The notes under the pieces: generated by a model | What the model was told of the DNA's origin: nothing | The model's input: the letters and a program-made list of their open reading frames with translations, nothing else | Databases searched by the model: none | In this document: piece by piece, positions 1 through 64,000 of the stretch | Numbering within the stretch: the first letter of the stretch is position 1 | Layout of the letters: each line of letters starts with the position of its first letter | NCBI GenBank assembly: GCA_030710605.1 | Contig: CP092880.1 | Span: 13,185,639 to 13,249,638 of the forward strand | Reading direction: 5' to 3' | DNA length: 64,000 nucleotides | Origin: Cordylochernes scorpioides | Taxonomy: Eukaryota; Arthropoda; Arachnida; Pseudoscorpiones; Chernetidae | Position numbers and translations under genes: made by a program

Positions 1-1679
1 AATTCTATGTCATGAGCACTAAGATCTTGCATCCATTTACCCTGATGGACCCTGGGCACGCTGTCGCAGATAACATCTTGGCTCAGTGCTTCAAAATTAC
101 AGCCATAAGATCCGTTTAAATTGCTCAACCTGATATCATAAACTCCATGTTCGTACAACTCTGTGTTCGATCCACCAAACAAAGAGTGGCGAAGAGACTC
201 TTTTTTGGAACATTCATATCCCATTTCTTCCGCCGTGTCCTGGAGTACATAGGACCTCTGAGATCCCGTATCAATCAAAATTCGTCCCATTCTTTCTTTA
301 CACTTTCCTCTGATAGTCACTCTCAGTGTGGGCAACAACACCACAGGCGTCGTCAGATTGGTCAAAGTCTCATCCCTCATCATCCCTCGGGCTGGAGTAG
401 CATTCTGGTTCTTCCTGGGGCACATAATCCTTGAATGTCTCAATTCCCCACAGCTGGTGCAACTTGTCTTAACTTTGCAGAATTTGCTCAAATGACCATA
501 TTTCAGGCATCTGAAACAAGCCCCTTTCTTCTTTAATTTTCCCAATTTATCTTCCAATGTCAAATTTTCCGCGAATTCGCACTTTGTACTTTCATGATCT
601 CTTTCACAAAAGGCGCAATTCTTCCTCTTATTCACTGCTTCAGAGGCATTCAAAAAACCAGCAGCCGTGGGCAGGGGATTCCTCTCATTTCTTCGATACT
701 TCACGATAGAGCTTTGTGACTGAGGGTGCTCATTTGATGGTTGGCCGGCTGTTATTTCGTCCCGCGTACCGAACGTGCTTTCTAATGCAATCAATTGTCT
801 CTCCAAAAATTCAATCAAATCTCCAAGAGAAAAAGCTCCTGTGAATTCCCGGTGTAATTCAAGCTTTAAGTCTGATGGCAATAGCTTGAGGAGTAAAGGG
901 CACAATAAGTTACCGTAGCTTTCAACGACAACACCCAATAACTCCAAACTTCTAATCTGCACCAGGATTCTGCCGTACAATTCTCTGAAAGCCCTCACGT
1001 CCTTTGTCACTCTAAGTGGTTTCAAGGCCAAGAGGTTGTTCATATGCACGTCGATCAACCTTTCCCTTTTTCCGAAGCGTTTCTTCAACAATTCAACGGC
1101 CTTATCGTAATTTTCCTCAGATAGGCAAAATCCTTCCACAGTTTGGGCCGCCGTTCCACCCAAGTAGGCTTTAAGATAGTTAAATTTATCTATCTTGGTC
1201 AAGTGTTCATTCCTATTGATTGATGAATCGAAGGCATTCCAAAAATTTAACCACTGGCTAATTTCCCCGTTGAATCTTTCCATTGTCAATTTGGGTAACT
1301 TAACCATCCCAGTTAGAGTCGGTCGACCGATTTCTCCTAGATATTCCTTCTTCGTGGCAGTTGCAGTTTCCCTCTGCATTCCTTCCGCTACCACTAGACT
1401 TCTTTTCTTTAACAAATATTTCCACGCCACGGCCTTTTCCCGGTATTCCTCTACCATCTTTAGATCTTTCTCTAGATCTTTGATGTCAATCAGCTTACCG
1501 ATTTCTTCGTCTACCCGCCTCAGTTCTTCGTAGACATCCGAAAGCTGCCCCAGCAGTTCCTCGTGGTCACACTCCTTGTGCACGTCATATTCCTCTATTC
1601 TTTTCCCGTACTTGGATAAAGACGTGCGGAGTATGGTTCTCTTCTTCTTGAGTCTCTCTAGCGCTTCTTCTCTCTCCAT
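1..1679 (-). CDS. BEL/Pao retrotransposon gag-protease polyprotein, 5' part (runs off window)
   Basis: Reading leftwards from an ATG at 1679, the frame is open for about 559 codons to the window edge; I translated the whole stretch and met no stop. An N-terminal coiled-coil-like region rich in K/E/R is followed by LPKLTMERFNGE, the motif that opens the BEL/Pao Gag domain (DUF1759 type), then an all-helical capsid-like region. Three zinc knuckles follow: CAFCERDH..C, CFRCLKYGH..C and CTSCGELRH..C. A retropepsin active site, ILIDTGSQRSYV, has its catalytic Asp at about residue 470. The product would form the intracellular particle and cleave the polyprotein. RT, RNase H and integrase should lie beyond position 1. 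An LTR and primer-binding site sit directly upstream in the expected order. No lesion is visible, so the element may be young, but its other end is not seen. Family assignment is confident; activity is not shown. Confidence 0.9.
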   Translation of the reverse strand, partial: MEREEALERLKKKRTILRTSLSKYGKRIEEYDVHKECDHEELLGQLSDVYEELRRVDEEIGKLIDIKDLEKDLKMVEEYREKAVAWKYLLKKRSLVVAEGMQRETATATKKEYLGEIGRPTLTGMVKLPKLTMERFNGEISQWLNFWNAFDSSINRNEHLTKIDKFNYLKAYLGGTAAQTVEGFCLSEENYDKAVELLKKRFGKRERLIDVHMNNLLALKPLRVTKDVRAFRELYGRILVQIRSLELLGVVVESYGNLLCPLLLKLLPSDLKLELHREFTGAFSLGDLIEFLERQLIALESTFGTRDEITAGQPSNEHPQSQSSIVKYRRNERNPLPTAAGFLNASEAVNKRKNCAFCERDHESTKCEFAENLTLEDKLGKLKKKGACFRCLKYGHLSKFCKVKTSCTSCGELRHSRIMCPRKNQNATPARGMMRDETLTNLTTPVVLLPTLRVTIRGKCKERMGRILIDTGSQRSYVLQDTAEEMGYECSKKESLRHSLFGGSNTELYEHGVYDIRLSNLNGSYGCNFEALSQDVICDSVPRVHQGKWMQDLSAHDIE

Positions 1680-1726
1680 CTTCTGATCCAAAAGGGTTCC
1701 AAATATAGGCACGGCTTTCTCCTCGC

Positions 1727-1744
1727 GTCCCGGCTGGGATGCCA
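1727..1744 (-). promoter_or_regulatory. Primer-binding site of the BEL/Pao element
   Basis: Two bases after the LTR end, the minus strand reads TGGCATCCCAGCCGGGACG. It begins TGG, as expected for pairing with a tRNA 3' CCA, and the plus strand looks like a T-stem plus acceptor end (..GTCCCGGCTGGGATGCCA). I cannot name the tRNA with certainty. It primes minus-strand cDNA synthesis. Confidence 0.75.
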
Positions 1745-1746
1745 AA

Positions 1747-2099
1747 TGTCGCGTTCAGCGGCGCAGCGCCCAGGCTCTATTTTGCCCAGACGCCCGAAGT
1801 CTCTTATTCTGGTCCCGGGGAGGAAAAAAAACCGTGGAATCTCAAGGGTAGAGAAGAGCGATTCCCAAGAAGTCAAATCCGCGGAAGTGTCTAAGGCAGG
1901 TATCAACCAAGGCGTAGACCTCTCGAGAGCGGGCCGAGAAACCACACGACTCTAACCAGTCAACTACTTTATTTTTTGTCACGAATATATATACATATAA
2001 ATATTTACATATGGCAAATATGTTTCTTATAATGAATTAAATTTACATATATTTAAAAAAATATAAATCTATAAGAAAAATAACATTCTTTTCCCAACA
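1747..2099 (-). mobile_element. 5' LTR of the BEL/Pao element
   Basis: On the minus strand this 353-bp block starts TGTTGGGAAAAGAATG and ends CGCGACA, a TG...CA LTR with the TGTTGGGA start common in BEL/Pao. It holds a TATA-rich stretch (minus of about 1980-2010) and AATAAA (minus of about 1968-1975), so both promoter and polyadenylation signals are plausible. The partner LTR and the target duplication lie outside the window. Confidence 0.85.
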
Positions 2100-2425
2100 A
2101 CATATATTGTGATAAATTTGATTAGCTTTTATTTTATATTCTTATCATTTGCAGAGAATCCATGGTAAATCCATGTAGGAGACTGTATGACTTATAAATA
2201 CTTTTGTGTCTGTGTGTTATATGTAAGAATTCGTGATTGCAAAGGTGCAAATTCGACACGAAATGAATAAACACCATTTTAATTGCAATAACCAACTTGA
2301 TAGTTAACAAACTCATTTATTTTATTATTCAATTTCACTATATTTTTTGATATATTATTTATATATATTCGATATATTATTATATATATTTCGGCATATT
2401 TTCCACTATAACATTTTTTTTTAAA
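2100..2425. other. AT-rich stretch, no gene seen
   Basis: Low-complexity AT-rich sequence beside the LTR, with poly-T and TATA runs. Nothing codes here; the short open frame on the minus strand near 2134-2316 has no recognisable content. Confidence 0.5.
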
Positions 2426-2680
2426 TAACAACAACAACAAAAATCTTTATTAAGACCTTTTAGTCTTATACAGATTCTCCAAGCAGGAAAAAAGTAATAG
2501 TACCTTAATGGTAATATGATATTTATATATAGGAAAAATTATATAAAGACAATCAAGCTAACAAATAGATTAGTCTGGGTAAATTGGAGGAAAAGAAATT
2601 TATTATACCTGGATTTACCACGGATTCACCGCAAATGAAGATAAAAAAGCAAAAGCTAATCACAATCAATATTGAGATGA
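2426..2680 (-). mobile_element. Retroposon copy with hairpin + AATAAAG + (TTG)n tail
   Basis: Read on the minus strand, a GAGAATCTGTATAAGAC..GTCTTAATAAAG hairpin is followed by a (TTG)n tail at 2426-2475. The same strand matches 45615-45860 along most of its length, including the stretch around 2565-2665 (TTATTATAC and CGGATTCACC on plus). The two copies are inverted relative to each other. The precise 3' tail and ragged 5' extents fit a non-LTR retroposon (LINE fragment or SINE). No RT is encoded here. Confidence 0.6.
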
Positions 2681-3912
2681 TGGATTTTATACATTATAAA
2701 TTTTCCACTTTATTTTCAGATTTAAATATGGATTTCTCTATTTTCATAACCTTCACTATATATTATAAATGAAAAGTGAACAAAAAGAATATTTAGAATG
2801 TGGTACAATAATCTAATCATTAAAAAGAACACGGAATTGTCTCCAATCAGTGGATGAATCAATTTTCCAAGCAAAAGCTCGTGGCTATACAACCACCCAT
2901 CATTGATTGATCCAATTTACACAACCTCTGTGACTCAGGACTCGACAAAAAACTGTGTAGTAGCAGATGGGGACAGGTTCGTCTGATTCATCGAGTCAAT
3001 CTTCGTCTGCTGGCTAATTCAGTTAAGGTTCTGTGGGGGGATCGTTTGGCGACCCTATTCTACTGGGGTTAATAGCGGAGGTATTAATATTTGAATACCG
3101 TTTTATTGTATGCCCTAATGGTCCTTTATCTAATTTTTGTTGACTCTTTCTTCATATTTTTGATATGCTTTTTATCATCCTCTTGACTTTTCCTTTCTGT
3201 ACATTTTTAGCCCATTTTTCTCTCCTGATTCTTTTATGACTTCCTAATTTAATTTCTGTTTCCATCGTGAGTTGTTAGAATTATTATTGCGGTTGTTTGT
3301 TTGAAACCATCGTTTGGTATTTATTTTATGTTTATATTTTGCTACATTTCTGTTTGCTATTTTTTTATAAGTTCGATAAACATTTTTGTGATATTTGAAA
3401 TTCACTAGTTTTTTTTATTTATTTACTATTTATATATAGAAAAATAATATTTAAAATTAAATATATTATATATTTACACACATTACACACACGTTCATCT
3501 TTCAGTACGTATATTGATAAAACAGTTAAAAATAAAAATGATTTTAGAATATTTTGTTAATTATATATATATTTTTATTCACTCTCTTTTTATTATATTA
3601 TTTTATATACTATATTATTTTTAAAAATAATTTATCTTTTAAATTTAACCTAAAAATATTTCATTCATGTTTTTAAATAATTCATAATTTGTGTGTGTGT
3701 GTGAACAGTAGTTTATTTACAAAATAAGCCCTTTTACTTATTTATGTTGTTTAATTGATGATTTGTTAATTAGTTATACAAAGAGGTTCCTAAACACATA
3801 ATGATAAGAATCAAAGTTGAAAGGAAGTTGCGACAGCTTGTTCTCAAAGCACACTACCTTCTTTTAAACCAATAGAAAACAATTTGACTAATATTTAACA
3901 AGGTATTATATG
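2681..3912. other. No gene seen
   Basis: AT-rich DNA with a short (GT)n run near 3690 and a less AT-rich patch at 2840-3070 that contains no long frame and matches nothing else in the window by eye. Confidence 0.5.
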
Positions 3913-3914
3913 TA

Positions 3915-4142
3915 CACTCATGGACAAAACTTAAGGAAGTTTTACCTTTTAGCATGTATATCGGAATTCAGAAAATAATTCTTAAAGATATTTGATACAG
4001 AATGACCTTTATTGAAGATACACGAGATAACCAAATGTGAACAAAATTGCCTCTGCGTTCTCAAAATGAAAGAAAGAAAGAAATAAAGAAAAACAGACCA
4101 CTAGCTACATCAAAGACATTCCTTAAGTTTTGTCCATGAATG
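3915..4142. mobile_element. Tc1/mariner-type MITE (CACTCATGGACAAAAC family)
   Basis: Inverted termini of about 25 bp: the left reads CACTCATGGACAAAACTTAA, the right is its reverse complement with one or two changes. TA dinucleotides flank both ends (3913-3914, 4143-4144), as expected of Tc1/mariner targets. The 228-bp body has no coding capacity. Relatives are at 39052-39238 and, hugely expanded, at 57366-59240. Confidence 0.85.
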
Positions 4143-4564
4143 TACTTATAAACCTTTTTGAATATACTTCACTGAATATATTGAGGATGAAATTATTCAA
4201 AACTATTTCTTTTAATCGTTCGTCAAATCTGAATTGGAAAACATCGCTGGGAATGTTTACCACTAATGAGCCAAGGCTTTCCATATATTTTAATCTTTAG
4301 TTGACCAAAATGGTACAAAATTATTCTATATTAATATAGAAGCATATAAGCAGTCCATCCTCAATACACTGTTCTGTTTTTTACCCACCAATGGTTTCTA
4401 AATTTAATACATTGGTTTAAAAAAATCCAAAAGTTCACCACATTTCTATTCGAGCATTGAACAAACGCAGCTGCTTTTTCCAAACATAATATGGACATCA
4501 CAATTCCAAGACAGCCTCGATTTCAAGAAATACCACAGTTGTTTCAGAGATTGGTCATAGTATA

Positions 4565-4822
4565 GATGGTTTTAAATTTACAAAATATTTTCTCACAATG
4601 AGTTTCTTTTTATTTTAAATTGCTATCTTTCAAGCAATAATCAACGGGCTTAATAAAAAACATCGACTATATCCTACCAGAAATATTTACAGATTTCTTG
4701 TAAGATATAGTCGATATTTTTTTTATTAAGCCCGTTGAAGAGCGATTATCGCTTGAAAGCTAGCAATTTAAAATTAAAATAAACTCATTGTGAGTAAATA
4801 TTTTGTATTTTCAAAGTTTTTC
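4565..4822. repeat. Foldback (palindromic) repeat, GAAAGCTAGC family
   Basis: Arms of about 110-120 bp, inverted: the left contains GTTTCTTTTTATTTTAAATT and CAACGGGCTTAATAAA, the right their reverse complements. Each arm carries a small hairpin (GCGATTATCGC in the right arm) followed by TGAAAGCTAGC, the layout of a decayed hammerhead. A second foldback of the family is at 36770-37870. Confidence 0.8.
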
Positions 4823-4849
4823 ACAATTTAATTATGAATAGTATAGGTG

Positions 4850-5045
4850 GTGAAATTTTTTCGAAAGGATATTGATCTAGAAAAGCAAGGACGCCTCTCC
4901 CGTCAGAAACCATGGTCTCTAGGTGGACGCTTCTCAGTTTGTCACCGACCCGAGGCCGCTAGTTTACGGCGACGGTCGATAGATGGCGTCCAGTTTTGAC
5001 GTTTATTTTGACGGGAGAGGCACCCTTTCTATAGTATAGAATGTA
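4850..5045. repeat. Fragment of the 'CACCGACCCGAGGCCGCTAG' repeat family
   Basis: Contains GTCACCGACCCGAGGCCGCT and a TTGACGGGAGAGGCACC-like end. Full palindromic relatives are at 7508-8015 and 41100-41365, with partial ones at 11699-11825 and 12050-12181. Here the two arms are brought together with most of the centre missing. Confidence 0.7.
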
Positions 5046-6289
5046 ATTATAGTAGACATTTTTATAGGAAGCCGCTAAAAAAAAACATGGATATTCCTGG
5101 TTTTTCCTGGAGATAGTCGCTCATTGGAAGATGGACGAAATTAGAACTTTTTTTAAATTTAATTTTACAAAGGCGATCAATGCTCATTGAGATTCATCAG
5201 ATGAGTCGCTTATGATAGGTTTAACCGTATTATTGCCCTAACATGATTTCAATATTTCTACTCTTTCACTGTGATTTTTTTTGTCTTTCGCTTTCTAGAA
5301 ATGCAAATACAGTATACAAGCCCTGTTTCAAATTTGTAAAGCCCCTGTTTTTCGGTTGAAGAATTTAACAAAAGACAAAATGTCTTAATAAAAGCTTATG
5401 TATGGATGTGTATTATATGGAAATATCCGTTTTTATTATTTTATTTTTGATTATATATCAAACTTTATTTTTAATTTTTTGTTTTCCTTGGACTCTTCTT
5501 TCAAATCCATTTATGAAGCTAATTGTCTTGATTAGGTTTCCGTGAATATATCATCTTCATTAATGTCATTAAATGTAAATAGTATTTCTTTATTTAATTC
5601 TTTTTCTTGGCAACTATTTGGTGAACTTGTGTATAAGACTAGATGTCTTAATAAAATACTTTGTGTTTGTCTGTCATTGCTATCAAGGTAAAAAAACATG
5701 GTACTATACACGTAGAATATCATATGTATAAGTTGAACTCAATATGAGAAATTTCATCAACCTTTTAACTCTTTTCAACCATGTCCAGAAGTCCTCCTCT
5801 ACATGGCGGGTGGGAGAAGCAGCACAAGTAAGGGACTGCCCTGTAGTACGGTGTCGTGAGCCGCTACGGTAACCGTGAACAGGGAACTCTGAAATGTGGC
5901 TGACTAACGGAGCAATGACACCCTCCCTTACCATGGAGCAACAAAATCGGGAACTGAGGGGCCATGCTACTGCGTCCAAGGGAGCCGACACCCTGGGGCC
6001 TGCAGTCATGGGAACCAGTGGGAAATATGTTACGAGAAAATGGACAAGACACCACCACTCTATTCACCAACCTTTTGACAACCTACTGCCCAAATTTTCA
6101 GAGAAAAAGCTTTAATGTGATGAAAAAAAAAAAAAGATTATTTAAAGTCTGAATACAAACACACAGAGAATCTAAGGCTTTTACCTTGCAAATGACAACA
6201 GTGAGTTAGCGAAAGGTAAAAAAAAATTAAGTTAAGAAAAGGTTGATAAGTATCCATTTTGAGTTTATATAAATACAACCTATACATCT
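5046..6289. other. No gene; two degenerate retroposon tails
   Basis: AT-rich DNA holding two degraded copies of the hairpin-AATAAA tail, at about 5370-5405 (AAAATGTCTTAATAAAAGC) and 5632-5680 (AAGACTAGATGTCTTAATAA). The block at 5760-6110 is less AT-rich and open in several overlapping frames on both strands, but I recognise nothing in it. Confidence 0.45.
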
Positions 6290-6500
6290 TTAAAAAATAG
6301 ACACTTCGGCCAGTTAAAATTTTATTTTCTCAACGTTTCGAGCAAAAATAGAACAATTTTTAACGCCTTGCCAAATTCTTTATTTTTATTTCTCCTGACG
6401 AAGGCAAAAGATTTTTGGTCGAAACGTTAAGAAAATAAAACTTTAACTGGCCAAAGTGTCTATTTTTAAAAGAAATAGTAATGCCGGCCAGGCAACCTCT
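6290..6500. repeat. Foldback repeat with one hammerhead-like motif
   Basis: Inverted arms: GACACTTCGGCCAGTTAAAA on the left and its near complement at 6435-6465 on the right, around 100 bp apart. The right arm continues into TGCCGGCCAGGCAACCTC, shared with the foldbacks at 31.1-31.4 and 33.6-33.9 kb. Confidence 0.8.
6390..6433 (+). ncRNA. Hammerhead ribozyme motif (PLE/retrozyme type), arm copy
   Basis: CTGACGA (6395-6401), a stem II hairpin closing on TTTTTGGTC, then GAAA (6421-6424), CG, TT. A candidate stem I (TTTCT/AGAAA) flanks it with a mismatch next to the core. The core is intact; stem II has an imperfect base. The self-cleaving RNA function is inferred from the motif. Confidence 0.5.
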
Positions 6501-7234
6501 ATCTTTAATACAACTTATACAATAATGATTATTTCCTGTGTGTATCAGTTGAGTTAGAAAAACAAACGACAGTTTTCAAAACGCGGTCATTATTTTAATC
6601 TTCCATTATCATCACACTAACGTAACAATGATGAAAGTGAGTAATTGCTGGAAATTTTACTGGAAAATTTGTCTAACCTCATTTTAAAATGATTTTCAGG
6701 AAAGGAAAATTGGAGGGGAATTTTGTAGGAGGGAGAAATAGCGAAAACTTCAGGGCGAGGTCATTAGAAAAATGCGTTTTTTTTTTTTTAAATGTGAAAT
6801 ATGAATTATTAGCCATATCTTTGCCAGGTGAAAAATAAATGGCTTACAATCTTATCTTCATTTTCCTAATGTGGATGGATCCTATTATGATATTTTTCCT
6901 TGTTTACCAGGACGTATCTTTGGGCAATACATAATATATAATGGTAATATTCAGTCCAATCATGTGGAAAAATCCGACAAAAATTTTGAAATTGATAATA
7001 ATCTAAATTATTTCATAATGACACACACACACAAATTGTCATATAACTCAAGAGAATTACTTAGCCTTAAATAGGCGATAGTGTAGCAAATAGGAAATTT
7101 CAACTATCTGTTGAATCTGAAAGCCACAACACTCTTCATCTGTTGAGCCATTTATATCTGAAGCTATTGATAATGATAATGGGACATTAATTATATTTCT
7201 GTGATTAGATATATTAATACATTAATGTTAATAT
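6501..7234. other. No gene seen
   Basis: AT-rich, with a T-run near 6778 and a short CA run near 7021. The 67-residue frame at 6871-7074 has no recognisable content. Confidence 0.45.
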
Positions 7235-7500
7235 AAAAAAAGCCATAACCTGTTCACATGAACTTTTTAGATCGCTGAGCGCCATCTAGTGGAACAGAAA
7301 TCTACTAAACGTTGATTTAGCCTGTTCCCTGATATTTGGTCAACCCATTTTATTGATAAATTAAGAAAAGTCAACCAAGAACGCGTTTCGGGCTGTTGGC
7401 CCTCGTCAGCGTGGTGCAGACTGTACCTCTACGACCAAAAATGTGTTGATCCCAGAGGCTTCTTTAGAAATCAAGAAATGGGTATTTAATGTTTATATAG
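7235..7500. repeat. Ribozyme-bearing 'GATGGCGCTCTGCCAT' family, copy 1
   Basis: Contains GCGCCATCTAGTGGAACAGA, then AACGCGTTTCGGGCTGTTGG and a tail through TGCAGACTGTACCTCTACGA. Copies or fragments lie at 14750-15000, 18190-18390, 21045-21950 and 46660-46900. No protein is encoded. Confidence 0.75.
7374..7415 (-). ncRNA. Hammerhead ribozyme motif
   Basis: Minus strand: stem I strand ACCACG, CUGACGA, stem II GGGC/GCCC with a CAACA loop, GAAA, CGCG, UU, then CUUGGU. Stem II is perfect; stem I has one mismatch against the best copy at 21629-21670. CGCG is self-complementary, so stem III would be a tiny loop or form between two RNAs. Confidence 0.7.
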
Positions 7501-7507
7501 ATGGAAA

Positions 7508-8015
7508 AATTTAGCCGAGAGGAAATTGATCTATAAAAGCATAGCGAGCTTCTCCCGTCAAAATGGATGTCAAAGCTATACGCCCTCTATTGACCGTCGC
7601 CGGAAACTAGCGGCCAAAGGTCGGTGACAAAGCCACAACACCAGCTTTGGCAAACTGAGAAGCATCCACCTAGAGACCATGGTTTCGGGCTAATGGCCAT
7701 CTTCAGCCCAGAGCGGATCCATTTATATTTTGGTCATAGATTTGGCCTAGCCACTTTACCAGCTAAACACCTCTTTGGTAGATTGTGAAGATTCCATTTG
7801 ATCTCTTCTGGATCTCATAGAATAAAGTCCGCCTTAGGCTGACGAGTGTCATTAGCATAAAACCAAGCTCTCTAGGTGGACGCTTCTCAGTTTACCAAAG
7901 CTGGTGTTGTGGCTTTGTCACCGACCCGAGGCCGCTAGTTCGTGGCGACGGTCGGCATCTAGTTTTAGAATCTATTTTGATACGAGAAGCGCCAAATGCT
8001 TTTATAGAACAATGC
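7508..8015. repeat. Long palindromic repeat, CCGAGGCCGCTAG family
   Basis: Outer inverted arms of about 170 bp: the left includes CTCCCGTCAAAATGGATGTC and GACAAAGCCACAACACCAGC, the right their complements near 7895-8000. The centre holds AGCTAAACACCTCTTTGG and GTGAAGATTCCATTTGATC, also found at 11450-11615. A hammerhead-like string (minus strand, about 7682-7709: CTGAAGA, a weak stem, GAAAC, CATGGTC) sits at the inner edge of the left arm. Confidence 0.75.
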
Positions 8016-8325
8016 CAATATATAAACTGTTATTATTAAGATAGAACTTCATTGTGGCTTTAGACTGGCTGTCGTTATAGATATGTTCGTAGACCGGCAT
8101 TCCCCTAGTATTCACATATGGGGGAAAACGAATTTTAAAGAGAGATAAAAGATGGATGCAGAGAATATCATAACATCATCATTCAAGAGTGAGGTATATT
8201 TATTAATTCAATTTCCTTCTATCGATAAAACCGAAGCAATACCTTGAAATTATATTATGTACCTCTACAGACCGATAAGGTTATGTCGATAGGTTCCCTA
8301 AACACATCTAAGCTGTCTTCCTTAA

Positions 8326-8400
8326 TACAACAACAACAACAAAAAGCCTTTATTCAGGGTCACTGACCCTATACAGCATTCACCAGAGGTATGCATAAGA
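8326..8400 (-). mobile_element. Retroposon tail, (TTG)n family
   Basis: On the minus strand a short stem (AGGGTCAGTGACCCT) precedes GAATAAAGGC and a (TTG)4 tail. Same tail architecture as 2426-2500, 45805-45860 and 55965-56030. Confidence 0.6.
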
Positions 8401-8734
8401 ACAAAGCAGTGAGACAAAGGAAATAACGATATATACAGAAGAAAAAGAAAAAAAAAACAAGAAAGAGGGAAGCAAGAAAAACAACACAAAAAGAGTAGCA
8501 GTAAGAAAGTGAGGAGTGAGTGTCACTTGGCCTTCTTCTGAGATACGGACTTGTGGAAACCATAAAACGCCGTAGCAATATACTTATTCTGGGGCATATT
8601 GTCAATTATTGATGGAAGTGAAGCACAGAGTTGCCCAGTTTTGAGCATAAGGGTTCTTCTTTCTTCTTTCAGAGCATAGCAATCAAAATGCCTTCCTTAA
8701 TAAATGCAGGGTATATCCCAATCCAATACAATTG

Positions 8735-8850
8735 TAGAGCGGTCTAGAGATTAATTTGGCGAAACCGCTGAGAGGGTTCACTACTGATAAGCCAAACCCT
8801 CTCATTCAATAACTCATATCATTGCAGTAAAAGGTCTGTAGAGAAAATAT
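8735..8850. repeat. Dispersed repeat, CCGCTGAGAGGGTTCAC family
   Basis: Shares AAACCGCTGAGAGGGTTCAC, TGAGCCA-like and CATTGCAGTAA blocks with 57085-57200. No coding capacity; class unknown. Confidence 0.55.
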
Positions 8851-9530
8851 TTGTTGATATTATTAAAAAGAAACACATTTCCAGTGAGATGTATACTAGA
8901 TACATCATGACTAAGATAGTATTTGGAGGTAAATTCCAGATAAAAAGAAGCTCATACAAATATGTTCCGATGTCTTACAGAGTTAAGCATCCAAATACGA
9001 AGGGCAATTAGAACGAAGGTGTTTATAGGTGCAGCGGGGAATAAAACCAAGAATAACGAGGATAGAGCTGCTTTAATTACACATGCGGCAGCCAGCTGGT
9101 GAGCGCTGGAGATTTATTCAGCTCTAAGTTGTTTACCATCCTCTCAAATGGCATTCTGGTAGCGTTCCCTCGTTATTGACTGGATGCTCTAGCTACCATG
9201 TCTGGAACTAATTGGTTTCTGGACCAACTTGGTACCTTGGTACCAACTTGTGCAACCTGTCTAATGACCGCTGTCAAATCAGAACAAACTTAAACTGAAC
9301 TAAGAATATGTAAAAGTTAACAGATAGTTTCTTTGTTAAAGTATTTTATTATATATCTTATATATAAAGAAAGAGATGATTTGATTTTCTGCTTGAATTT
9401 TGATTGTTTTGAGGATTATGCTATGGTGATTGCAGTCGTGGTTAAATTTATTGATAGAATAATAATAAAAATATTGGTTTTGATCAGTAATTGCTTTTAT
9501 TGTGCTAAAGGAATATATAAAAACATAATT
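8851..9530. other. No gene seen
   Basis: Mixed composition, AT-rich to the right. A 37-bp motif (AAACTGAACTAAGAATATGT) at about 9288-9328 recurs at 9893-9930, bracketing the next repeats. A degenerate part recurs near 10393. Confidence 0.45.
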
Positions 9531-9675
9531 TGGTAAAAAGTAATGCCTGGCTTAAGGCGAGTAGAATAAGGAAAACAAAAGATTATTTACATAATTACAA
9601 AAGGTTTGAGCCGACCAACGGGGAACAACAACAATGAGTTTATATTGTGGAAGCGTGACCTCTGGCGGTCGATTT
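9531..9675 (-). repeat. TATAAAA-bearing LTR-like repeat, copy 1 (minus)
   Basis: Matches 44100-44275 and 60955-61115 in reverse: CGACCGCCAGAGGTC, a GTTGTTGTT CCC block and GTAATTATGTAAATAA. The plus-oriented copies have a TATA box (CCCTATATAAAACC) after CAGAGGTCGC, suggesting an LTR or promoter-bearing unit. Ends are not defined. Confidence 0.55.
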
Positions 9676-9724
9676 AGCAGAATATTTGAAATATATAATT
9701 TTAAATAAAATAATATTTTTATAT

Positions 9725-9890
9725 AACATATATATATAGCTTCTTCTCTTTCCGTCTCTTTCTCTCTTCTTCTTGTTGAAGAAGGTTATTGTCTGAAAGC
9801 TCTCGCCAAGCTTATACATCTTTAATAAAGTAATTTGTAGCTCTTATATTTTATCTCTTCTTAGCTTCTTAACATTGTAATACTAAATAT
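9725..9890 (+). repeat. Direct repeat unit A with hammerhead-like hairpin
   Basis: Carries ATATATATAGCTTCTTCTCT, then GTTGAAGA, a short hairpin, TGAAAGCTC and AATAAAGTAATTTG. The same series recurs at 10250-10390, so about 520 bp is spanned by a direct pair. The GTTGAAGA..GAAAGCTC order resembles a decayed hammerhead (C3 to U). Confidence 0.6.
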
Positions 9891-10249
9891 GTAAACTGAA
9901 CTAAGAATACGTAAAAGCTAACAACTAGTTTTGAAGAAATAGCCTTAGCCTTTTTTAAATCAAATTAATTATTTTTATTTAAATACAAACTGACAAAATA
10001 AAATGGTGGCTAATATTTACATCTACCAAACGAACTAATTAATTATATATAGAACTTCTCTATATTTTTAGGTCATAGAGTTATAAAAAAAAAATACAAA
10101 TTATTATTCATTTTAAAATAAAACATCGTGAAGTATTATTAATTTGCATATTCATTATTTAATAAAAAATAAAGTTTTTAAACACTTTTAAAATATTACA
10201 AGCCAAAAAAAAAAAAATGAAGAGCACGACTACATAAGTATTTCTATTA

Positions 10250-10390
10250 TAACATATATATAGCTTCTTCTCTATCTCTCTTCTTCTTGTTGAAGAAGGT
10301 TATTGTTTGAAAACTCTCGCCAAGCTCATACCTCTTTAATAAAGTAATTTGTTGCTGTAAGATTTTATCTTAGCTTCTTCCTATTGTAAT
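10250..10390 (+). repeat. Direct repeat unit B (copy of 9725-9890)
   Basis: Same order of motifs as unit A, with TTTGAAAACTC in place of TCTGAAAGCTC, so the putative stem III is lost. Between the units lies plain AT-rich DNA. Confidence 0.6.
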
Positions 10391-10674
10391 TTACACTGAA
10401 CTAATCCAACCTTTAATGAGACGCCACTTCTAAATATGTTGTTTAAATCATTTTTGGATGGAGGATTCTTGTAGAAAGAATACACGGTTATATCAACCAG
10501 TTTTCAATCTTTTTATTGTTGTCCGGACGTTTCGGTATCTGATTGACTTCTTCCTCAAGTGAAAAGGTGTTCTGGAATTCGAGCTTAAATCCAGAACATA
10601 GTTTCCACTAAGGCATTGAGACGCTGTAACGTTAGGACAATAGTGGATCTAAGTAATCCAGGGATATAAGTTCT

Positions 10675-10962
10675 TGTATATATCCATGTATACTTGTCTA
10701 TCCAAGTATACTTATATATCCATGTATACTTGTCTATTCAAGTAAACTCGCATATCCATGTATACTTGTCTATCCATGTATATTTGTCTATCCATGTATA
10801 CTTATATATCCATGTATACTTGTCTATCCATGTATACTTATATATCCATGTATACTTGTCTATCCAAGAATATTTGCATACCCATGTATAATTATCTAAC
10901 CATGTATATACTCATATATTCATGTATACTTGTATTTCCATGTATACTTGTCTATCCATGTT
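10675..10962. repeat. 18-bp minisatellite (TATCCATGTATACTTGTC)
   Basis: About 15-16 tandem units of TATCCATGTATACTTGTC and close variants (TATATCC.., TATCCAAG..). The 65- and 69-residue open frames across it are readings of the repeat, not genes. The unit contains the palindrome CATGTATACTTG-like core; a related ATACTTGTAT string forms the array at 18735-18900. Confidence 0.9.
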
Positions 10963-11144
10963 TGTGACCGTTCTTGTTCGTATTGCGGGTAAATTAGAAC
11001 CAAATTTGATGTAGCCCATAAAACAATAAAACTACAAGTATGTATATATATATATATTTAAGTTTACTTGTATATATGTTAATATTCACATTGCGGTTCA
11101 TTATTAATATTACTGTTAATTCTGTATTCACCCTCTTCTACTCA

Positions 11145-11200
11145 GAGAATCTGCATAAGACCGAAAGGTGTTAATATTGCTTTTTGTTGTTGTATATATG
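11145..11200 (+). mobile_element. Retroposon tail, (TTG)n family (degenerate)
   Basis: AGAGAATCTGCATAAGACCG, a GGTGTTAATATTGC variant of the AATAAAG block, then TTTTTGTTGTTG. Degenerate relative of the tails at 45805 and 55965. Confidence 0.5.
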
Positions 11201-11449
11201 TTTTTTTTCTCTCTCTATATCCGTAACCACATTTTATATCAAATGTAACAGTACATGTGTGTGCATTACACATCTTTGTGTGATAATAAGGAATACTAAA
11301 ATGGAGCAGCCATCATTGTTTCTCTGCATAACGGAAGATGCCCAAAATAGATATTGGAAAGCTGATAAAAATTACTGTTTGTCGTGTAAAGAAGCAGTTT
11401 AACGAGGCCAAAGGTGACATAGAGGGTACACAAGGCAAAGAAGACATTT

Positions 11450-11660
11450 CTAGCTAAACACCTCTTTGGAATTACAAAAAAAAAAAAAAGGAATAAGATG
11501 CCGCAACTCTTTTTATTTGCTTGATTAAAGAAGCTTTTGTCGAAATTCGCAATTATTTTTGAAAGACTGTGAAGATTCCATTAGATCCTTTGTGGATCTC
11601 ATTAAATAAAGTCCGCATTGGATTTCTTCTTCTTTCTTATCTCCACTCAATCACACTAAG
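11450..11660. repeat. Repeat module shared with 7763-7845
   Basis: AGCTAAACACCTCTTTGG, then GTGAAGATTCCATTAGATC and AATAAAGTCCGCATTGG match the centre of the 7508-8015 palindrome, here split by about 90 bp of extra sequence. It runs into TTCTTCTTTCTTATCTCCAC, the start of the repeat family at 26900 and 54690. Confidence 0.55.
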
Positions 11661-11698
11661 GTATCAAGCTTGTAAAGCCGCACTGTACTGACAAGGAT

Positions 11699-11825
11699 CA
11701 GTTCTTAATTTACCATAGTTGGTGTTGTGGCGTTGTCCCTGACCTAAGGCTGATGCTAGTTTACGGCGAAGATCGATAGATGACGTCTGTTTCGATGGGA
11801 GAGATGTCCTTTATTTTTATAGAAA
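11699..11825. repeat. Arm fragment, CCGAGGCCGCTAG family
   Basis: GTTGGTGTTGTGGCGTTGTC.. through GATGGGAGAGATGTCC matches one arm of the 41100-41365 palindrome with about 15-20 percent divergence by eye. Confidence 0.5.
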
Positions 11826-11912
11826 AAACACGGGTAGGGGGACAGTCGCTGGATACTGATATTTGGGTCCCTAACTCTCCAGACTGTACCCCCCCTCGAC
11901 AACTATATACAG

Positions 11913-12041
11913 GACGTTGTTGAGAGAGATGTCAACAAAGCTCCCCACAACATCATCCAGTCTATCAATGCTGTGGTTCACACGGTAATGGATCAAATGT
12001 TAGTCGCCAAGGCTTGTGCTTCATTCTGCACTGTTCTGTGA
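11913..12041 (+). pseudogene. Tc1/mariner-superfamily transposase C-terminal relic
   Basis: A 42-residue frame reading VERDVNKAPHNIIQSI.. and ending ..ACASFCTVL before TGA resembles the C-terminal end of IS630/Tc1-like transposases, where a KPHNN-type string precedes a helix and an ACxxFRxR motif. The upstream catalytic domain is absent and the preceding sequence is out of frame. It lies between two arms of the CCGAGGCCGCTAG family. Assignment rests on the short motif only. Confidence 0.4.
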
Positions 12042-12049
12042 TAGTTAGG

Positions 12050-12181
12050 TGACAAAGCCATAACAGTTTGCTAGAGTTGTGACTCTGTCACCGACCCGAG
12101 GCCGTTAGTTTGCGGCTACGGTCAATAGATTACGTCTAGTATTGACGTCTATTTTAATGGGAGAGACACCTTTGCTTTTTA
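12050..12181. repeat. Arm fragment, CCGAGGCCGCTAG family
   Basis: CTCTGTCACCGACCCGAGGC.. through TTAATGGGAGAGACACC; same arm as 4950-5035 and 7915-8000. Confidence 0.6.
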
Positions 12182-12214
12182 TTATTTTATTTTTAAATTA
12201 TTTTTTCACATACA

Positions 12215-12420
12215 TGTTTAATTAAAAAGACATATATTGGATCAAAATATTATTTATTTTACCAATATTTTAGTTGGCTGAACGCCAACTTTTTACCAAG
12301 GTTTTATAACATATTAATATGTTATAATACCTTGATAAAGGTTGGTGTTCAGCCAACTGAAATATTGGTAAAATAAATGATATTTTAATCCAATATATGT
12401 CTTTTTAATTAAAGATTTAT
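12215..12420. repeat. Foldback repeat, 'GACATATATTGGATCAAAAT' family
   Basis: Arms of about 100 bp: TAATTAAAAAGACATATATT.. on the left and its complement at 12325-12418, round a short TTATAACATATTAATATG centre. Each arm contains GTTGGCTGAACGCCAAC-type stem then TGAAATATT, again a hairpin followed by GAAA and a small palindrome. Other copies: 43135-43290, 52365-52446 (half), 62305-62420 (half). Confidence 0.85.
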
Positions 12421-14320
12421 TTATGGATTGCTTTATTTTCAAAACATATATGTTTATGTATAATAATCGAAAATTTTCTAAAACCTTAAAAAATAAAAGA
12501 AATAAAATCTCTTTGTGTGTTTTATTCTTTGTTTCAGATATATTCTCAAAATATTTAATATTGCAGACGAAACTTTGCGGCGATAGTTAGGTTTAAAGAG
12601 AACCACTGTCATAGTTATATTATTGATTGATGATATTAATATATTAAAAATAAGACAGGAAGTCAATGAAACGTCTGGAGTCAAACTATTGGTTAATGTG
12701 GCTGTGTTTTTGCCTGAATCTAATTCAAACCAACAATTGATCTTCAGAACTATTAATTTATTAATTAATTCCTTTCATCATTGCTACTATACCATCACTA
12801 ATACTAATTTTAATAATAAACTTCTTTGTTATTTGTAGTGGAAGCGTTCTGGGCCCATAACCTGTTGGGAAAAATCATATAGTAGTAATAGAAGAAAGTT
12901 CCATTATTACTTGAAGATATAAAACAATAAAAGAAGGACAAGGGATCAAATTATATATACATCAGCAGCTCACGTCGGCCTGCCCTATCCAATAACCACT
13001 AGCCAACTAACAATCCAACAAGGCCGTGCTATATAGGCAGAGATGTCAATTTTCATAGATAATACTAAAACTATGCAATTATTTGCATATCAAATATCAT
13101 AGAAATATCCGCAATTGTCAATTTCAACAATGTTCTAATATGGTTAAACAGCAATCATTCATACAATTCATTCGTTTACTATTTAATAAAGAAAACTAAT
13201 TATAGAAATTTTCCTATTTTATTTCAGAAATACAATCTTCTATTACTCTTTTCAATAAAAAAAAAAAACCGCACATATATAATTTAATTATCGCTAAATA
13301 ATATGTACACAAAATTCATTCACTAAAGTAACTTTTTATTTAGAACTTTGGTTCACAAACACACACAAACCTTTTCATAATTAAATTGAGTCAAGGCATC
13401 TAATGAATTCGTAGAATTTTTGTAAGAAAGGAAAATGTGTCAAAGAGAGGAACGTGGTTGGAGGAACGTGAGGTGGCTATATACACCAGAGGCTGGGAGC
13501 AAGCCTATAATTGACTTTACCATCGCCCCCAGGGTCCCTAGGGACAAGTAATTTCGTTACACCGAGCTGGCAAGTACACAGAAGACGACGCCATGTTTAA
13601 ATTTGTGGAAAGGGAAAACACTTGTTATCCCTTACAGCCAAGTATAATCAGCAAAGTTGTGAGAGGAACTTTCTATTGTGTAACCACCTCTCTTCTTCAA
13701 CACAGCTTATATTGATTTTCCCGCCCAAAATTTAGGCCTAATCAACTCGCAGACGACGAATTAGTTTACTTCAAAACTTTTATCTTTTTTTCTTTCTTAT
13801 TTAAAGAATCGGCTGATTCACTTTTGTTAAACCTAAAATTCTTTAAGTCTTTAGATAAAACGTTAGAATTATAACTAGTTTTTACTTCTTTTTCTAAAAG
13901 TTTTTTTATAAATTAGATTTTGAGCTTTTACGAATAACGATTTGAATATTAAAGTTTTTAATCATTTTTATTTTTTATAAAGATATAAAAGCGTTGAATT
14001 GAAACAAATATCTTTTTTCACTTATAAAAAATTTACAATAAACAATAAATTCGAATTTTAAACAACAATAAATTTAAATTTTATTTGTCATAATGAAATA
14101 TGTTCGTGAAAAATTTAATAGGGAAAAGAACAGTCTGGAAAAAATATAATAAGAAAACCTGTCATTTTTCATAAAAATAAACTCTACCAGATGAGTAACG
14201 CCATCTATAGAACTAAATATAAACTAAACGTTTAATATAATATTTTATTTGATAAAATAGGATTTTATTTGAATGATCAGAGGCTGTTTTTGCCATCATA
14301 TGGAAGATCAAAACAATCCA
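12421..14320. other. No gene seen
   Basis: AT-rich DNA. A GC-richer patch at 13430-13710 (..GGTCCCTAGGGACAAGTAAT..) contains TATATAC and a CCCTAGGGA palindrome but no long frame. Nothing else recognisable. Confidence 0.45.
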
Positions 14321-14339
14321 TAGGATTTTCACTGGGTGA

Positions 14340-14490
14340 GCTTCATGCAATGTAAATATATTACCAAAGTGAAATTGTACTGGGATCTGGTGGATACATT
14401 AAGAAAAAGGCATCTCCTGATCGTGCAACTAAAAATTGCTAACAGCGTGCGCCATCTATCGGAATAAATATCAACTATTCTGAATATAGA
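14340..14490. repeat. Dispersed repeat, 'GTACTGGGAT..GCCATCTATCGGAATAAAT' family
   Basis: AAATTGTACTGGGATCTGG, AGAAAAAGGCATCTCCTGAT and CGCCATCTATCGGAATAAAT are shared with 46430-46660, 48140-48278 plus 52176-52250, and 56260-56400. Non-coding; one copy is the landing site of the copia element. Confidence 0.65.
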
Positions 14491-14509
14491 GCAATCCATA
14501 ATACATTTA

Positions 14510-14735
14510 TATTTTTTTAAAAAAGGCCTATTTTGGATTTTAATACAATTATTTATTAATCCGATATTTCGATGGATCAATCTTCCATCTTTTACGAGGT
14601 GTTTTGCCGTGAAGCACGCAGCAGGTCGCGTGCTTCACGGCAAAACACCTCGTAAAAGATGGAAGATTGATCCATCGAAATATCGGATTAATAAATAATT
14701 GTATTAAAATCCAAAATAGGCCTTATTTTTAAAAT
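14510..14735. repeat. Near-perfect palindrome, 96-bp identical arms
   Basis: The arms from AGGCCTATTTTGGATTTTAA (left, from 14524) to GTGAAGCACGC are exact reverse complements for 96 bp round an 8-bp loop (AGCAGGTC). Imperfect pairing continues a further 10-15 bp. The transcript would be one long hairpin. Arm tips contain TCCATCGAAATATC, a GAAA-plus-palindrome string like the other foldbacks. Confidence 0.95.
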
Positions 14736-14749
14736 ATCAACTAATCGTC

Positions 14750-15000
14750 GATTTTTAATTATTCCAGAATTGGCCAAATACTTTTTTTTTTGATTAAACA
14801 AGAAAAGCTAACGATGTATCCGTTTCAAGCTGTTGACCTTCATCAGCGTGATGCAAGCTGTACCTAAACGACCATTCTCTTAAAATGGCAGAGCTGCATC
14901 TAGTGGTATAAAAATTAACTAGTTCAACGATATCTAGCCAAGTTAAATCAACATTCGATTTTTGCTCTACTATATGACGCTCTGCCATTAAAAATGCTAA
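14750..15000. repeat. Decayed copy of the ribozyme-bearing family
   Basis: Contains TCCGTTTCAAGCTGTTGACC..CATCAGCG (minus strand: CTGATGA, a weakened stem II, GAAAC) and GGCAGAGCTGCATCTAGTGG. Stem II no longer pairs fully and the stem III palindrome is gone, so the motif is probably dead. Confidence 0.55.
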
Positions 15001-15309
15001 TGTGATTGTAATGTAAATGTGAAATGTGTCATCAAGATTTGCCTTTTTGGTTTTAATATATATATGCGTTATATATATATAAGAGATAAATCAAAAAGAT
15101 CCTAACACATTCAATCTGAAGCCCAAACGATCTGTTATAAACAAGTCGAATTAAAACGTCTAATCTGAAGCTTAAACGATCCGTTATATATTAAAAAGTA
15201 AACGATCCAAAGAAGTCGAATCAAAACGTCCAATCTGAAGCCCAAGCGATCCGTTATAAACAAGTCGAATCAAAACGTCCAATCTGAAGCCCAAACAACC
15301 CGTTATATA

Positions 15310-16072
15310 CGAGGGGCATCCAATAAATAAGTTTCCCTATTTTGTAACAAATAAACAACTTTATTTACAATTATGCAGTTATTTTATTTTCATTATACAA
15401 CTCTTAGACTACTTCTCTACATAATCACCATTTCTGTCCAAACATCTTTGGTACCGTTGTAGCGATTTTTTGATACCACTGTTGTACAAGCCGTGTCCTG
15501 TCTTCGTAGCCAGTGGTTCGCCTCCGCCTGTTTTCAATTCAAATTCAAAACATCTGACATGATTGTTCCAATCGAAGAGCATCCAATTTCGATTCCAGGA
15601 GGCAGTCGAATCATTATTTCGTCAATGGTGACGCGGCGATTTGCTTACACCACATTCCGAACAGCAGCCACGGCTGCATTGTCCGTAGCAGTAACGGGCC
15701 TGTCGCTTCGCTCGTCATCATGCACGTTTTGCCGTCCTTCCAAGAACCATGAACGCCATCGACGAACCATTTGGATGCTCATACATCCTTCACCATACAC
15801 TGACACTAAATTGCGATGAATATTGACCGCAGTTTCATTTTTCGCTGTGAAAAAACGAATTACAGAACGGAGTTCGCAAGTGGACACGTTCACCAGTGGT
15901 AGCTCCATGGAAACTGAAGCGCTACGGACTTGCGCGTACGAGTAGAGTGATTTTGAAAGGTCACCAGCTTCCAACGCATCCTAGTGACCATTTCTTACCT
16001 ACTAACTAATTTTTACAACGTTTCGTTCGCCGAAAAAAAAAATAGGGAAACTTATTTATTGGATGCCCCTCG
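15310..16072 (-). mobile_element. Internally deleted mariner-like element
   Basis: Inverted termini CGAGGGGCATCCAATAAATA and its complement, each about 34 bp, flanked by the TA at 15308-15309 and 16073-16074. At 763 bp it is well short of the roughly 1.3 kb of a full mariner. It sits inside a satellite monomer whose pattern resumes on the other side. Confidence 0.9.
15645..15974 (-). pseudogene. Mariner transposase N-terminal fragment
   Basis: 109 codons containing the paired helix-turn-helix DNA-binding region: CELRSVIRFFTAKNETAVNI, then SIQMVRRWRSWFLEGRQ and DDERSDRPV, characteristic of mariner transposases. The frame then joins directly to a stretch resembling the extreme C-terminus (..LDRNGDYVEK then stop, read near 15410-15440), in a different frame. 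The whole catalytic D,D,D domain is missing, so this copy can bind termini at best and needs a transposase from elsewhere to move. Confidence 0.85.
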
Positions 16073-16815
16073 TATAAACAAGTCGAATTAAAACGTCCAA
16101 TCTGAAGCTCAAACGATCCGTTATATATTAAAAAGTAAACGATCCAAAGAAGTCGAATCAAAACGTCCAATCTGAAGCCCAAACGATCCGTTATATCTAA
16201 ACAAGTCGAATCAAAAGTCCCATCTGAAGCCCAAACGATCCTTTATAAACAAGTCGAATCAAAACGTCCAATTTGAAGCCCAAACGATCCGTTATATCTA
16301 AACAAGTCGAATCAAAACGTCCAATCTGAAGCCCAAATGATCCGTTATATATAAACAAGTCGAATCAAAACGTCCAATCTGAAGCCCAAACGATCCGTTA
16401 TATATAAACAAGTCGAATCAAAATGTCCAATCTGAAGCCCAAACGATCCGTTATATATAAACAAGTCGAATCAAAACGTCCAATCTGAAGCCCAAACGAT
16501 CCGTTATATATAAACAAGTCGAATCAAAACGTCCAATCTGAAGCCCAAACGATCCGTTATATATAAACAAGTCGAATCAAAACGTCCAATCTGAAGCCCA
16601 AACGATCCGTTATAAACAAGTCGAGTCAAAATGTCCAATCTGACGCCCAAACGATCCGTTATATATAAACAAATCGAATCAAAACGTCTCATCTGACGCC
16701 CAAACGATCCGTTATATATAAACAAGTCGAATCAAAACGTCCAATCTGAAGCCCAAACGATCCGTTATAAACAAGTCGAATCAAACCGTCCAATCTGACG
16801 CCCAAAAGATCAGCT

Positions 16816-18185
16816 AGATCTGCCAAATCAACAAGACCCAAAAACATCCAAATCTGATGACGAACAATCAGCGAGAGTTCCCAGCAACTTCGTGCATACC
16901 GTTGTACTTCAGGGAAGTGTCTGATGGATCACAGTGGGTGGCTTTCCCTCGTGAGGAAGAGACTTCGGGAGCGTGGGCAACGGTTAATTGGGCTTCTTGA
17001 TGCTGGAGCAGATAATGAGGCGAGTTGTGTGGTCAGGGTAGCCCAGCACCCCCCTTGCCACAGACAGGAGGGAGGGAGGGTGATCTTAAAAAAACCTGCC
17101 CAACGGCTGGGCCACAAATTACGGGTTAGAACTCCCGCTCTATCGTAAATTACTGGGGTCTTGTGTTTGTTTTACGGCCATCGGTCACCGGCCATTTGTC
17201 ACATGGTCCTGTACATCTCTTCGCTTAATCATGGCCACACCTTTTCTTTTTACCCCCTAATTACAATAACATGACCGTTTTTACAGCTTTTCTGGTTGGG
17301 TTAGTGGATGGTGTGTGTGAATTTTTTGGTTTTGCTTCTCTCCTTTTAGTGGTTTTAATGTTATTGATTGGTTTATTGGTCGTGATATAAATATATGACG
17401 GATGCATCGATGTAACAAAAATGATGGAATATGTTGTAGGTTCTCTAATTTAGGCTTATCATTACCATCTTTTCTTTTGTTGTTGTTGTTTTTGAATGAT
17501 ATGAGTTTTCTAGTTCTTGTATTCGTTTTCTCTTTTTTTTTGATTGGTTAAATGGTTATGGAAGAGTATTATATTCTTTATAGAAGTGCTTTTAGGATGT
17601 GTTTTTGTAATTATATTCTTATTTTTGCTATATTTGTTTATATCTATTGTTTCAATAAAAATAGGTATGCCCAATTGTTGACTAATCTGATACCTGAAAG
17701 CGCTTTTTGAAAAGAAGATTTTGGTGAGGTAAAAAATGCCTGTGAAGTCTTTTGCTTGGATAAAAAGAGAAATTAATTTTGAAATTTAGAAAGAAAAAGA
17801 TTTATATATATAAGTTTGAGCGAAACAAGTGGTATGTGTTTTTGTTGTTTTTCAGTGATTATATATATAATTTCTTCCTTTTATATCTAATATTTGATAT
17901 CTAAAGTACTATAATGTAGCGGAGTGTATTTTTGTTAATTTACATAATTTTAAGTTTCAGATTTTGCTTAGATTTATTTGTATAGATTGGTTTGGATTGT
18001 CATTACTTTATAAACTGGTGTATCTTTAATTTTAGGGTAGTAGACCGTTTGTTGGTACAGAAGAATAAAGCTCTTTTTCTATTTACCTCTTCCGACAACT
18101 ATTGTTCTAACGCGACATGGGTGCAATCTATGTATATCAACCTAAACAAAATGTGAAACTCTTAATGTAAATTAACATAAATACA
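16816..18185. other. No gene seen
   Basis: GC-richer patch at 16850-17160 with overlapping short frames on both strands (74 and 62 codons) and no recognisable motif; it might be the remnant of an LTR or LINE. From 17160 to 18185 the DNA is AT-rich with TTG and T runs. Confidence 0.4.
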
Positions 18186-18189
18186 AAAT

Positions 18190-18390
18190 AACTACGCTTC
18201 AATATAAATAAGACTGACGAGGGCCAACAGCCCGAAACGCGTTCATGGTTGGCTTTTCTTGATTTATCAAGAAAATGGGTTGTCCAAATATCAGGGAACA
18301 GGCTAAACCAACGTTTAGTTGATTTCTGTTCTACTAGATGGCGCTCTGCCATCTAAAAAGTTAATCGAACATGGTCATGATATGTCTTTT
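18190..18390. repeat. Ribozyme-bearing family, 5'-truncated copy
   Basis: Begins at the hammerhead and runs through TTGATTTATCAAGAAAATGG, AACGTTTAGTTGATTTCTG and AGATGGCGCTCTGCCATCTA. Same order as 21624-21920. Confidence 0.75.
18214..18249 (+). ncRNA. Hammerhead ribozyme motif lacking stem I 5' strand
   Basis: CTGACGA (18214-18220), stem II GGGC/GCCC with CAACA loop, GAAA (18234-18237), CGCG, TT, CATGGT. Core and stem II are intact, but the sequence before the core (ATAAGA) cannot pair with CATGGT, so the repeat was truncated at stem I. Confidence 0.55.
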
Positions 18391-18734
18391 TTATTTTTAA
18401 AAAATTATTTTTCACATAAGAAAGGATATAAAATATGGCTACGATGTATTATGGATTTAAAAAAAAAGTCAGTTTTCTTGAATCAAGATAGTTTTCACAC
18501 AATCATTATCATTTATCATTACACAGCTTTCAACTCGAACTCCCCACCATGTCTTCAGAAACAAGTTTGGGAAGTACAAGATAAGCAGAATTCTTTAAAT
18601 GATGGGTTTTGTGCTTCATATTTGCCCCAATGGTGACAAAACTAAGGCAGGATCAGGAATAAAGCGGCTTTTAGAATATTGAGATGGGATCGAGTCATTT
18701 TGAAGGTCATCAGAAAAAAATTAAAAGAATTGGA

Positions 18735-18900
18735 AGGGATATACAAGTATTACAAGGGATATACAAATATTACATGGGATATACTTGTATATGAAGGAAT
18801 ATACTTGTATATGAAGGGATATACTTGTATATGAAGGGATATACAAGTATTACAAGGGATATACAAGTATTACAAGGGATATACTTGTATATGAAGGGGA
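18735..18900. repeat. 20-bp minisatellite with inverted unit types
   Basis: Units GGATATACAAGTATTACAAG alternate with GGATATACTTGTATATGAAG. The core ATACAAGTAT/ATACTTGTAT switches orientation between units, so parts of the array can fold on themselves. Confidence 0.85.
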
Positions 18901-18994
18901 ATATATTAATGAAGAAAGTTATTAAGGATAAAACAATGCAAATAGAAAGGTCGGAAGAACAACAATTGAATATCGACAAAATATTTCTTACATA

Positions 18995-19157
18995 CAGTAG
19001 AACCTCCCTTTAGCGGACACCTCTATACAAAGGACAGTTTTCATTTGCAAAATTACCATTTTAACTATTTAACAACTCTACAGTAAGAAGACACCTCTCC
19101 CTAAAGGACACTTTGGCTCTGCAATTAGGTGTTGTCCTTTACAGGGAGGTTCAACTG
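18995..19157. mobile_element. pogo/Tigger-like MITE
   Basis: 163 bp with inverted termini CAGTAGAACCTCCCTTTAGC and CAGTTGAACCTCCCTGTAAA (reverse complement of the right end), and TA on both sides (18993-18994, 19158-19159). CAGTnnAACCTC is the start typical of pogo/Tigger elements. No coding capacity. Confidence 0.85.
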
Positions 19158-19304
19158 TATATACTTAGTCTGGCCATAAATATTATTACAAAACCAAATC
19201 AGCGATAAAATTTTTAATTTGACCGCGTGAAGTATTCAAAATACAGTATTTGTTATTTGAATATCTCGTGCACACGTGTTTAGAAAAAAAAATCGGAATA
19301 AATT

Positions 19305-20320
19305 TGTTTTTTGGTAAGGGATTGGAGTGTTAAAGAAAACCGTATAGTTGTAATAGCCTTACACAAGGTAGGCCAAAGTCCTTCATCAATTTTTAAACTT
19401 TTACAAAATTTTAATATTACGCGTCAATTTGTTTATCGAACCATTGAAAGGTTCAACAAGGCTGGCACTATTAATGACCTTGAAAGATCTGGTCGACCTC
19501 GCGTGCAACGAACGCAAGCAGCTATAAAAGCCATTCGCGAAAGAATTAGTCGAAATCCACGCTGAAAACAAAAGATCTTAGCAAAGCAGATGAATTTAGC
19601 TCCAAGAACCGTTTCCAGGATAATTAGCGAAGACCTTGGACTGAGAGCTTTCAAACGACGCACTGCTCTTAGAGATATTAGGTTTAGATCAAAAATGTTG
19701 TTGGCGCGACATGATGGTCGGTGGCATGAGATAATCCTTTTCACAGACGAGAATATTTTCACTGTCGAGGAAAATATTAATCGTCAGAATGATAGGATAT
19801 ATGCTCGTCTCGTAGCTCTCTTGAAGCTTCTTTGAGAAAGTCAGAAGACTTGAAAAAAGTCACCATCCTTCTTCTGTCATGGCTTGGTATGGAGGTAGCT
19901 ACCAAGGTGTAACAGATCTCCACTTCTGTGCCAAAGGGATAAAAACTACAGCTAAAATCTATCAAGAAGATATTTTGGAACAAACAGTAAAGCCTCTGAA
20001 TACAAAAATGTTTAATGGAGAACATTGGATATTTCAACAAGATTCAGCTCCTGCTCAAAAAGCTAAGTCAACTCAACAATGGTTGGAGACGAATGTTCCG
20101 GAGTTCATAAAGGCCAATGAATGGCCCTCTGGAAGCCCTGATTTAAACCCCTTGATTACAGTTTGTAGGCATATGTAGAGGAAAAGGTGTGCTCTAAAAG
20201 ATATCATAATATGTATAAAAGAAATGAAACCATATTTAGCACGGGTTTTCTCTTTTGTAAATAAAACGTTTCCTATTGTCCTTACAGCCATTGATGGGCC
20301 AGTTCCTCCCATTATGTTCT
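19305..20320 (+). pseudogene. Tc1-like transposase, broken
   Basis: A Tc1-family transposase in pieces. 19311-19565 holds the N-terminal helix-turn-helix (SIFKLLQNFNITRQFVYRTI) and the GRPRV hook; TGA follows at about 19563. 19566-19835 continues with NLAPRTVSRIISEDLGLRAF and the first catalytic Asp in ILFTDENIF. 19879-20155 resumes after a frame change with MAWYGGSYQGVTDLHF, the second Asp in FQQDSAPA and SPDLNPL, where a one-base loss next to the third catalytic position shifts frame and a TAG follows. A further in-register stretch runs to about 20320. Left terminus AGTCTGGCCATAAATATTA begins near 19166. No right inverted repeat was found; a mariner end abuts there. Not functional as read. 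Confidence 0.88.
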
Positions 20321-20324
20321 AATT

Positions 20325-20465
20325 GTATTAGGTTGATGCAAAAATCATGGCCGATTTGTAGTGACAACTGGCAATAACTCGTTACAAGCAAACCTTTATT
20401 AATCAAAATAAAAACCATTGGCATCGATACATCTTTGCCAACGAGAGCTGGTATATTCCAGTTTT
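20325..20465 (-). pseudogene. cecropia-type mariner end with transposase C-terminus relic
   Basis: ATTAGGTTGATGCAAAAATC is close to the terminal repeat of cecropia-type mariners. About 60 bp inside, CTTTATTAATCAAAATAAAA and TTTGCCAACGAGAGCTGG match the conserved region where, on the minus strand, the transposase ends (..SLAKMYRCQW..). The rest of the element is missing. Confidence 0.6.
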
Positions 20466-20729
20466 ATAGAAAGGAAGGACAGTATAGGAAGATTTATAAA
20501 TTTGTAAAAGACAAATTAGAGCTATAAGTTGCATATTATTCATTTACATATTCCACCTCGGGAATGACTCCATCACCATTGGACTGCTCCTTCCTACAGA
20601 GTGAGCAGGTCTATATGGTGACCGATATTGTCAATCTCGCTCTCGAGGTGCACCTTTCTACGCCGCTTAAAATGTATTGATTGTTTTAAAGCTTATTTAG
20701 AGTTTTTTTTATTTATTTCGTTATATATA
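20466..20729. other. No gene seen
   Basis: Short mixed-composition spacer between the mariner relic and a solo LTR. Nothing recognised. Confidence 0.4.
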
Positions 20730-21008
20730 TGTCATAATATATACTCTTCCAGGAATAATAAAGCCAACCTACAGGCAGCGCAGAGAGAGACGGGAGGGTA
20801 AAAGTCCGGTCACTTGAGACATCAGCGACATTCCAAGGGGCGACCACTGGGGCCCGTTAGTTAACATCTCGGGACTTTTAACACAGTTGGGGATTGTGTG
20901 CGACACGAACGGCCGCCCGGCTGTGCCAGTCCCCTCTCTCTCTCGGGTTGTCTGGGTTTCTATTCCAACTTGGGGTGTGATTATTTCTCTTCCTACCTTA
21001 TTATACCA
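20730..21008. mobile_element. Solo LTR-like element, family C (279 bp)
   Basis: Starts TGTCATAATATATACTCTTC and ends CCTTATTATACCA, with TATA on both sides. The inverse copy at 35639-35938 shares the whole body (GACGGGAGGGTAAAAGTCCG, GACATCAGCGACATTCCAAG, GTGATTATTTCTCTTCC) and ends TGTGACA..ATGACA. Orientation of transcription is not clear. No internal region accompanies either copy. Confidence 0.65.
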
Positions 21009-21172
21009 TATATGTATATATTAAAAACAAAAGAGGCATATTCTGACCAGGCTCACATGAGCTTTTCTAGATGGCTGAGCGCCATCTAGTGGAGCAAAAA
21101 TAAACTAAACGTTTATTTAAATTACTCCGTGATAATTGGCCAACCCAATTTCTTGATAAATCATGAAAAGTC

Positions 21173-21623
21173 TGACAAATGTTACTATTATAGGATAACA
21201 CACAAAGTTGCAAATTACTGGGTCCTAAATTAATAATAACTAACAGACAGAAAAGCGCACACTCAAGAGTACAACAACAACAATAAAAAAAATTAAAAAC
21301 TCACGATTTGCTATATAGAAACAAAGCAATATTTATCTTTTATTGTAGCGTTGGTAGGGATCGGACCGGGGTCACACAGGTATGCGAGGAGATCACCAGA
21401 CACGGATAAATCACGTGAGAACACTTTAAGCGTCTCCACACACAATATCCACCACCCACTTCTCGCAATACCATAGCCCCCTTATATATACAGACATGGC
21501 CACATTTGTCCAATGAGAAGAGGTGAGATATTGGTTCACTATCAAACGAAAACAAAATCCTTCCCACTAAAACCTGAGAAAATATTTTTAAAAAGTGCAA
21601 ATATTTGTCAATATAATTTGATA
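21173..21623 (-). mobile_element. Solo LTR, family A (minus)
   Basis: 451 bp between a 4-bp target duplication AGTC (21169-21172 and 21624-21627). Plus strand starts TGACAAATGTTACTATTATA and ends TTTGTCAATATAATTTGATA. On the minus strand it has a TATATAAG box and, downstream, the TACAATAAA-type signal, giving promoter and polyadenylation site in LTR order. Five further insertions in this window share the sequence. Confidence 0.9.
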
Positions 21624-21628
21624 AGTCA

Positions 21629-21670
21629 ACCACGAACGCGTTTCGGGCTGTTGGCCCTCGTCAGCGTGGT
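21629..21670 (-). ncRNA. Hammerhead ribozyme, complete motif
   Basis: Minus strand, in order: ACCACG, CUGACGA, GGGC-CAACA-GCCC, GAAA, CGCG, UU, CGUGGU. Stem I (ACCACG with CGUGGU) is six perfect pairs, stem II four perfect pairs, and all core residues match the hammerhead consensus. Stem III would be the self-complementary CGCG closed by A-U, too small for a stable loop, so cleavage may need a dimer, as reported for hammerheads in Penelope-like elements. Predicted cleavage is after the GUU triplet (between 21635 and 21634). Self-cleavage is inferred, not shown. Confidence 0.8.
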
Positions 21671-21986
21671 ACAGACTGTACTTCTACGACCGAAATTTGG
21701 TCCCAGAGGCTTCCTGAGAAATCAAGAAATAGGTATTTAAGGCCAAATTTTCGTTCGTGGTTGACTTTTTTTGAATTATCAAGAAATTGGGTTGGTCGAT
21801 TATCACGGAGAAAGTTAAATAAACGTTTAGTTTATTTTTGCTCCACTAGATGGCGCTCTGCCATATAGAAAAGCTCATGTGAGCCTGGTCAGGATATGCC
21901 TCTTTTGTTTTTAATATCAAGACCTGACCATTTTTTATTGTTTTTTTCACATAGATATATATAATTAACATTCTCTTTGACGCTTG

Positions 21987-22905
21987 TGTCAAATCGACAA
22001 ACATTTTCCGTTTTATCCTATCTCAGTATTTAGCAGGAAGAATGTTGTTTTCGTTTGATAGTGAACCGATATCTCCCGCCTTCTCATTAGACGAATGTGA
22101 CCATGTTTGTATATAAAGGGAGCTATGGTATTGCGAGGAGGGAGCGTGGTGGATTATTGTGTGGAGACGTTTAAAGTGTTCTCTGCGTGATTTATCCGTG
22201 TCTGGTGATATCCTCGCATACCTGTGTAACCAGGTCCGTTCCCTACCAACGCTTCAATGAAATATTAGCATTGTTGTTGTTTTTTTTTAAATAAAAATCG
22301 TGAGTTGTCAAATTATATTGACAAAATTTTCAGTTTTTTCTGATCAGTTTTTAGCGGGAAGAATGTTGTCCTCGTTTGTTAGTGAACCAATCTCTCACGC
22401 CTTCTCATTGGACGAATGTGGCCATGTCTGTATATAAGAGGGGACTAAGGGAATGCGAGTGGGGCCCAGAGCGTGGAGAATTGGTTTGGAGACACTTAAA
22501 GCGTTTTTCTACGTGGTTTTTCTGTGTCTGGCTGTTCTCTTCGCATCCCTGTGTCACCCGAGTCCGATCCTTACCAAGGCTACAATAAAGATAAGTACGG
22601 TTTTATTTTATTTAACAAATCGTTAGTTGTTTTGATCATCTTTTTGTTGTTAGTGTTGTACTCTTGAGTGTACGTTTTTCTGTGTATTAAGTTACTCCTA
22701 CGGTAGGCCATAGTATATTGTTTTTTTTTGTGATAACCCGCAAAAGTAGTTACATTTGTCAGAGTGTGTGCTGTTTTTATTTAACTCCCTTTTAATGTTG
22801 TTGTTGTACTCCTGAGTGTACGCTTTTATGTGTGTTAAGTTACTATTACTTTAGGTCCTAGTATTTTGCACATTGTGTGCTATTCCGTTAAATCAACTTT
22901 CGTCA
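21987..22905 (+). mobile_element. Solo LTR, family A, outer copy (interrupted)
   Basis: Starts TGTCAAATCGACAAACATTT and ends AACTTTCGTCA, flanked by the target duplication CTTG (21983-21986, 22906-22909). Positions 22306-22761 are a second solo LTR inserted into it. TATATAAAGGG near 22112 is the putative promoter. Confidence 0.88.
22306..22761 (+). mobile_element. Solo LTR, family A, inner copy
   Basis: 456 bp, starting TGTCAAATTATATTGACAAA and ending TTACATTTGTCA, flanked by GAGT (22302-22305, 22762-22765). TATA box TATATAAG at 22431-22438, CAATAAAG at 22583-22590. This is the fullest copy and shows the LTR order promoter - R - polyadenylation signal. Confidence 0.9.
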
Positions 22906-23329
22906 CTTGTTATAAGAAAATAAACCTTCTTGATAGTTTTGAGGAAAGCTTCTTTCTCCAAGTTGTTGGTAGAAAGATCCATTGACTCGGCTATAATAAC
23001 GTGTTAATCAAGACAGGTATTCCGACAGAGCACCTGAAATAAGTTAGAAAATTTAAATCCATTCTCTTGTGTGTGTGATTCATAAAATGGATTTGAATAT
23101 TTCTATCTCTTTTCAGGTGCTCTGACGGAATTCCTCAGCCTTTATTTACATGTTAGTGCAGCTGACGTTATAAAGTCAATTATTCTTTCTACCAAGCACT
23201 CGGTTAAATACGTTCTCCTCAAAATTGTCAGTAGGGTTTATTTTCTTAGAACAAGCGTCAAAGAATGTAAATTATTCTATAACAAAATGGAGTGATATAA
23301 CAGAACAGAATGCTTCTTCTCCTGTTAAT

Positions 23330-23880
23330 TTGGATTCAAATTTGTTCAGAATTTAGAAACGATAAAAGCTTTACACAGTTCCAGATCTCCCCGGACACTA
23401 TCAACAATGGAATTAGAAAATCTGAGTCCAATATCAACAAGAACGATTTGAAACCTCCTAGGATTAAATTTCCTTTAAAACAATAATCGTCAGTCCAGGA
23501 GGTCAAAATAACCTGACAGAAAATCCTTGAATCAAGAGCTCTGAAGCCATCGGGCATATTTGAGCAGTACGTGTACGCTGAATTTCGTTTCCTTGGTGAA
23601 GATATAAAGAATAAATGTTCTGGCAGAATGTCATCTGTTTTCCACGGTGAGAATTTTATGGATGAAGGCCTGAAGATCGAATACACTCTTCAAGACCTTC
23701 CCGTTTCACAAGACCACAAAATTTCATCAGTGGTAATTTGTAATTTTGCGTAGAAGACCCCGACATCATGGCACTGCGTCCGTATGGACGAGTTACATCC
23801 CCAAATCTCCGATGTATCTCACTGTTGGAGGCGACACCTTCAAGGATGGCCGCCATGCTGCCTTCTTTCGAGTCTGAACG
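23330..23880 (+). pseudogene. Unidentified decayed coding segment 1
   Basis: Plus-strand reading shows protein-like stretches broken by stops and frame changes: around 23345-23490 (..SFTQFQISPDTINNG..), 23560-23755 (..EFRFLGEDIKNKC.. to ..ISSVVICNFA stop), then in another frame ..SYIPKSPMYLTVGGDTF.. to a stop near 23886. The block is richer in G+C than its flanks. I do not recognise the family. The minus-strand frame across 23336-23686 (116 codons) is an alternative, but the plus strand joins better to the downstream segments. Confidence 0.35.
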
Positions 23881-23959
23881 TTCATTTTAAGCGAGATAAA
23901 ATCTCAAGATTCAGCGCTCTTGAATGATTAAATGATCAAAATATTTTAAGAAAGGAGAC

Positions 23960-24420
23960 CGAAGGGCAAGTTACTCCTTGTACCCCAGATGACTCGGCAG
24001 AAAGGAGTACAAGAACATTGAGCTCTTGAGACTTCCGCAACAACTGAAGCTACATTTTCAATCTCGCTAATCTATAGACCCAGGCACATTCCTTTTGCCT
24101 TGAGTCCTGAAGTCAAGGTACTTGAACCTCTTCAGACCATCGGTGCTAAGATTGACTCAGTTTCAATAGAGGAGGAAGGGGAAACCTGTTTTCAAATGTG
24201 GAGCAGCTTAAAGTTTTCCACCTTAACATTAGGTTTAAGGCCCAGCAGCATCCCAATGTCTTTCTCGAACGAGTTCCTAACTCTCTGCAAACCCACGCTG
24301 GACTCGCTGGGTTTGAGAAGAAGGAAATTCTAAAGGAACTGTCCTCTACTAATTTTTATGGAATTCCCGGAGACGACAAGTTCCACCATCTAATAGCTAA
24401 ACTGATAGGGGGTCTTTGAA
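23960..24420 (+). pseudogene. Unidentified decayed coding segment 2
   Basis: Frame 1 reads ..IPFALSPEVKVLEPLQTIGA.. with acidic VSIEEEGETCFQ up to about 24195, then a one-base shift leads to ..VEQLKVFHLNIRFKAQ.. and ..FYGIPGDDKFHHLIAKLIGG, stop at 24417. The smooth hand-over at the shift argues for a former single gene. No family recognised. Confidence 0.4.
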
Positions 24421-25310
24421 GCTCCAATTGCACCCCCTCTACAATGGGCTGGCACATTACCATAACAAAACCAAATGCACACAATGAGCTTCCGCATTGC
24501 GTGCAAAATTTGCGCTCATAAAAGGAGCAGAAATTGGTTGTGTTCCCTTTTAAATCGGCCTAATCCATAGGATCAACGTCTCGATCCTGAATTATGTTGA
24601 AAACTTCTAGCTTGGCTACAGAGCTGTCTTCGTGCAGCCGATATGAGATTCGGCCTCGCCTTTCTCTTCGGGTAAGGCGTTTACTTCCTCTAGAAACATC
24701 CCTTGTGGCCAGGAAACATTGTCTCTATCAGAGTAAGTGGTCAAAAGAAGTGACATTCATCAACTAAAATATTGCTCATTCTTCTAGGGAGCAGCTCCAA
24801 CAGCTGCAGATAATCGCAGGTGTCGCCATCCAAGAAGATGCCCGGGACCTCGGCAATCTAAATATATAGAATTCTGCGTACGATATATCGTTTGATTCAG
24901 TCTAAACTGTCATGGAGATCATTGACAGGGTCGACGCCTTCGTCATTTTCGCCGCAGCGCACATTCTAACCAGGTTTTATTTTTGCCGAAGCCAGGTTGA
25001 CGCTAGTCATTTGGATTGAGTTTTGCTTCCACCGATACTCTCAGATCATCGCCCGCTCCTCCAATACAAGCCCTCGGTTCACATTGCCGTACTACTGCAA
25101 GCAACTTTCTGCTTGATGTCCATCGCTGACATAGAATAGAGAACTTTGGGGAATCTGGACCAACAACAAACCAAATATTCTTGTGAAGATAAAGTTTCTC
25201 GACGTCCCTTATGCCACTTTTGACGACTACGTCTTTCGAACTGGCCAGTTCCTATTCTTCCCATTCGAAGTGATGAGAATTTTAGGCTTGTCAGAACCGT
25301 CTTCGACGAG
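24421..25310 (+). pseudogene. Unidentified decayed coding segment 3
   Basis: Continuous with segment 2 but with many stops. Readable pieces include ..LHPLYNGLAHYHNKTK.., ..SSGKAFTSSRNIPCGQ.., ..REQLQQLQIIAGVAIQEDAR and ..IDRVDAFVIFAAAHI... Frames alternate on the plus strand. Function unknown. Confidence 0.35.
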
Positions 25311-25838
25311 TAGCGGCGTTCTTGTTGGAGATCCAATAGTGAACTTCTGCAAGGGAAAGGGTCTATTGTGCAGCGTGTAACGAAACCGCACCGACACTCC
25401 GTCGGGAATTTACTGGTTATCTGCTCAACTGTAAGTACTAAGATGTCTTATAACACTGGGACGGGGAACATCGTCCCAGGACAACCACATAGGGGAAATA
25501 ACCATCGCAAAGTGGTCATTTTTCGTCAGAAGGGCGAATCAGCCTACTCCTTAGTGCTTTATTTCGTGATTCGCTATCTTCATGGCTATCTGCCTATCGA
25601 GGCCATTTATAGGATGTCAGAACGACTGATTCTTTTCGTCCGTTACTGCCAACCAGCCTACTGGCTGCCGGATGACGTTCTGATGCGGTCTGTCTCCATG
25701 GGGGACCACCTCAACGTCAGCAGTCAGTTGGAAGTGAAGTATTTCAAGGGAGTTGAGACTGCGCTTTGTCGAAGTCTTGACGCCTACTCTTGGCTCTCCG
25801 AGACCATGGCGTGGATCACTCTTCTTCTATATTGACAT
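25311..25838 (+). pseudogene. Unidentified coding segment 4, longest open frame of the block
   Basis: Open for 175 codons between a TAG at about 25308 and a TGA near 25834. Content includes ..SYNTGTGNIVPGQPHRGNNH, ..LVLYFVIRYLHGYLPIEAIY and ..YWLPDDVLMRSVSMGDH. There is no clear start: the first in-frame ATG is at about 25443, so it is best read as the interior of a larger decayed gene. No signal peptide or catalytic motif that I can name. Confidence 0.4.
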
Positions 25839-26420
25839 GGCTTCCACCTCGACGTTGCCGTGTCCTGTAGATATGCGCGTCCGCCTTGATACCCTGGCAC
25901 TGGACCACCAAGGAACCACCTCAGCTCCGGAACCTTTCCATCATTTCTCCGGCCGCCTAATTTAGGCTGCGACACATTGGGTAGAAACACGCGTTGGAGA
26001 CTTTGATGGCCCTGTTTTCCATTCTCTGGATCACACGTGGCTCGCATACTGACGTCACGGCTTTGATAAATTTCTGCTGTACCTAATGGTTGAAGACCAA
26101 CAAGGAAATTTTCCAGTCAACAACATCAGCGAAGCTGTAATGCTGCGCGAGACGGTCCCGCAGATCACGTCATTAGTCACCCTCATTGCTTGCCTCATGA
26201 TGGACCACAAACTGCCCATCATTCTCCTTCTGCGGAGGTTGCAGGAACAGGTTAACTTCATCACCGGCGAGAGTTCTTTCCCACAGAGTGCGTGATTTAA
26301 TACTGTAGTTGGCATTGCCCAACTCAAGCACACGATCATAATTGCATATGATACTGTCGTAGTCTTCATTGCCTCGGGATGGAGGCCGACGCTGAAAAGC
26401 GATGCTTGAGGATTCAAGGG
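25839..26420 (+). pseudogene. Unidentified decayed coding segment 5
   Basis: Plus-strand pieces ..VDMRVRLDTLALDHQGTTS.., ..VEDQQGNFPVNNISEAVM.., ..LMMDHKLPIILLLRRLQEQ and ..VVGIAQLKHTIIIAYDTVV, with stops and frame shifts, ending near 26408. G+C falls abruptly to AT-rich DNA after 26440, marking the edge of the block. Possible sources are a captured viral or transposon gene cluster or a dead host gene; I cannot decide. Confidence 0.35.
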
Positions 26421-26895
26421 TACCTCTCCTCGGAAGCTTAGTATTAACTTTATAAGCTTTATTTATGCGAGTGATATTTATTGTTATTAAGAATACAATT
26501 TGTGGCTCTTTAAAAACTTTGAAATTTTGTAAATTGTAATTTTTGACTCTCTCGACTCAAAAGGTTGCCGACCTATGTTGAACCCCACCAAATCATTGAT
26601 TTTTTTTATCCTGTTCTAAATGAATAGAACATTCTTCGCAAAGTATTATTCTAAACTTCTGATCTAATTGAAATATTTAGTATTAAAGAAATATTTATGT
26701 TCGTGATATGAAAATAGGATGATATAGAAGAATCCTACAAAATTTAGTTAGAGATTTTATAATGTTGAGTCTTAAGGGTCCTAATCTGAAATGTATAGAT
26801 CTTTAGACTTGATTACAATAAGAGGAATATCAAGATAACTTTGCTCAGAAGAGACAAAAGGTAAAAGTTTCTTTATTTTCTTGACGCCCTTAGCG
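26421..26895. other. No gene seen
   Basis: AT-rich DNA between the decayed coding block and the next repeat. Confidence 0.45.
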
Positions 26896-27650
26896 TTTAT
26901 ATACATCTCTTCTTTAGACTTCTTCTTTCTTATCTCTACTCAATCATATATTACGGTAGGACAACCAACATGACTGGGTGAAGTATAATACGTCTGCCTT
27001 TGTCATTAAGACTGGGAGCACCACTCAGTGGCAGGCCGACTTAACTCCAAAAGAAATGGCCGCCTCTGACATGAGGAACAGACGCTATGTGCAGCCGCTC
27101 CTAACATACTATATACAGTTACGAGCGTCTTTCCTAATCCGTCAATCCGTCATCGGCCGCCTCTGTCACCGTTTGCTTTTATTGGTTGGCTCCCGTCACG
27201 CCACCTTTGCCCCCCCCCCCCCCCCCTCCCTGCCGGCGGCGCGCGCCCGTTGGCTGCCGGCGAACACGTGACTTCCCTGTGCGCGCGCATGGCGGGCGGT
27301 AGGCTATAGTTATTCTATATACAGTTACGAGCGTCTTTCCTACGGAAGCCAACAGTACATAGGCAGATAAAGCACATAGGCTATAGTTATTAACTAATAT
27401 ATGCATTTATTTAAGGCGCCAATTTATAATTGTAACAAATAGTATTTGAATAAAAACATTCAATCGGGTAAAACACGGGCGTTGCCCGGGTCATTCGGCT
27501 AGTGGAGTACAAACGCTTCTCATCCTGTATCCCTGGATTAGGAGCCCTTACTATCAGCCGGGCCAGCTGAGCCCAGGTTTTTTAGTGAGCTTGTTACTGC
27601 TCCTCCTCCTCCTTTTTCATCCGGGCTTGAGACGGTCAAAGGCGGAGTTT
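26895..27650 (+). repeat. Family D repeat, copy 1, interrupted by a Helitron-like element
   Basis: Starts TTCTTCTTTCTTATCTCTAC and contains GTCTGCCTTTGTCATTAAGA, GGCAGGCCGACTTA, GGCCGCCTCTGACATGAGGA, CCCTGGATTAGGAGCCC and CATCCGGGCTTGAGAC. Other copies: 39240-39430, 43570-43905 and 54690-55070 (the last three on the minus strand). It may be a SINE or a fragment of a LINE; no tRNA head is visible. Confidence 0.7.
27107..27502 (+). mobile_element. Non-autonomous Helitron-like insertion
   Basis: 396 bp interrupting a family D repeat between ..GCTCCTAACA and TGGAGTACAAA. The uninterrupted copies near 43715 and 54855 read straight through, so the empty site is known. There is no target duplication. 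The 3' end has a GC hairpin (CGGGC-GTT-GCCCGGG), seven bases, then CTAG followed by T, as in Helitron 3' ends. The 5' motif CTATATACAGTTACGAGCGT occurs twice (27109 and 27314), the second time preceded by TT, as TTCTATATAC. It contains a run of 17 C near 27210. Confidence 0.7.
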
Positions 27651-27824
27651 CTTTAGACTTAAGTTTATCAAGTGATCCAACAGAATTCTTATCATCAATC
27701 TATGTTCCTGATTTATAAACCGTTAAGATCATCCACATCTTCACGAGGGAATTAGGTCTAGATATATTGGTGGCTAATAGATCTCAGATAGTTTTTATAT
27801 CTTGGGTTATATATCGCCTTGAAC

Positions 27825-27995
27825 AAATTCATAAAAAGCGTGAAATCATAAGGTGAAAGATTCCTTTTAAGGTTTTATTATTTTGCCGAGCTTTTTCTCC
27901 TGTGGAAGAACAGTAATACTCGACAGCTTGGCAAAACAATAAAAAAAACTTTGAAAGAAACCTTACGCTTTATGATTTCGCACTTTTTATGAATT
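27825..27995. repeat. Foldback repeat
   Basis: Left arm TTCATAAAAAGCGTGAAATC..TTTTGCCGAGC and right arm ..GCTTGGCAAAAC..GATTTCGCACTTTTTATGAA, about 75 bp each round a short centre. No copies seen elsewhere in the window. Confidence 0.75.
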
Positions 27996-28488
27996 TTTAT
28001 ATGTTCTTAAAACATTTCAAATGCTGTTCTTTCTTCATGGATTTCCATTGATCATCTTAAGCAAGCCTTTACGCCGAAAATAGTTGTGATTTCTTCGTTG
28101 CCAAGATCTTATCTCAACAGCCCAGAAAGATATCGGAGGAGGGTGAAGCAAACGAAATACACTTCCTATGATTGTGAAGGAACAAATTTGACAGGTGTCT
28201 TTCTCAATTGCAGATCTTCTTTGTTTATCAATCATAATGAAGATTTAGAAATCCCAGTTCTTATTGCATTGACACGTAGCTCAATTCGTTAAATTCTTTA
28301 TTTTTTGTGTGTTTTCAGGAATCCTGTGAAGGATTGGCCGGCCAACATCATCGTCCACTAATTCTCTGCCATTTTCAAATCGTGAATACCATTCATATAT
28401 GGCTGATTTTTTAAATGATCACCTCCAAAGACTATTTTTAATAAATTTAAAGTTTCGAATACAGACTTACCGATTTTGAAACTGACAA
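27996..28488. other. No gene seen
   Basis: Mixed composition; overlapping short frames on both strands near 28035-28292 without recognisable content. Confidence 0.4.
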
Positions 28489-28492
28489 AAGT

Positions 28493-28914
28493 TACTATTA
28501 CGGGTTATCACACAAAAAAACAATAAACTAGGGCCTACAGTAAGAGTAACTTAAACATAGAAAAAGGTACACTCAAGTTTACAACGCCAACAACAAAAAG
28601 GTGGTAAAAAAACACGATAAGTTAAATAAAAATAAAAACATTACTTAAATTTTATTTTCAGCGTTGATAAGGAGCGGACCGGGGTTTCACAGGTATGCGA
28701 GGAGATCACCAAACAAGCACACAAAAAAAAACTCTTTAAGCGTCTCCACTCGAACACCACTCCACGACTCCTCGCATTCCATTTCAACCCTCTTTTATGT
28801 ACAAACATGGCCACATTCGTCCAATGACGTGGGAGATCAGTTCACTTAACAAATGAACAACATTCTTCCCGCATAACTGAGAAGATTAAAACTGCCATGT
28901 TTGGGAATTTGACA
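28493..28914 (-). mobile_element. Solo LTR, family A (minus)
   Basis: 422 bp flanked by AAAC (28489-28492, 28915-28918). Plus strand starts TGACAAAAGTTACTATTACG and ends GGGAATTTGACA. TATA region here is degraded (minus of about 28790-28800, TACATAAAAGAGGG). Confidence 0.88.
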
Positions 28915-29204
28915 AAACAAAATTTGATACAAACTCTGTTCAGTTTTGAATCCACATTAAAAATCGAAGAGACTTCTTGAAGTGATATTTTGAAATTATT
29001 TTTATTCACGTGCTGCGGGTGGAAAATCATGATGTTACATACTACCGTGGGGCTTAAGCTTTCTATCTATTAGAATTGGTGTTCGAAAATTTCTATTTTT
29101 GGCATTTTAAAAAATATCGTAACTATCCAGGAATGTATTGGACAGACATCTTGTATATTAACTCATTTAACCATCAAATGGGAATATCGTCGTTTGTATT
29201 GAAA

Positions 29205-29515
29205 CTAGCCGAATGGCCCGGGCAACGCCCGGGTTTTACCCGATTAAATGCTTTTATTCAAATACTATTCGTTACAATTATAAATTGGCGCCGTGGATGT
29301 CATTCTTGTATAATATATAAACGAGTTTTAAAAATTGTAAAAAAAAAAAAAAAAAATGCATCGGCCGGGAATCGAACCCGGGCCGCCCGCGTGGCAGGCG
29401 AGCATTCTACCACTGAACCACCGATGGTTATGAGAAATGGCCATATTTGGGTATTTATTCCATTCACAAAAGAAAACGGTGACAGAATTTATTAAGAAAG
29501 AATTGATTATGACGC
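29205..29515 (-). mobile_element. Helitron-like 3' end and body
   Basis: On the minus strand the sequence ends ACCCGGGCGTTGCCCGGGCC, then ATTCGG, CTAG and T: the same hairpin terminus as 27475-27502. Going right, TTCACAAAAGAAAACGGTGA and ..GATTATGACGCTGATA.. match the far end of the 36824-37433 element, so the body probably spans to about 29515 and includes the tRNA gene. Confidence 0.5.
29357..29427 (-). tRNA. tRNA-Gly (GCC anticodon)
   Basis: Minus strand: CATCGGTGGTTCAGTGG, TAGAATGCTCGCCTGCCACGC, GGGCGG, CCCGGGTTCGAATCCCGGCC, GATGCA. D-arm, anticodon loop with GCC, and T-arm with GTTCGA are complete; A and B boxes are intact. The first base is C instead of G, giving a C-C mismatch at the top of the acceptor stem. 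A run of 17 T follows on the minus strand (29340-29356), a strong Pol III terminator. Decodes GGC/GGU glycine codons if functional; the acceptor mismatch and repeat context leave open a pseudogene. Confidence 0.9.
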
Positions 29516-29805
29516 TGATAACTGTATATTGAGATAAATAATTCTATGAAAGTAGAAGAATTTAAAAGAATGTTACTCATGTGTGGTTTTGATCTCATGT
29601 TAAGAGTCTTTTTTTATTACTAATTCCAAGTATACGTAGTAGAGGCTATGGTAATCTTGGTAGTTAGCGACTAATTCTACTGTAAGTGTACCATACAGTA
29701 TGTGTACACATATTGAAACAGTTCGAAATTTACACTTACAAGCGTGTCATGGACTTGTTTGTTTACTTGCATTCATTGGTCTGTTACAAGAAACGGGAGA
29801 CATTG

Positions 29806-30090
29806 TGTAAGATTATATTGACAAACATAGGCAGTTTTACACTTCTCAGTATTAAACGGGAATAATGTTGTTTTCGTTTGTTAAGTGAACCGATCTCTCA
29901 CGTCTTGTTATTGGACGAATATGGCCATGTTTGTATATAAGAGGGGGCTAAGGGAATGCGAGAGGCGCCATTGAGGATTATTGTGTGGAGACGCTTAAAG
30001 TGTTCTCTGTGTGATTTATTTATTGAGTGTACGCTTTTGTGTGTGTTAAGTTACTCTTACTGTAGGCCCTAGTAAATTGCACTTTATGTA
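29806..30090 (+). mobile_element. Solo LTR, family A, internally deleted
   Basis: Starts TGTAAGATTATATTGACAAA, has TATATAAGAGGG near 29935, then jumps from GTGTGATTTATT to GAGTGTACGCTTTTGTG, losing about 130 bp. The 3' end fades after CCTAGTAAATTGCACTTTA without the usual TTTGTCA, so no target duplication can be called. Confidence 0.75.
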
Positions 30091-30164
30091 TTAACCCAAC
30101 CCATAAAACTTAAAATTTATCAATTGAAGCAATTTTTCTTCAGAATTCGAACCTGGTTGACGGT

Positions 30165-30640
30165 CCTTGACAGTTTATACTGTTACGTCGTTACTAGACG
30201 CTATTCGTGTACTTTGTCTACTCAGGATGCCACAAAGATACACATGTGAGTTAGAAGGGATTGCAGCTAAAGTTAGCGCTTTATTATGTCTCACTAACAG
30301 AAGGAATATAATGAGTGGGACTTGCCTTCAACTCCCCGTTAGAAGAATCCTTGGCGCCGTGGATGTCCTCTTGTGGAACCTCCCGTTCCACACTATTCAA
30401 GTCCAGCCTGGACTACACCGGCTTGTAGGCCGCTCCGATGTCACGCTCTCCTGGCACCACTTTACAGGTTCATCCACACGTCCGGAGGCAAGTCGCTACG
30501 TCTTCTCTTAGCCGCAGATGTAACCAGACTCTGTCCTCCCCCACACAGGAATGCTGTTTTTAGTGCCTGCCACATGGCAGCGGTGGCAGCTAGAGTCCAC
30601 CCCTCTTTCCCCAACTTTACTCTGGTATCTTGACCTTGTC
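30165..30640 (+). other. GC-richer segment with unassigned open frames
   Basis: Open for 114 codons at 30167-30511 (..LLDAIRVLCLLRMPQRYT..) and in a second frame at 30373-30633 (..AVFSACHMAAVAARVHPSF). The string TTGGCGCCGTGGATGTC at 30350 also occurs at 29284. I do not recognise a family; it may be a decayed retroelement. Confidence 0.25.
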
Positions 30641-31074
30641 ATCCATGTTACAATACCTTTCCTTCATTAAGTATAAAATCACAAAAAAAAAAAAACGTTT
30701 CTATTATGTTCCATATAACTTCATTTTGACAAAGAGGTATAAATTCTTGTTGAAAAACCGCTGCCACACCAAGTTGGGGTATGAATGAAGGGTGAGGTTT
30801 GGGACGACTACAAATTGATAGATACATCACCGGCTTGGGACAAACCAGGTGTGTCCACTTCATCAATCCACCACGCCCTGCTCAAACAAATTTCTTCTTC
30901 TTCTTTATAAATCACCCGGCGATGATGTGAAATTTTGTTTGCTTCTCTCATTGCATCTTCTAATTAATTACTCCATCTTATAATGATCGATCAAAATTTT
31001 TGTTTAGTCAGAACTACTGAATAATTTGTGTTGAACTATTGAAAAGATATAGAATGCCTGGCCAGCATTCATAG

Positions 31075-31395
31075 TTCTTAAAATTAAAGATACTTCGACC
31101 AATAAATATTTTTATTGTCTCGACGTTTCGACAAAAATCTTTGTCCTCGTCAGGAGCGAACAAAAATTAAAACCTTTGGCAAAGCGTTAAAAATTATTCT
31201 AAGGCTTTGAATCGTGCTTTAGATGTTGTACAAAATTTGAAATACTGCGTATGAACGCCCTTATAGCCTTAGAATAATTTTTAACGCTTTGCCAAATGTT
31301 TTCATTTTTGTTCGCTTCTGCCGGGGACAAAATATTTTTGTCGAAACGTCGAGATAATTAAAAGATTCACTGGCCGAAGTATCTTGAACTATTGT
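31075..31395. repeat. Foldback repeat with a hammerhead motif in each arm
   Basis: Arms of about 140 bp: AAATTAAAGATACTTCGACC..GGCAAAGCGTTAAAAATTAT on the left, the inverse at 31258-31385. Same family as 6290-6500 and 33570-33870. Confidence 0.88.
31119..31156 (-). ncRNA. Hammerhead ribozyme motif, left arm
   Basis: Minus strand: CUC, CUGACGA, GGACAAA..UUUUUGUC hairpin, GAAA, CGUC, GAG. Core intact; stem I is CUC/GAG; cleavage expected after GUC. Stem II begins with one extra base. The partner motif in the right arm (31313-31355, plus) is mutated in the core (CTGCCGG). Confidence 0.55.
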
Positions 31396-31729
31396 ATTAG
31401 TCGAAGTTGGATAAAACCTCCTTCAAGAAAGACCATAGCCTAATACATGCGATACTCCTGGTCTCTCCTGAAGATAGTGGTTTATTGGGGGTACGAATCG
31501 AACAGATCAAGTCATTTTTTATTTCACAAAGATGGTCGCTCAGAAAGATGGTTGCACAAAGGTCGTTTAGGAGAGGTTTAACTACCACAAAAACGACTTT
31601 ATCCTTAAAATATGTGCTTTCTAAGCATGGTATGAGAGAAAAAGTCTTCAGCACTCAATAACGAACAAAATGTATTTTAGAATTTGAAAGAAATAGTAAA
31701 ATTGATCACTCAGCCATAATGATCTAAAG

Positions 31730-33110
31730 ACTTTCAGATGAAATTATGTGAATAAGGTATGTAGTGAAGAAAGAATACAAGTGATCCAACATTGGGTAAT
31801 ATCTCGTCGCTCACAGTAGTCAAAATGATTACACAGTAGTCAGGAGAGATGAACTTCAAATAAAATTATGTGAATAACGAATGTAATGAGTTAAGAATAC
31901 AAGTGATCCAACATTGGGTAATATCTCGTCGCCCAGAGCAGTCAAAATGATTACACAGTAGTCAGAAATGATGAACTTCAAATAAAATTATGCGAATTAG
32001 GTATGTAGTGAACGACACTAGGGAATTAAACGTTTTTTACTATAGAAAAGAGTAATATATCGTCCATAGCATCAGAAATACTGATATTTATCAGACAGTA
32101 GTCATGAAACACACAGGACTTTCAACTAAACAAGATAAAAACAGGTATGTAATGCAGAAAGGAATCAAATAAACGGTTCACTTTGCATCAAATCATAGCA
32201 AACAGACAAGTAAACAAGATAAAAACAGGTATGTAATGCAGAAAGGTGTCAAATAGTTCAATCGGTATCAAATCTTGGCAAACAGACTTCCAAGTAAACA
32301 AGATAAAAACAGGTATGTAATGCCGAAAGGAGTCAAATAAACGGTTCACTTGGTATCAAACCGTAGCAAACAGACTTCCAAGTAAACAAGATAAAAACAG
32401 GTATGTAATGCAGAAAGGTGTCAAATAGAGGGTTCATTTGTATCAAACCGTAGCAAACAGACTTCCAATTAAACAAGATAAAAACAGGTATGTAATGCCG
32501 AAAGAAGTCAAATAAAGGGTTCACTTGGTATCAAATCATAGCAAACAGACTTCCAAGTAAACAAGATAAAAACAGGTATGTAATGGCGGAAAGGTGTCGA
32601 ATAAACGGTTCAATTGGTATCAAATCCTAGGAAACAGACTTCCAAGTAAACAAGATAAAAACAGATATGTAATGGCGGAAAGGTGTCGAATAAACGGTTC
32701 AATTGGTATCAAATCCTAGCAAACAGACTTCCAAGTAAACAAGATAAAAACAGATATGTAATGGCGGAAAGGTGTCGAATAAACGGTTCAATTGGTATCA
32801 AATCCAAGCAAATAGACTTCCAAGTAAACAAGATAAAAACAGGTATGTAATGGCGGAAAGGTGTCGAATAAACGGTTCAATTGGTATCAAATCCTAGCAA
32901 ACAGACTTCCAAGTAAACAAGATAAAACAGGTATGTAATGTCGAAATGTTATTTGCCACAATAAAGGGTTCACTTTGCATCAAATCATAGCAAACAGAAT
33001 TCCAAGTAAACAATATAAAAACAGGTATGTAATGCAGAAAGGAGTCAAATAAAGGGTTCAATTGGTCATATAACAATCCTAGCAGACTTCCAAGTAAACA
33101 AGATAGACAA
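31730..33110. repeat. Tandem-repeat domain (about 120-bp then about 90-bp units)
   Basis: 31730-32000 holds two to three units of about 120 bp with AAGTGATCCAACATTGGGTA and TTACACAGTAGTCA. 32130-33105 holds about eleven units of about 85-90 bp with AACAAGATAAAAACAGGTAT, GTAATGCAGAAAGG and CAAACAGACTTCCAAGTA. The GGTATGTA(A/G)TG string is common to both, so the second array may derive from the first. Units near 32640-32880 are almost identical, indicating recent expansion. Open frames here are artefacts. Confidence 0.9.
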
Positions 33111-33269
33111 AAGGCAATGTAAGGCCATCCCTGCAGTGAGCAAGACGTCGCCCAAGGTATCGGAGAAAGAAGTGATAAAAGAGGTTGTTCCCAGCCAATC
33201 ATCGTAAATCTCACGTGGCAACGTGCAAATCTGCGGCTGCGGGGTGCCACCGATGGGGTCAGCGGCCAT
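33066..33269 (-). CDS. Possible coding exon, unassigned
   Basis: In GC-rich DNA (33115-33430) beside the tandem array, a minus-strand frame starts MAADPIGGTPQPQICTLPRE and continues ..IYDDWLGTTSFITSFSDTLG before entering the tandem repeat, where the reading (..FTWKS..) is spurious. The ATG has a fair context and upstream GC-rich sequence could be a 5' untranslated region. It might be a first exon or part of a retroelement. I see no clear splice donor. Confidence 0.25.
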   Translation of the reverse strand: MAADPIGGTPQPQICTLPREIYDDWLGTTSFITSFSDTLGDVLLTAGMALHCLLSILFTWKSARIVI

Positions 33270-33570
33270 GGGCGGAAGACCACCCGCCTGCCACGGTCTC
33301 TAGTTAGGGCTCAATGTGGTGAGATTAGGACGTTGCTGTTGATGAGGGCATCCACCCTGAGTCTGCCTGCTGCTGCTAGGCTGTAGCTTTGTTCACCTCA
33401 GCCTGCCTGCCTCATCTCACTACATCCTTCCAAATCTTCTATCCATCTTGACAGAACATAGCCACCGATATACTAAATGTTATGTACACTAGTGATCGAT
33501 ACATAACGGCCTTTGTTTATGAAAGATAGAAAAAAATATTCAACACTATTTTAAACATTCTTCTACTCTT
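33270..33570. other. GC-rich then mixed spacer
   Basis: GCCTGCCTGC and CTGCTGCTG runs at 33355-33415, then ordinary AT-rich DNA. No gene recognised. Confidence 0.4.
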
Positions 33571-33610
33571 CAAATTAAAGACACTTCGGCCAGTAAATCT
33601 TTTTTATTGT

Positions 33611-33649
33611 CTCGACGTTTCGACAAAAATCTTTTGTCCTCGTCAGGAG
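33611..33649 (-). ncRNA. Hammerhead ribozyme motif, left arm
   Basis: Minus strand: CUC, CUGACGA (33646-33640), GGACAAAAG..UUUUUGUC hairpin, GAAA (33621-33618), CGUC, GAG. Core intact, three-pair stem I, cleavage expected after GUC. Stem III is a two-base CG, so a dimer would be needed. Confidence 0.6.
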
Positions 33650-33758
33650 CGAACAAAAATTAAAACATTTGGCAAAGCCTTAAAAACTATCCTATTTTAT
33701 TAGATGAGATTAAGAGAATAATTTTTAACGCTTTGCCAAATGTTTTAATTTTTGTTCG

Positions 33759-33797
33759 CTCCTGACGAGGACAAAAGATTTTTGTCGAAACGTAAAG
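33759..33797 (+). ncRNA. Hammerhead ribozyme motif, right arm
   Basis: CTC, CTGACGA (33762-33768), the same hairpin, GAAA (33787-33790), CGTAAAG. The core is intact but the cleavage triplet has changed from GTC to GTA and stem I is weaker. Confidence 0.5.
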
Positions 33798-34212
33798 ATA
33801 ATAGAAAAAATTACTGGCTGAAATAGCTTTAATTTGAAGAACTATGAATGCCGGCCAGGCAGCCTCTATCTTTACGATTCCTCTACTCTGTTGAAAAATT
33901 TTATTCATTTTTGACGCGTATGATTCTTTTAAAAATAAATCAATTTTCTAATGCCCTTACTGCAATATGATTACTTAAGTTTGAATAAGCTTGCACTCAC
34001 TGATTTTTTGCCGTATCTCTTTTTATAAAAGATACATTTATTAAATTAATTTTTTAAAGTAGAAATTTCAAAGCGACACTTGAAGTTACACCGCATGAGT
34101 TTCTTTTCAATGAAAAATCAAAATTCTATTTCAAGGTGAAATATTGACTATTTCCAACCTTTTTGGATGAGGTATGAAAGGGTGAATTATGAAGAGTAAT
34201 GATGAACGGAAA

Positions 34213-34290
34213 AATGAAAGTGTCCAGGGATGGGAATCGAACCCACAATGTTCCGCTTACCGGGCAGATGCCATGTACACTAGGCTAGGC
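34213..34290 (-). tRNA. tRNA-like sequence (pseudo-tRNA or SINE head)
   Basis: Minus strand contains a good B box, GTGGGTTCGATTCCCATC, and an A-box-like TAGCCTAGTGTACATGG about 50 bases upstream. The fold between them is poor and I cannot place an anticodon, so a working tRNA is unlikely. Confidence 0.4.
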
Positions 34291-34648
34291 ATTTGTCTCT
34301 TTATTTCAATGATAAAATAATGGAAGTGTCTGGTTCATCAGTAGTTAACCCACCCAGCAGTTTGCCCAGTTTAATATACCATACTGCTGTGATATTGGCA
34401 TTTTTCAGTTTTCTTTTTATACAGATACTGAAGCTAGACTTTTTTTTTTTGAAGAATCATACGCATCAAAAATAGTTCCAATTTTTCATAATAGATGGCG
34501 CGCGCTAATGTATCCTATTAATATTTCTATTGAATATGAAAAAAAGATTTGTGAAAGCTTCGCTCATCAATAGAGAACCTTCACAACCATCGCTACAACT
34601 ATTGTAGTTTTTTTTTTGTAAAAATATAGCTATATCGATCAATTATTT

Positions 34649-35524
34649 TGACAAAAGTTACTTTTATGGGTTATCACATAAAAGCAATAAACTAGGGCCT
34701 ACAATAAGAGTAACTTAATACACAGAAAAACGTACACTCAAGAGTACAACACCAACAACAAAATGAAGGTAAATAAAAAAAAATAATTCACGATTTTTTA
34801 AATAAAATAAAAACAGTACTTATGTTTTATTTGCAGCGTTGATAAGGAGCGGACCGGGGTTACACAGGTATGCAAGGAGATCACCAGACAAGCACACAGA
34901 GAACGCTTTAAGCGTCTCCACTCGAATACCACTCCACGACTCCTCGCATTCCGTTTCAACCCTCTTTTATATGCATGACAAAAGTTACTATTACGCGGGT
35001 TATCACACAAAAAATGAATAGACTGGGGCCTACAGTAAGAGTGACTTAAACGCAGAAAAAGGTACACTCAAAAGTACAACACCAACAATAAAAAGGGAGT
35101 AAACAAATTTGTAAAACACCAACAAAAGGGAGTAAACAATTTTATTTAACAAAAACATTTGTTAAATAAAATAAAAACAGTACTTATGTTTTTATTTTCA
35201 GCGTTGATAAGGAGCGGACCGGGGTTACACAGGTATGTGAAGAGATCACCAGACAAGCACACAGAGAACGCTTTAAGCGTCTCCACTCGAATACCACTCC
35301 ACGACTCCTCGCATTCCGTTTCAACCTTCTTTTATGTACAAACATGGCCACATTTGTACAATGAGAAAGCGTGGGAGATCAGTTCACTTAACAAATAAAC
35401 AACATTCTTCCCGCATAACTGAGAAGATTAAAACTGGTATGACAATGACAATTAAACAACTTTATTGACATCTCGTCAACGTTTACACTCACTAAAACTG
35501 CTATGTTTGTCAAGTAATTTGACA
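34649..35524 (-). mobile_element. Compound solo LTR, family A, with internal partial duplication
   Basis: Flanked by ATTT (34645-34648, 35525-35528). One LTR starts TGACAAAAGTTACTTTTATG; at 34976 a second start, TGACAAAAGTTACTATTACG, begins inside its promoter region and carries on to TAATTTGACA. About 65 bp of unrelated sequence (..CAATTAAACAACTTTATTG..) is lodged near the end. Both repeats contain GGAGCGGACCGGGGTTACAC. It looks like two LTRs joined by deletion or template switching, inserted as one unit. Confidence 0.82.
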
Positions 35525-35638
35525 ATTTATTTATCGACGTTTTAGTGACTCGATGACACTCTCCTCAGTGGAATGATTACAAGATTGTCCCAAAAGTTCG
35601 TTGACACTTGCAAAAAAAAATTAATTTGGATATATATA

Positions 35639-35938
35639 TGTGACAATATAATAATAAGGTGGGAAGAGAGAAATAATCACACCACAAGTTGGAGAAGGGA
35701 CTCAGACAACCAGCGAGAGAGACGGGCCCGGCAACAGCCGGGCGTCCGTTCGAGTCGAACACAATCACCAACTGTCTTAGAAGTCCCGAGGTGTTAACTG
35801 ACCAGGCCCCAATGGTGGCCCCTTGGAATGTCGCTGATGTCTAAAGTGACCGGTCCTTACCCTCCCGTCTCTCTCTAGGTTGACTGTAGGCTTGCTTTAT
35901 TATTCCTGGAAGAGCATACACATGTGTATATTATGACA
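35639..35938. mobile_element. Solo LTR-like element, family C (300 bp, inverse of 20730)
   Basis: Starts TGTGACAATATAATAATAAG and ends TATATTATGACA, with TATAT on both sides. Body is the reverse complement of 20730-21008. Confidence 0.7.
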
Positions 35939-36337
35939 TATATATGTCGTGATCAAATGGAAGGATACAACCGTTATGCTTACAATCCCCAAGAATTAGT
36001 TCCAGCCAAATGAGCAGCGCGACGTGCCGTAGCATTCGCCCGTGATGTCTGCCACGTTAATATTTGTACAGTGTTTATAGATGGATGAATTTGCATATTT
36101 ACATTTTAACACAAGCTTAACATATTTACATACTTATTTTGGCGAAAAGAAATTATACAGCTTGGATATTATACAAATTATGACATATATATTATATGGA
36201 ACAACTATTATACAAAACTATATTATATATATACAAAATTATATTATACAAAACAAACTTCACATGTTTAAACTAAATAACAAATTTGATAAATTTTGAA
36301 ATTCTCTTAACGGTATTATCATATTATATGGATATAT
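35939..36337. other. No gene seen
   Basis: AT-rich, with several TATATTATA runs. The 72-codon frame at 36081-36299 is AT-biased and has no motif. Confidence 0.45.
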
Positions 36338-36534
36338 TGTAACAAATTATTTATTAATTTTATTATTTTTATAAACAGAGTAGTCATTTTTATGTTTATA
36401 TTTTGCTACTCTGTAAATTTCCCTCGTGGCTTATCTTTTGTTTACCATTCATAGTTTGTCCTTGCCTGAAATAAATTGTTGTCTCCTCCTGAAGTTTTTG
36501 TCTTCCCTAATTTTCAACGTGGCAATATATTTGG
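36338..36534 (+). mobile_element. Solo LTR of the TRIM family
   Basis: Starts TGTAACAAATTATTTATTAA and ends TTTTCAACGTGGCA, with ATAT on both sides (36334-36337, 36535-36538). Contains CTCGTGGCTTATCTTTTG and GAAATAAATTGTTG. Same LTR as in the two complete TRIM copies at 47352-48042 and 53609-54343. Confidence 0.85.
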
Positions 36535-36769
36535 AATTTGTTGCAGGTGTTTATGAACTATTGGGTCAACCTTAGATTTTTAATCCTATTACTACTTATA
36601 TATTAATACATACACGCTTTCCTAAAATATATGCAAATTGTCAAACACCTACATATATCGAAACCTCGGAAATTAAATAAATAATCGGTTGATATATTTG
36701 GCCAAACTACCTTTCAACCAACACATGATCTTTAAAACTATTGTAAGGTTTGTTTTTATTATATAATTA

Positions 36770-37870
36770 TTATTTTAAAATTACAAAATATTTTCTCACA
36801 ATGAGTTTCTTTTTATTACAAAATTAGAAGAATGACCCGGCTTCGCCCGAGAAATCCCCCGAGTGAAGTATCCTTCATACTGAAAGTACACCAATAATAA
36901 ATAGTAGAAGTGCCATAGAATAGCAATACAGAAGAAACACATAAACTACAGGAAAAAAAGTGTGTAATGGCAAAAATTGTATTATATTAGTGGTTAGGTA
37001 TTTGATTTAATTATTTTTTTGCAATCCATTTAGTTGTTTCAAATTAATATAGTTTAAATAGACGGCAGCTTTTCCACCAAACCCCCATTAACCTTTGAAA
37101 TTGCCTGAGTTGAGTGACTGACTGTAAAGAATCTTGACTGCGATGCCCATCTTCTCAGTAAGAATAAAAAAAAATAGGTTTATAAAAAAAAATTAATCCA
37201 AAATACTGGCATGTAAGTATTTTTCTGTAAAAAAATAAAAAAGCATATGGAAATATTAGGCAAACATATGTGTTCGCTAATGATTGCGACTGCATTTTAA
37301 ACGATTTTTAAAAAGAGATTTAAACAAATAAAGGCCAGAACAAAAATTAATAAAAAATATGAAATCCATTATTTACATACATTCACAAAAGCAAACGATG
37401 ACAGAATTGATGACTCTGATCCTTGTATATAGAATTACAAAATGCTAGCTTTCAAGCGATAATCGCTCTTCAACGGGCTTAATAAAATATCGACTATATC
37501 CTACAACAAATATTTACAAAAACACGCGCGCAGCGTGGATATTTATAACTGAAAATTTTAAATTGGTATGTAATTTACCATCACAATACCTTAGATATCT
37601 CAGAAGAAATCAATAGATCAATTTTATAGGTTCTATATGCCCTAAAAATATAAATAGACATATTCCATAACATTGTTAAATTACATACCAATTTAAAAAT
37701 TTCGGGTATAAATATCTACGCTGCGCGCGTATGTTTTTGTAAATATTTCTTGTAAGATATAGTCGATGTTTTATTAAGCCCGTTGAATAGCTATTATCGC
37801 TTGAAAGCTAGCGTTTTGTAATAAAAAGAAACTCATTGTGAGAAAATATTTTGTAATTTGAAAACTTTTT
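36770..37870. repeat. Foldback repeat split by a 610-bp insertion
   Basis: Left arm TTACAAAATATTTTCTCACA to 36823, then resumes at 37434 (TTACAAAATGCTAGCTTTC) to 37540; the right arm runs 37695-37865. Family of 4565-4822. A second inverted pair (TTAAATTGGTATGTAATTTA and its complement) forms the inner stem, next to GCGCGCAGCGTGGATATTTA/ATCTACGCTGCGCGCGT. Arms carry CTTTCAAGCGATAATCGCTC, a decayed hammerhead layout. Confidence 0.82.
36824..37433 (-). mobile_element. Helitron-like element flanked by a 9-bp direct repeat
   Basis: Minus strand ends CTCGGGCGAAGCCGGGTCAT, TCTT, CTAA, T: a Helitron-type hairpin terminus. The other end reads TCTATATACAAGGATCAG on the minus strand, starting TC as Helitrons do. 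Yet ATTACAAAA stands on both sides (36815-36823 and 37434-37442), and the uninterrupted right arm of the host foldback has it once. See findings. Confidence 0.55.
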
Positions 37871-38394
37871 TCACAATTTTATCATGAATATAATTTTTAT
37901 TGTAAGATTTATTCTTGGTAATGGTGTGTGTGTGTTTTAATAACATTTTGATAAAATAGATCACATTTTTTGAAGGTTAGTATGAATTTCTGAGATTTTT
38001 GTATATATTGAATGAAATAGGTTAGTAAACAAAAAAAAGGACTTTGTATGACAATATATTTCTCCAAGGCAAAATTTAATAACATAGTCAAATCTCCTTT
38101 AAGCAATTTGTATGATAAGCTATCATCTTTCTGAGAGCGACGACCTGTTTCAAAAGTTAAATGTGACTTATCCTGAACTAATTCAACTTTTAATGAACGA
38201 TCACCTTCAGAATAGACAAGGAGTATCATCCATGTGTTTAAGACGATTTGTCATGATATGCACTACTGAAATATGAATAATATATAAACTAGAAAAGAGT
38301 TTATTAAAAATAGGGGCAAATTTATCAAGGCTATTGTAGAAATATGTCCTAAATGCTTCAAAAAATCAACATACAGATGATGCTATGTGCTCTG

Positions 38395-38632
38395 CTTACT
38401 AATGATGCTTAAAAGGGTCAGTGGACGAGTGGTCTTCGACCGGTACGACCCTGGATCGAATCCCGCGTTGGGCACTTTTTTTCTAAATAAAAAAAAAATA
38501 AAAAATGCTCCTATGGCCTCCGATTATCGCAAAAGCCCAACCCCACCATGTGGTGCACTTACAGTAAAAGCAGTTGCCAACTTCTACCACCATGATTATC
38601 ATGGCCTATGCAACGTGTACTAGGGATAATAT
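38395..38632 (+). mobile_element. tRNA-derived SINE, copy 1
   Basis: Head AGTGGACGAGTGGTCTTCGA.. with B box GGATCGAATCCC, ending GGGCAC and a T-run. The body contains CAAAAGCCCAACCCCACC, TTACAGTAAAAGCAGTTGCC and CCATGATTATCATGGCC, the last a small palindrome. The tail ends near ACTAGGGATAATATTAATAAAA. Copy 2 is at 62765-63035. Confidence 0.75.
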
Positions 38633-39050
38633 TAATAAAAAAGATACCTAAAAAGGTTTTTGTATTAGTTATCTTTGCTCGAAACAAGAATATTTATGTG
38701 GAATTTCTAAAATTGCAAAAGCCTCTTTTCGTTAAAAAATTATTACCAAGAATAAATATTTAAATACAGACTATATAAAATTAGAATTAATATGCAATAG
38801 ATATAGCGATGTAGGGGATTAAATTGGAGAAATCGATGGAAAGATTCAGCACAGATGAGCAAAGTTTTCCCAAATATTTTTATAATTCAGTTCACTAATT
38901 GTATAAACTTTCTATATGCTAAAATAAACAACGATGGGTGTTTCCATCCTCAGCATTTCACAAGACAACCTATAAGTAATTTTTGTAGCAGCATTGATAC
39001 TATCCTTTGACCATACTGATAAATGGCTTAACGATATATGGTGCGGACGT
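38633..39050. other. No gene seen
   Basis: AT-rich DNA between a SINE and a MITE. Nothing recognised. Confidence 0.45.
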
Positions 39051-39051
39051 A

Positions 39052-39238
39052 CACACATGGACAAAACTTAAGGAAGTTGTACCTTTCAGCATGTATATCG
39101 GGATTTAGACAATAACTCTGAAGGATATTTGATAAACAGTGACCTTTATTGAAGACACACGAGAAAACAAAGGGTGAATAAAATTGATTCTGTCTCCTTA
39201 AAAAAATATTTTCCACTTTCTTAAGTTTTGTCCATGAG
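39052..39238. mobile_element. Tc1/mariner-type MITE (CACTCATGGACAAAAC family), copy 2
   Basis: Left end CACACATGGACAAAACTTAA preceded by TA; right end CTTAAGTTTTGTCCATGAG, after which the expected TGTA is lost. Internal match to 3915-4142 includes AGTGACCTTTATTGAAGA and ACACGAGA. Confidence 0.78.
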
Positions 39239-39239
39239 T

Positions 39240-39430
39240 TTTTCTGACGGTCCCAAGCCTGAATGAAAAAGGAGGGGAAGCATTAACAAGCTCACTAAAA
39301 ACCTGGGTTCAGCTGATAGTATCCTGTAAGGCTCCTGATCCAGGGATACAGGATAATCTATACTCCATGTTAGGAGTGGCTGTACCTGGCGTCTGTTCCT
39401 CATGTCAGAGGCGGCCCTGTCATCCGAGAG
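39240..39430 (-). repeat. Family D repeat, copy 2
   Basis: TCCCAAGCCTGAATGAAAAA, CTCCTGATCCAGGGATACAG, CTCCATGTTAGGAG and TCCTCATGTCAGAGGCGGCC match 43600-43770 and 54715-54905. It abuts the MITE exactly and runs into a GC-richer segment (39430-39640) with an unassigned 139-codon minus-strand frame (..AIAVEFGGESPAGLQGHQ..). Confidence 0.65.
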
Positions 39431-40526
39431 ATGTTCTCCATCATCGACCGGACCTACAGTCCTGGATCTTTCCAGTTGGTCTCGAGGACCACGCCATCTC
39501 CTCAGCGGCGAAACACGCAATCTACGTATTCTTCTTAGATCGCGGAATACTTGGTGTCCCTGGAGACCCGCTGGTGATTCTCCACCAAACTCTACAGCGA
39601 TGGCAGAGGCGCTATATACATTGCACATAGTATCATACACCTTTATATATAATTATCTTTTTTAAAATAGTGCAGACTGCGTACTTTTGCATGTATTGAC
39701 AAGATGTCAATATCATTTTGTCATTGTCAAAGCCACTAGATGGTGCTGCCACCAGCGGCGGACGTCTGCAAGTTGGATGGGACTTTAGTCGGACATTTGA
39801 CACTTGCACTGTTGGAAATTGGTCTTGGAATGGCAAAACAATTCTCTTTTCTACTTGAATTCCCTCAGTTGTCAATGCCACAACTATTTTTTAATGCCAT
39901 TATAATAAACAGGCTAGCTTTTCCGAACCAAAAGATCTTCAACAAGCTTAGACTTTTATAAAAGTAAAATAAAACATTCAAATGTTCATATTACAGAATC
40001 TTAATACAATGGCATAATGTAAACACCTTTACTATATATATTTATCTGATATCAAAGTAAAACGTTTATGGAGATGAGTATCTTTTATTCTGGTCTTCTC
40101 AAGCTTTCGGGCTTGTCCGCCCTTCTACAGGAGAAACATATACAATATATCGAGAAACTATAACGCCGCCTGATGCTAAAACTATTATTATATTAAACTT
40201 TATTATATTTTATATATATATATTTATATAAACACTAAAATCTTTACATTGTTTATCTATATTTTGCCTTTAATTCTCATTCCATTGTTTTTTAGGAGAG
40301 ACCATTGGGACATTTGAGAAGTGGTCGCTAGTTTGGAATTGTCGTTAAAGAGACGTTTTTCTGTACTTATAATTGATGGAAGATGCAAATTAAAATGATC
40401 ATGCTATTCTCGTTTTTATTGTTCAAACTACGGAAACTTTTGCCTTCGTCTATTTTATAGCGATTCTTAGATGTCTGTCTCGAGAACTGGACCTGTCGAG
40501 GAATATTTTGAAATGTCCTTGGAGAG

Positions 40527-40895
40527 GTTTATGTTGTTGTTGTCGTGTCCAATGAAGAGCCTCAGATGTCTCCATGCATCTCTATCACATCAGTCGCAAT
40601 GTTCTTTATATTGGGTGTGTAAAGCTGCTGCTCTGGGTCCATGTCAATTTTATGTAGTTGTTGTTGTGTCCAATAAAGAGTCTCAGATGTCTCCATGCAT
40701 CTCTATCACAGCAGTCGCAATGTCCTCTATTTTTGGTGTATAAAGCTGCTGCTCTGGGTCCATGTCAATTTTCTGTTGTAGTTGTGTCCAATGAAGAACC
40801 TCAGATGTCTCCATGCATCTCTATCACATCAGTCGCAATGTCCACTATCTTGGGTGTGTAAAGCTGCTGCTCTGGGTCCATGTCAATTTTCTGCC
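40527..40895 (+). repeat. Three tandem copies of an about 125-bp unit
   Basis: Units contain GTGTCCAATGAAGAGCCTCA, GATGTCTCCATGCATCTCTA, CAGTCGCAATGTCC and AAAGCTGCTGCTCTGGGTCC. A diverged inverse copy is at 56480-56590. Frames through it are repeat readings. Confidence 0.85.
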
Positions 40896-41099
40896 AGGCT
40901 GCGGCCATTTCTGGGCATGAGAATATGTGGGTAGGTGTTAGTTCCATACCAAGACCAGAGGTTTCTGTTTGCGATATAAAAAGGTTTATCCAAAAAAATT
41001 ATAATATATTTGATGCTTGCATTTGTATGATAGCTTTTACCATATTGATATTTTATTTACAAATTATAATTTTGTTTACCAAAACTAAAAGCTAAACGA

Positions 41100-41365
41100 C
41101 GTGTTTTTAGATAAAGCAATGGCAATCTCTCCCATCAAAATAAACGTCAAAACTAGACGCTATCTATTGACCGTCGCCGCAAACTAGAGGCCTCGGGTTG
41201 GTGACAAAGCCACAACACCAGCTTTGGCAAAGTGGTGACAAAAGCTGGTGTTGTGACTTCGTCACCGACTCAAGACTGCTAGTTTGCGGCAACAGTCAAT
41301 AGATGGCGGCTAGTTTTGACGTTTATTATGACGAGAGAAGCACCCTTTGCTTTTATAGATCAATT
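41100..41365. repeat. Palindromic repeat, CCGAGGCCGCTAG family
   Basis: Arms 41110-41230 and 41245-41365: AAACTAGACGCTATCTATTG..GACAAAGCCACAACACCAGC, then the inverse. It has almost no centre, so unlike 7508-8015 it is a simple hairpin. It ends CTTTTATAGATCAATTTCCT. Confidence 0.82.
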
Positions 41366-41674
41366 TCCTCTCTGCAAAACTTCCATCTAAAGATGTGTTT
41401 TCTATTACGATAAAACTGGACAAAGAACTTTCAAGCCAAAGAGCCTCAAGGCCCTAATTTAAATGATAAAATATAAATTGGTACTTGATAGTCTAATTAT
41501 AATTCGATTTAGAGCCGTGAGGAAAAGCTCTTTGTGTTTGTGGCTTGAAAATTCTTAGCCCAGATTCTTATCATAATAAAGAAACACAGCGTTTATCTTT
41601 AAGATTGTATTTAAATAGTACCAACGATATACATTTATTGCTATAATTTTGTCTTTAAAGGTTGGTAACACAAA

Positions 41675-41885
41675 ATGTTATAATATAAACGGTAGCACAA
41701 TGCGTTTCTTTATTCGTACAAAGTGCAAGCTTCCGGATCTTTACAATCCTTCCACAGGCATAGTTATAAGAGTCTCTCAACTTATAGCTATGCCTGTGGA
41801 AGGATTATAAAGATCCGAAAGCTTGCACTTTGTACGAATAAAGTAACGCATTGTGCTACCGTTTATATTATTTTTTATACTTTAT
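41675..41885. repeat. Foldback repeat with GAAAGCTTGC motif
   Basis: Arms of about 95 bp: AAACGGTAGCACAATGCGTT..CTTCCACAGGCATAG and the inverse. The right arm reads CCTGTGGAAGGATT..ATCCGAAAGCTTGC, with a stem closed by GGAT/ATCC and GAAA then AGCT, a hammerhead-like order with an altered core (CTGTGGA). Confidence 0.85.
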
Positions 41886-43134
41886 AGCAAATCTCTTTTC
41901 TAACAAAATGTTATATATATATAGTTCTTTGATGTTTTGTGTGTGTTGCACAGTAAAATTATTTGCTTTAAAAACCTTTCCACGAATACCTTTTCACAAA
42001 TTCTATTGATAGAAAAAAAGTTGGGAAAGGCTGTAATGCAGGACATACTGGAGTAACTGATATGTCTCAAATACTAGCAACTATCTATAAACTTACCTTT
42101 TCAAAATTGAGCATTCCATATGACATCTCTATAATGGAGTATCCATTAGCTTCCTGAAACATAGAAGCAAATATTAAAATAAAAATGACGTATTTATAAT
42201 CAAAAGACATTAAATCGCTTGTATGTAAATTTTGAAGAATAGGATATTTTATATTTAAAGATATTTTTCTAGAATCGTATGAAAGAATCGATTATTCTTG
42301 ATTGGGAAAATTTTTGAAGTTTTTTCCAACTTGTTCGATCCACTTGATTTCAGTTTTTTTTTTTTTAATATTCATAAATATTTTGAAAATAGAGCAATCC
42401 ATAAATATATCTTTAATTTTTGATCCAATATATGTCTTTCAAATAAAATATTCTTTAGCATGTTACCATCGCCATATATAATCTTCTGGGTCGTTTTCTG
42501 CCATCGCCGATATTGTTTTGTTCTTCTGGTAACATTTTAAGAAGGAATTCTGGGAAAGTCCTTACAATGCCATTCACCTGATTGGTTTCTTAGGCAAGGT
42601 TTTAATCTACTCTATATAAATGACATAATCATGATTCACTCATATTCAAAATTACAAATATTTTAACAGAACATTTAACATAATTATACAGAGATTCAAT
42701 ATATCATAAAGTTAGCATCTTTTGTTTTATTATTTGAAGCAATTCTTTTGAGTATTTCTCTTTTTTTTTTCTCTTAATATTAATTTTTAAAATACACCTT
42801 TATACAAACATATTTATAATTAAAATGTATTAATTAAGATATGCATTTATAATTCTGCTAATGTTTATCAAACACGCCTTTACAACAAAGAGGCGTCTGA
42901 TTAGTAGCGAGTGAAATAGAGGTGAAGTTTGTGCTGCCATCTATGAACAAATATCTGAACAATTTACCATCGTTTGCGATTAAATAAGTTTTTACTCATA
43001 TATTCCCTTTTATTTTATATAAATTTATAATTAATTAATATTATTAATATTTGAAAAATACATATTGAAATAAAAAATTATAATTATTGGAATATAATAT
43101 TCATTTACATATTTTTTGAAAATAGAGCAATCCA
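41886..43134. other. No gene; fragment of the GACATATATTGGATC family
   Basis: AT-rich. At about 42390-42445 AGAGCAATCCATAAATATAT and GATCCAATATATGTC are fragments of the foldback family at 12215 and 43135. Otherwise nothing recognisable. Confidence 0.45.
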
Positions 43135-43295
43135 TAAATAAATCTTTAATTAAAAAGGCATATATTGGATCAAAAATAATTTACCAATATTTCAGTTGGC
43201 TGAACGCTAACCTTTTTCAAAGTATATATATGTTATAATACCTTGAATAAGGTTGGCGTTCAGCCAACTGAAATATTAATAAGTAAACTATTTTT
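43135..43295. repeat. Foldback repeat, 'GACATATATTGGATCAAAAT' family
   Basis: Left arm AAAAGGCATATATTGGATCA..GTTGGCTGAACGC, right arm GGTTGGCGTTCAGCCAACTG..AAATATTAATAAG. Shorter arms than 12215-12420. Confidence 0.8.
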
Positions 43296-43569
43296 GAACC
43301 GCATACACAATGTATGCCTTTTAACTATAGATTCATATATAAAAATGTTAATTTTTTTATCAATACCTTTAAAAAATCTTTTGAGAGTTATTGCAATCCA
43401 CATAAACACTTAAATTTCATAACCAGAAGCTTATATGGGATTTTTACATTTAATATTTTATTGATAAATACGACCTCGCCAAAATATCAGTTAGCATTAA
43501 GTCTGAAAATCCAATACAAACTTCTTGTTTTGAAATAATATTTCTATATTAAAAATGGGTTTGTGTGTT

Positions 43570-43905
43570 TACTTGTTCCGCAACTCCGCCTTTGCCGGTC
43601 CCAAGCCCAGATGAAAAAGGAGGAGGGGGAGCAGTAACAAGCTCGCTAAAAAACCTGGGCTCAGCTGGCCCTGTAAGGGCTCCTGATCCAGGGATACAGG
43701 ATGAGTTTGTACTCCATGTTAGGAGCAGCTGCATATGGTGCCTGTTCCTCATGTTAGGGGCGGTCATTTCATATTAGAACTAAGTCGGCCTGCTACTGAG
43801 TAGTGCTCCCAGTCTTAATGACAAAGGCAGACGCATTCTACTTCCCCCAATCACTATGAAGCTCTACAGACTTGATACCCTGATATGATTGAGTTAATAA
43901 AGAAA
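43570..43905 (-). repeat. Family D repeat, copy 3 (uninterrupted)
   Basis: CCGCCTTTGCCGGTCCCAAG, GGGAGCAGTAACAAGCTCGC, CCATGTTAGGAGCAGCTGCA and GACAAAGGCAGACGCATTCT. This copy gives the empty site for the Helitron-like insertion at 27107-27502. Confidence 0.75.
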
Positions 43906-44099
43906 GAAATAATACTTGTTCCGCACAATATTCGATGTATCCAATATTGAATTTGTCGAGCTGTAAGAATAGATTTGGAAGAATATGCAATTTTCTAGAA
44001 AGATTATGCAAATATTTTGAAAGAATATGCAAATTTTTCCCAATATAATAGCTAATTTGTATATATTTTATATAAAAATTGTATTTCATTTTAAAATTA

Positions 44100-44275
44100 T
44101 AACTTATAGAGCAAACTACTCTGTAAAGTCGACCGCCAGAGGTCGCGACCTTCCCTATATAAAACCATTGTTGTTGTTTCCCGTTGGCCGGCTCAAATCT
44201 TTCTGTAATTATGTAAATAAGTCTTTTGTTTTCTTTATTTTTACGCATTAAATCAGGCAAAACTTTCTCAGACTA
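44100..44275 (+). repeat. TATAAAA-bearing LTR-like repeat, copy 2
   Basis: TCGACCGCCAGAGGTCGCGA, then CCTATATAAAACCATTGTTG, TTTCCCGTTGGCCGGCTC and GTAATTATGTAAATAAGTC. A TATA box lies 20-30 bases after the palindromic CCAGAGGTCG. Relatives at 9531-9675 and 60955-61115. Confidence 0.6.
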
Positions 44276-44562
44276 TGTATTTTATAAGTTTAATTAAAAC
44301 AAACTGCCAAATAATGATTTAAACAGTTTTATTATTTCTACCAGGACTTCAATATTACATACTCATGGATTCTAAGATCAAGCAAATGACCAATAATTCA
44401 TCTACAAGCAAATAAAAGCTTATCTCAATAATATTCAAAAATCAACCGAAAATATTTTTTGTAAGATATATATATATAACGAGTCAGAACATTAATGATA
44501 TTCCCGTCCTATTTATATCTACAGTACCTTAATAAAATGTGTACCTACACCTACTAATTATA

Positions 44563-44965
44563 ATACAACAACAAAGTCTTTATTAAGGAGACTATAGCAT
44601 GAAGATGAGAGAACAACGGCGCGTTTTGAATGTCAAAAGAAGAGAACTCGTCGAAAAAGGTACTCTAGCTAAGCTAAGGGACAATAAATTATTAATTAAT
44701 GGCATAGCATATAAGGTCTGTGATGGACAAATTGTAGATGCCAATGGACATTCATTGTAGCAAGCAGTTAGGAAACAATCACTTGTAAATAGTCAATCCA
44801 ACGATACCTTTTCACTGACCTGCTGGCAGAGACTATCAATAGATCATCCAATCTTTCCGCCAAATAGGAAAACCCGAAATACATGCTCAGTTAATCATCG
44901 CCACTCAAATTACCCTACAAATAATAGTGTCTTAATAAAGGTTTTTGTTGTTGTTGTTATTTATT
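44563..44965. mobile_element. Two retroposon tails in opposite orientation
   Basis: Minus tail at 44563-44600 (TACAACAACAAAGTCTTTAT) and plus tail at 44920-44965 (AGTGTCTTAATAAAGG then (TTG)5). The 44600-44760 stretch between, ATGAAGATGAGAGAACAACG.., is briefly open but short. Confidence 0.5.
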
Positions 44966-45614
44966 ACCTTCTCTTTTTGCTTTTCTCACTTTCTACGTCT
45001 CTTTGATACGTTTTCTTTAATTAAATTCCTCTTCTCTAGGTGGTTCAACACGAATCTTCCCAGGATTTTTATTTGTCTTTCAGTTAAGAAGGTCAGGAAT
45101 GTTATCTGTGTATAAACAACCGCCCTAAGGGAGTTGTCATTATCTCGACTGTCAATCTTTTACAGGGGAAAAGGAAAATTCTCTTGGAAAATCTTACAAC
45201 TGTTATCTGACATTAGTCGTTATCGGCGAGATAAGAGCGAACCCCCTGGTGCAAAAAGATTGTTCGATTGTCTCAAAGCTGCTACCGAATAATTCAACAA
45301 GACCTGACATGATATAATGTTTATTCCTTCCTTGCTTTAATTTCTTATATATTTCGCTTTCTATGAATGGAAATATTGTTTAAAAAATCTACGCTTCAAA
45401 TTTTTATAACCTTCATTCATCAGCTGAGAAATTATTTTATTGAGACGAAAAATCTTGGTGTATGTATCATATGTAAATTCCAGTGTTTTTTTTTTTTTTT
45501 TTCATTTTTTATTTTGTATCTTTTTTTTCCTCTCGGATTTACCCTTTCAAATATGTTAATGAGCTCAATTGTCTTAATTATAATGTATAAATTTCATTAT
45601 CTCAATATTGATTG

Positions 45615-45860
45615 TGATTAGCTTTTGCTTTTTTATCTTCATTTGCGGTGAATCCGTGGCAAATCCATGTATAATAAATTTCTTTTCCTCCAATTTACCC
45701 AGACTAATCTATTAGCTTGATTGTTTTATAAAATGTTTCCACTATAATGTACCATTAAGGTACTATTATTTTTTTTTCCTGTATGTATCCTACATTTCTG
45801 CTTGGAGAATCTATATAAGACTAAAAGGTCTTAATAAAGTTTTTGTTGTTGTTGTATAAT
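45615..45860 (+). mobile_element. Retroposon copy with complete tail
   Basis: TTAGCTTTTGCTTTTTTATC.. to CTGCTTGGAGAATCTATATA, hairpin AAGACTAAAAGGTCTT, AATAAAG, (TTG)4. Reverse complement of 2426-2680. The repeated AATTTACTCAGACTAATCTA after the tail (45877-45897) duplicates 45694-45714, so a second partial copy follows. Confidence 0.65.
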
Positions 45861-46077
45861 AATTTTCTTTTCCTCCAATTTACTCAGACTAATCTATTAG
45901 CTTGATTGTTTTATATAATGTTTCTTGTATATACCATCCATATTTCCAAAAAAATTTATTTTATTTATTTATTTTTTAAAATTCTTCTTATTTCTTTATT
46001 CTTTCTTATAATCTGTATATATTTACCATATGTATATATTCTTTCACCATTTTTATTTCCCACTTTCTCCGTTTTGT

Positions 46078-46205
46078 AACTCCAAGGAGAATCCTCTGTA
46101 AGACCTGTGTGTCTTAATAAAGGCTTTTGTGTGTGTGTGTGTGTGTGTCTTTATTAAGGATACACGTCCCATACAGAATTCTCCCAGATAGGTAAACACA
46201 AGTAA
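46078..46205. mobile_element. Two retroposon tails joined tail to tail through (GT)n
   Basis: AGAATCCTCTGTAAGACC..GTCTTAATAAAGGC, then (TG)11, then TCTTTATTAAGG..CAGAATTCTCCC, which is the inverse. Together a palindrome with a microsatellite at its centre. Confidence 0.6.
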
Positions 46206-46429
46206 ACAGTTACCTACAGAAAATGGAGAATAACATCAATTTTCCTCAAGTTGGTTACTTCTTCTGTGTTACGTCTTTTGACTGTGCTGTTCTCCAGAAT
46301 TTGTGAAAATCCAATGTATTGGTCCTGCTTTTTACTATTTTAGGCAATAAAGTATAATTGTTTTCATAAGCAATCTTTTGGCGGAGAATTAGAATAATAA
46401 TAATAATAATAAAATTAGCAACAACGATA

Positions 46430-46660
46430 ATAGAATTTGTGAAAAAAAATAGTACAAATGTGATATTGTACTGGGATAAGGTGCATAAATGAAGAAAAAG
46501 CATCTCCTTATCGAGATTATTTTCTTGATTAATCAAGAATGGGTATTTGGCCAATTCTGGAATAATTAAAAATCAACGAGAATAGTTGATATGTATTCCG
46601 ATAGATGGCACAAGCCATCAGCAACTTTCAGTTGAACGATAAGGAGATAATAGATATTTG
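46430..46660. repeat. Dispersed repeat, GCCATCTATCGGAATAAAT family, copy 2
   Basis: GTGATATTGTACTGGGATAA, TTCTTGATTAATCAAGAATG, AATTCTGGAATAATTAAAAA and TATTCCGATAGATGGCACAA. It gives the uninterrupted version of the copia landing site. Confidence 0.7.
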
Positions 46661-46900
46661 TTGAAACACTATTGGTCAGCTAAACATTCATTCGATCACT
46701 ACAGCCTACTCCACGATGACGAGCGCTAACAGCGCGAAACGCTTTCGTGGATAGCTTTTCTTGATAAATCAAGAAATTGGGTTAGCCAAATATCAGGGAA
46801 TAAGTTAAATAAACGTTTAATTTATTTTTGTTTCACTAGATGGCGCTCTGCCATCTAAAAAGCACATGTGCTTTTTGTCAGGATATGTCTTCATTTTTAA
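46661..46900. repeat. Ribozyme-bearing family, copy 5
   Basis: Contains the variant hammerhead at 46711-46750, TTCTTGATAAATCAAGAAAT, and TAGATGGCGCTCTGCCATCT, as in 21770-21880. Confidence 0.75.
46711..46750 (+). ncRNA. Hammerhead variant with covarying stem II, mutated core
   Basis: CCACG, ATGACGA, GCGC-TAACA-GCGC, GAAA, CGCTTT, CGTGG. Stem I and stem II pair perfectly, and stem II differs from the other copies at both partners of one pair (GGGC/GCCC to GCGC/GCGC). The first core base C is A here, so cleavage is probably lost. Confidence 0.55.
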
Positions 46901-47347
46901 TATCAATACTTAACAGGTATGGCCAGGTCATTTGTCTATAGAGTGAAATAACAAAACAATAAACTTTTTTTTTTTTGGAATATAGGTGTTGTAAGAGTTT
47001 TTTTTTTATGGGAATAAGATAAGGTTGTGTCGCTCTGTGGGCCACGAAATCACTCTTATACTTGAAACAAAAATCCTTTATTTGTCAAGCTAAAAGCTAC
47101 AGTAGCAAAAGGCGTTTAAAGCAACAAGACTACTCTATTCCTAAGGCTGGATTGGACTCTTCAACTTGATCCATACCTCCTATTTATAGCACAAATATGT
47201 TAAACTATTAAAATTGTACTACACAAAGAGCAAATATGCAAAGACACAACAGGTTGGATTCATAATTAAGTTTAAAATGAGTTAATTGAACTTTTTTAAA
47301 ACTTCATTTGGAAGGTTGTTGGCCATTTTAAGGAAAACTTGTTTTCA
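46901..47347. other. No gene seen
   Basis: Mixed DNA; 47030-47200 (CTAAAAGCTACAGTAGCAAA..) is less AT-rich and might be a retroelement end. Nothing certain. Confidence 0.4.
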
Positions 47348-47351
47348 ATAT

Positions 47352-48042
47352 TGCCACGTGGAATATTAGGGAAGACCAACTTCGGGAGACAACAATTTAT
47401 TTAAGGCAAGAACAAACTATGAAGGATAAACAAAAGATAAGCCACGAAAGAAATTTACAGAGTAGAAAATATAAAAATGACCACTCTGTTAATAAAAATA
47501 ATAAAATTAATAAATACTTTGTTACATAGCTTCTTCCCTATGGGAGCCGTGACCCACAGCCTGCAATTATTGTAGATACTGACATGGATCTGACGTGCTT
47601 CTGCCAAGGATTCCATCGAAGTCTTAGAACTTTGTTCCTAGTACCTTTGCGTCCTTTTTCTTGCGGCGTGAAGAGCGGCTTTGTCGTCGTATCGTCTATA
47701 GGGATATCGTCATCTTGGAAGGAAGTCTTGGCTTTAACACGTCGGTGGAATCCTGAAGCCAGTCTCCGAAAATGTAGATCACAGCAGCCATGGCCTCTAG
47801 ATCTTTTCGGAGATCTTCAGTTTTTCTTCCCTAACTTACCCAGCATCTCCACCAAAATGCCACGTGAAAAATTAAGGAAGACAAACTTCAGGATAAGACA
47901 ACAATTTATTTCAGGCAAGACCAAACTATGAATGGCAAACAAAAGATAAGCCACGAGGGAAATTTACAGAGTAGCAAAATATAAACATAAAAATGACCAC
48001 TCTGTTAATGAAAATGATAAAATTAATAAATACTTTGTTACA
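47352..48042 (-). mobile_element. TRIM (miniature LTR retrotransposon), copy 2
   Basis: Two LTRs, 47352-47526 and 47858-48042, in direct orientation, with a 331-bp interior; ATAT on both sides (47348-47351, 48043-48046). Next to the 5' LTR (minus strand) a primer-binding site TGGTGGAGATGCTGGG (47839-47854) fits the 3' end of tRNA-Ala. A purine tract AGGGAAGAAGC precedes the 3' LTR. The interior codes no RT, protease or integrase. The plus-strand frame of 115 codons at 47584-47931 is antisense to it. Confidence 0.88.
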
Positions 48043-48139
48043 ATATGGATGCGCTTGTATTCTCTACGTACTTGTATCTTAATATAATATTATCCACAAA
48101 TTGGCTACCAGTAAGCATTATACAAATATGAAAAAATAG

Positions 48140-48278
48140 TACAAATTTGATATTGTACTGGGATAAGGTCCATAAATTAATCCGGAAATGCGTATGTTGT
48201 TAGCTTTTCTTGATTAATCAAGAATGTGTATTTGGCCACACAATTCTGGAATAATAAAAATCAACAAAAGGTTGATAT
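48140..48278. repeat. Dispersed repeat, GCCATCTATCGGAATAAAT family, left half
   Basis: TACAAATTTGATATTGTACT, TTGATTAATCAAGAATGTG and ATTCTGGAATAATAAAAATC lead to GATAT, where the copia element enters. The right half (TTATTCCGATAGATGGTGCA) resumes at 52181. Confidence 0.75.
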
Positions 48279-48473
48279 TGTAAGAGAATCAGAGGCTGGA
48301 TCTCAAAAGTATTGTTTAATTAACAATAATATTATATTAAGATGACAAGGAACAAAAAGAGTCAAAAAAGGCAAGCGTAGGGGCAGACAACAAAAGCAAA
48401 ACTGAAACTTATACAGATACGGCCGGTCGGAGTGGCGCCAGGTCACGTGATGTCTGGGGGGAAGGTGGCGTTG

Positions 48474-50072
48474 CTAAGCAACAGCCGATGTGCGAGTTAC
48501 TCCTCCAACACTCCCACCTAACGAGCACTTTGTTGTTTCAAACAGTCCAAGTTGGCTTCTTAGTCTTCTATACCTTTCTGGAGGTAGAGCTTTCGTAAAT
48601 ATGTCTGCAGCTTGATCATTGGAGCAGACATAAAGAAGGTCAATTGCATGTTTTTGAAATTGGTCTTTGATAAAGTAAAACGAAATATCAATATGTTTAG
48701 TTCTTTTGTGGTATTCTGGGTTGTGAACAAGTCTTATGCAGCTTTGATTGTCGCAAAAAATTGTTGTAGGCTTTACTTGTTCTTGATGTAGCTCGGGTAG
48801 AAGTTGTCTCAGCCAAATTGCTTCTTTCGTTGCTTTGGAAGCCGCAATATATTCAGATTCTGTTGTTGACAGAGACACACAATTCTGTTTTTGACTGCAC
48901 CAAGAAATAGGTTCATTATTCAACATGAACACATATCCGGTGGTTGATTTTCTTGTGTCTAGGTCTCCAGCAAAATCAGCATCGGAAAAACCTATCAGAG
49001 ATGTAGTGCAGGAACTCCCACCAAAACAAATACCGATGTTTTTCGTAGCTTTTAAGTATCCAAATATTTTCTTTACTGCGGTCCAATGTGAAGGTCCTGG
49101 GTTGTTCATAAATTGGCTAACCCTGCTGACTGCGTAGGCAATATCAGGTCTAGTTCCAGTCATGAGGTACATTAAACTACCAATTGTCTGTCTGTATGGA
49201 ATCTTGTTCATTTCTTCAATTTCCTGATTATCCTTTGGGCACATCTCTTTTGTTAGTTTTGGGTAAGGATCAGAAGGTACAGATTGTAACTTAATTTCAA
49301 GAAGGTTGTAATGTTCAAGTGTTCTTTCAATGTATGAGGCTTGATGTAGAAATAACATTTTATTTGATCCATCTGCATTTTGCTTTATTTTGTATACCCA
49401 CTTGCATGCAATAACTTTTCTGTCTGATGGTAGTGTCACATAAGTCCATGTTTGATTTTTCATCAAGGAATTGAATTCATCGTCCATAGCTAGTTTCCAC
49501 CTTTTTGAGTTTTGTCCTACAATTGCATCTTCATAGTTCAATGGTTCTTGGTCATGGACATAACAAGCATATGAAATAGCTCTTGTACAGTTGGTTGATG
49601 ATTGTTCCTTTTCTCTGATTCTATTCCTGAGAGGGTATAGACATGATTCTTCTGGTTTGGAACTGGTATTTGTGCTATCAACACTTTCTTCACTATATAT
49701 AGTTACCTGCTCTTGTTGGTTATCCTGAATATTTTCTGATGTATTAGCTTCAGTAAATATTAGATCTCTGCTTATGATAATTTTTCTAGCAATAGGATCC
49801 CACATTCTATAATTTTTGTTAGTTTCAGTATATCCAACAAAAAATGTACGAATACTCTTTTTGTCTAATTTCTTTCTGTTATCTTTTGGTATATGCACAT
49901 AAGCGTTACATCCAAAAGTTTTCAAATGTAAGATGGAGGGTTTTCTCTTGTACCATATTTCATAAGGTGTAGAATTTCCCAATACTTTAGTAGTACATCT
50001 ATTTAAGAGATAGATTGCTGTGTTTACGGCTTCAGCCCACAGTTCAAGCGGCATTTTTCTTCCATGTAACAA
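48474..50072 (-). pseudogene. copia integrase C-terminus, RT remnant and RNase H
   Basis: 532 open codons. The first 110 or so finish the integrase (..ELWAEAVNTAIYLLNRC.., ..SILHLKTFGCNAYVHIPK.., ..TFFVGYTE..). RT starts at about residue 190 with WKLAMDDEFNSLMKNQTW and CKWVYKIKQNADGS, then jumps to KMLFLHQASYIERTLEHYN. The fingers and palm with the YVDD motif are absent, an in-frame loss of roughly 190-200 residues compared with copia family length. RNase H follows: GFSDADFAGDLDTRKSTTGY, LSTTESEYIAASKATKEAIW, FCDNQSC and RTKHIDI, with all acidic residues in place. It ends inside the 3' LTR. The protein could not reverse transcribe. Confidence 0.92.
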
Positions 50073-50829
50073 GCATCTAGCTGATTCAACTATTGTTCTG
50101 TTTTCTCTTTCAGAAATTCCATTCTGTTCTGGGGTATATGGAGCAGTGAGTTCATGAACAATTCCTAGAGATTTTAGATAATCAGAAAAATTCTTATTTA
50201 AGAATTCTGTGCCATTATCTGTTCTGACTTTTCATTTTATTTCCAGTTTCAGTCCTAACTCTTTTTACAAATTCTTTAAATTTCTCAAGTACATCTGATT
50301 TATGCCTAATGAAGTAGGCCACTCTAAATCTTGAAAAATCATCCTTGAATGATACAAAATATAATGATCCACCTGGTGATCTTTTACTCATTGGTCCACA
50401 AACATCTGAATAGATCAGCTCTCCTGGATAGGTCAAATTTGGACTTGTTGACGCGTGAAAAACTTTTCTATTTTGTTTTCCATGGATGCATGCTTCACAT
50501 AGTGAAGAATAAGGCTTTTCTCTAATTTTAATGTTTTCTTCAAAAACATTATTTTCAAACATTTGGGTTAATTTTATAGGATTTACATGACCCATTCTTT
50601 GATGCCATATATCTAGACTTAACTGAGCAACATGAGTTTGTGAAGATTGCTTTGCTTTAATAAAAATTCTATAAAGATTTGAATTGTCCTTTATTCCAGT
50701 AACTAGCACTTTCGAATTTTTTGTCAATTTTATCTGATTTCCTTTACAAATGAGCGTCAAACCAGGTTTTGTTGCAGTAGATATTGAAAAAAGATTGGTC
50801 TCCAATTCAGGTATATAGAGAACATCCAA
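50073..50829 (-). pseudogene. copia GAG-pre-integrase and integrase core, frameshifted
   Basis: 205 codons (50215-50829) read DVLYIPELETNLFSISTATK, then the zinc-binding pre-integrase region WHQRMGHVN..C..C (LCEACIHGKQ), and the first integrase Asp in LIYSDVCGPM. A shift near 50225 (run of A) sends the frame to a stop. The continuation in the next frame holds the second Asp (DNGTEF) and the catalytic Glu region PEQNGISERENRT up to 50073. DDE residues are thus all present but not in one frame. Confidence 0.9.
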
Positions 50830-51137
50830 ATAAGAGTTGCATTAATTTCCTGACTATCAACATAAGAGAGAATATCAATATTTCCCTTACCTTTTGCATA
50901 GATCTTCTTTCCATCTCCAAGGCACACAGGATGAACACCTTCTGGTATTTCTTCGAACGTAGAGAACCATTCTCTTCTGAAAGTAATGTGATCCGTTGCT
51001 CCAGAATCTGCAATCCAGGAATCCTTTGTTTCAGCGAGGAAGGCACTTGTCTCAGCTGAAAAAGCACAGCTATCATCTCTGGCTGAAGAACTTGGCTGTT
51101 GTCCTTTTTGTTCTTCCTTTCTTTTATAGCATTCTTT
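50830..51137 (-). pseudogene. copia protease region
   Basis: In frame with gag but between two lesions: the TGA at 51138-51140 and a shift near 50835-50850. Contains WIADSGATDHITF, the retropepsin-like DSG active site with the catalytic Asp codon at 51006-51008. It normally cuts the Gag-Pol polyprotein. Confidence 0.85.
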
Positions 51138-51932
51138 CCATCAATGTCCTTTCTTCTTGCAATATCCACAGTGTGTGTTCTTCTTTTTATCTTTAATGGA
51201 TTGTTGATGCTGCTGTTGTTTGTTGGAAGCTGTTGAATTTCTGTTGAACTTTGAAAAAGTCATCAAGGCATTATCTGGTTTAAAATTTCCTGAAGAATCC
51301 CAATGATCCTGTAAGCTTTCTTCTTTCAGTAATCTTGCCGTCAAGTTTTCTAGAGTCTTTTCTTCTGATGAAACTGAATCCCACGCTGTTATGAAATGCT
51401 TATATTTATCAGGCAAGCTGCAAATTATCTTTGTAATTAGGGCAACATCAGAGATTGGCTCACCTAGATCTTTCATTTGTTGTGCCTGAGTTTCAACTTT
51501 GGAAATGTGAGAAGCAATGTTATCAATTGGATTCATTTTATATTCGAAAAATCTTTGTTACAGCAAATATTTGTTTGTTTCAGATTTCAGTTCATATATT
51601 GTTGATAATTTCTTCCACATTTCTGCTGAAGTCTGGCAATTAACAACCTGTTGAAGATATTTAAACTCTAGAGCAGTAGTGATCAGAATTTTGGATTTTG
51701 CATCTTTCTTTTTCCATTCAGAGAATTTTGCAATATTCTCTATTTCAGGTTTTACTTCAGAGCCATCAGTTATACTGAGAAGATCTTTTGCTTCTAGAAT
51801 AATCTTCATTTGAAATTTCCATAGATGAAAATTATCGCCGTTGAATTTTTGAATTTGTGGAAGTTCAGTTGTCATCTTGAGCAAGCAAACGAATTTCAGC
51901 TTAGATAAACAAAAATATTTGATACCAACCAA
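51138..51932 (-). pseudogene. copia Gag, interrupted by stops
   Basis: Gag begins at MTTELPQIQKFNGDNFHLWK (ATG about 51873), with 20 extra codons open upstream. It includes ..ALEFKYLQQVVNCQTSAEMW and, after a single TAA at 51555-51557, continues in the same frame: ..MKDLGEPISDVALITKIICS, LPDKYKHFITAWDS, ..LTARLLKEE. The zinc knuckle CGYCKKKGH is cut by TGA at 51138-51140 where a residue before WKEC is expected. Two single-codon lesions in an otherwise well-kept gene fit a recent loss. Confidence 0.9.
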
Positions 51933-52175
51933 GCTCTGCTGCCATGTAAGAGAATCAGAGGCTGGATCTCAAAAGTATTGTTTAATTAACAATAATATTA
52001 TATTAAGATGACAAGGAACAAAAAGAGTCAAAAAAGGCAAGCGTAGGGGCAGACAACAAAAGCAAAACTGAAACTTATACAGGTACGGCCGGTCGGAGTG
52101 GCGCCAGGTCACGTGATGTCTGGGGGAAGGTGGCGTTGCTAAGCAACAGCCGATGTGCGAGTTACTCCTCCAACA

Positions 52176-52250
52176 GATATTTATTCCGATAGATGGTGCA
52201 AGACATCAGCAACTTTCAGTTGCCCGATAAGGTGATGCCTCTTTCTTTTT
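52176..52250. repeat. Right half of the copia landing-site repeat
   Basis: TTATTCCGATAGATGGTGCA, AGCAACTTTCAGTTGCCCGA and AAGGTGATGCC match 46590-46650. Confidence 0.7.
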
Positions 52251-52364
52251 CTTTTTCAATTTTTGAAATTAACTAAATGGTAAAAAATATTTTTAAACTT
52301 AATTATTTTGACGTTATGTGGCGCTGAGTTTGTTGTTGATACACATTTTTATGTAATAATACCT

Positions 52365-52446
52365 TGTTAAAGGTTGGCGTTCAGCCAACTGAAATATTGG
52401 TAAAATAAATGATATTTTGATCCAATATATGCCTTTTTAATTAAAG
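52365..52446. repeat. Half of a 'GACATATATTGGATCAAAAT' foldback, cut by the gap
   Basis: GGTTGGCGTTCAGCCAACTG..GATCCAATATATGCC matches the right arm of 12215-12420 and stops at the N run. Confidence 0.75.
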
Positions 52447-52450
52447 GTTA

Positions 52451-52861
52451 NNNNNNNNNNNNNNNNNNNNNNNNNNNNNNNNNNNNNNNNNNNNNNNNNN
52501 NNNNNNNNNNNNNNNNNNNNNNNNNNNNNNNNNNNNNNNNNNNNNNNNNNNNNNNNNNNNNNNNNNNNNNNNNNNNNNNNNNNNNNNNNNNNNNNNNNNN
52601 NNNNNNNNNNNNNNNNNNNNNNNNNNNNNNNNNNNNNNNNNNNNNNNNNNNNNNNNNNNNNNNNNNNNNNNNNNNNNNNNNNNNNNNNNNNNNNNNNNNN
52701 NNNNNNNNNNNNNNNNNNNNNNNNNNNNNNNNNNNNNNNNNNNNNNNNNNNNNNNNNNNNNNNNNNNNNNNNNNNNNNNNNNNNNNNNNNNNNNNNNNNN
52801 NNNNNNNNNNNNNNNNNNNNNNNNNNNNNNNNNNNNNNNNNNNNNNNNNNNNNNNNNNNNN
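52451..52861. other. Assembly gap (411 N)
   Basis: Unresolved bases. It starts next to a foldback half, so a repeat probably stopped the assembly. Apparent open frames across it are meaningless. Confidence 0.99.
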
Positions 52862-53139
52862 TATGTGTTGTATATTTGGAAGAAATGCCTGTAGAAGAGT
52901 TCTTCAACTCGTAAGCTTGCAGATTCTAATAAATTAGAAAATAATTTTTTGTGGAATAGTCTATTAAGTATTTGAAATATAATTTCTGCAATATCCAACG
53001 CGATGGAATAAAGAGGATTAACCTCATTGCTTGTTTGTCATACGTTGGATTAATGCTTTACAGATATTTGAATAGTGGTGAACGATACAATCATCAATGT
53101 AATGTCGAAATAGGAAAAAAAGAGGATCTGAAAGTGTTA

Positions 53140-53262
53140 AAAAATGACTAATTTGGTCAATACGAAAGGAATTATTCTGATTCATGATAACGCAAGGTCG
53201 AACAATATGTTTACGGCCCAAGAAAAATATCCTAATTAAAAGTTGTTTTCTGCTCCACAAAT
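53140..53262 (+). pseudogene. Mariner-like transposase fragment
   Basis: Frame reading ..TKGIILIHDNARSNNMF.. matches the second catalytic Asp region of mariner transposases (consensus LHDNARPH). About 40 codons survive. Upstream, TCTGCAATATCCAACGCGAT resembles 56836-56856, next to another transposase relic, so both may come from one element family. Confidence 0.5.
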
Positions 53263-53479
53263 TTTGACTTATGCAAAAATATAATACAAGATGAAATCAC
53301 ACACTTGACAGTCTACTGCCCTCTCATGATGGAAAACAGATAATAATTGATGGGTGATTCCCTTATGTTCCAACCCAACTCTCAAGAAATGTACAACTGG
53401 CTAAATACTTCGCTGGCTGACCTAAGCTTTACTTTTATAAATATTTACAATTTTACAGGAGAAAGAATCACCAGACATC

Positions 53480-54538
53480 ATCTTGAAGCAGGAATAAAAG
53501 TTTACGGCGACGTGTTTCTTTTATTTATGCTGTATAATCGGCAAGCTTTCGTACTATGACGTCCTTCTACAGGCTACTATTCAAGAAACTAGAGGATACT
53601 ATATATATTGTAACATAGTATTTATTAATTTTATTTTTGTAACAAAGTATTTATTAATTTTATTATTTTTTATTAACAGAGTGGTCATTTTTATGTTTAT
53701 ATCTTGCGACTCTGTAAATTTCCCTCGTGGCTTATCTTTTGTTTACAATTGATAGTTTGTCTTTGCCCGAAATAAATTGTTATTTCCTTCTGAAGTTTTT
53801 GTCTTCCCTAATTTTCCACGTGGCATTTTGGTGGAGATGCTGGGTAAGTTAGGGAAGACAAACTGAAGATCGCCGAGAATTTGAAGCCATGGGTGCTGTG
53901 ATCTACATTTTCGGAGACTGACTCCAGGATTCCACCGCCGTGTCAAAGACAAAACTTCCTTCCAAGATGACGATGTCCCTATAGACGACGATACGACGAC
54001 AAAGCCGCTCTTCACGCCGCAAGAAAATGGACGCAAAGGTACTAGGGACAAAGTTCCAAGACTTCGATGGAATCCTTGGCAGACGCACGTCAAATCCACG
54101 TCAGTATCTACAATAATTGCTAGCTGTGGGTCACAGCTCCCATAGGGAAGAAGCTATGTAACATAGTATTTATTAATTTTATTATTTTTTATTAACAGAG
54201 TGGTCATTTTTATGTTTATATCTTGCGACTCTGTAAATTTCCCTCGTGGCTTATCTTTTGTTTACAATTGATAGTTTGTCCTTGCCTGAAATAAATTTTG
54301 TTTCCTCCTGAAGTTTTTGTCTTCCCTAATTTTCCATGTGGCAATATATACATGTAAATATTATACATAATTATAAATTTTCTTAATGAAATGAATGATA
54401 TAGCTAAATACATGTATATTCTCTAGTTTCTTGTATAGTAGCCTGTCAAAGGACGTCATAGTCCGAAAGCTAGCCGATTATACCTCACAAATTAAAGAAA
54501 CTCGTCACCGTTAACTTTGATTCCTTCTTCAAGAATTT
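53480..54538. repeat. Foldback repeat split by a TRIM
   Basis: Left arm 53480-53598: GTTTACGGCGACGTGTTTC.., AAGCTTTCGTACTATGACGT, CTACAGGCTACTATTCAAGA. Right arm 54412-54538 is the inverse (..CCTGTCAAAGGACGTCATAG..TCCGAAAGCTAGCC). The GGAC..GTCC hairpin then GAAAGCT again has hammerhead order with an altered core. Confidence 0.82.
53609..54343 (+). mobile_element. TRIM (miniature LTR retrotransposon), copy 1
   Basis: LTRs 53609-53825 (first 30 bp duplicated) and 54157-54343; interior 331 bp. Primer-binding site TGGTGGAGATGCTGGG (53829-53844) fits tRNA-Ala; purine tract AGGGAAGAAGC at 54143-54153. ATAT on both sides. Sense frames hold a short reading ..DDDVPIDDDTTTKPLFTPQE.. that could be a scrap of a parent polyprotein. 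No enzyme is encoded, so it needs another element for movement. Confidence 0.9.
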
Positions 54539-54689
54539 ACAATTTTATAAAACTGTGAATAATATTCGATGTAACTTAATGAATCCGGTGGCTTCTACTG
54601 AACAACTGGGTGTTGAATGAACTAATGAATTAACTTCTAAGACTTTATATTCCGACTTTAGACAACCCTCTACCCTTGATCCATCCATG

Positions 54690-55070
54690 TATAAAACTAA
54701 CTCCGCCTTTGCCGGTCCCAAGCCCGGATGAAAAAGGAGGAGGGGGAGCAGTAACAAGCTCGCTAAAAAACCTGGGTTCAGCTGGCCCGGCTGATAGTAC
54801 CCTGTAAGGGCTCCTAATCCAGGGATACAGGATGAGCAGTGCTTGTACTCCATGTTAGGAGCAGCTGCACATGACGTCTGTTCCTCATGTCAGAGGCGGC
54901 CATTTCTTTTGGAGCTAAGTCGGCCTGCACTGAGTAGTGTTCCCAGTCTTAATGACAAAGGCAGACGCATTATACTTCACCCAATTATGATGGTTGTCAA
55001 ACAGACACCATCAAGGGTCACAACTTGATACCCTAATATGTTTGAGTGGAGATAAGAAAGAAGAAAAATA
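54690..55070 (-). repeat. Family D repeat, copy 4 (longest)
   Basis: CCGCCTTTGCCGGTCCCAAG to TTGAGTGGAGATAAGAAAGA. It includes a segment absent from copy 3, ATGATGGTTGTCAAACAGAC.. between 54988 and 55020. Confidence 0.75.
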
Positions 55071-55142
55071 ATATGTATAAAACTATAGATGCCTAATAAT
55101 TATGTATATTTCTTTCTCTCAATTCTACTAGCTATTGTTCTT

Positions 55143-55201
55143 TAAGATAAATAACTGATTGTTCTTGACTACACTTTGATCTTAGCCAAAAGGCCGAGAA
55201 T
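55143..55201 (-). pseudogene. U2 snRNA 5' fragment
   Basis: Minus strand TTCTCGGCCTTTTGGCTAAG, then ATCAAAGTGTAGT, is the conserved 5' region of U2 snRNA with one inserted A. The following sequence (ATCAGTTATTTATCT) only loosely follows U2 positions 45-60. The extreme 5' ATCGC, the full branch-point pairing context, Sm site and 3' stems are missing, so this is a truncated pseudogene, probably reverse-transcribed. Confidence 0.7.
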
Positions 55202-55964
55202 GTGTGTGTATAAGTTTATGATAAGCTCTTCCTTTCTCTCCCCCCCTTTATTTGATATACTGTAAATAACATTGCTGATAACTGCTACTATTACTGTTAT
55301 TCCTGTATGTACCCTACATTTCTTCTCAAAGAATCTGTGGTGGTTAATAACGACCATCCACATAAATAATTTCTTAAAATTATATTTGATAGCGATTTTA
55401 TTTTAAGTTGAAGTTTTGCCTTGAAATAAATACCAAACGATGTACGTTTTCGTTGTTTTTAAATATTGCGAAATATGTTATATTTTTGTTTTAAATAAAA
55501 TATTTAATATGTATTTATTAAATATTTATAATTTGATATTATGAGTAATTTTATTTTTCACTTTTGATCAAATTGAAATTCTTGTTTGATTGCTTGCAAA
55601 TGTTCGTTAAAGTTTATATTTTAAATACCGCGTATTTAAATTTATGTGGGCGGCATAGATTTATAAGCGGAGTCATTAACAAATTATTTATTGTAAAATC
55701 AACTTTTAATTACATTTATTTATACAAATTATCAGTAGGGTTATATTGGCGTATATTACATGTTGAAGTTATTTTTGTTTATATATGTGTGTGGTCAAAT
55801 ATCATTTCTAGATTATATAATGTTAGATATATGTGTTTGATATATCATAGATAAATATTTACATTTTATATGATTTATGTTTTATATTTAAAATGATGTA
55901 TAATTATTTTATTATATTGATATGACAACAATTAATATGATATTAATGTTAATATATGGGAGCC
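55202..55964. other. No gene seen
   Basis: AT-rich. A degenerate retroposon tail relative sits at 55300-55360 (CCTGTATGTACCCTACATTT). The 96-codon frame at 55564-55854 is AT-biased with hydrophobic content and no motif. Confidence 0.45.
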
Positions 55965-56030
55965 GCTACAAATCTGTATGAGACCAAAAGGTCTTAATAA
56001 AGCTTTTTGTTCTGTGTTGTTGTAGCTATG
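55965..56030 (+). mobile_element. Retroposon tail, (TTG)n family
   Basis: AAATCTGTATGAGACCAAAA, GGTCTTAATAAAGC, then TTTTTGTTCTGTGTTGTTGT. The GAGACC/GGTCTT stem is well kept. Confidence 0.65.
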
Positions 56031-56259
56031 AAGTTTTCGCTCGCCTTCCTCATTCACTTGATCCACCCTGTCCATTGCTTCAAGCTTTTGGATAACGTGA
56101 AAAATGTTTGTTCAAATTTGAAGAGGTTGAAAATACATTTTTTGGCCTCCGAACCACTAGACTTTAATGTAAATGGTGTAAACAGGTTTCCAAAACATAG
56201 GTAAAAAAGTGTTGCTTCTAATAGCTCCTGTTTTGTAAAAAAACAGAAAAGTGAAATTT

Positions 56260-56400
56260 TACTTATATCAGGTGGATCAATTAAAGAAAAAGGCCTCTCC
56301 TGATCGTGCTACTAAAAGTTGCTGATGGCTTTCGCCATCTATCGGAATAAATATAAACTAATCGTTTATTTTTAATTATTCTAGAATTGACCATGCGGTC
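56260..56400. repeat. Dispersed repeat, GCCATCTATCGGAATAAAT family, copy 4
   Basis: ATCAGGTGGATCAATTAAAG, AAGGCCTCTCCTGATCGTGC, TTCGCCATCTATCGGAATAA and ATTATTCTAGAATTGACC. The block at 56400-56590 after it includes the inverse of the 40527-40895 unit, and the parent repeat resumes at about 56592 (TTCTTGATTTATCAAGA). Confidence 0.65.
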
Positions 56401-56875
56401 CCCCCTGGACCCTTGGAATATTCGACCAAATTCTGGTTCGTCTCCAAGGTGACTAACGTGGCAACGGCACCCATTTTCCAATGAGCAGCAGCTTTACACA
56501 CCCAAGATAGTGGATATTGTTGCTGCTGTGATGGAGATGCATGGAGACATCTGAGACTCTTCTTTGGACACGACAACAACCAAAAATACCCGTTCTTGAT
56601 TTATCAAGATCAGAAGATGTCTTTTTCTTAAGCTCCTGTTTTGTTTAAATAAAATTTGATTTAGGCTTAGATATATGGTTTCTTTAATTTACCCTTTCCG
56701 ATTGGTCATTTTTCATAGGAGAGCCTATTACTTAAAAAAAAAAAAGATTAACACGTACAATGGTTTCTTCAATATTTCATTAAAAATCACAATATTTTTT
56801 TGCGGAACATTAGAATAATTATTTGAATAGATCTTCTGCAATTTCCTAGGCGATGGAATATAATGAAGCTGAAAG

Positions 56876-57058
56876 AATGTTTTTACACTGGACGAGGCAT
56901 GGGTTTACCTCAATGATAGCAACCAACCCCGTGCTATTTACTATGCTAACTCTCAAATAAACACCTTTCAGAACTGGGTCAGGCAATGCAAGGAAAGTTT
57001 CTCAAAAGGTTTTATGATCGTTGCAGGTTTCTGTTACAATGGGAAGCTTCAGTATTAG
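56876..57058 (+). pseudogene. IS630/Tc1-type transposase fragment
   Basis: 61 codons in one frame: NVFTLDEAWVYLNDSNQPRA with a catalytic Asp in LDEAW, ..IYYANSQINTFQNWVRQCKE, and SKGFMIVAGFCYNGKLQ before a TAG. The DEAWVYLND and VMVVAGFCYNGKL-type motifs mark a group of mariner-like transposases. Ends are missing on both sides. It runs directly into the 57085-57200 repeat. Confidence 0.7.
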
Positions 57059-57084
57059 TGTAAAAGGAAAACAGAAAATACAAT

Positions 57085-57200
57085 ATTATAGCGGTATGAT
57101 AGATTAAACTGGCAAAACCGCTGAGAGGGTTCACCGCTGATGAGCCAGGCCCTCCTATTATTTTATCATTGCAGTAAGGGCAGTAGAAAATTGATTTATT
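57085..57200. repeat. Dispersed repeat, CCGCTGAGAGGGTTCAC family, copy 2
   Basis: AAACCGCTGAGAGGGTTC, GATGAGCCAGGCCCTCC and CATTGCAGTAAGGGCAG; matches 8735-8850. Confidence 0.6.
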
Positions 57201-57365
57201 TCAAAAAGAATCAGACGCGTCAAAAATAGCTTTAAATTCTTATATTGTACACTATAATGGACAATTGAGTGTTAATTGAGACACGATCGACTTTAAGTAT
57301 TTAGAGTTTTAAAGTATTGAATCACACGGATTCAATACCGTATCAGGAACATATAATACTGTATA

Positions 57366-59240
57366 CACTCATGGACAGAACTTAAGGAAGTTGTACCTTT
57401 TAGCATGTATATCGGGATTTAGACAATAACTCTGAAAGATACACTCATGGACAGAACTTAAGGAAGTTATACCTTTTAGCATGTATATCGGGATTGAGAC
57501 AATAACTCTAAAAGATACACTCATGGACAGAACTTAAGGAAGTTGTACCTTTCAGCATGTATATCGGGATTGAGACAATAACTCTAAAAGATACACTCAT
57601 GGACATAACTTAAGGAAGTTGTACCTTTCAGCATGTATATCGGGATTGAGACAATAACTCTGAAATATACACTCATGGACAGAACTTAAATAAGTTGTAC
57701 CTTTTAGCATGTATATCGGGATTGAGACAATAACTCTGAAATATACACTCATGGACAGAACTTAAGGAAGTTGTACCGTTCAGTATGTATATCGGGATTG
57801 AGACAATAACTCTGAAAGATACACTCATGCACAAAACTTAAGGAAGTTGTACCTTTCAGCATGTATATCGGGATTGAGACAATAACTCTGAAAGATACAC
57901 TCATGGACAGAACTTAAGGAAGTTGTACCTTTTAGCATGTATATCGGGATTGAGACAATGACTCTGAAAGATACACTCATGGAAAGAACTTAAGGAAGTT
58001 TTACCGTTCAGTATGTATATCGGGATTGAGATAATAACTCTGAAAGATACACTCATGGACAGATCTTAAGGAAGTTGTAACTTTTAGCATGTATATCGGG
58101 ATTGAGACAATAACTCTGAAAGATACACTCATGGACAGAACTTAAGGAAGTTATACCTTTTAGCATGTATATCGGGATTGAGACAATAACTCTGAAAGAT
58201 AAGCTCATGGGCAGAACTTAAGGAAGTTGTACCTTTTAGCATGTATATCGGGATTGAGACAATAACTCTGAAAGATACACTCATGGACAAAACTTAAGGA
58301 AGTTGTACCTCTTAGCATGTATATCGGGATTGAGACAATAATTCTGAAAGATACACTCATGGGCAGAACTTAAGGAAGTTGTACCTTTTAGCATGTATAT
58401 CGGGATTGAGACAATAACTCTGAAAGATACACTCATGGACAGAACTTAAGGAAGTTATACCTTTTAGCATGTATATCGGGATTGAGACAATAACTCTGAA
58501 AGATAAGCTCATGGGCAGAACTTAAGGAAGTTGTACCTTTTAGCATGTATATCGGGATTGAGACAATAACTCTGAAAGATACACTCATGGACAAAACTTA
58601 AGGAAGTTGTACCTCTTAGCATGTATATCGGGATTGAGACAATAACTCTGAAAGATACACTCATGGGCAGAACTTAAGGAAGTTGTACCTTTTAGCATGT
58701 ATATCGGGATTGAGACAATAACTCTGAAAGATACACTAATGGACAGAACTTAAGGAAATTGTACCTTTTAGCATGTATATCGGGATTGAGACAATAACTC
58801 TGAAAGATACACTCATGAACAGAACTTAAGGAAGTTATACCTTTCAGCATGTATATCGGGATTCAGACAATAACTCTGAAAGATACACTCATGGACAAAA
58901 CTTAAGGAAGTTGTACCTTATAGCATGTATATCGGGATTGAGACAATAACTCTGAAAGATACACTCATGGACAGAACTTAAATAAGTTGTACCTTTTAGC
59001 ATGTATATCGGGATTGAGACAATAACTCTGAAATATACACTCATGGACAGAACTTAAGGAAGTTGTACCTTCTAGCATGTATATCAGGTTTCAGACAATA
59101 ACTCTGAAATATATTACAGTGACCTTTATTGAAGACACACGAGGTAACCAATTGTGAACAAAATTGTCTCTATCTCCTTAAAAAACGGACAACCATCGAT
59201 ATCAAAGACTCTCCACCACTAAGATTTGTCTCTATGAGTG
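57366..59240. repeat. MITE-derived satellite: about 23 tandem copies of a 76-bp terminal segment
   Basis: Unit: GATACACTCATGGACAGAAC, TTAAGGAAGTTGTACC, TTTTAGCATGTATATCGGGA, TTGAGACAATAACTCTGAAA. This is the first 76 bp of the CACTCATGGACAAAAC MITE. After the last unit the rest of the MITE follows once (AGTGACCTTTATTGAAGACA..) with a degraded right terminus (TTTGTCTCTATGAGTG), and TA stands at both outer ends (57364-57365, 59241-59242). Units near 58200-58500 and 58501-58805 share a four-unit pattern of variants (AAGCTCATGGGCAG, then CTCATGGACAAAAC with CTTAGC), a higher-order repeat. Confidence 0.93.
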
Positions 59241-60395
59241 TACATATAACTTATATTTGCATATAAAGATATTTTTAATCCCAGGGGATCAGATAATTCA
59301 ATAGTTTTACTGTGAGTTGAAACGGGCGAAACTAATTTGTTTTACAGAAAATCATCATTCTCCGTTATCCTTTTTCAGTTCAAAAAAAAAAAAAAATTAA
59401 TTAAAAATGGAGATAAGGGAGATTTTTTTATTATTAATAACAATGATCGAGAGAAAATTTCATTTTTTTTTTTTTATTCTGAACCATATTATACAATTTT
59501 ATCACAGTTTTCATGTTTAATATTTTAAAATGTTCTCTAAAACATAGTATTTTTTAAATCACATAAATATACTTCCGTTTTGAACCATGTTTCAATAGAG
59601 GCATTGTGAATATAGCAGTTTACCTTTTAGCATGTGTTTTTTTTTCTCTCATAGCCATGTTAAAACTTTTAAATCTGTGAGCTTCTTTATTTATGATCTT
59701 TACTAAAAATAATGGGGGGGGGGGGGGGTTAAAGAGGCAATCGATTTTAAATTCAGATAATAATTTGAACATTTTCTAAACATTTTTACAGATTTCATAT
59801 AAAATAATTGAACATATTCAAAAAATGGTAAAAAACACACACACATACAATAATTATATTATAAAATATATCAGAAGATAAAAGAATATAGCCAGTTTTC
59901 TCTTCCAGAGTCGCCAAATTGAAATTCGTCATTTCGCAAACTGCCGGAAACAGATCAGCTGCCCTGATATCGTCTGCAGTCATTTCTCAAGCATTTCCGT
60001 CTGCCAGAATTCTCCATCTGCTGATTACCAATTGATCCTGGTGGGTAGGAATGTGGTGGTCGCATAGCCCTGACAATTCTGGGATAAATGTAGTATTGAA
60101 TATTTAAATACATATATATGGTAATTTGAACCAACAACCTCATATTGTGTAGATAACTTATAACAAGATTGCTATGTTGTATATAGAAACACATCTATAA
60201 ATAATTATGCGCATGATTAATCTGTGTCTTTACATCACCCTATGTAATGTAATTTGTACAAAGTGGATAAATAAATAAACTCTGTAATAGATTTAAGAGT
60301 TGAGCTAAAGCAGAGATCGAGCATAGTATTACCAAAACAACAGTCTAAAGATGGAACTCATAAATCAGGTAGATTCACAATTCCCACGACAGGCC
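59241..60395. other. No gene seen
   Basis: AT-rich, with poly-A/T runs, a G15 run at 59714-59728 and a CA run near 59837. The short minus-strand frames near 59795-60194 have no recognisable content. Confidence 0.45.
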
Positions 60396-60930
60396 ACCCA
60401 CACGGTCACATGTGGTGGAATGCAGAGACCCCTCTCACACCTGGACAGGTAAAGGCGCCCTTTCGAAAACGCCCCTGTCACATAAGGTCACCCCGTCTTT
60501 AACCTATAAATCATCACCTTACAGGGACTTGACAGTTCAGACAGTTCAGTCAGTGGAGTTTAGTTCACCCTTAGGGTCAGCTCAGGTCGGTCGTACTTTA
60601 TGTCGATCTCAACTATCATGTAGACGAGTAAGAAACTTCTATGTCTCCATCTTGCGCTTCTAGCTCAGCTTTTATCTGTTAACGGAACTTTCTTAGTGTA
60701 ACTGTGTCTTCGTTTTTTGTGTGGATATCCCCAGCTTTCCACTCTGCCTCGACCACGACTGCCTGTATTTTGTGAGAACTTTTAAAGGTCTTCCAAGGTG
60801 CAGAGAGGTACTGGAAAACTCTACATCCTGACTGTTCCTCTTGGTCAACACAGTACAACAAGAGCTACCAGGACTTCAACATTTATTTCAGTAGTCGACA
60901 GGATCTCATCACAGATAAGTCGACAGCAAC
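60396..60930 (+). other. LTR-like or retroelement-derived segment, unassigned
   Basis: Less AT-rich. Contains AACCTATAAATCATCACC (possible TATA box), then CAGTTCAGACAGTTCAGTCA, a style common downstream of LTR promoters, and an 83-codon plus frame without known motif. CTACCAGGACTTCAA at 60867 also occurs at 44340. Ends undefined. Confidence 0.3.
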
Positions 60931-60954
60931 TCATCATCACATATATATATTATA

Positions 60955-61115
60955 TTTCATAGATTCAAATACTCTGATAAATCGACCGTCAGAGGTCATG
61001 CTTCCCCTATAAAAACTTATTGTTGTTGTTTCCCGATGGCCGGCTCAACCTTCAGTACATTATGTAAATAAGTTTTTCATTTTTTAGATTCTTACGCCTT
61101 AAGCCAGACAGTAAT
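60955..61115 (+). repeat. TATAAAA-bearing LTR-like repeat, copy 3
   Basis: AAATCGACCGTCAGAGGTCA, CCCTATAAAAACTTATTGTT, TTTCCCGATGGCCGGCTC and CATTATGTAAATAAG. It matches 44100-44275 with scattered changes. Confidence 0.6.
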
Positions 61116-61369
61116 TTTATCAAATAATGTTTTTTTTTAAATATATATCCCATAAGCTCAATTAAAACTATTTCTAATCTTTCCTTTTTTTTTAAATATA
61201 CTTTCAAGTTGTTTGCCACGACTGCATCACCATAGAATAATCCTCAAGATAATCCAAAATCAGCAGGAAATCTCATCATTTTTTATAAAATATATTTATA
61301 TATAAAATAGAGAAATTATACTAAAATAGATATACATCAATATTTTAAAGCATATTTTTTATTTAATTA

Positions 61370-61745
61370 TTAGCGAATGCACCCGGCTTCGCCCGGTTTT
61401 TACCCGAGTAAAGGTTTGCCTAACAAACATTTGTTAAAATGATTCTAGCAAACATCCAATCCCTACTGAATCTATACTTGTCTATATTCTCGATAATTTG
61501 AAAATTTTCCCGGTCCCTTGAAAAATACTCGATAAGTTGAATAAAATTAATATTAATTGGTCCCCTCGGTAATTTGAAGTTGAAGGAATAATATCTTGCC
61601 GAAAACGAATATTTGTGAATAACTGTATTTAGCGAATGTACCCGGCTTCGCCCGGTTTTTACCCGAGTAAAAGTTTGCCTAACGAACATTTGTTAAAACG
61701 ATTCTAGCAAACATCCAATCCCTACTGAATCTATACTTGTCAAGA
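61370..61745 (-). mobile_element. Helitron-like termini, two in tandem
   Basis: Minus strand: ACCGGGCGAAGCCGGGTGCA, TTCG, CTAA, T at 61370, and the same with GTACATTCG, CTAA at 61629. The inner 116 bp after each terminus is almost identical, so the unit is duplicated with a 259-bp step. 5' ends are not identified. Confidence 0.5.
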
Positions 61746-62304
61746 TAACTTTATGTTTGATACTTTTCTCCATCTAGCTGTGCCCGTTTACATGTTGCTG
61801 TGTTTGAACAAAAAGGCAGTTTTGATATCTCAAACATAATTTATTAATGATCAAGTGTGTACAATACATCAAATGTGTATGTGAAAATTAATAATAAAAT
61901 TATCCCTACATATATGTCATTTGAATATAACATATGTACAAAACATAGATATACATTAAATCCTTTTATTTTATATATATATAGATATATACATAGTTGA
62001 AGGTAGAATAAACATGTTTTTCACTTGTGATATTAAACAATATTGAAAACGAATTTTAATTAAACAATAATTTTGTAATTATTAAATAGCATCATGTGAA
62101 ATGAATGATATTTGATTATTGATGGTGAACTTTATCTTAGTAGTGCTAGAACCCCAACTCTGTTTTCATTTAAAAAATCAAACCTTCCCGGGGATACTTA
62201 TACTTAATAATTTCCCAAATTTTCACGGCGATTGGATGTATGGTTTTTTAATCTTTCGAGTACAGATAGACACATATTCATTTATAAACATATATATTTA
62301 AATA
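61746..62304. other. No gene seen
   Basis: AT-rich, with TATATATA at 61975-61985. A stretch near 62130-62230 (GAACCCCAACTCTG..) has a short frame only. Confidence 0.45.
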
Positions 62305-62420
62305 AAAAGGCATATATTGGATCAAAAATATCATTTTTTTACCAATATTTTTGTTGGCTGAACGCAACCTTTATCAAGGTATTATTTTATAGATTTTTAT
62401 GGATTGCTTTATTTTCAAAT
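62305..62420. repeat. Half of a 'GACATATATTGGATCAAAAT' foldback
   Basis: AAAAAGGCATATATTGGATC..GTTGGCTGAACGCAACC..ATCAAGGTATTAT, then GATTTTTATGGATTGCTTTA. Left arm only. Confidence 0.75.
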
Positions 62421-62764
62421 ATATATATAGATTGTGAATATTTGATATTTCTAAAATCTCCAATTGTTACTCCAGGAAAACTGAACAAACGACCTACGAC
62501 TGTCCGAACTTTACAGAAGTGAGACATCGATTGTTCCCTGATATAAATGATATAACTCTCTTACATCAGCCACTTTGTCTATATAACTTTTATGAAATCT
62601 ATCGATTAATACATGTAAATTTGTAAATATATCTAATTTGTTTGTTTATCTGTTTCCTTTGTTTCCTCTGTAATAGACGCAAATACTTCAATATCGCGCC
62701 TAATGTTAGATAATAAATAAATAAAGATATTTTAAAAAGCTGATAACATTTATTTTCCTTAGAA

Positions 62765-63035
62765 GGGGTCGTTGGAAGGATGGTCTGAACCGTTGGTTTT
62801 CGACCGCTACAACCCGGGTTCGATTCCCGCATTGGACACTTTTTTTCTGCCCCCGATTCGTGCAAAAGTCCAAACCCACCAGCGAGTGCAAATAACCAAA
62901 CGGGGCTCTGGAATATTTGTAAGTGCAAATTCGAACTGCTTTTCACATGTGTAGATATGTGGTGTATTTACAGTAAAAGCAGTCGCTTTCTTCTACCTAC
63001 CATGATTATCATGACCTGTACCATATTAACTTGGG
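62765..63035 (+). mobile_element. tRNA-derived SINE, copy 2
   Basis: Head with GATGGTCTGAACCG.. (A-box-like) and B box GGGTTCGATTCCCGC, then TTGGACAC and T7. The body has GTGCAAAAGTCCAAACCCAC, TTTACAGTAAAAGCAGTCGC and CCATGATTATCATGACC; it ends near CTTGGGATAAGCAACAAAAA. It is longer than copy 1, which lacks about 80 bp of the middle. Pol III transcription is expected from the boxes. The minus-strand 115-codon frame is the usual antisense reading of a tRNA head. Confidence 0.78.
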
Positions 63036-63202
63036 ATAAGCAACAAAAAAAAATTTTTTTTTTCAGAAAACTTTATAAACATAGAGTTCATTTTTCCTCG
63101 TGTTACGGTGAACCGTGTTGATGAGTTTCAAATTGGTGATACGTTTGTAATAAATCAAATTTTTCTGTGAAAAAATAAAAATAAATAAATAAATGAAGGT
63201 CA

Positions 63203-63298
63203 GGTATTGATATTGAAAACAAATTAGCTATATCCTGACTACCATCCTGAAAACATTCATGTTAGTGTTCAGGATATTCCTAAATTGTTTTCAATAAA
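63203..63298. repeat. Small foldback repeat
   Basis: TATTGAAAACAAATTAGCTA-TATCCTGA and the inverse TCAGGATATTCCTAAATTGT-TTTCAATA, arms about 28 bp, loop about 38 bp. Confidence 0.7.
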
Positions 63299-63456
63299 TT
63301 CAGTTTTTATACTATTGGAATGAATTAAAGAATACAAGCTCTCCAGAAACAAACTTTGGTGTTTGTTGGTGATATTGTGATAAACAATTATGATATTTAT
63401 CAGTTAAGTATATGATCAGTTCCTATTGCAGATTCAATCAAAAGATTAATTCTGTT

Positions 63457-63702
63457 TGTGGCGACCACACTTTGCTTCAGCGAGCGCGAACTGGGACAAA
63501 GCTTCACTACACATACGGGCAGTAGTGTGGCGACCTCACTACGCATGCGCGGGCGGCATCCGAGACTCTGGCCACGCGCGTCGTCAATAACAAGGCTTGC
63601 TTCCAACGGCCGTTACTTCTTTTCTCTTTATATATTTCTGCCTTTAAATAAATAAATTTATTTTATAAAAATAATTATAATTCTATCAGCGGCCTTTCCA
63701 CA
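63457..63702 (+). mobile_element. Possible solo LTR, GC-rich 5' half
   Basis: Starts TGTGGCGACCACACTTTGC and ends GCGGCCTTTCCACA, with TGTGG/CCACA termini. Contains TCTTTATATATTTCTGCC (possible TATA box) followed by AAATAAATAAATT. No target duplication was found, so this remains tentative. GCATGCGCGGGCGG in the middle is unusually GC-rich for the window. Confidence 0.35.
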
Positions 63703-64000
63703 AGCCACACCACCACTCACGCGACCATCTCAGATGTTTCCTACTGTAGAAGTACTTTAGTGGCCGAAAGAGTTAGAGATTTGTGACTCAAAGCTTCGTT
63801 CCCATACATAGAGTTTAGCTCAGAATAAATCACAGTGGCTGAAATGTCTCCGGACCTAAAAAGGAACTCTATCATCAACCGTTGTCGGATTCTTATGTTT
63901 ACTTTAGGCTGTATATCTGAAAAATACAAAAGATATTCTAATTATTATTGCATATTTGAAAAGAGGAATGCTCATTCAATTAGAAAACATCATTTTCATG
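63703..64000. other. No gene seen
   Basis: A 62-codon minus-strand frame at 63741-63929 (..IEFLFRSGDISATVIYSELN..) is suggestive of a transposase N-terminus but too short to call. Confidence 0.3.

Follow-up and report, generated by a model that had tools for sequence, protein, structure and literature searches.

In the stretch of Cordylochernes scorpioides DNA analysed here (the window, 64,000 nucleotides; contig CP092880.1, positions 13185639-13249638, within a 2.62-Gb genome of 24 contigs), the minus strand at 21629-21670 reads ACCACG-CUGACGA-GGGC-CAACA-GCCC-GAAA-CGCG-UU-CGUGGU, which raises the question of whether this is a hammerhead ribozyme and what kind of element brought it there. The first-pass annotation had described a complete minimal hammerhead in a dispersed foldback repeat, and its reading of the strand is correct letter for letter: stem I is paired at 6/6 and stem II at 4/4 positions, and all core positions are right. 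The motif has the features of a minimal type I hammerhead, i.e., a CUGANGA...GAAA...UH core, stems I and II and a strand that ends in stem I. Past a 3:1 internal loop, stem I is extended by AGUC/GACU (21674-21677 with 21624-21627). The features of the locus, its relatives and neighbours are summarized in Table 1.

Table 1. Coordinates of the hammerhead, the foldback that carries it, related repeats and other elements (window positions unless a genomic contig, C1 or C14, is given)
Feature	Position	Strand	Details
Minimal type I hammerhead	21629..21670	-	stem I ACCACG/CGUGGU, core CUGACGA, stem II GGGC/GCCC, loop CAACA, GAAA
Hammerhead stem III ACGCGU, self-complementary	within 21629..21670	-	predicted cleavage after 21635 (GUU)
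Outer stem I helix, 3' strand GACU	21624..21627	-	covarying AGUC/GACU, AGCU/AGCU, AGCC/GGCU
Outer stem I helix, 5' strand AGUC	21674..21677	-	partner GACU at 21624-21627
Foldback left arm, 5' part, with hammerhead	21623..21751	-	self-BLAST; genome copies match 21620-21754
Foldback left arm, 3' part	21021..21172	-	ends at T1, no tail
Nested 450-bp insert, unrelated dispersed repeat	21173..21622	.	AAGTC duplication 21168-21172 and 21623-21627
Foldback right arm, head-to-head	21752..21949	+	5'-truncated within hammerhead, ends at T2 with tail
Hairpin around T1	21887..21929	+	GGTCAGG (21887-21893) with CCTGACC (21923-21929)
Putative target-site duplication, left copy	21007..21020	+	CATATATGTATATA; 12/14 match, A+T-rich
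Putative target-site duplication, right copy	21950..21963	+	CATAGATATATATA
f1-type repeat	7228..7489	-	intact core, single stem I mismatch
f1-type repeat	18214..18400	+	5' truncation at first core base
f1-type repeat	46700..46909	+	stem II GCGC/GCGC, stem I U-A pair, C3 = A
Relative nearer the 338-bp tandem subfamily	14732..14874	-	hammerhead 14817-14846, stem I mismatched
Family 2 (PLE pLTR) head-to-head pair	31043..31388	.	hammerhead 31122-31153(-), partner core degenerate; 11-bp duplication TTGAACTATTG
Family 2 head-to-head pair	33567..33874	.	hammerheads 33614-33646(-) and 33762-33794(+); 12/13 target duplication
Family 2 head-to-head pair	6287..6507	.	hammerhead 6395-6429(+); 14/15 target duplication
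CCACTAGATGGCGC-type sites	7279-7292, 18331-18344, 21079-21092, 21843-21856, 46833-46846	-, +, -, +, +
Ty1/copia element	48474-51965	-	several open frames: gag, integrase, start of RT
Satellite	57363-59113		23 copies of 76-bp unit, 94% match
Mariner-type transposase pieces	15648-15980, 19825-20175	-, +	HTH_48; DDE_3 below cut-off
Divergent GIY-YIG ORF pair	C1:119836583/119840556	-/+
Divergent GIY-YIG ORF pair	C14:2435506/2439230	-/+

A strict scan of the 64 kb, which required the core together with a run of three or more adjacent pairs in both stem I and stem II, found 21629-21670 as the sole site, versus a mean of 0.03 in 200 dinucleotide-resampled windows; a looser scan found five sites, where 150 resampled windows averaged 0.15. 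An Rfam search of the whole window, the kind of covariance-model comparison that the first-pass annotation had named as able to overturn its reading, gave no hammerhead family, neither at gathering nor at E<=10. This negative result speaks for a chance match to the hammerhead pattern; against it, the probability of such a match is negligible, given the 0.03 sites expected per resampled window and the genome-wide count of a 30-nt core pattern, CTGANGANNNNYAACANNNNGAAACGCGTH, which has 31,786 exact matches (15,873 forward and 15,913 reverse), versus 0 for the reversed pattern in the 2.62 Gb. Because copies throughout the genome keep the hammerhead core, the Rfam miss is probably a limit of models that expect a stem III, nearly absent here, and not a refutation. 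A slightly relaxed core pattern was found in 25 of the 26 fetched loci related to the 21-kb copy. The 21-kb motif belongs to a noncoding repeat family of very large size. When viral contigs were scanned by pattern for the f1 and f2 cores, 0 matches were obtained.

Three subfamilies were distinguished: f1, which includes the 21-kb copy, f1b with stem II GCGC/GCGC, and rz with CUGAUGA and GUC. Across a hand-picked set of 24 subfamily sequences (21 distinct), 93.2% of the cells were paired versus 85.5% when shuffled, double-change cells numbered 26 versus 10.4, and the covariation score was 0.253 versus at most 0.048 when the pairing was slid, the slid controls having at most three double-change cells. 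Pairs with a double change, of which there were 4, were no more numerous than in shuffles (3.7), since it is a few subfamilies that the changes set apart; the covariation thus amounts to few subfamily differences, that is, few events in the right places. The window holds five cores of the f1 type, at 7380(-), 14817(-), 18214(+), 21635(-) and 46716(+). Only the 21-kb copy is fully intact and passes the strict stem test (1/5), the other four having mismatches in stem I, no 5' strand or an altered C3. Stem I, the outer stem I helix and stem II covary among these five copies, with 89.1% of cells paired versus 80.3% when shuffled and at most 41% in slid controls; double-change pairs numbered 5 versus 2.1 in shuffles (equalled by 8 of 500), and the number of further pair types was not above shuffles.

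The ACGCGU of stem III provides an A-U pair closing CGCG in one molecule and a six-pair duplex between two molecules. Folded with ViennaRNA, two copies give a dimeric hammerhead as the best structure. Since 77% of 200 shuffles gain as much over two monomers, the dimer gain is unremarkable, its free energy was rejected as evidence, and the predicted dimeric hammerhead fold is suggestive only. Within the 21-kb locus, an antisense arm at 21752-21767 pairs 16/16 with the 3' stem I strand of the ribozyme, and the local 191-nt transcript is ~14 kcal/mol less stable when held in the hammerhead fold (-44.2 versus -58.2). By this folding model the 16-bp antisense pairing would hide the ribozyme, probably outcompeting and silencing it in read-through RNA despite the perfect motif, and the 21-kb copy is therefore probably inactive in such RNA. 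This competing arm, together with the single f1-type core of five that passes the strict stem test, would also suit a dead relic, i.e., a fossil hammerhead that is inactive everywhere. That reading appears quite unlikely for the family, in which the core is kept in 31,786 matches, the stems covary around an unchanged core and some arrays consist of near-identical units (L066).

The description of the surroundings as a dispersed foldback holds as well, the arms at 21018-21172 and 21763-21917 being inverted and 94% complementary, with many copies in the genome. Directly 3' of the ribozyme the left arm is split by the 450-bp insert, a later event than the foldback. The 3' ends of the arms lie at two different positions of the unit, here named T1 and T2: the left arm ends at T1 (21021) and the right arm at T2 (21949, after TTTTTTTCA). 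The 12/14 match between the flanks was equalled by 11 of 400 random flank pairs, and no duplication was seen when the right boundary was placed before the tail, where 312 of 400 random pairs did as well. Target duplications taken singly, that at the 21-kb copy included, make a weak case because they are A+T-rich. The 21-kb copy is not tandem.

The footprint was followed in a sample of the first 30 pattern matches on contig 1 (L036-L065; 27 distinct places), to which L067 and L069-L073 were added; L067-L073 had been chosen for neighbouring inverted matches. L044, L053 and L065 were dropped as equal to L043, L052 and L064, and L068 as equal to L064, whereas L036-L038, which resemble copies of one larger duplication, were kept. 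The loci were mapped on both units in circular coordinates, arm ends being BLAST ends and hence approximate, and arms of 60 nt or less were excluded from the arm-end tally. With T1 and T2 windows set post hoc (T1, 19-30 in rz and 32-45 in f1b; T2, 67-82 in rz and 75-81 in f1b), 60 of the 67 arm 3' ends fell at one of the two sites (33 at T1 and 27 at T2; 7 elsewhere), while 68 arm 5' ends were scattered. The 27 distinct head-to-head pairs comprised 19 of T1+T2, two of T1/T1, one of T2/T2 and five unclassified, so T1+T2 accounts for 19/22 of those classified. In the subset unselected for arrangement, T1+T2 was found in 14 of 21 pairs (14/17 classified, binomial p 0.013), or in 13/16 classified pairs when those of L036 and L037 were counted once (p 0.021). 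A flank match score of at least 9 was reached by 18/27 pairs (19/28 with L068) versus 159/754 mismatched flank pairs. The clearest target duplications are of 11-12 bp (TTACTTATGTGT and TTATAGATACTA); they are A+T-rich as a class, those of L039 and L041 being plain AT repeats. The foldback is an insertion footprint, with head-to-head arms that end at two positions of the unit, often between target duplications. Long inverted arms are also what a DNA transposon of the foldback or MITE-like kind, bounded by terminal inverted repeats, would have, carrying the motif by accident, but we consider such an element very improbable here, as the 3' ends of the two arms differ, the 5' ends are scattered, and single-arm and tandem copies exist.

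Head-to-head arms might also arise by self-priming or a template jump of one cDNA through a hairpin intermediate. Self-priming on an antisense template is the route favoured in an account of Penelope-like elements (PLEs), given palindromes at the junctions (PMC3846280). For the present repeats we regard this as somewhat unlikely: the T1+T2 pairing and the variable junctions are what two separate start sites would naturally yield, and a PLE protein cuts and extends both strands in vitro, with reverse transcription starting at two adjacent sites in a stem-loop, according to PMC11167929. In our repeats T1 itself sits in a hairpin loop, the stem being GGTCAGG/CCTGACC in f1 and f1b and GATAAGG/CCTTATC in rz. 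For this hairpin 92.9% of cells were paired versus 82.9% when shuffled, with 14 versus 6.5 double-change cells; just two pairs vary on both sides, versus 1.8 in shuffles. The fold outperformed shuffles in the window arm (z -2.0) and in L056 (z -3.1), but it did not in L073 (z -0.19), nor in family 2 (described below), where the stretch is too short for its stem (z 0.25). In the PLE at L082 the matching place folds as CUGGCCG/CGGCCAG (z -1.55).

The scattered 5' ends were also considered as marks of ribozyme cleavage. Three truncated arms (21752, 48182 and 6287-6350) begin roughly 4-13 nt upstream of the predicted cleavage site. The larger sample of 68 ends showed no cluster of starts just upstream of that site, and as only 1/68 lay exactly on it and window copies begin ~4-110 nt upstream (BLAST ends), this use of the 5' ends is unsupported. 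Linear cleaved monomers are therefore not the usual complete template.

The body of the repeat resembles a retrozyme. At L066, five 338-bp units follow one another in tandem, every one with a hammerhead, and L067 and L074 contain tandem dimers with hammerheads, while the first 30 loci are mostly non-tandem within 3 kb. An alignment of 196 columns shows 78% identity between f1 and the 338-bp unit, and upstream the two have another block of 38 nt in common; the f1b unit is 348 bp long. G+C is 41% in the 338-bp and 40% in the 348-bp unit, and the longest ATG ORF in a unit dimer is 44 aa. When 13 PLE peptides (10 endonuclease and three RT, the latter all from the GIY-YIG-first type) were compared by tblastn with the window and 74 fetched f1/rz loci, many of which are only 0.8-3 kb long and some of which overlap, three matches of 28-34 aa were obtained, two of them overlapping. 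Unit size and G+C lie within the limits used for metazoan non-LTR retrozymes (unit ~150-450 bp, G+C below 45-50%), hammerhead-bearing tandems occur and coding capacity is absent. As the 338- and 348-bp units are tandem and without long ORFs, the element would, judged by sequence, best be filed as a metazoan non-LTR retrozyme. It departs from plant LTR retrozymes, which are also marked by a PBS and a PPT, in two respects: the hammerhead topology is type I and not type III, and the duplications are ~10-15 bp and not 4-bp target-site duplications.

Metazoan non-LTR retrozymes are described as having type I hammerheads, units of ~170-400 bp in tandems from dimers to multimers, low G+C, no ORF, a weak stem III in some and, in some genomes, copy numbers in the tens of thousands (PMC7229834), and the present repeats are alike in hammerhead type, unit size, tandem arrangement, G+C, lack of ORFs, weak stem III and copy number. 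They differ in the head-to-head arms, the two-site 3' ends and the start hairpin, which are common here and are not described in the available text of that account, the main text of which does not contain the word inverted. The satellite-type hammerhead repeats of newt and axolotl (~330-350 bp), likened here by description and not by sequence, share the unit size, the dimer logic and a very short stem III with a palindromic loop, while an insertion footprint is not among the features given for them in PMC7229834.

The insertion footprint, in contrast, is that of PLEs. Their pseudo-LTRs (pLTRs) are characterized as inverted, mostly head to head, with a tail on one of them and target-site duplications (PMC3846280), and f1/rz repeats have the same head-to-head inverted arrangement, one-arm tail, target duplications and A+T-rich targets. 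The two adjacent start sites of reverse transcription, the start in a stem-loop and the priming of both strands recall PAc (Poseidon of Anolis), for which PMC11167929 also gives hammerhead cleavage as dispensable for insertion by the PLE protein, a further likeness; unlike f1/rz, PAc is autonomous, and its hammerhead overlaps the ORF start.

Minimal hammerheads were reportedly described in the pLTRs of PLEs by Cervera and De la Pena (2014) and Lunse (2017), and f1/rz shares this motif with them. Initially, f1 was itself taken for the terminal repeat of a PLE. PLEs are abundant in the genome, with 146 GIY-YIG matches among the best 150 of 17,015 scored candidates, and 36 of these loci (16 + 20) were sampled. 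A second repeat, family 2, follows the endonuclease in sense in 16/36, and 18/36 have a hammerhead-like core 554-617 nt away from where the endonuclease match begins. Family 2, found behind GIY-YIG ORFs, is therefore a true PLE terminal repeat; all three of its pairs in the window are head-to-head, with a ~33-nt tail on one arm and duplications of 11-15 bp. At the corresponding place, f1/rz was found in sense at 0/36 loci, 29 of which are informative, seven (L075-L080, L088) being mostly inside the ORF and hence unable to show a terminal repeat. One antisense f1/rz fragment was present at L103, and stretches beside GIY-YIG-first ORFs (seven upstream and two downstream) gave f1/rz matches of at most 34 nt. 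No RT and GIY-YIG ORF flanked by f1/rz was thus seen among the sampled loci, a difference from PLE pLTRs, and Pfam on 38 of the 46 stop-free window ORFs of at least 100 aa detected no PLE, only copia, mariner-type pieces and weak others. The initial idea was dropped on the 0/36 loci and the peptide search. It remains the main rival in the form that f1/rz is the pseudo-LTR of an autonomous PLE with rare or unsampled coding copies, the ORF-less tandems being deletion products. The shared footprint, the abundance of PLEs and the hammerheads of pLTRs favor this possibility, which we nonetheless judge unlikely: family 2 occupies the terminal-repeat place in 16 loci and f1/rz in none, PLE coding sequence in the 74 f1/rz loci, many of them short, is limited to the three short matches in a search whose RT peptides were all of the GIY-YIG-first type, and the tail continues into the 5' part of a next unit rather than into an ORF (L041, L056, L064, L073).

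Several other features were noted. In L075-L080, L088 and L091-L099 the GIY-YIG domain opens a long ORF (Pfam in 3/4 submitted), and in the two GIY-YIG-first ORFs examined, the RT motifs GVPMGTSSSP and YVDD lie ~1.8 kb beyond it, which is PLE-like with a permuted domain order. Coding PLEs also occur as divergent inverted GIY-YIG ORF pairs a few kb apart (Table 1). A third hammerhead-like family forms a head-to-head pair at 7525-8013, with CTGAAGATGGCCATTAGCCCGAAACCATGGTC at 7675-7706(-), a degenerate core at 7839(+) and CCATGG as its palindromic stem III; this pair showed no target duplication. The 10-kb stretches L012, L014 and L015 have hammerhead-like cores of other types, e.g., CTGATGAGGGCCATAGCACGAAACCATGGTA, with up to eight pattern matches per 10 kb in L015, some perhaps by chance. 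In the L064/L068 array the hammerheads are spaced 114 bp apart and the rz units are without ~224 bp. All long f1 copies in the window carry CCACTAGATGGCGC or a one-base variant, and with at most one mismatch there are six window matches (the sixth at 39733) versus 0.13 expected. We take CCACTAGATGGCGC to fit the CTCF core consensus, and a retrozyme that spreads CTCF-like sites would merit attention. Type-P1 twister matches below the Rfam cut-off of 67.2 bits lie at 54694-54748(+) (47.7 bits) and 43577-43631(+) (38.8 bits), with weaker ones at 39218-39280(+) and 27600-27654(-) (24.2 and 23.2 bits). Alongside the hammerheads, the window thus apparently has a second class of retroelement ribozyme; PMC7761336 mentions RTE retrotransposons that carry truncated twisters at their 5' ends.

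A hammerhead RNA without a protein of its own, inserted by PLEs, is the simplest account of these results, and we think it probable that f1, f1b and rz are noncoding non-LTR retrozyme-like RNAs inserted by PLE machinery. The repeat would be transcribed as multimers or circles, and the hammerhead, which should be weak alone because its stem III is only the self-complementary ACGCGU, would act mainly as a dimer and trim the RNA to units. The machinery of a putative helper PLE would then copy the RNA into A+T-rich DNA at a staggered cut. Reverse transcription would start from either side of this cut, using T1 in the hairpin loop on one and T2, ~35-50 nt beyond, on the other. The two converging cDNAs would join head to head at no fixed point and leave a foldback and a target duplication of ~10-15 bp, and the 21.6-kb copy would be one such finished insertion. 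Overall, the interpretation given in the first-pass annotation is borne out in part. Its proposal that the copies may be products of a mobile RNA agrees with arm 3' ends that are fixed and 5' ends that are scattered, with the target duplications and with the ORF-less tandem units. The hammerhead structure is backed by covariation, and the pointer to Penelope-like elements and retrozymes was apt, the body being retrozyme-like and the insertion footprint Penelope-like; the self-cleavage of the RNA is a prediction.

Animal retrozymes are stated to have no conserved motif that points to an autonomous partner, and PLEs have been put forward as candidate movers on the basis of co-occurrence, tandem copies and shared hammerheads (PMC7761336). 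A 2024 review still names LINEs or PLEs (PMC11722881), and a literature search mostly within non-subscription titles returned no later title on retrozyme movers. Positional evidence for PLE-type insertion, which bears on how animal retrozymes move, is provided by the T1/T2 rule together with the target duplications and the start hairpin. Chances appear about even that animal retrozymes at large are parasites of Penelope elements, as Alu is of L1, with a PLE-type start hairpin, two-sided insertion at T1 and T2 and a foldback whose antisense arm silences the ribozyme. Through the f1/rz footprints the proposal of PLEs as movers becomes testable, as the T1/T2 footprint can be checked in the retrozymes of mussel, coral and axolotl and in a PAc-like biochemical assay, and the 31,786 exact cores in one genome give a measure of how far such an RNA spreads.
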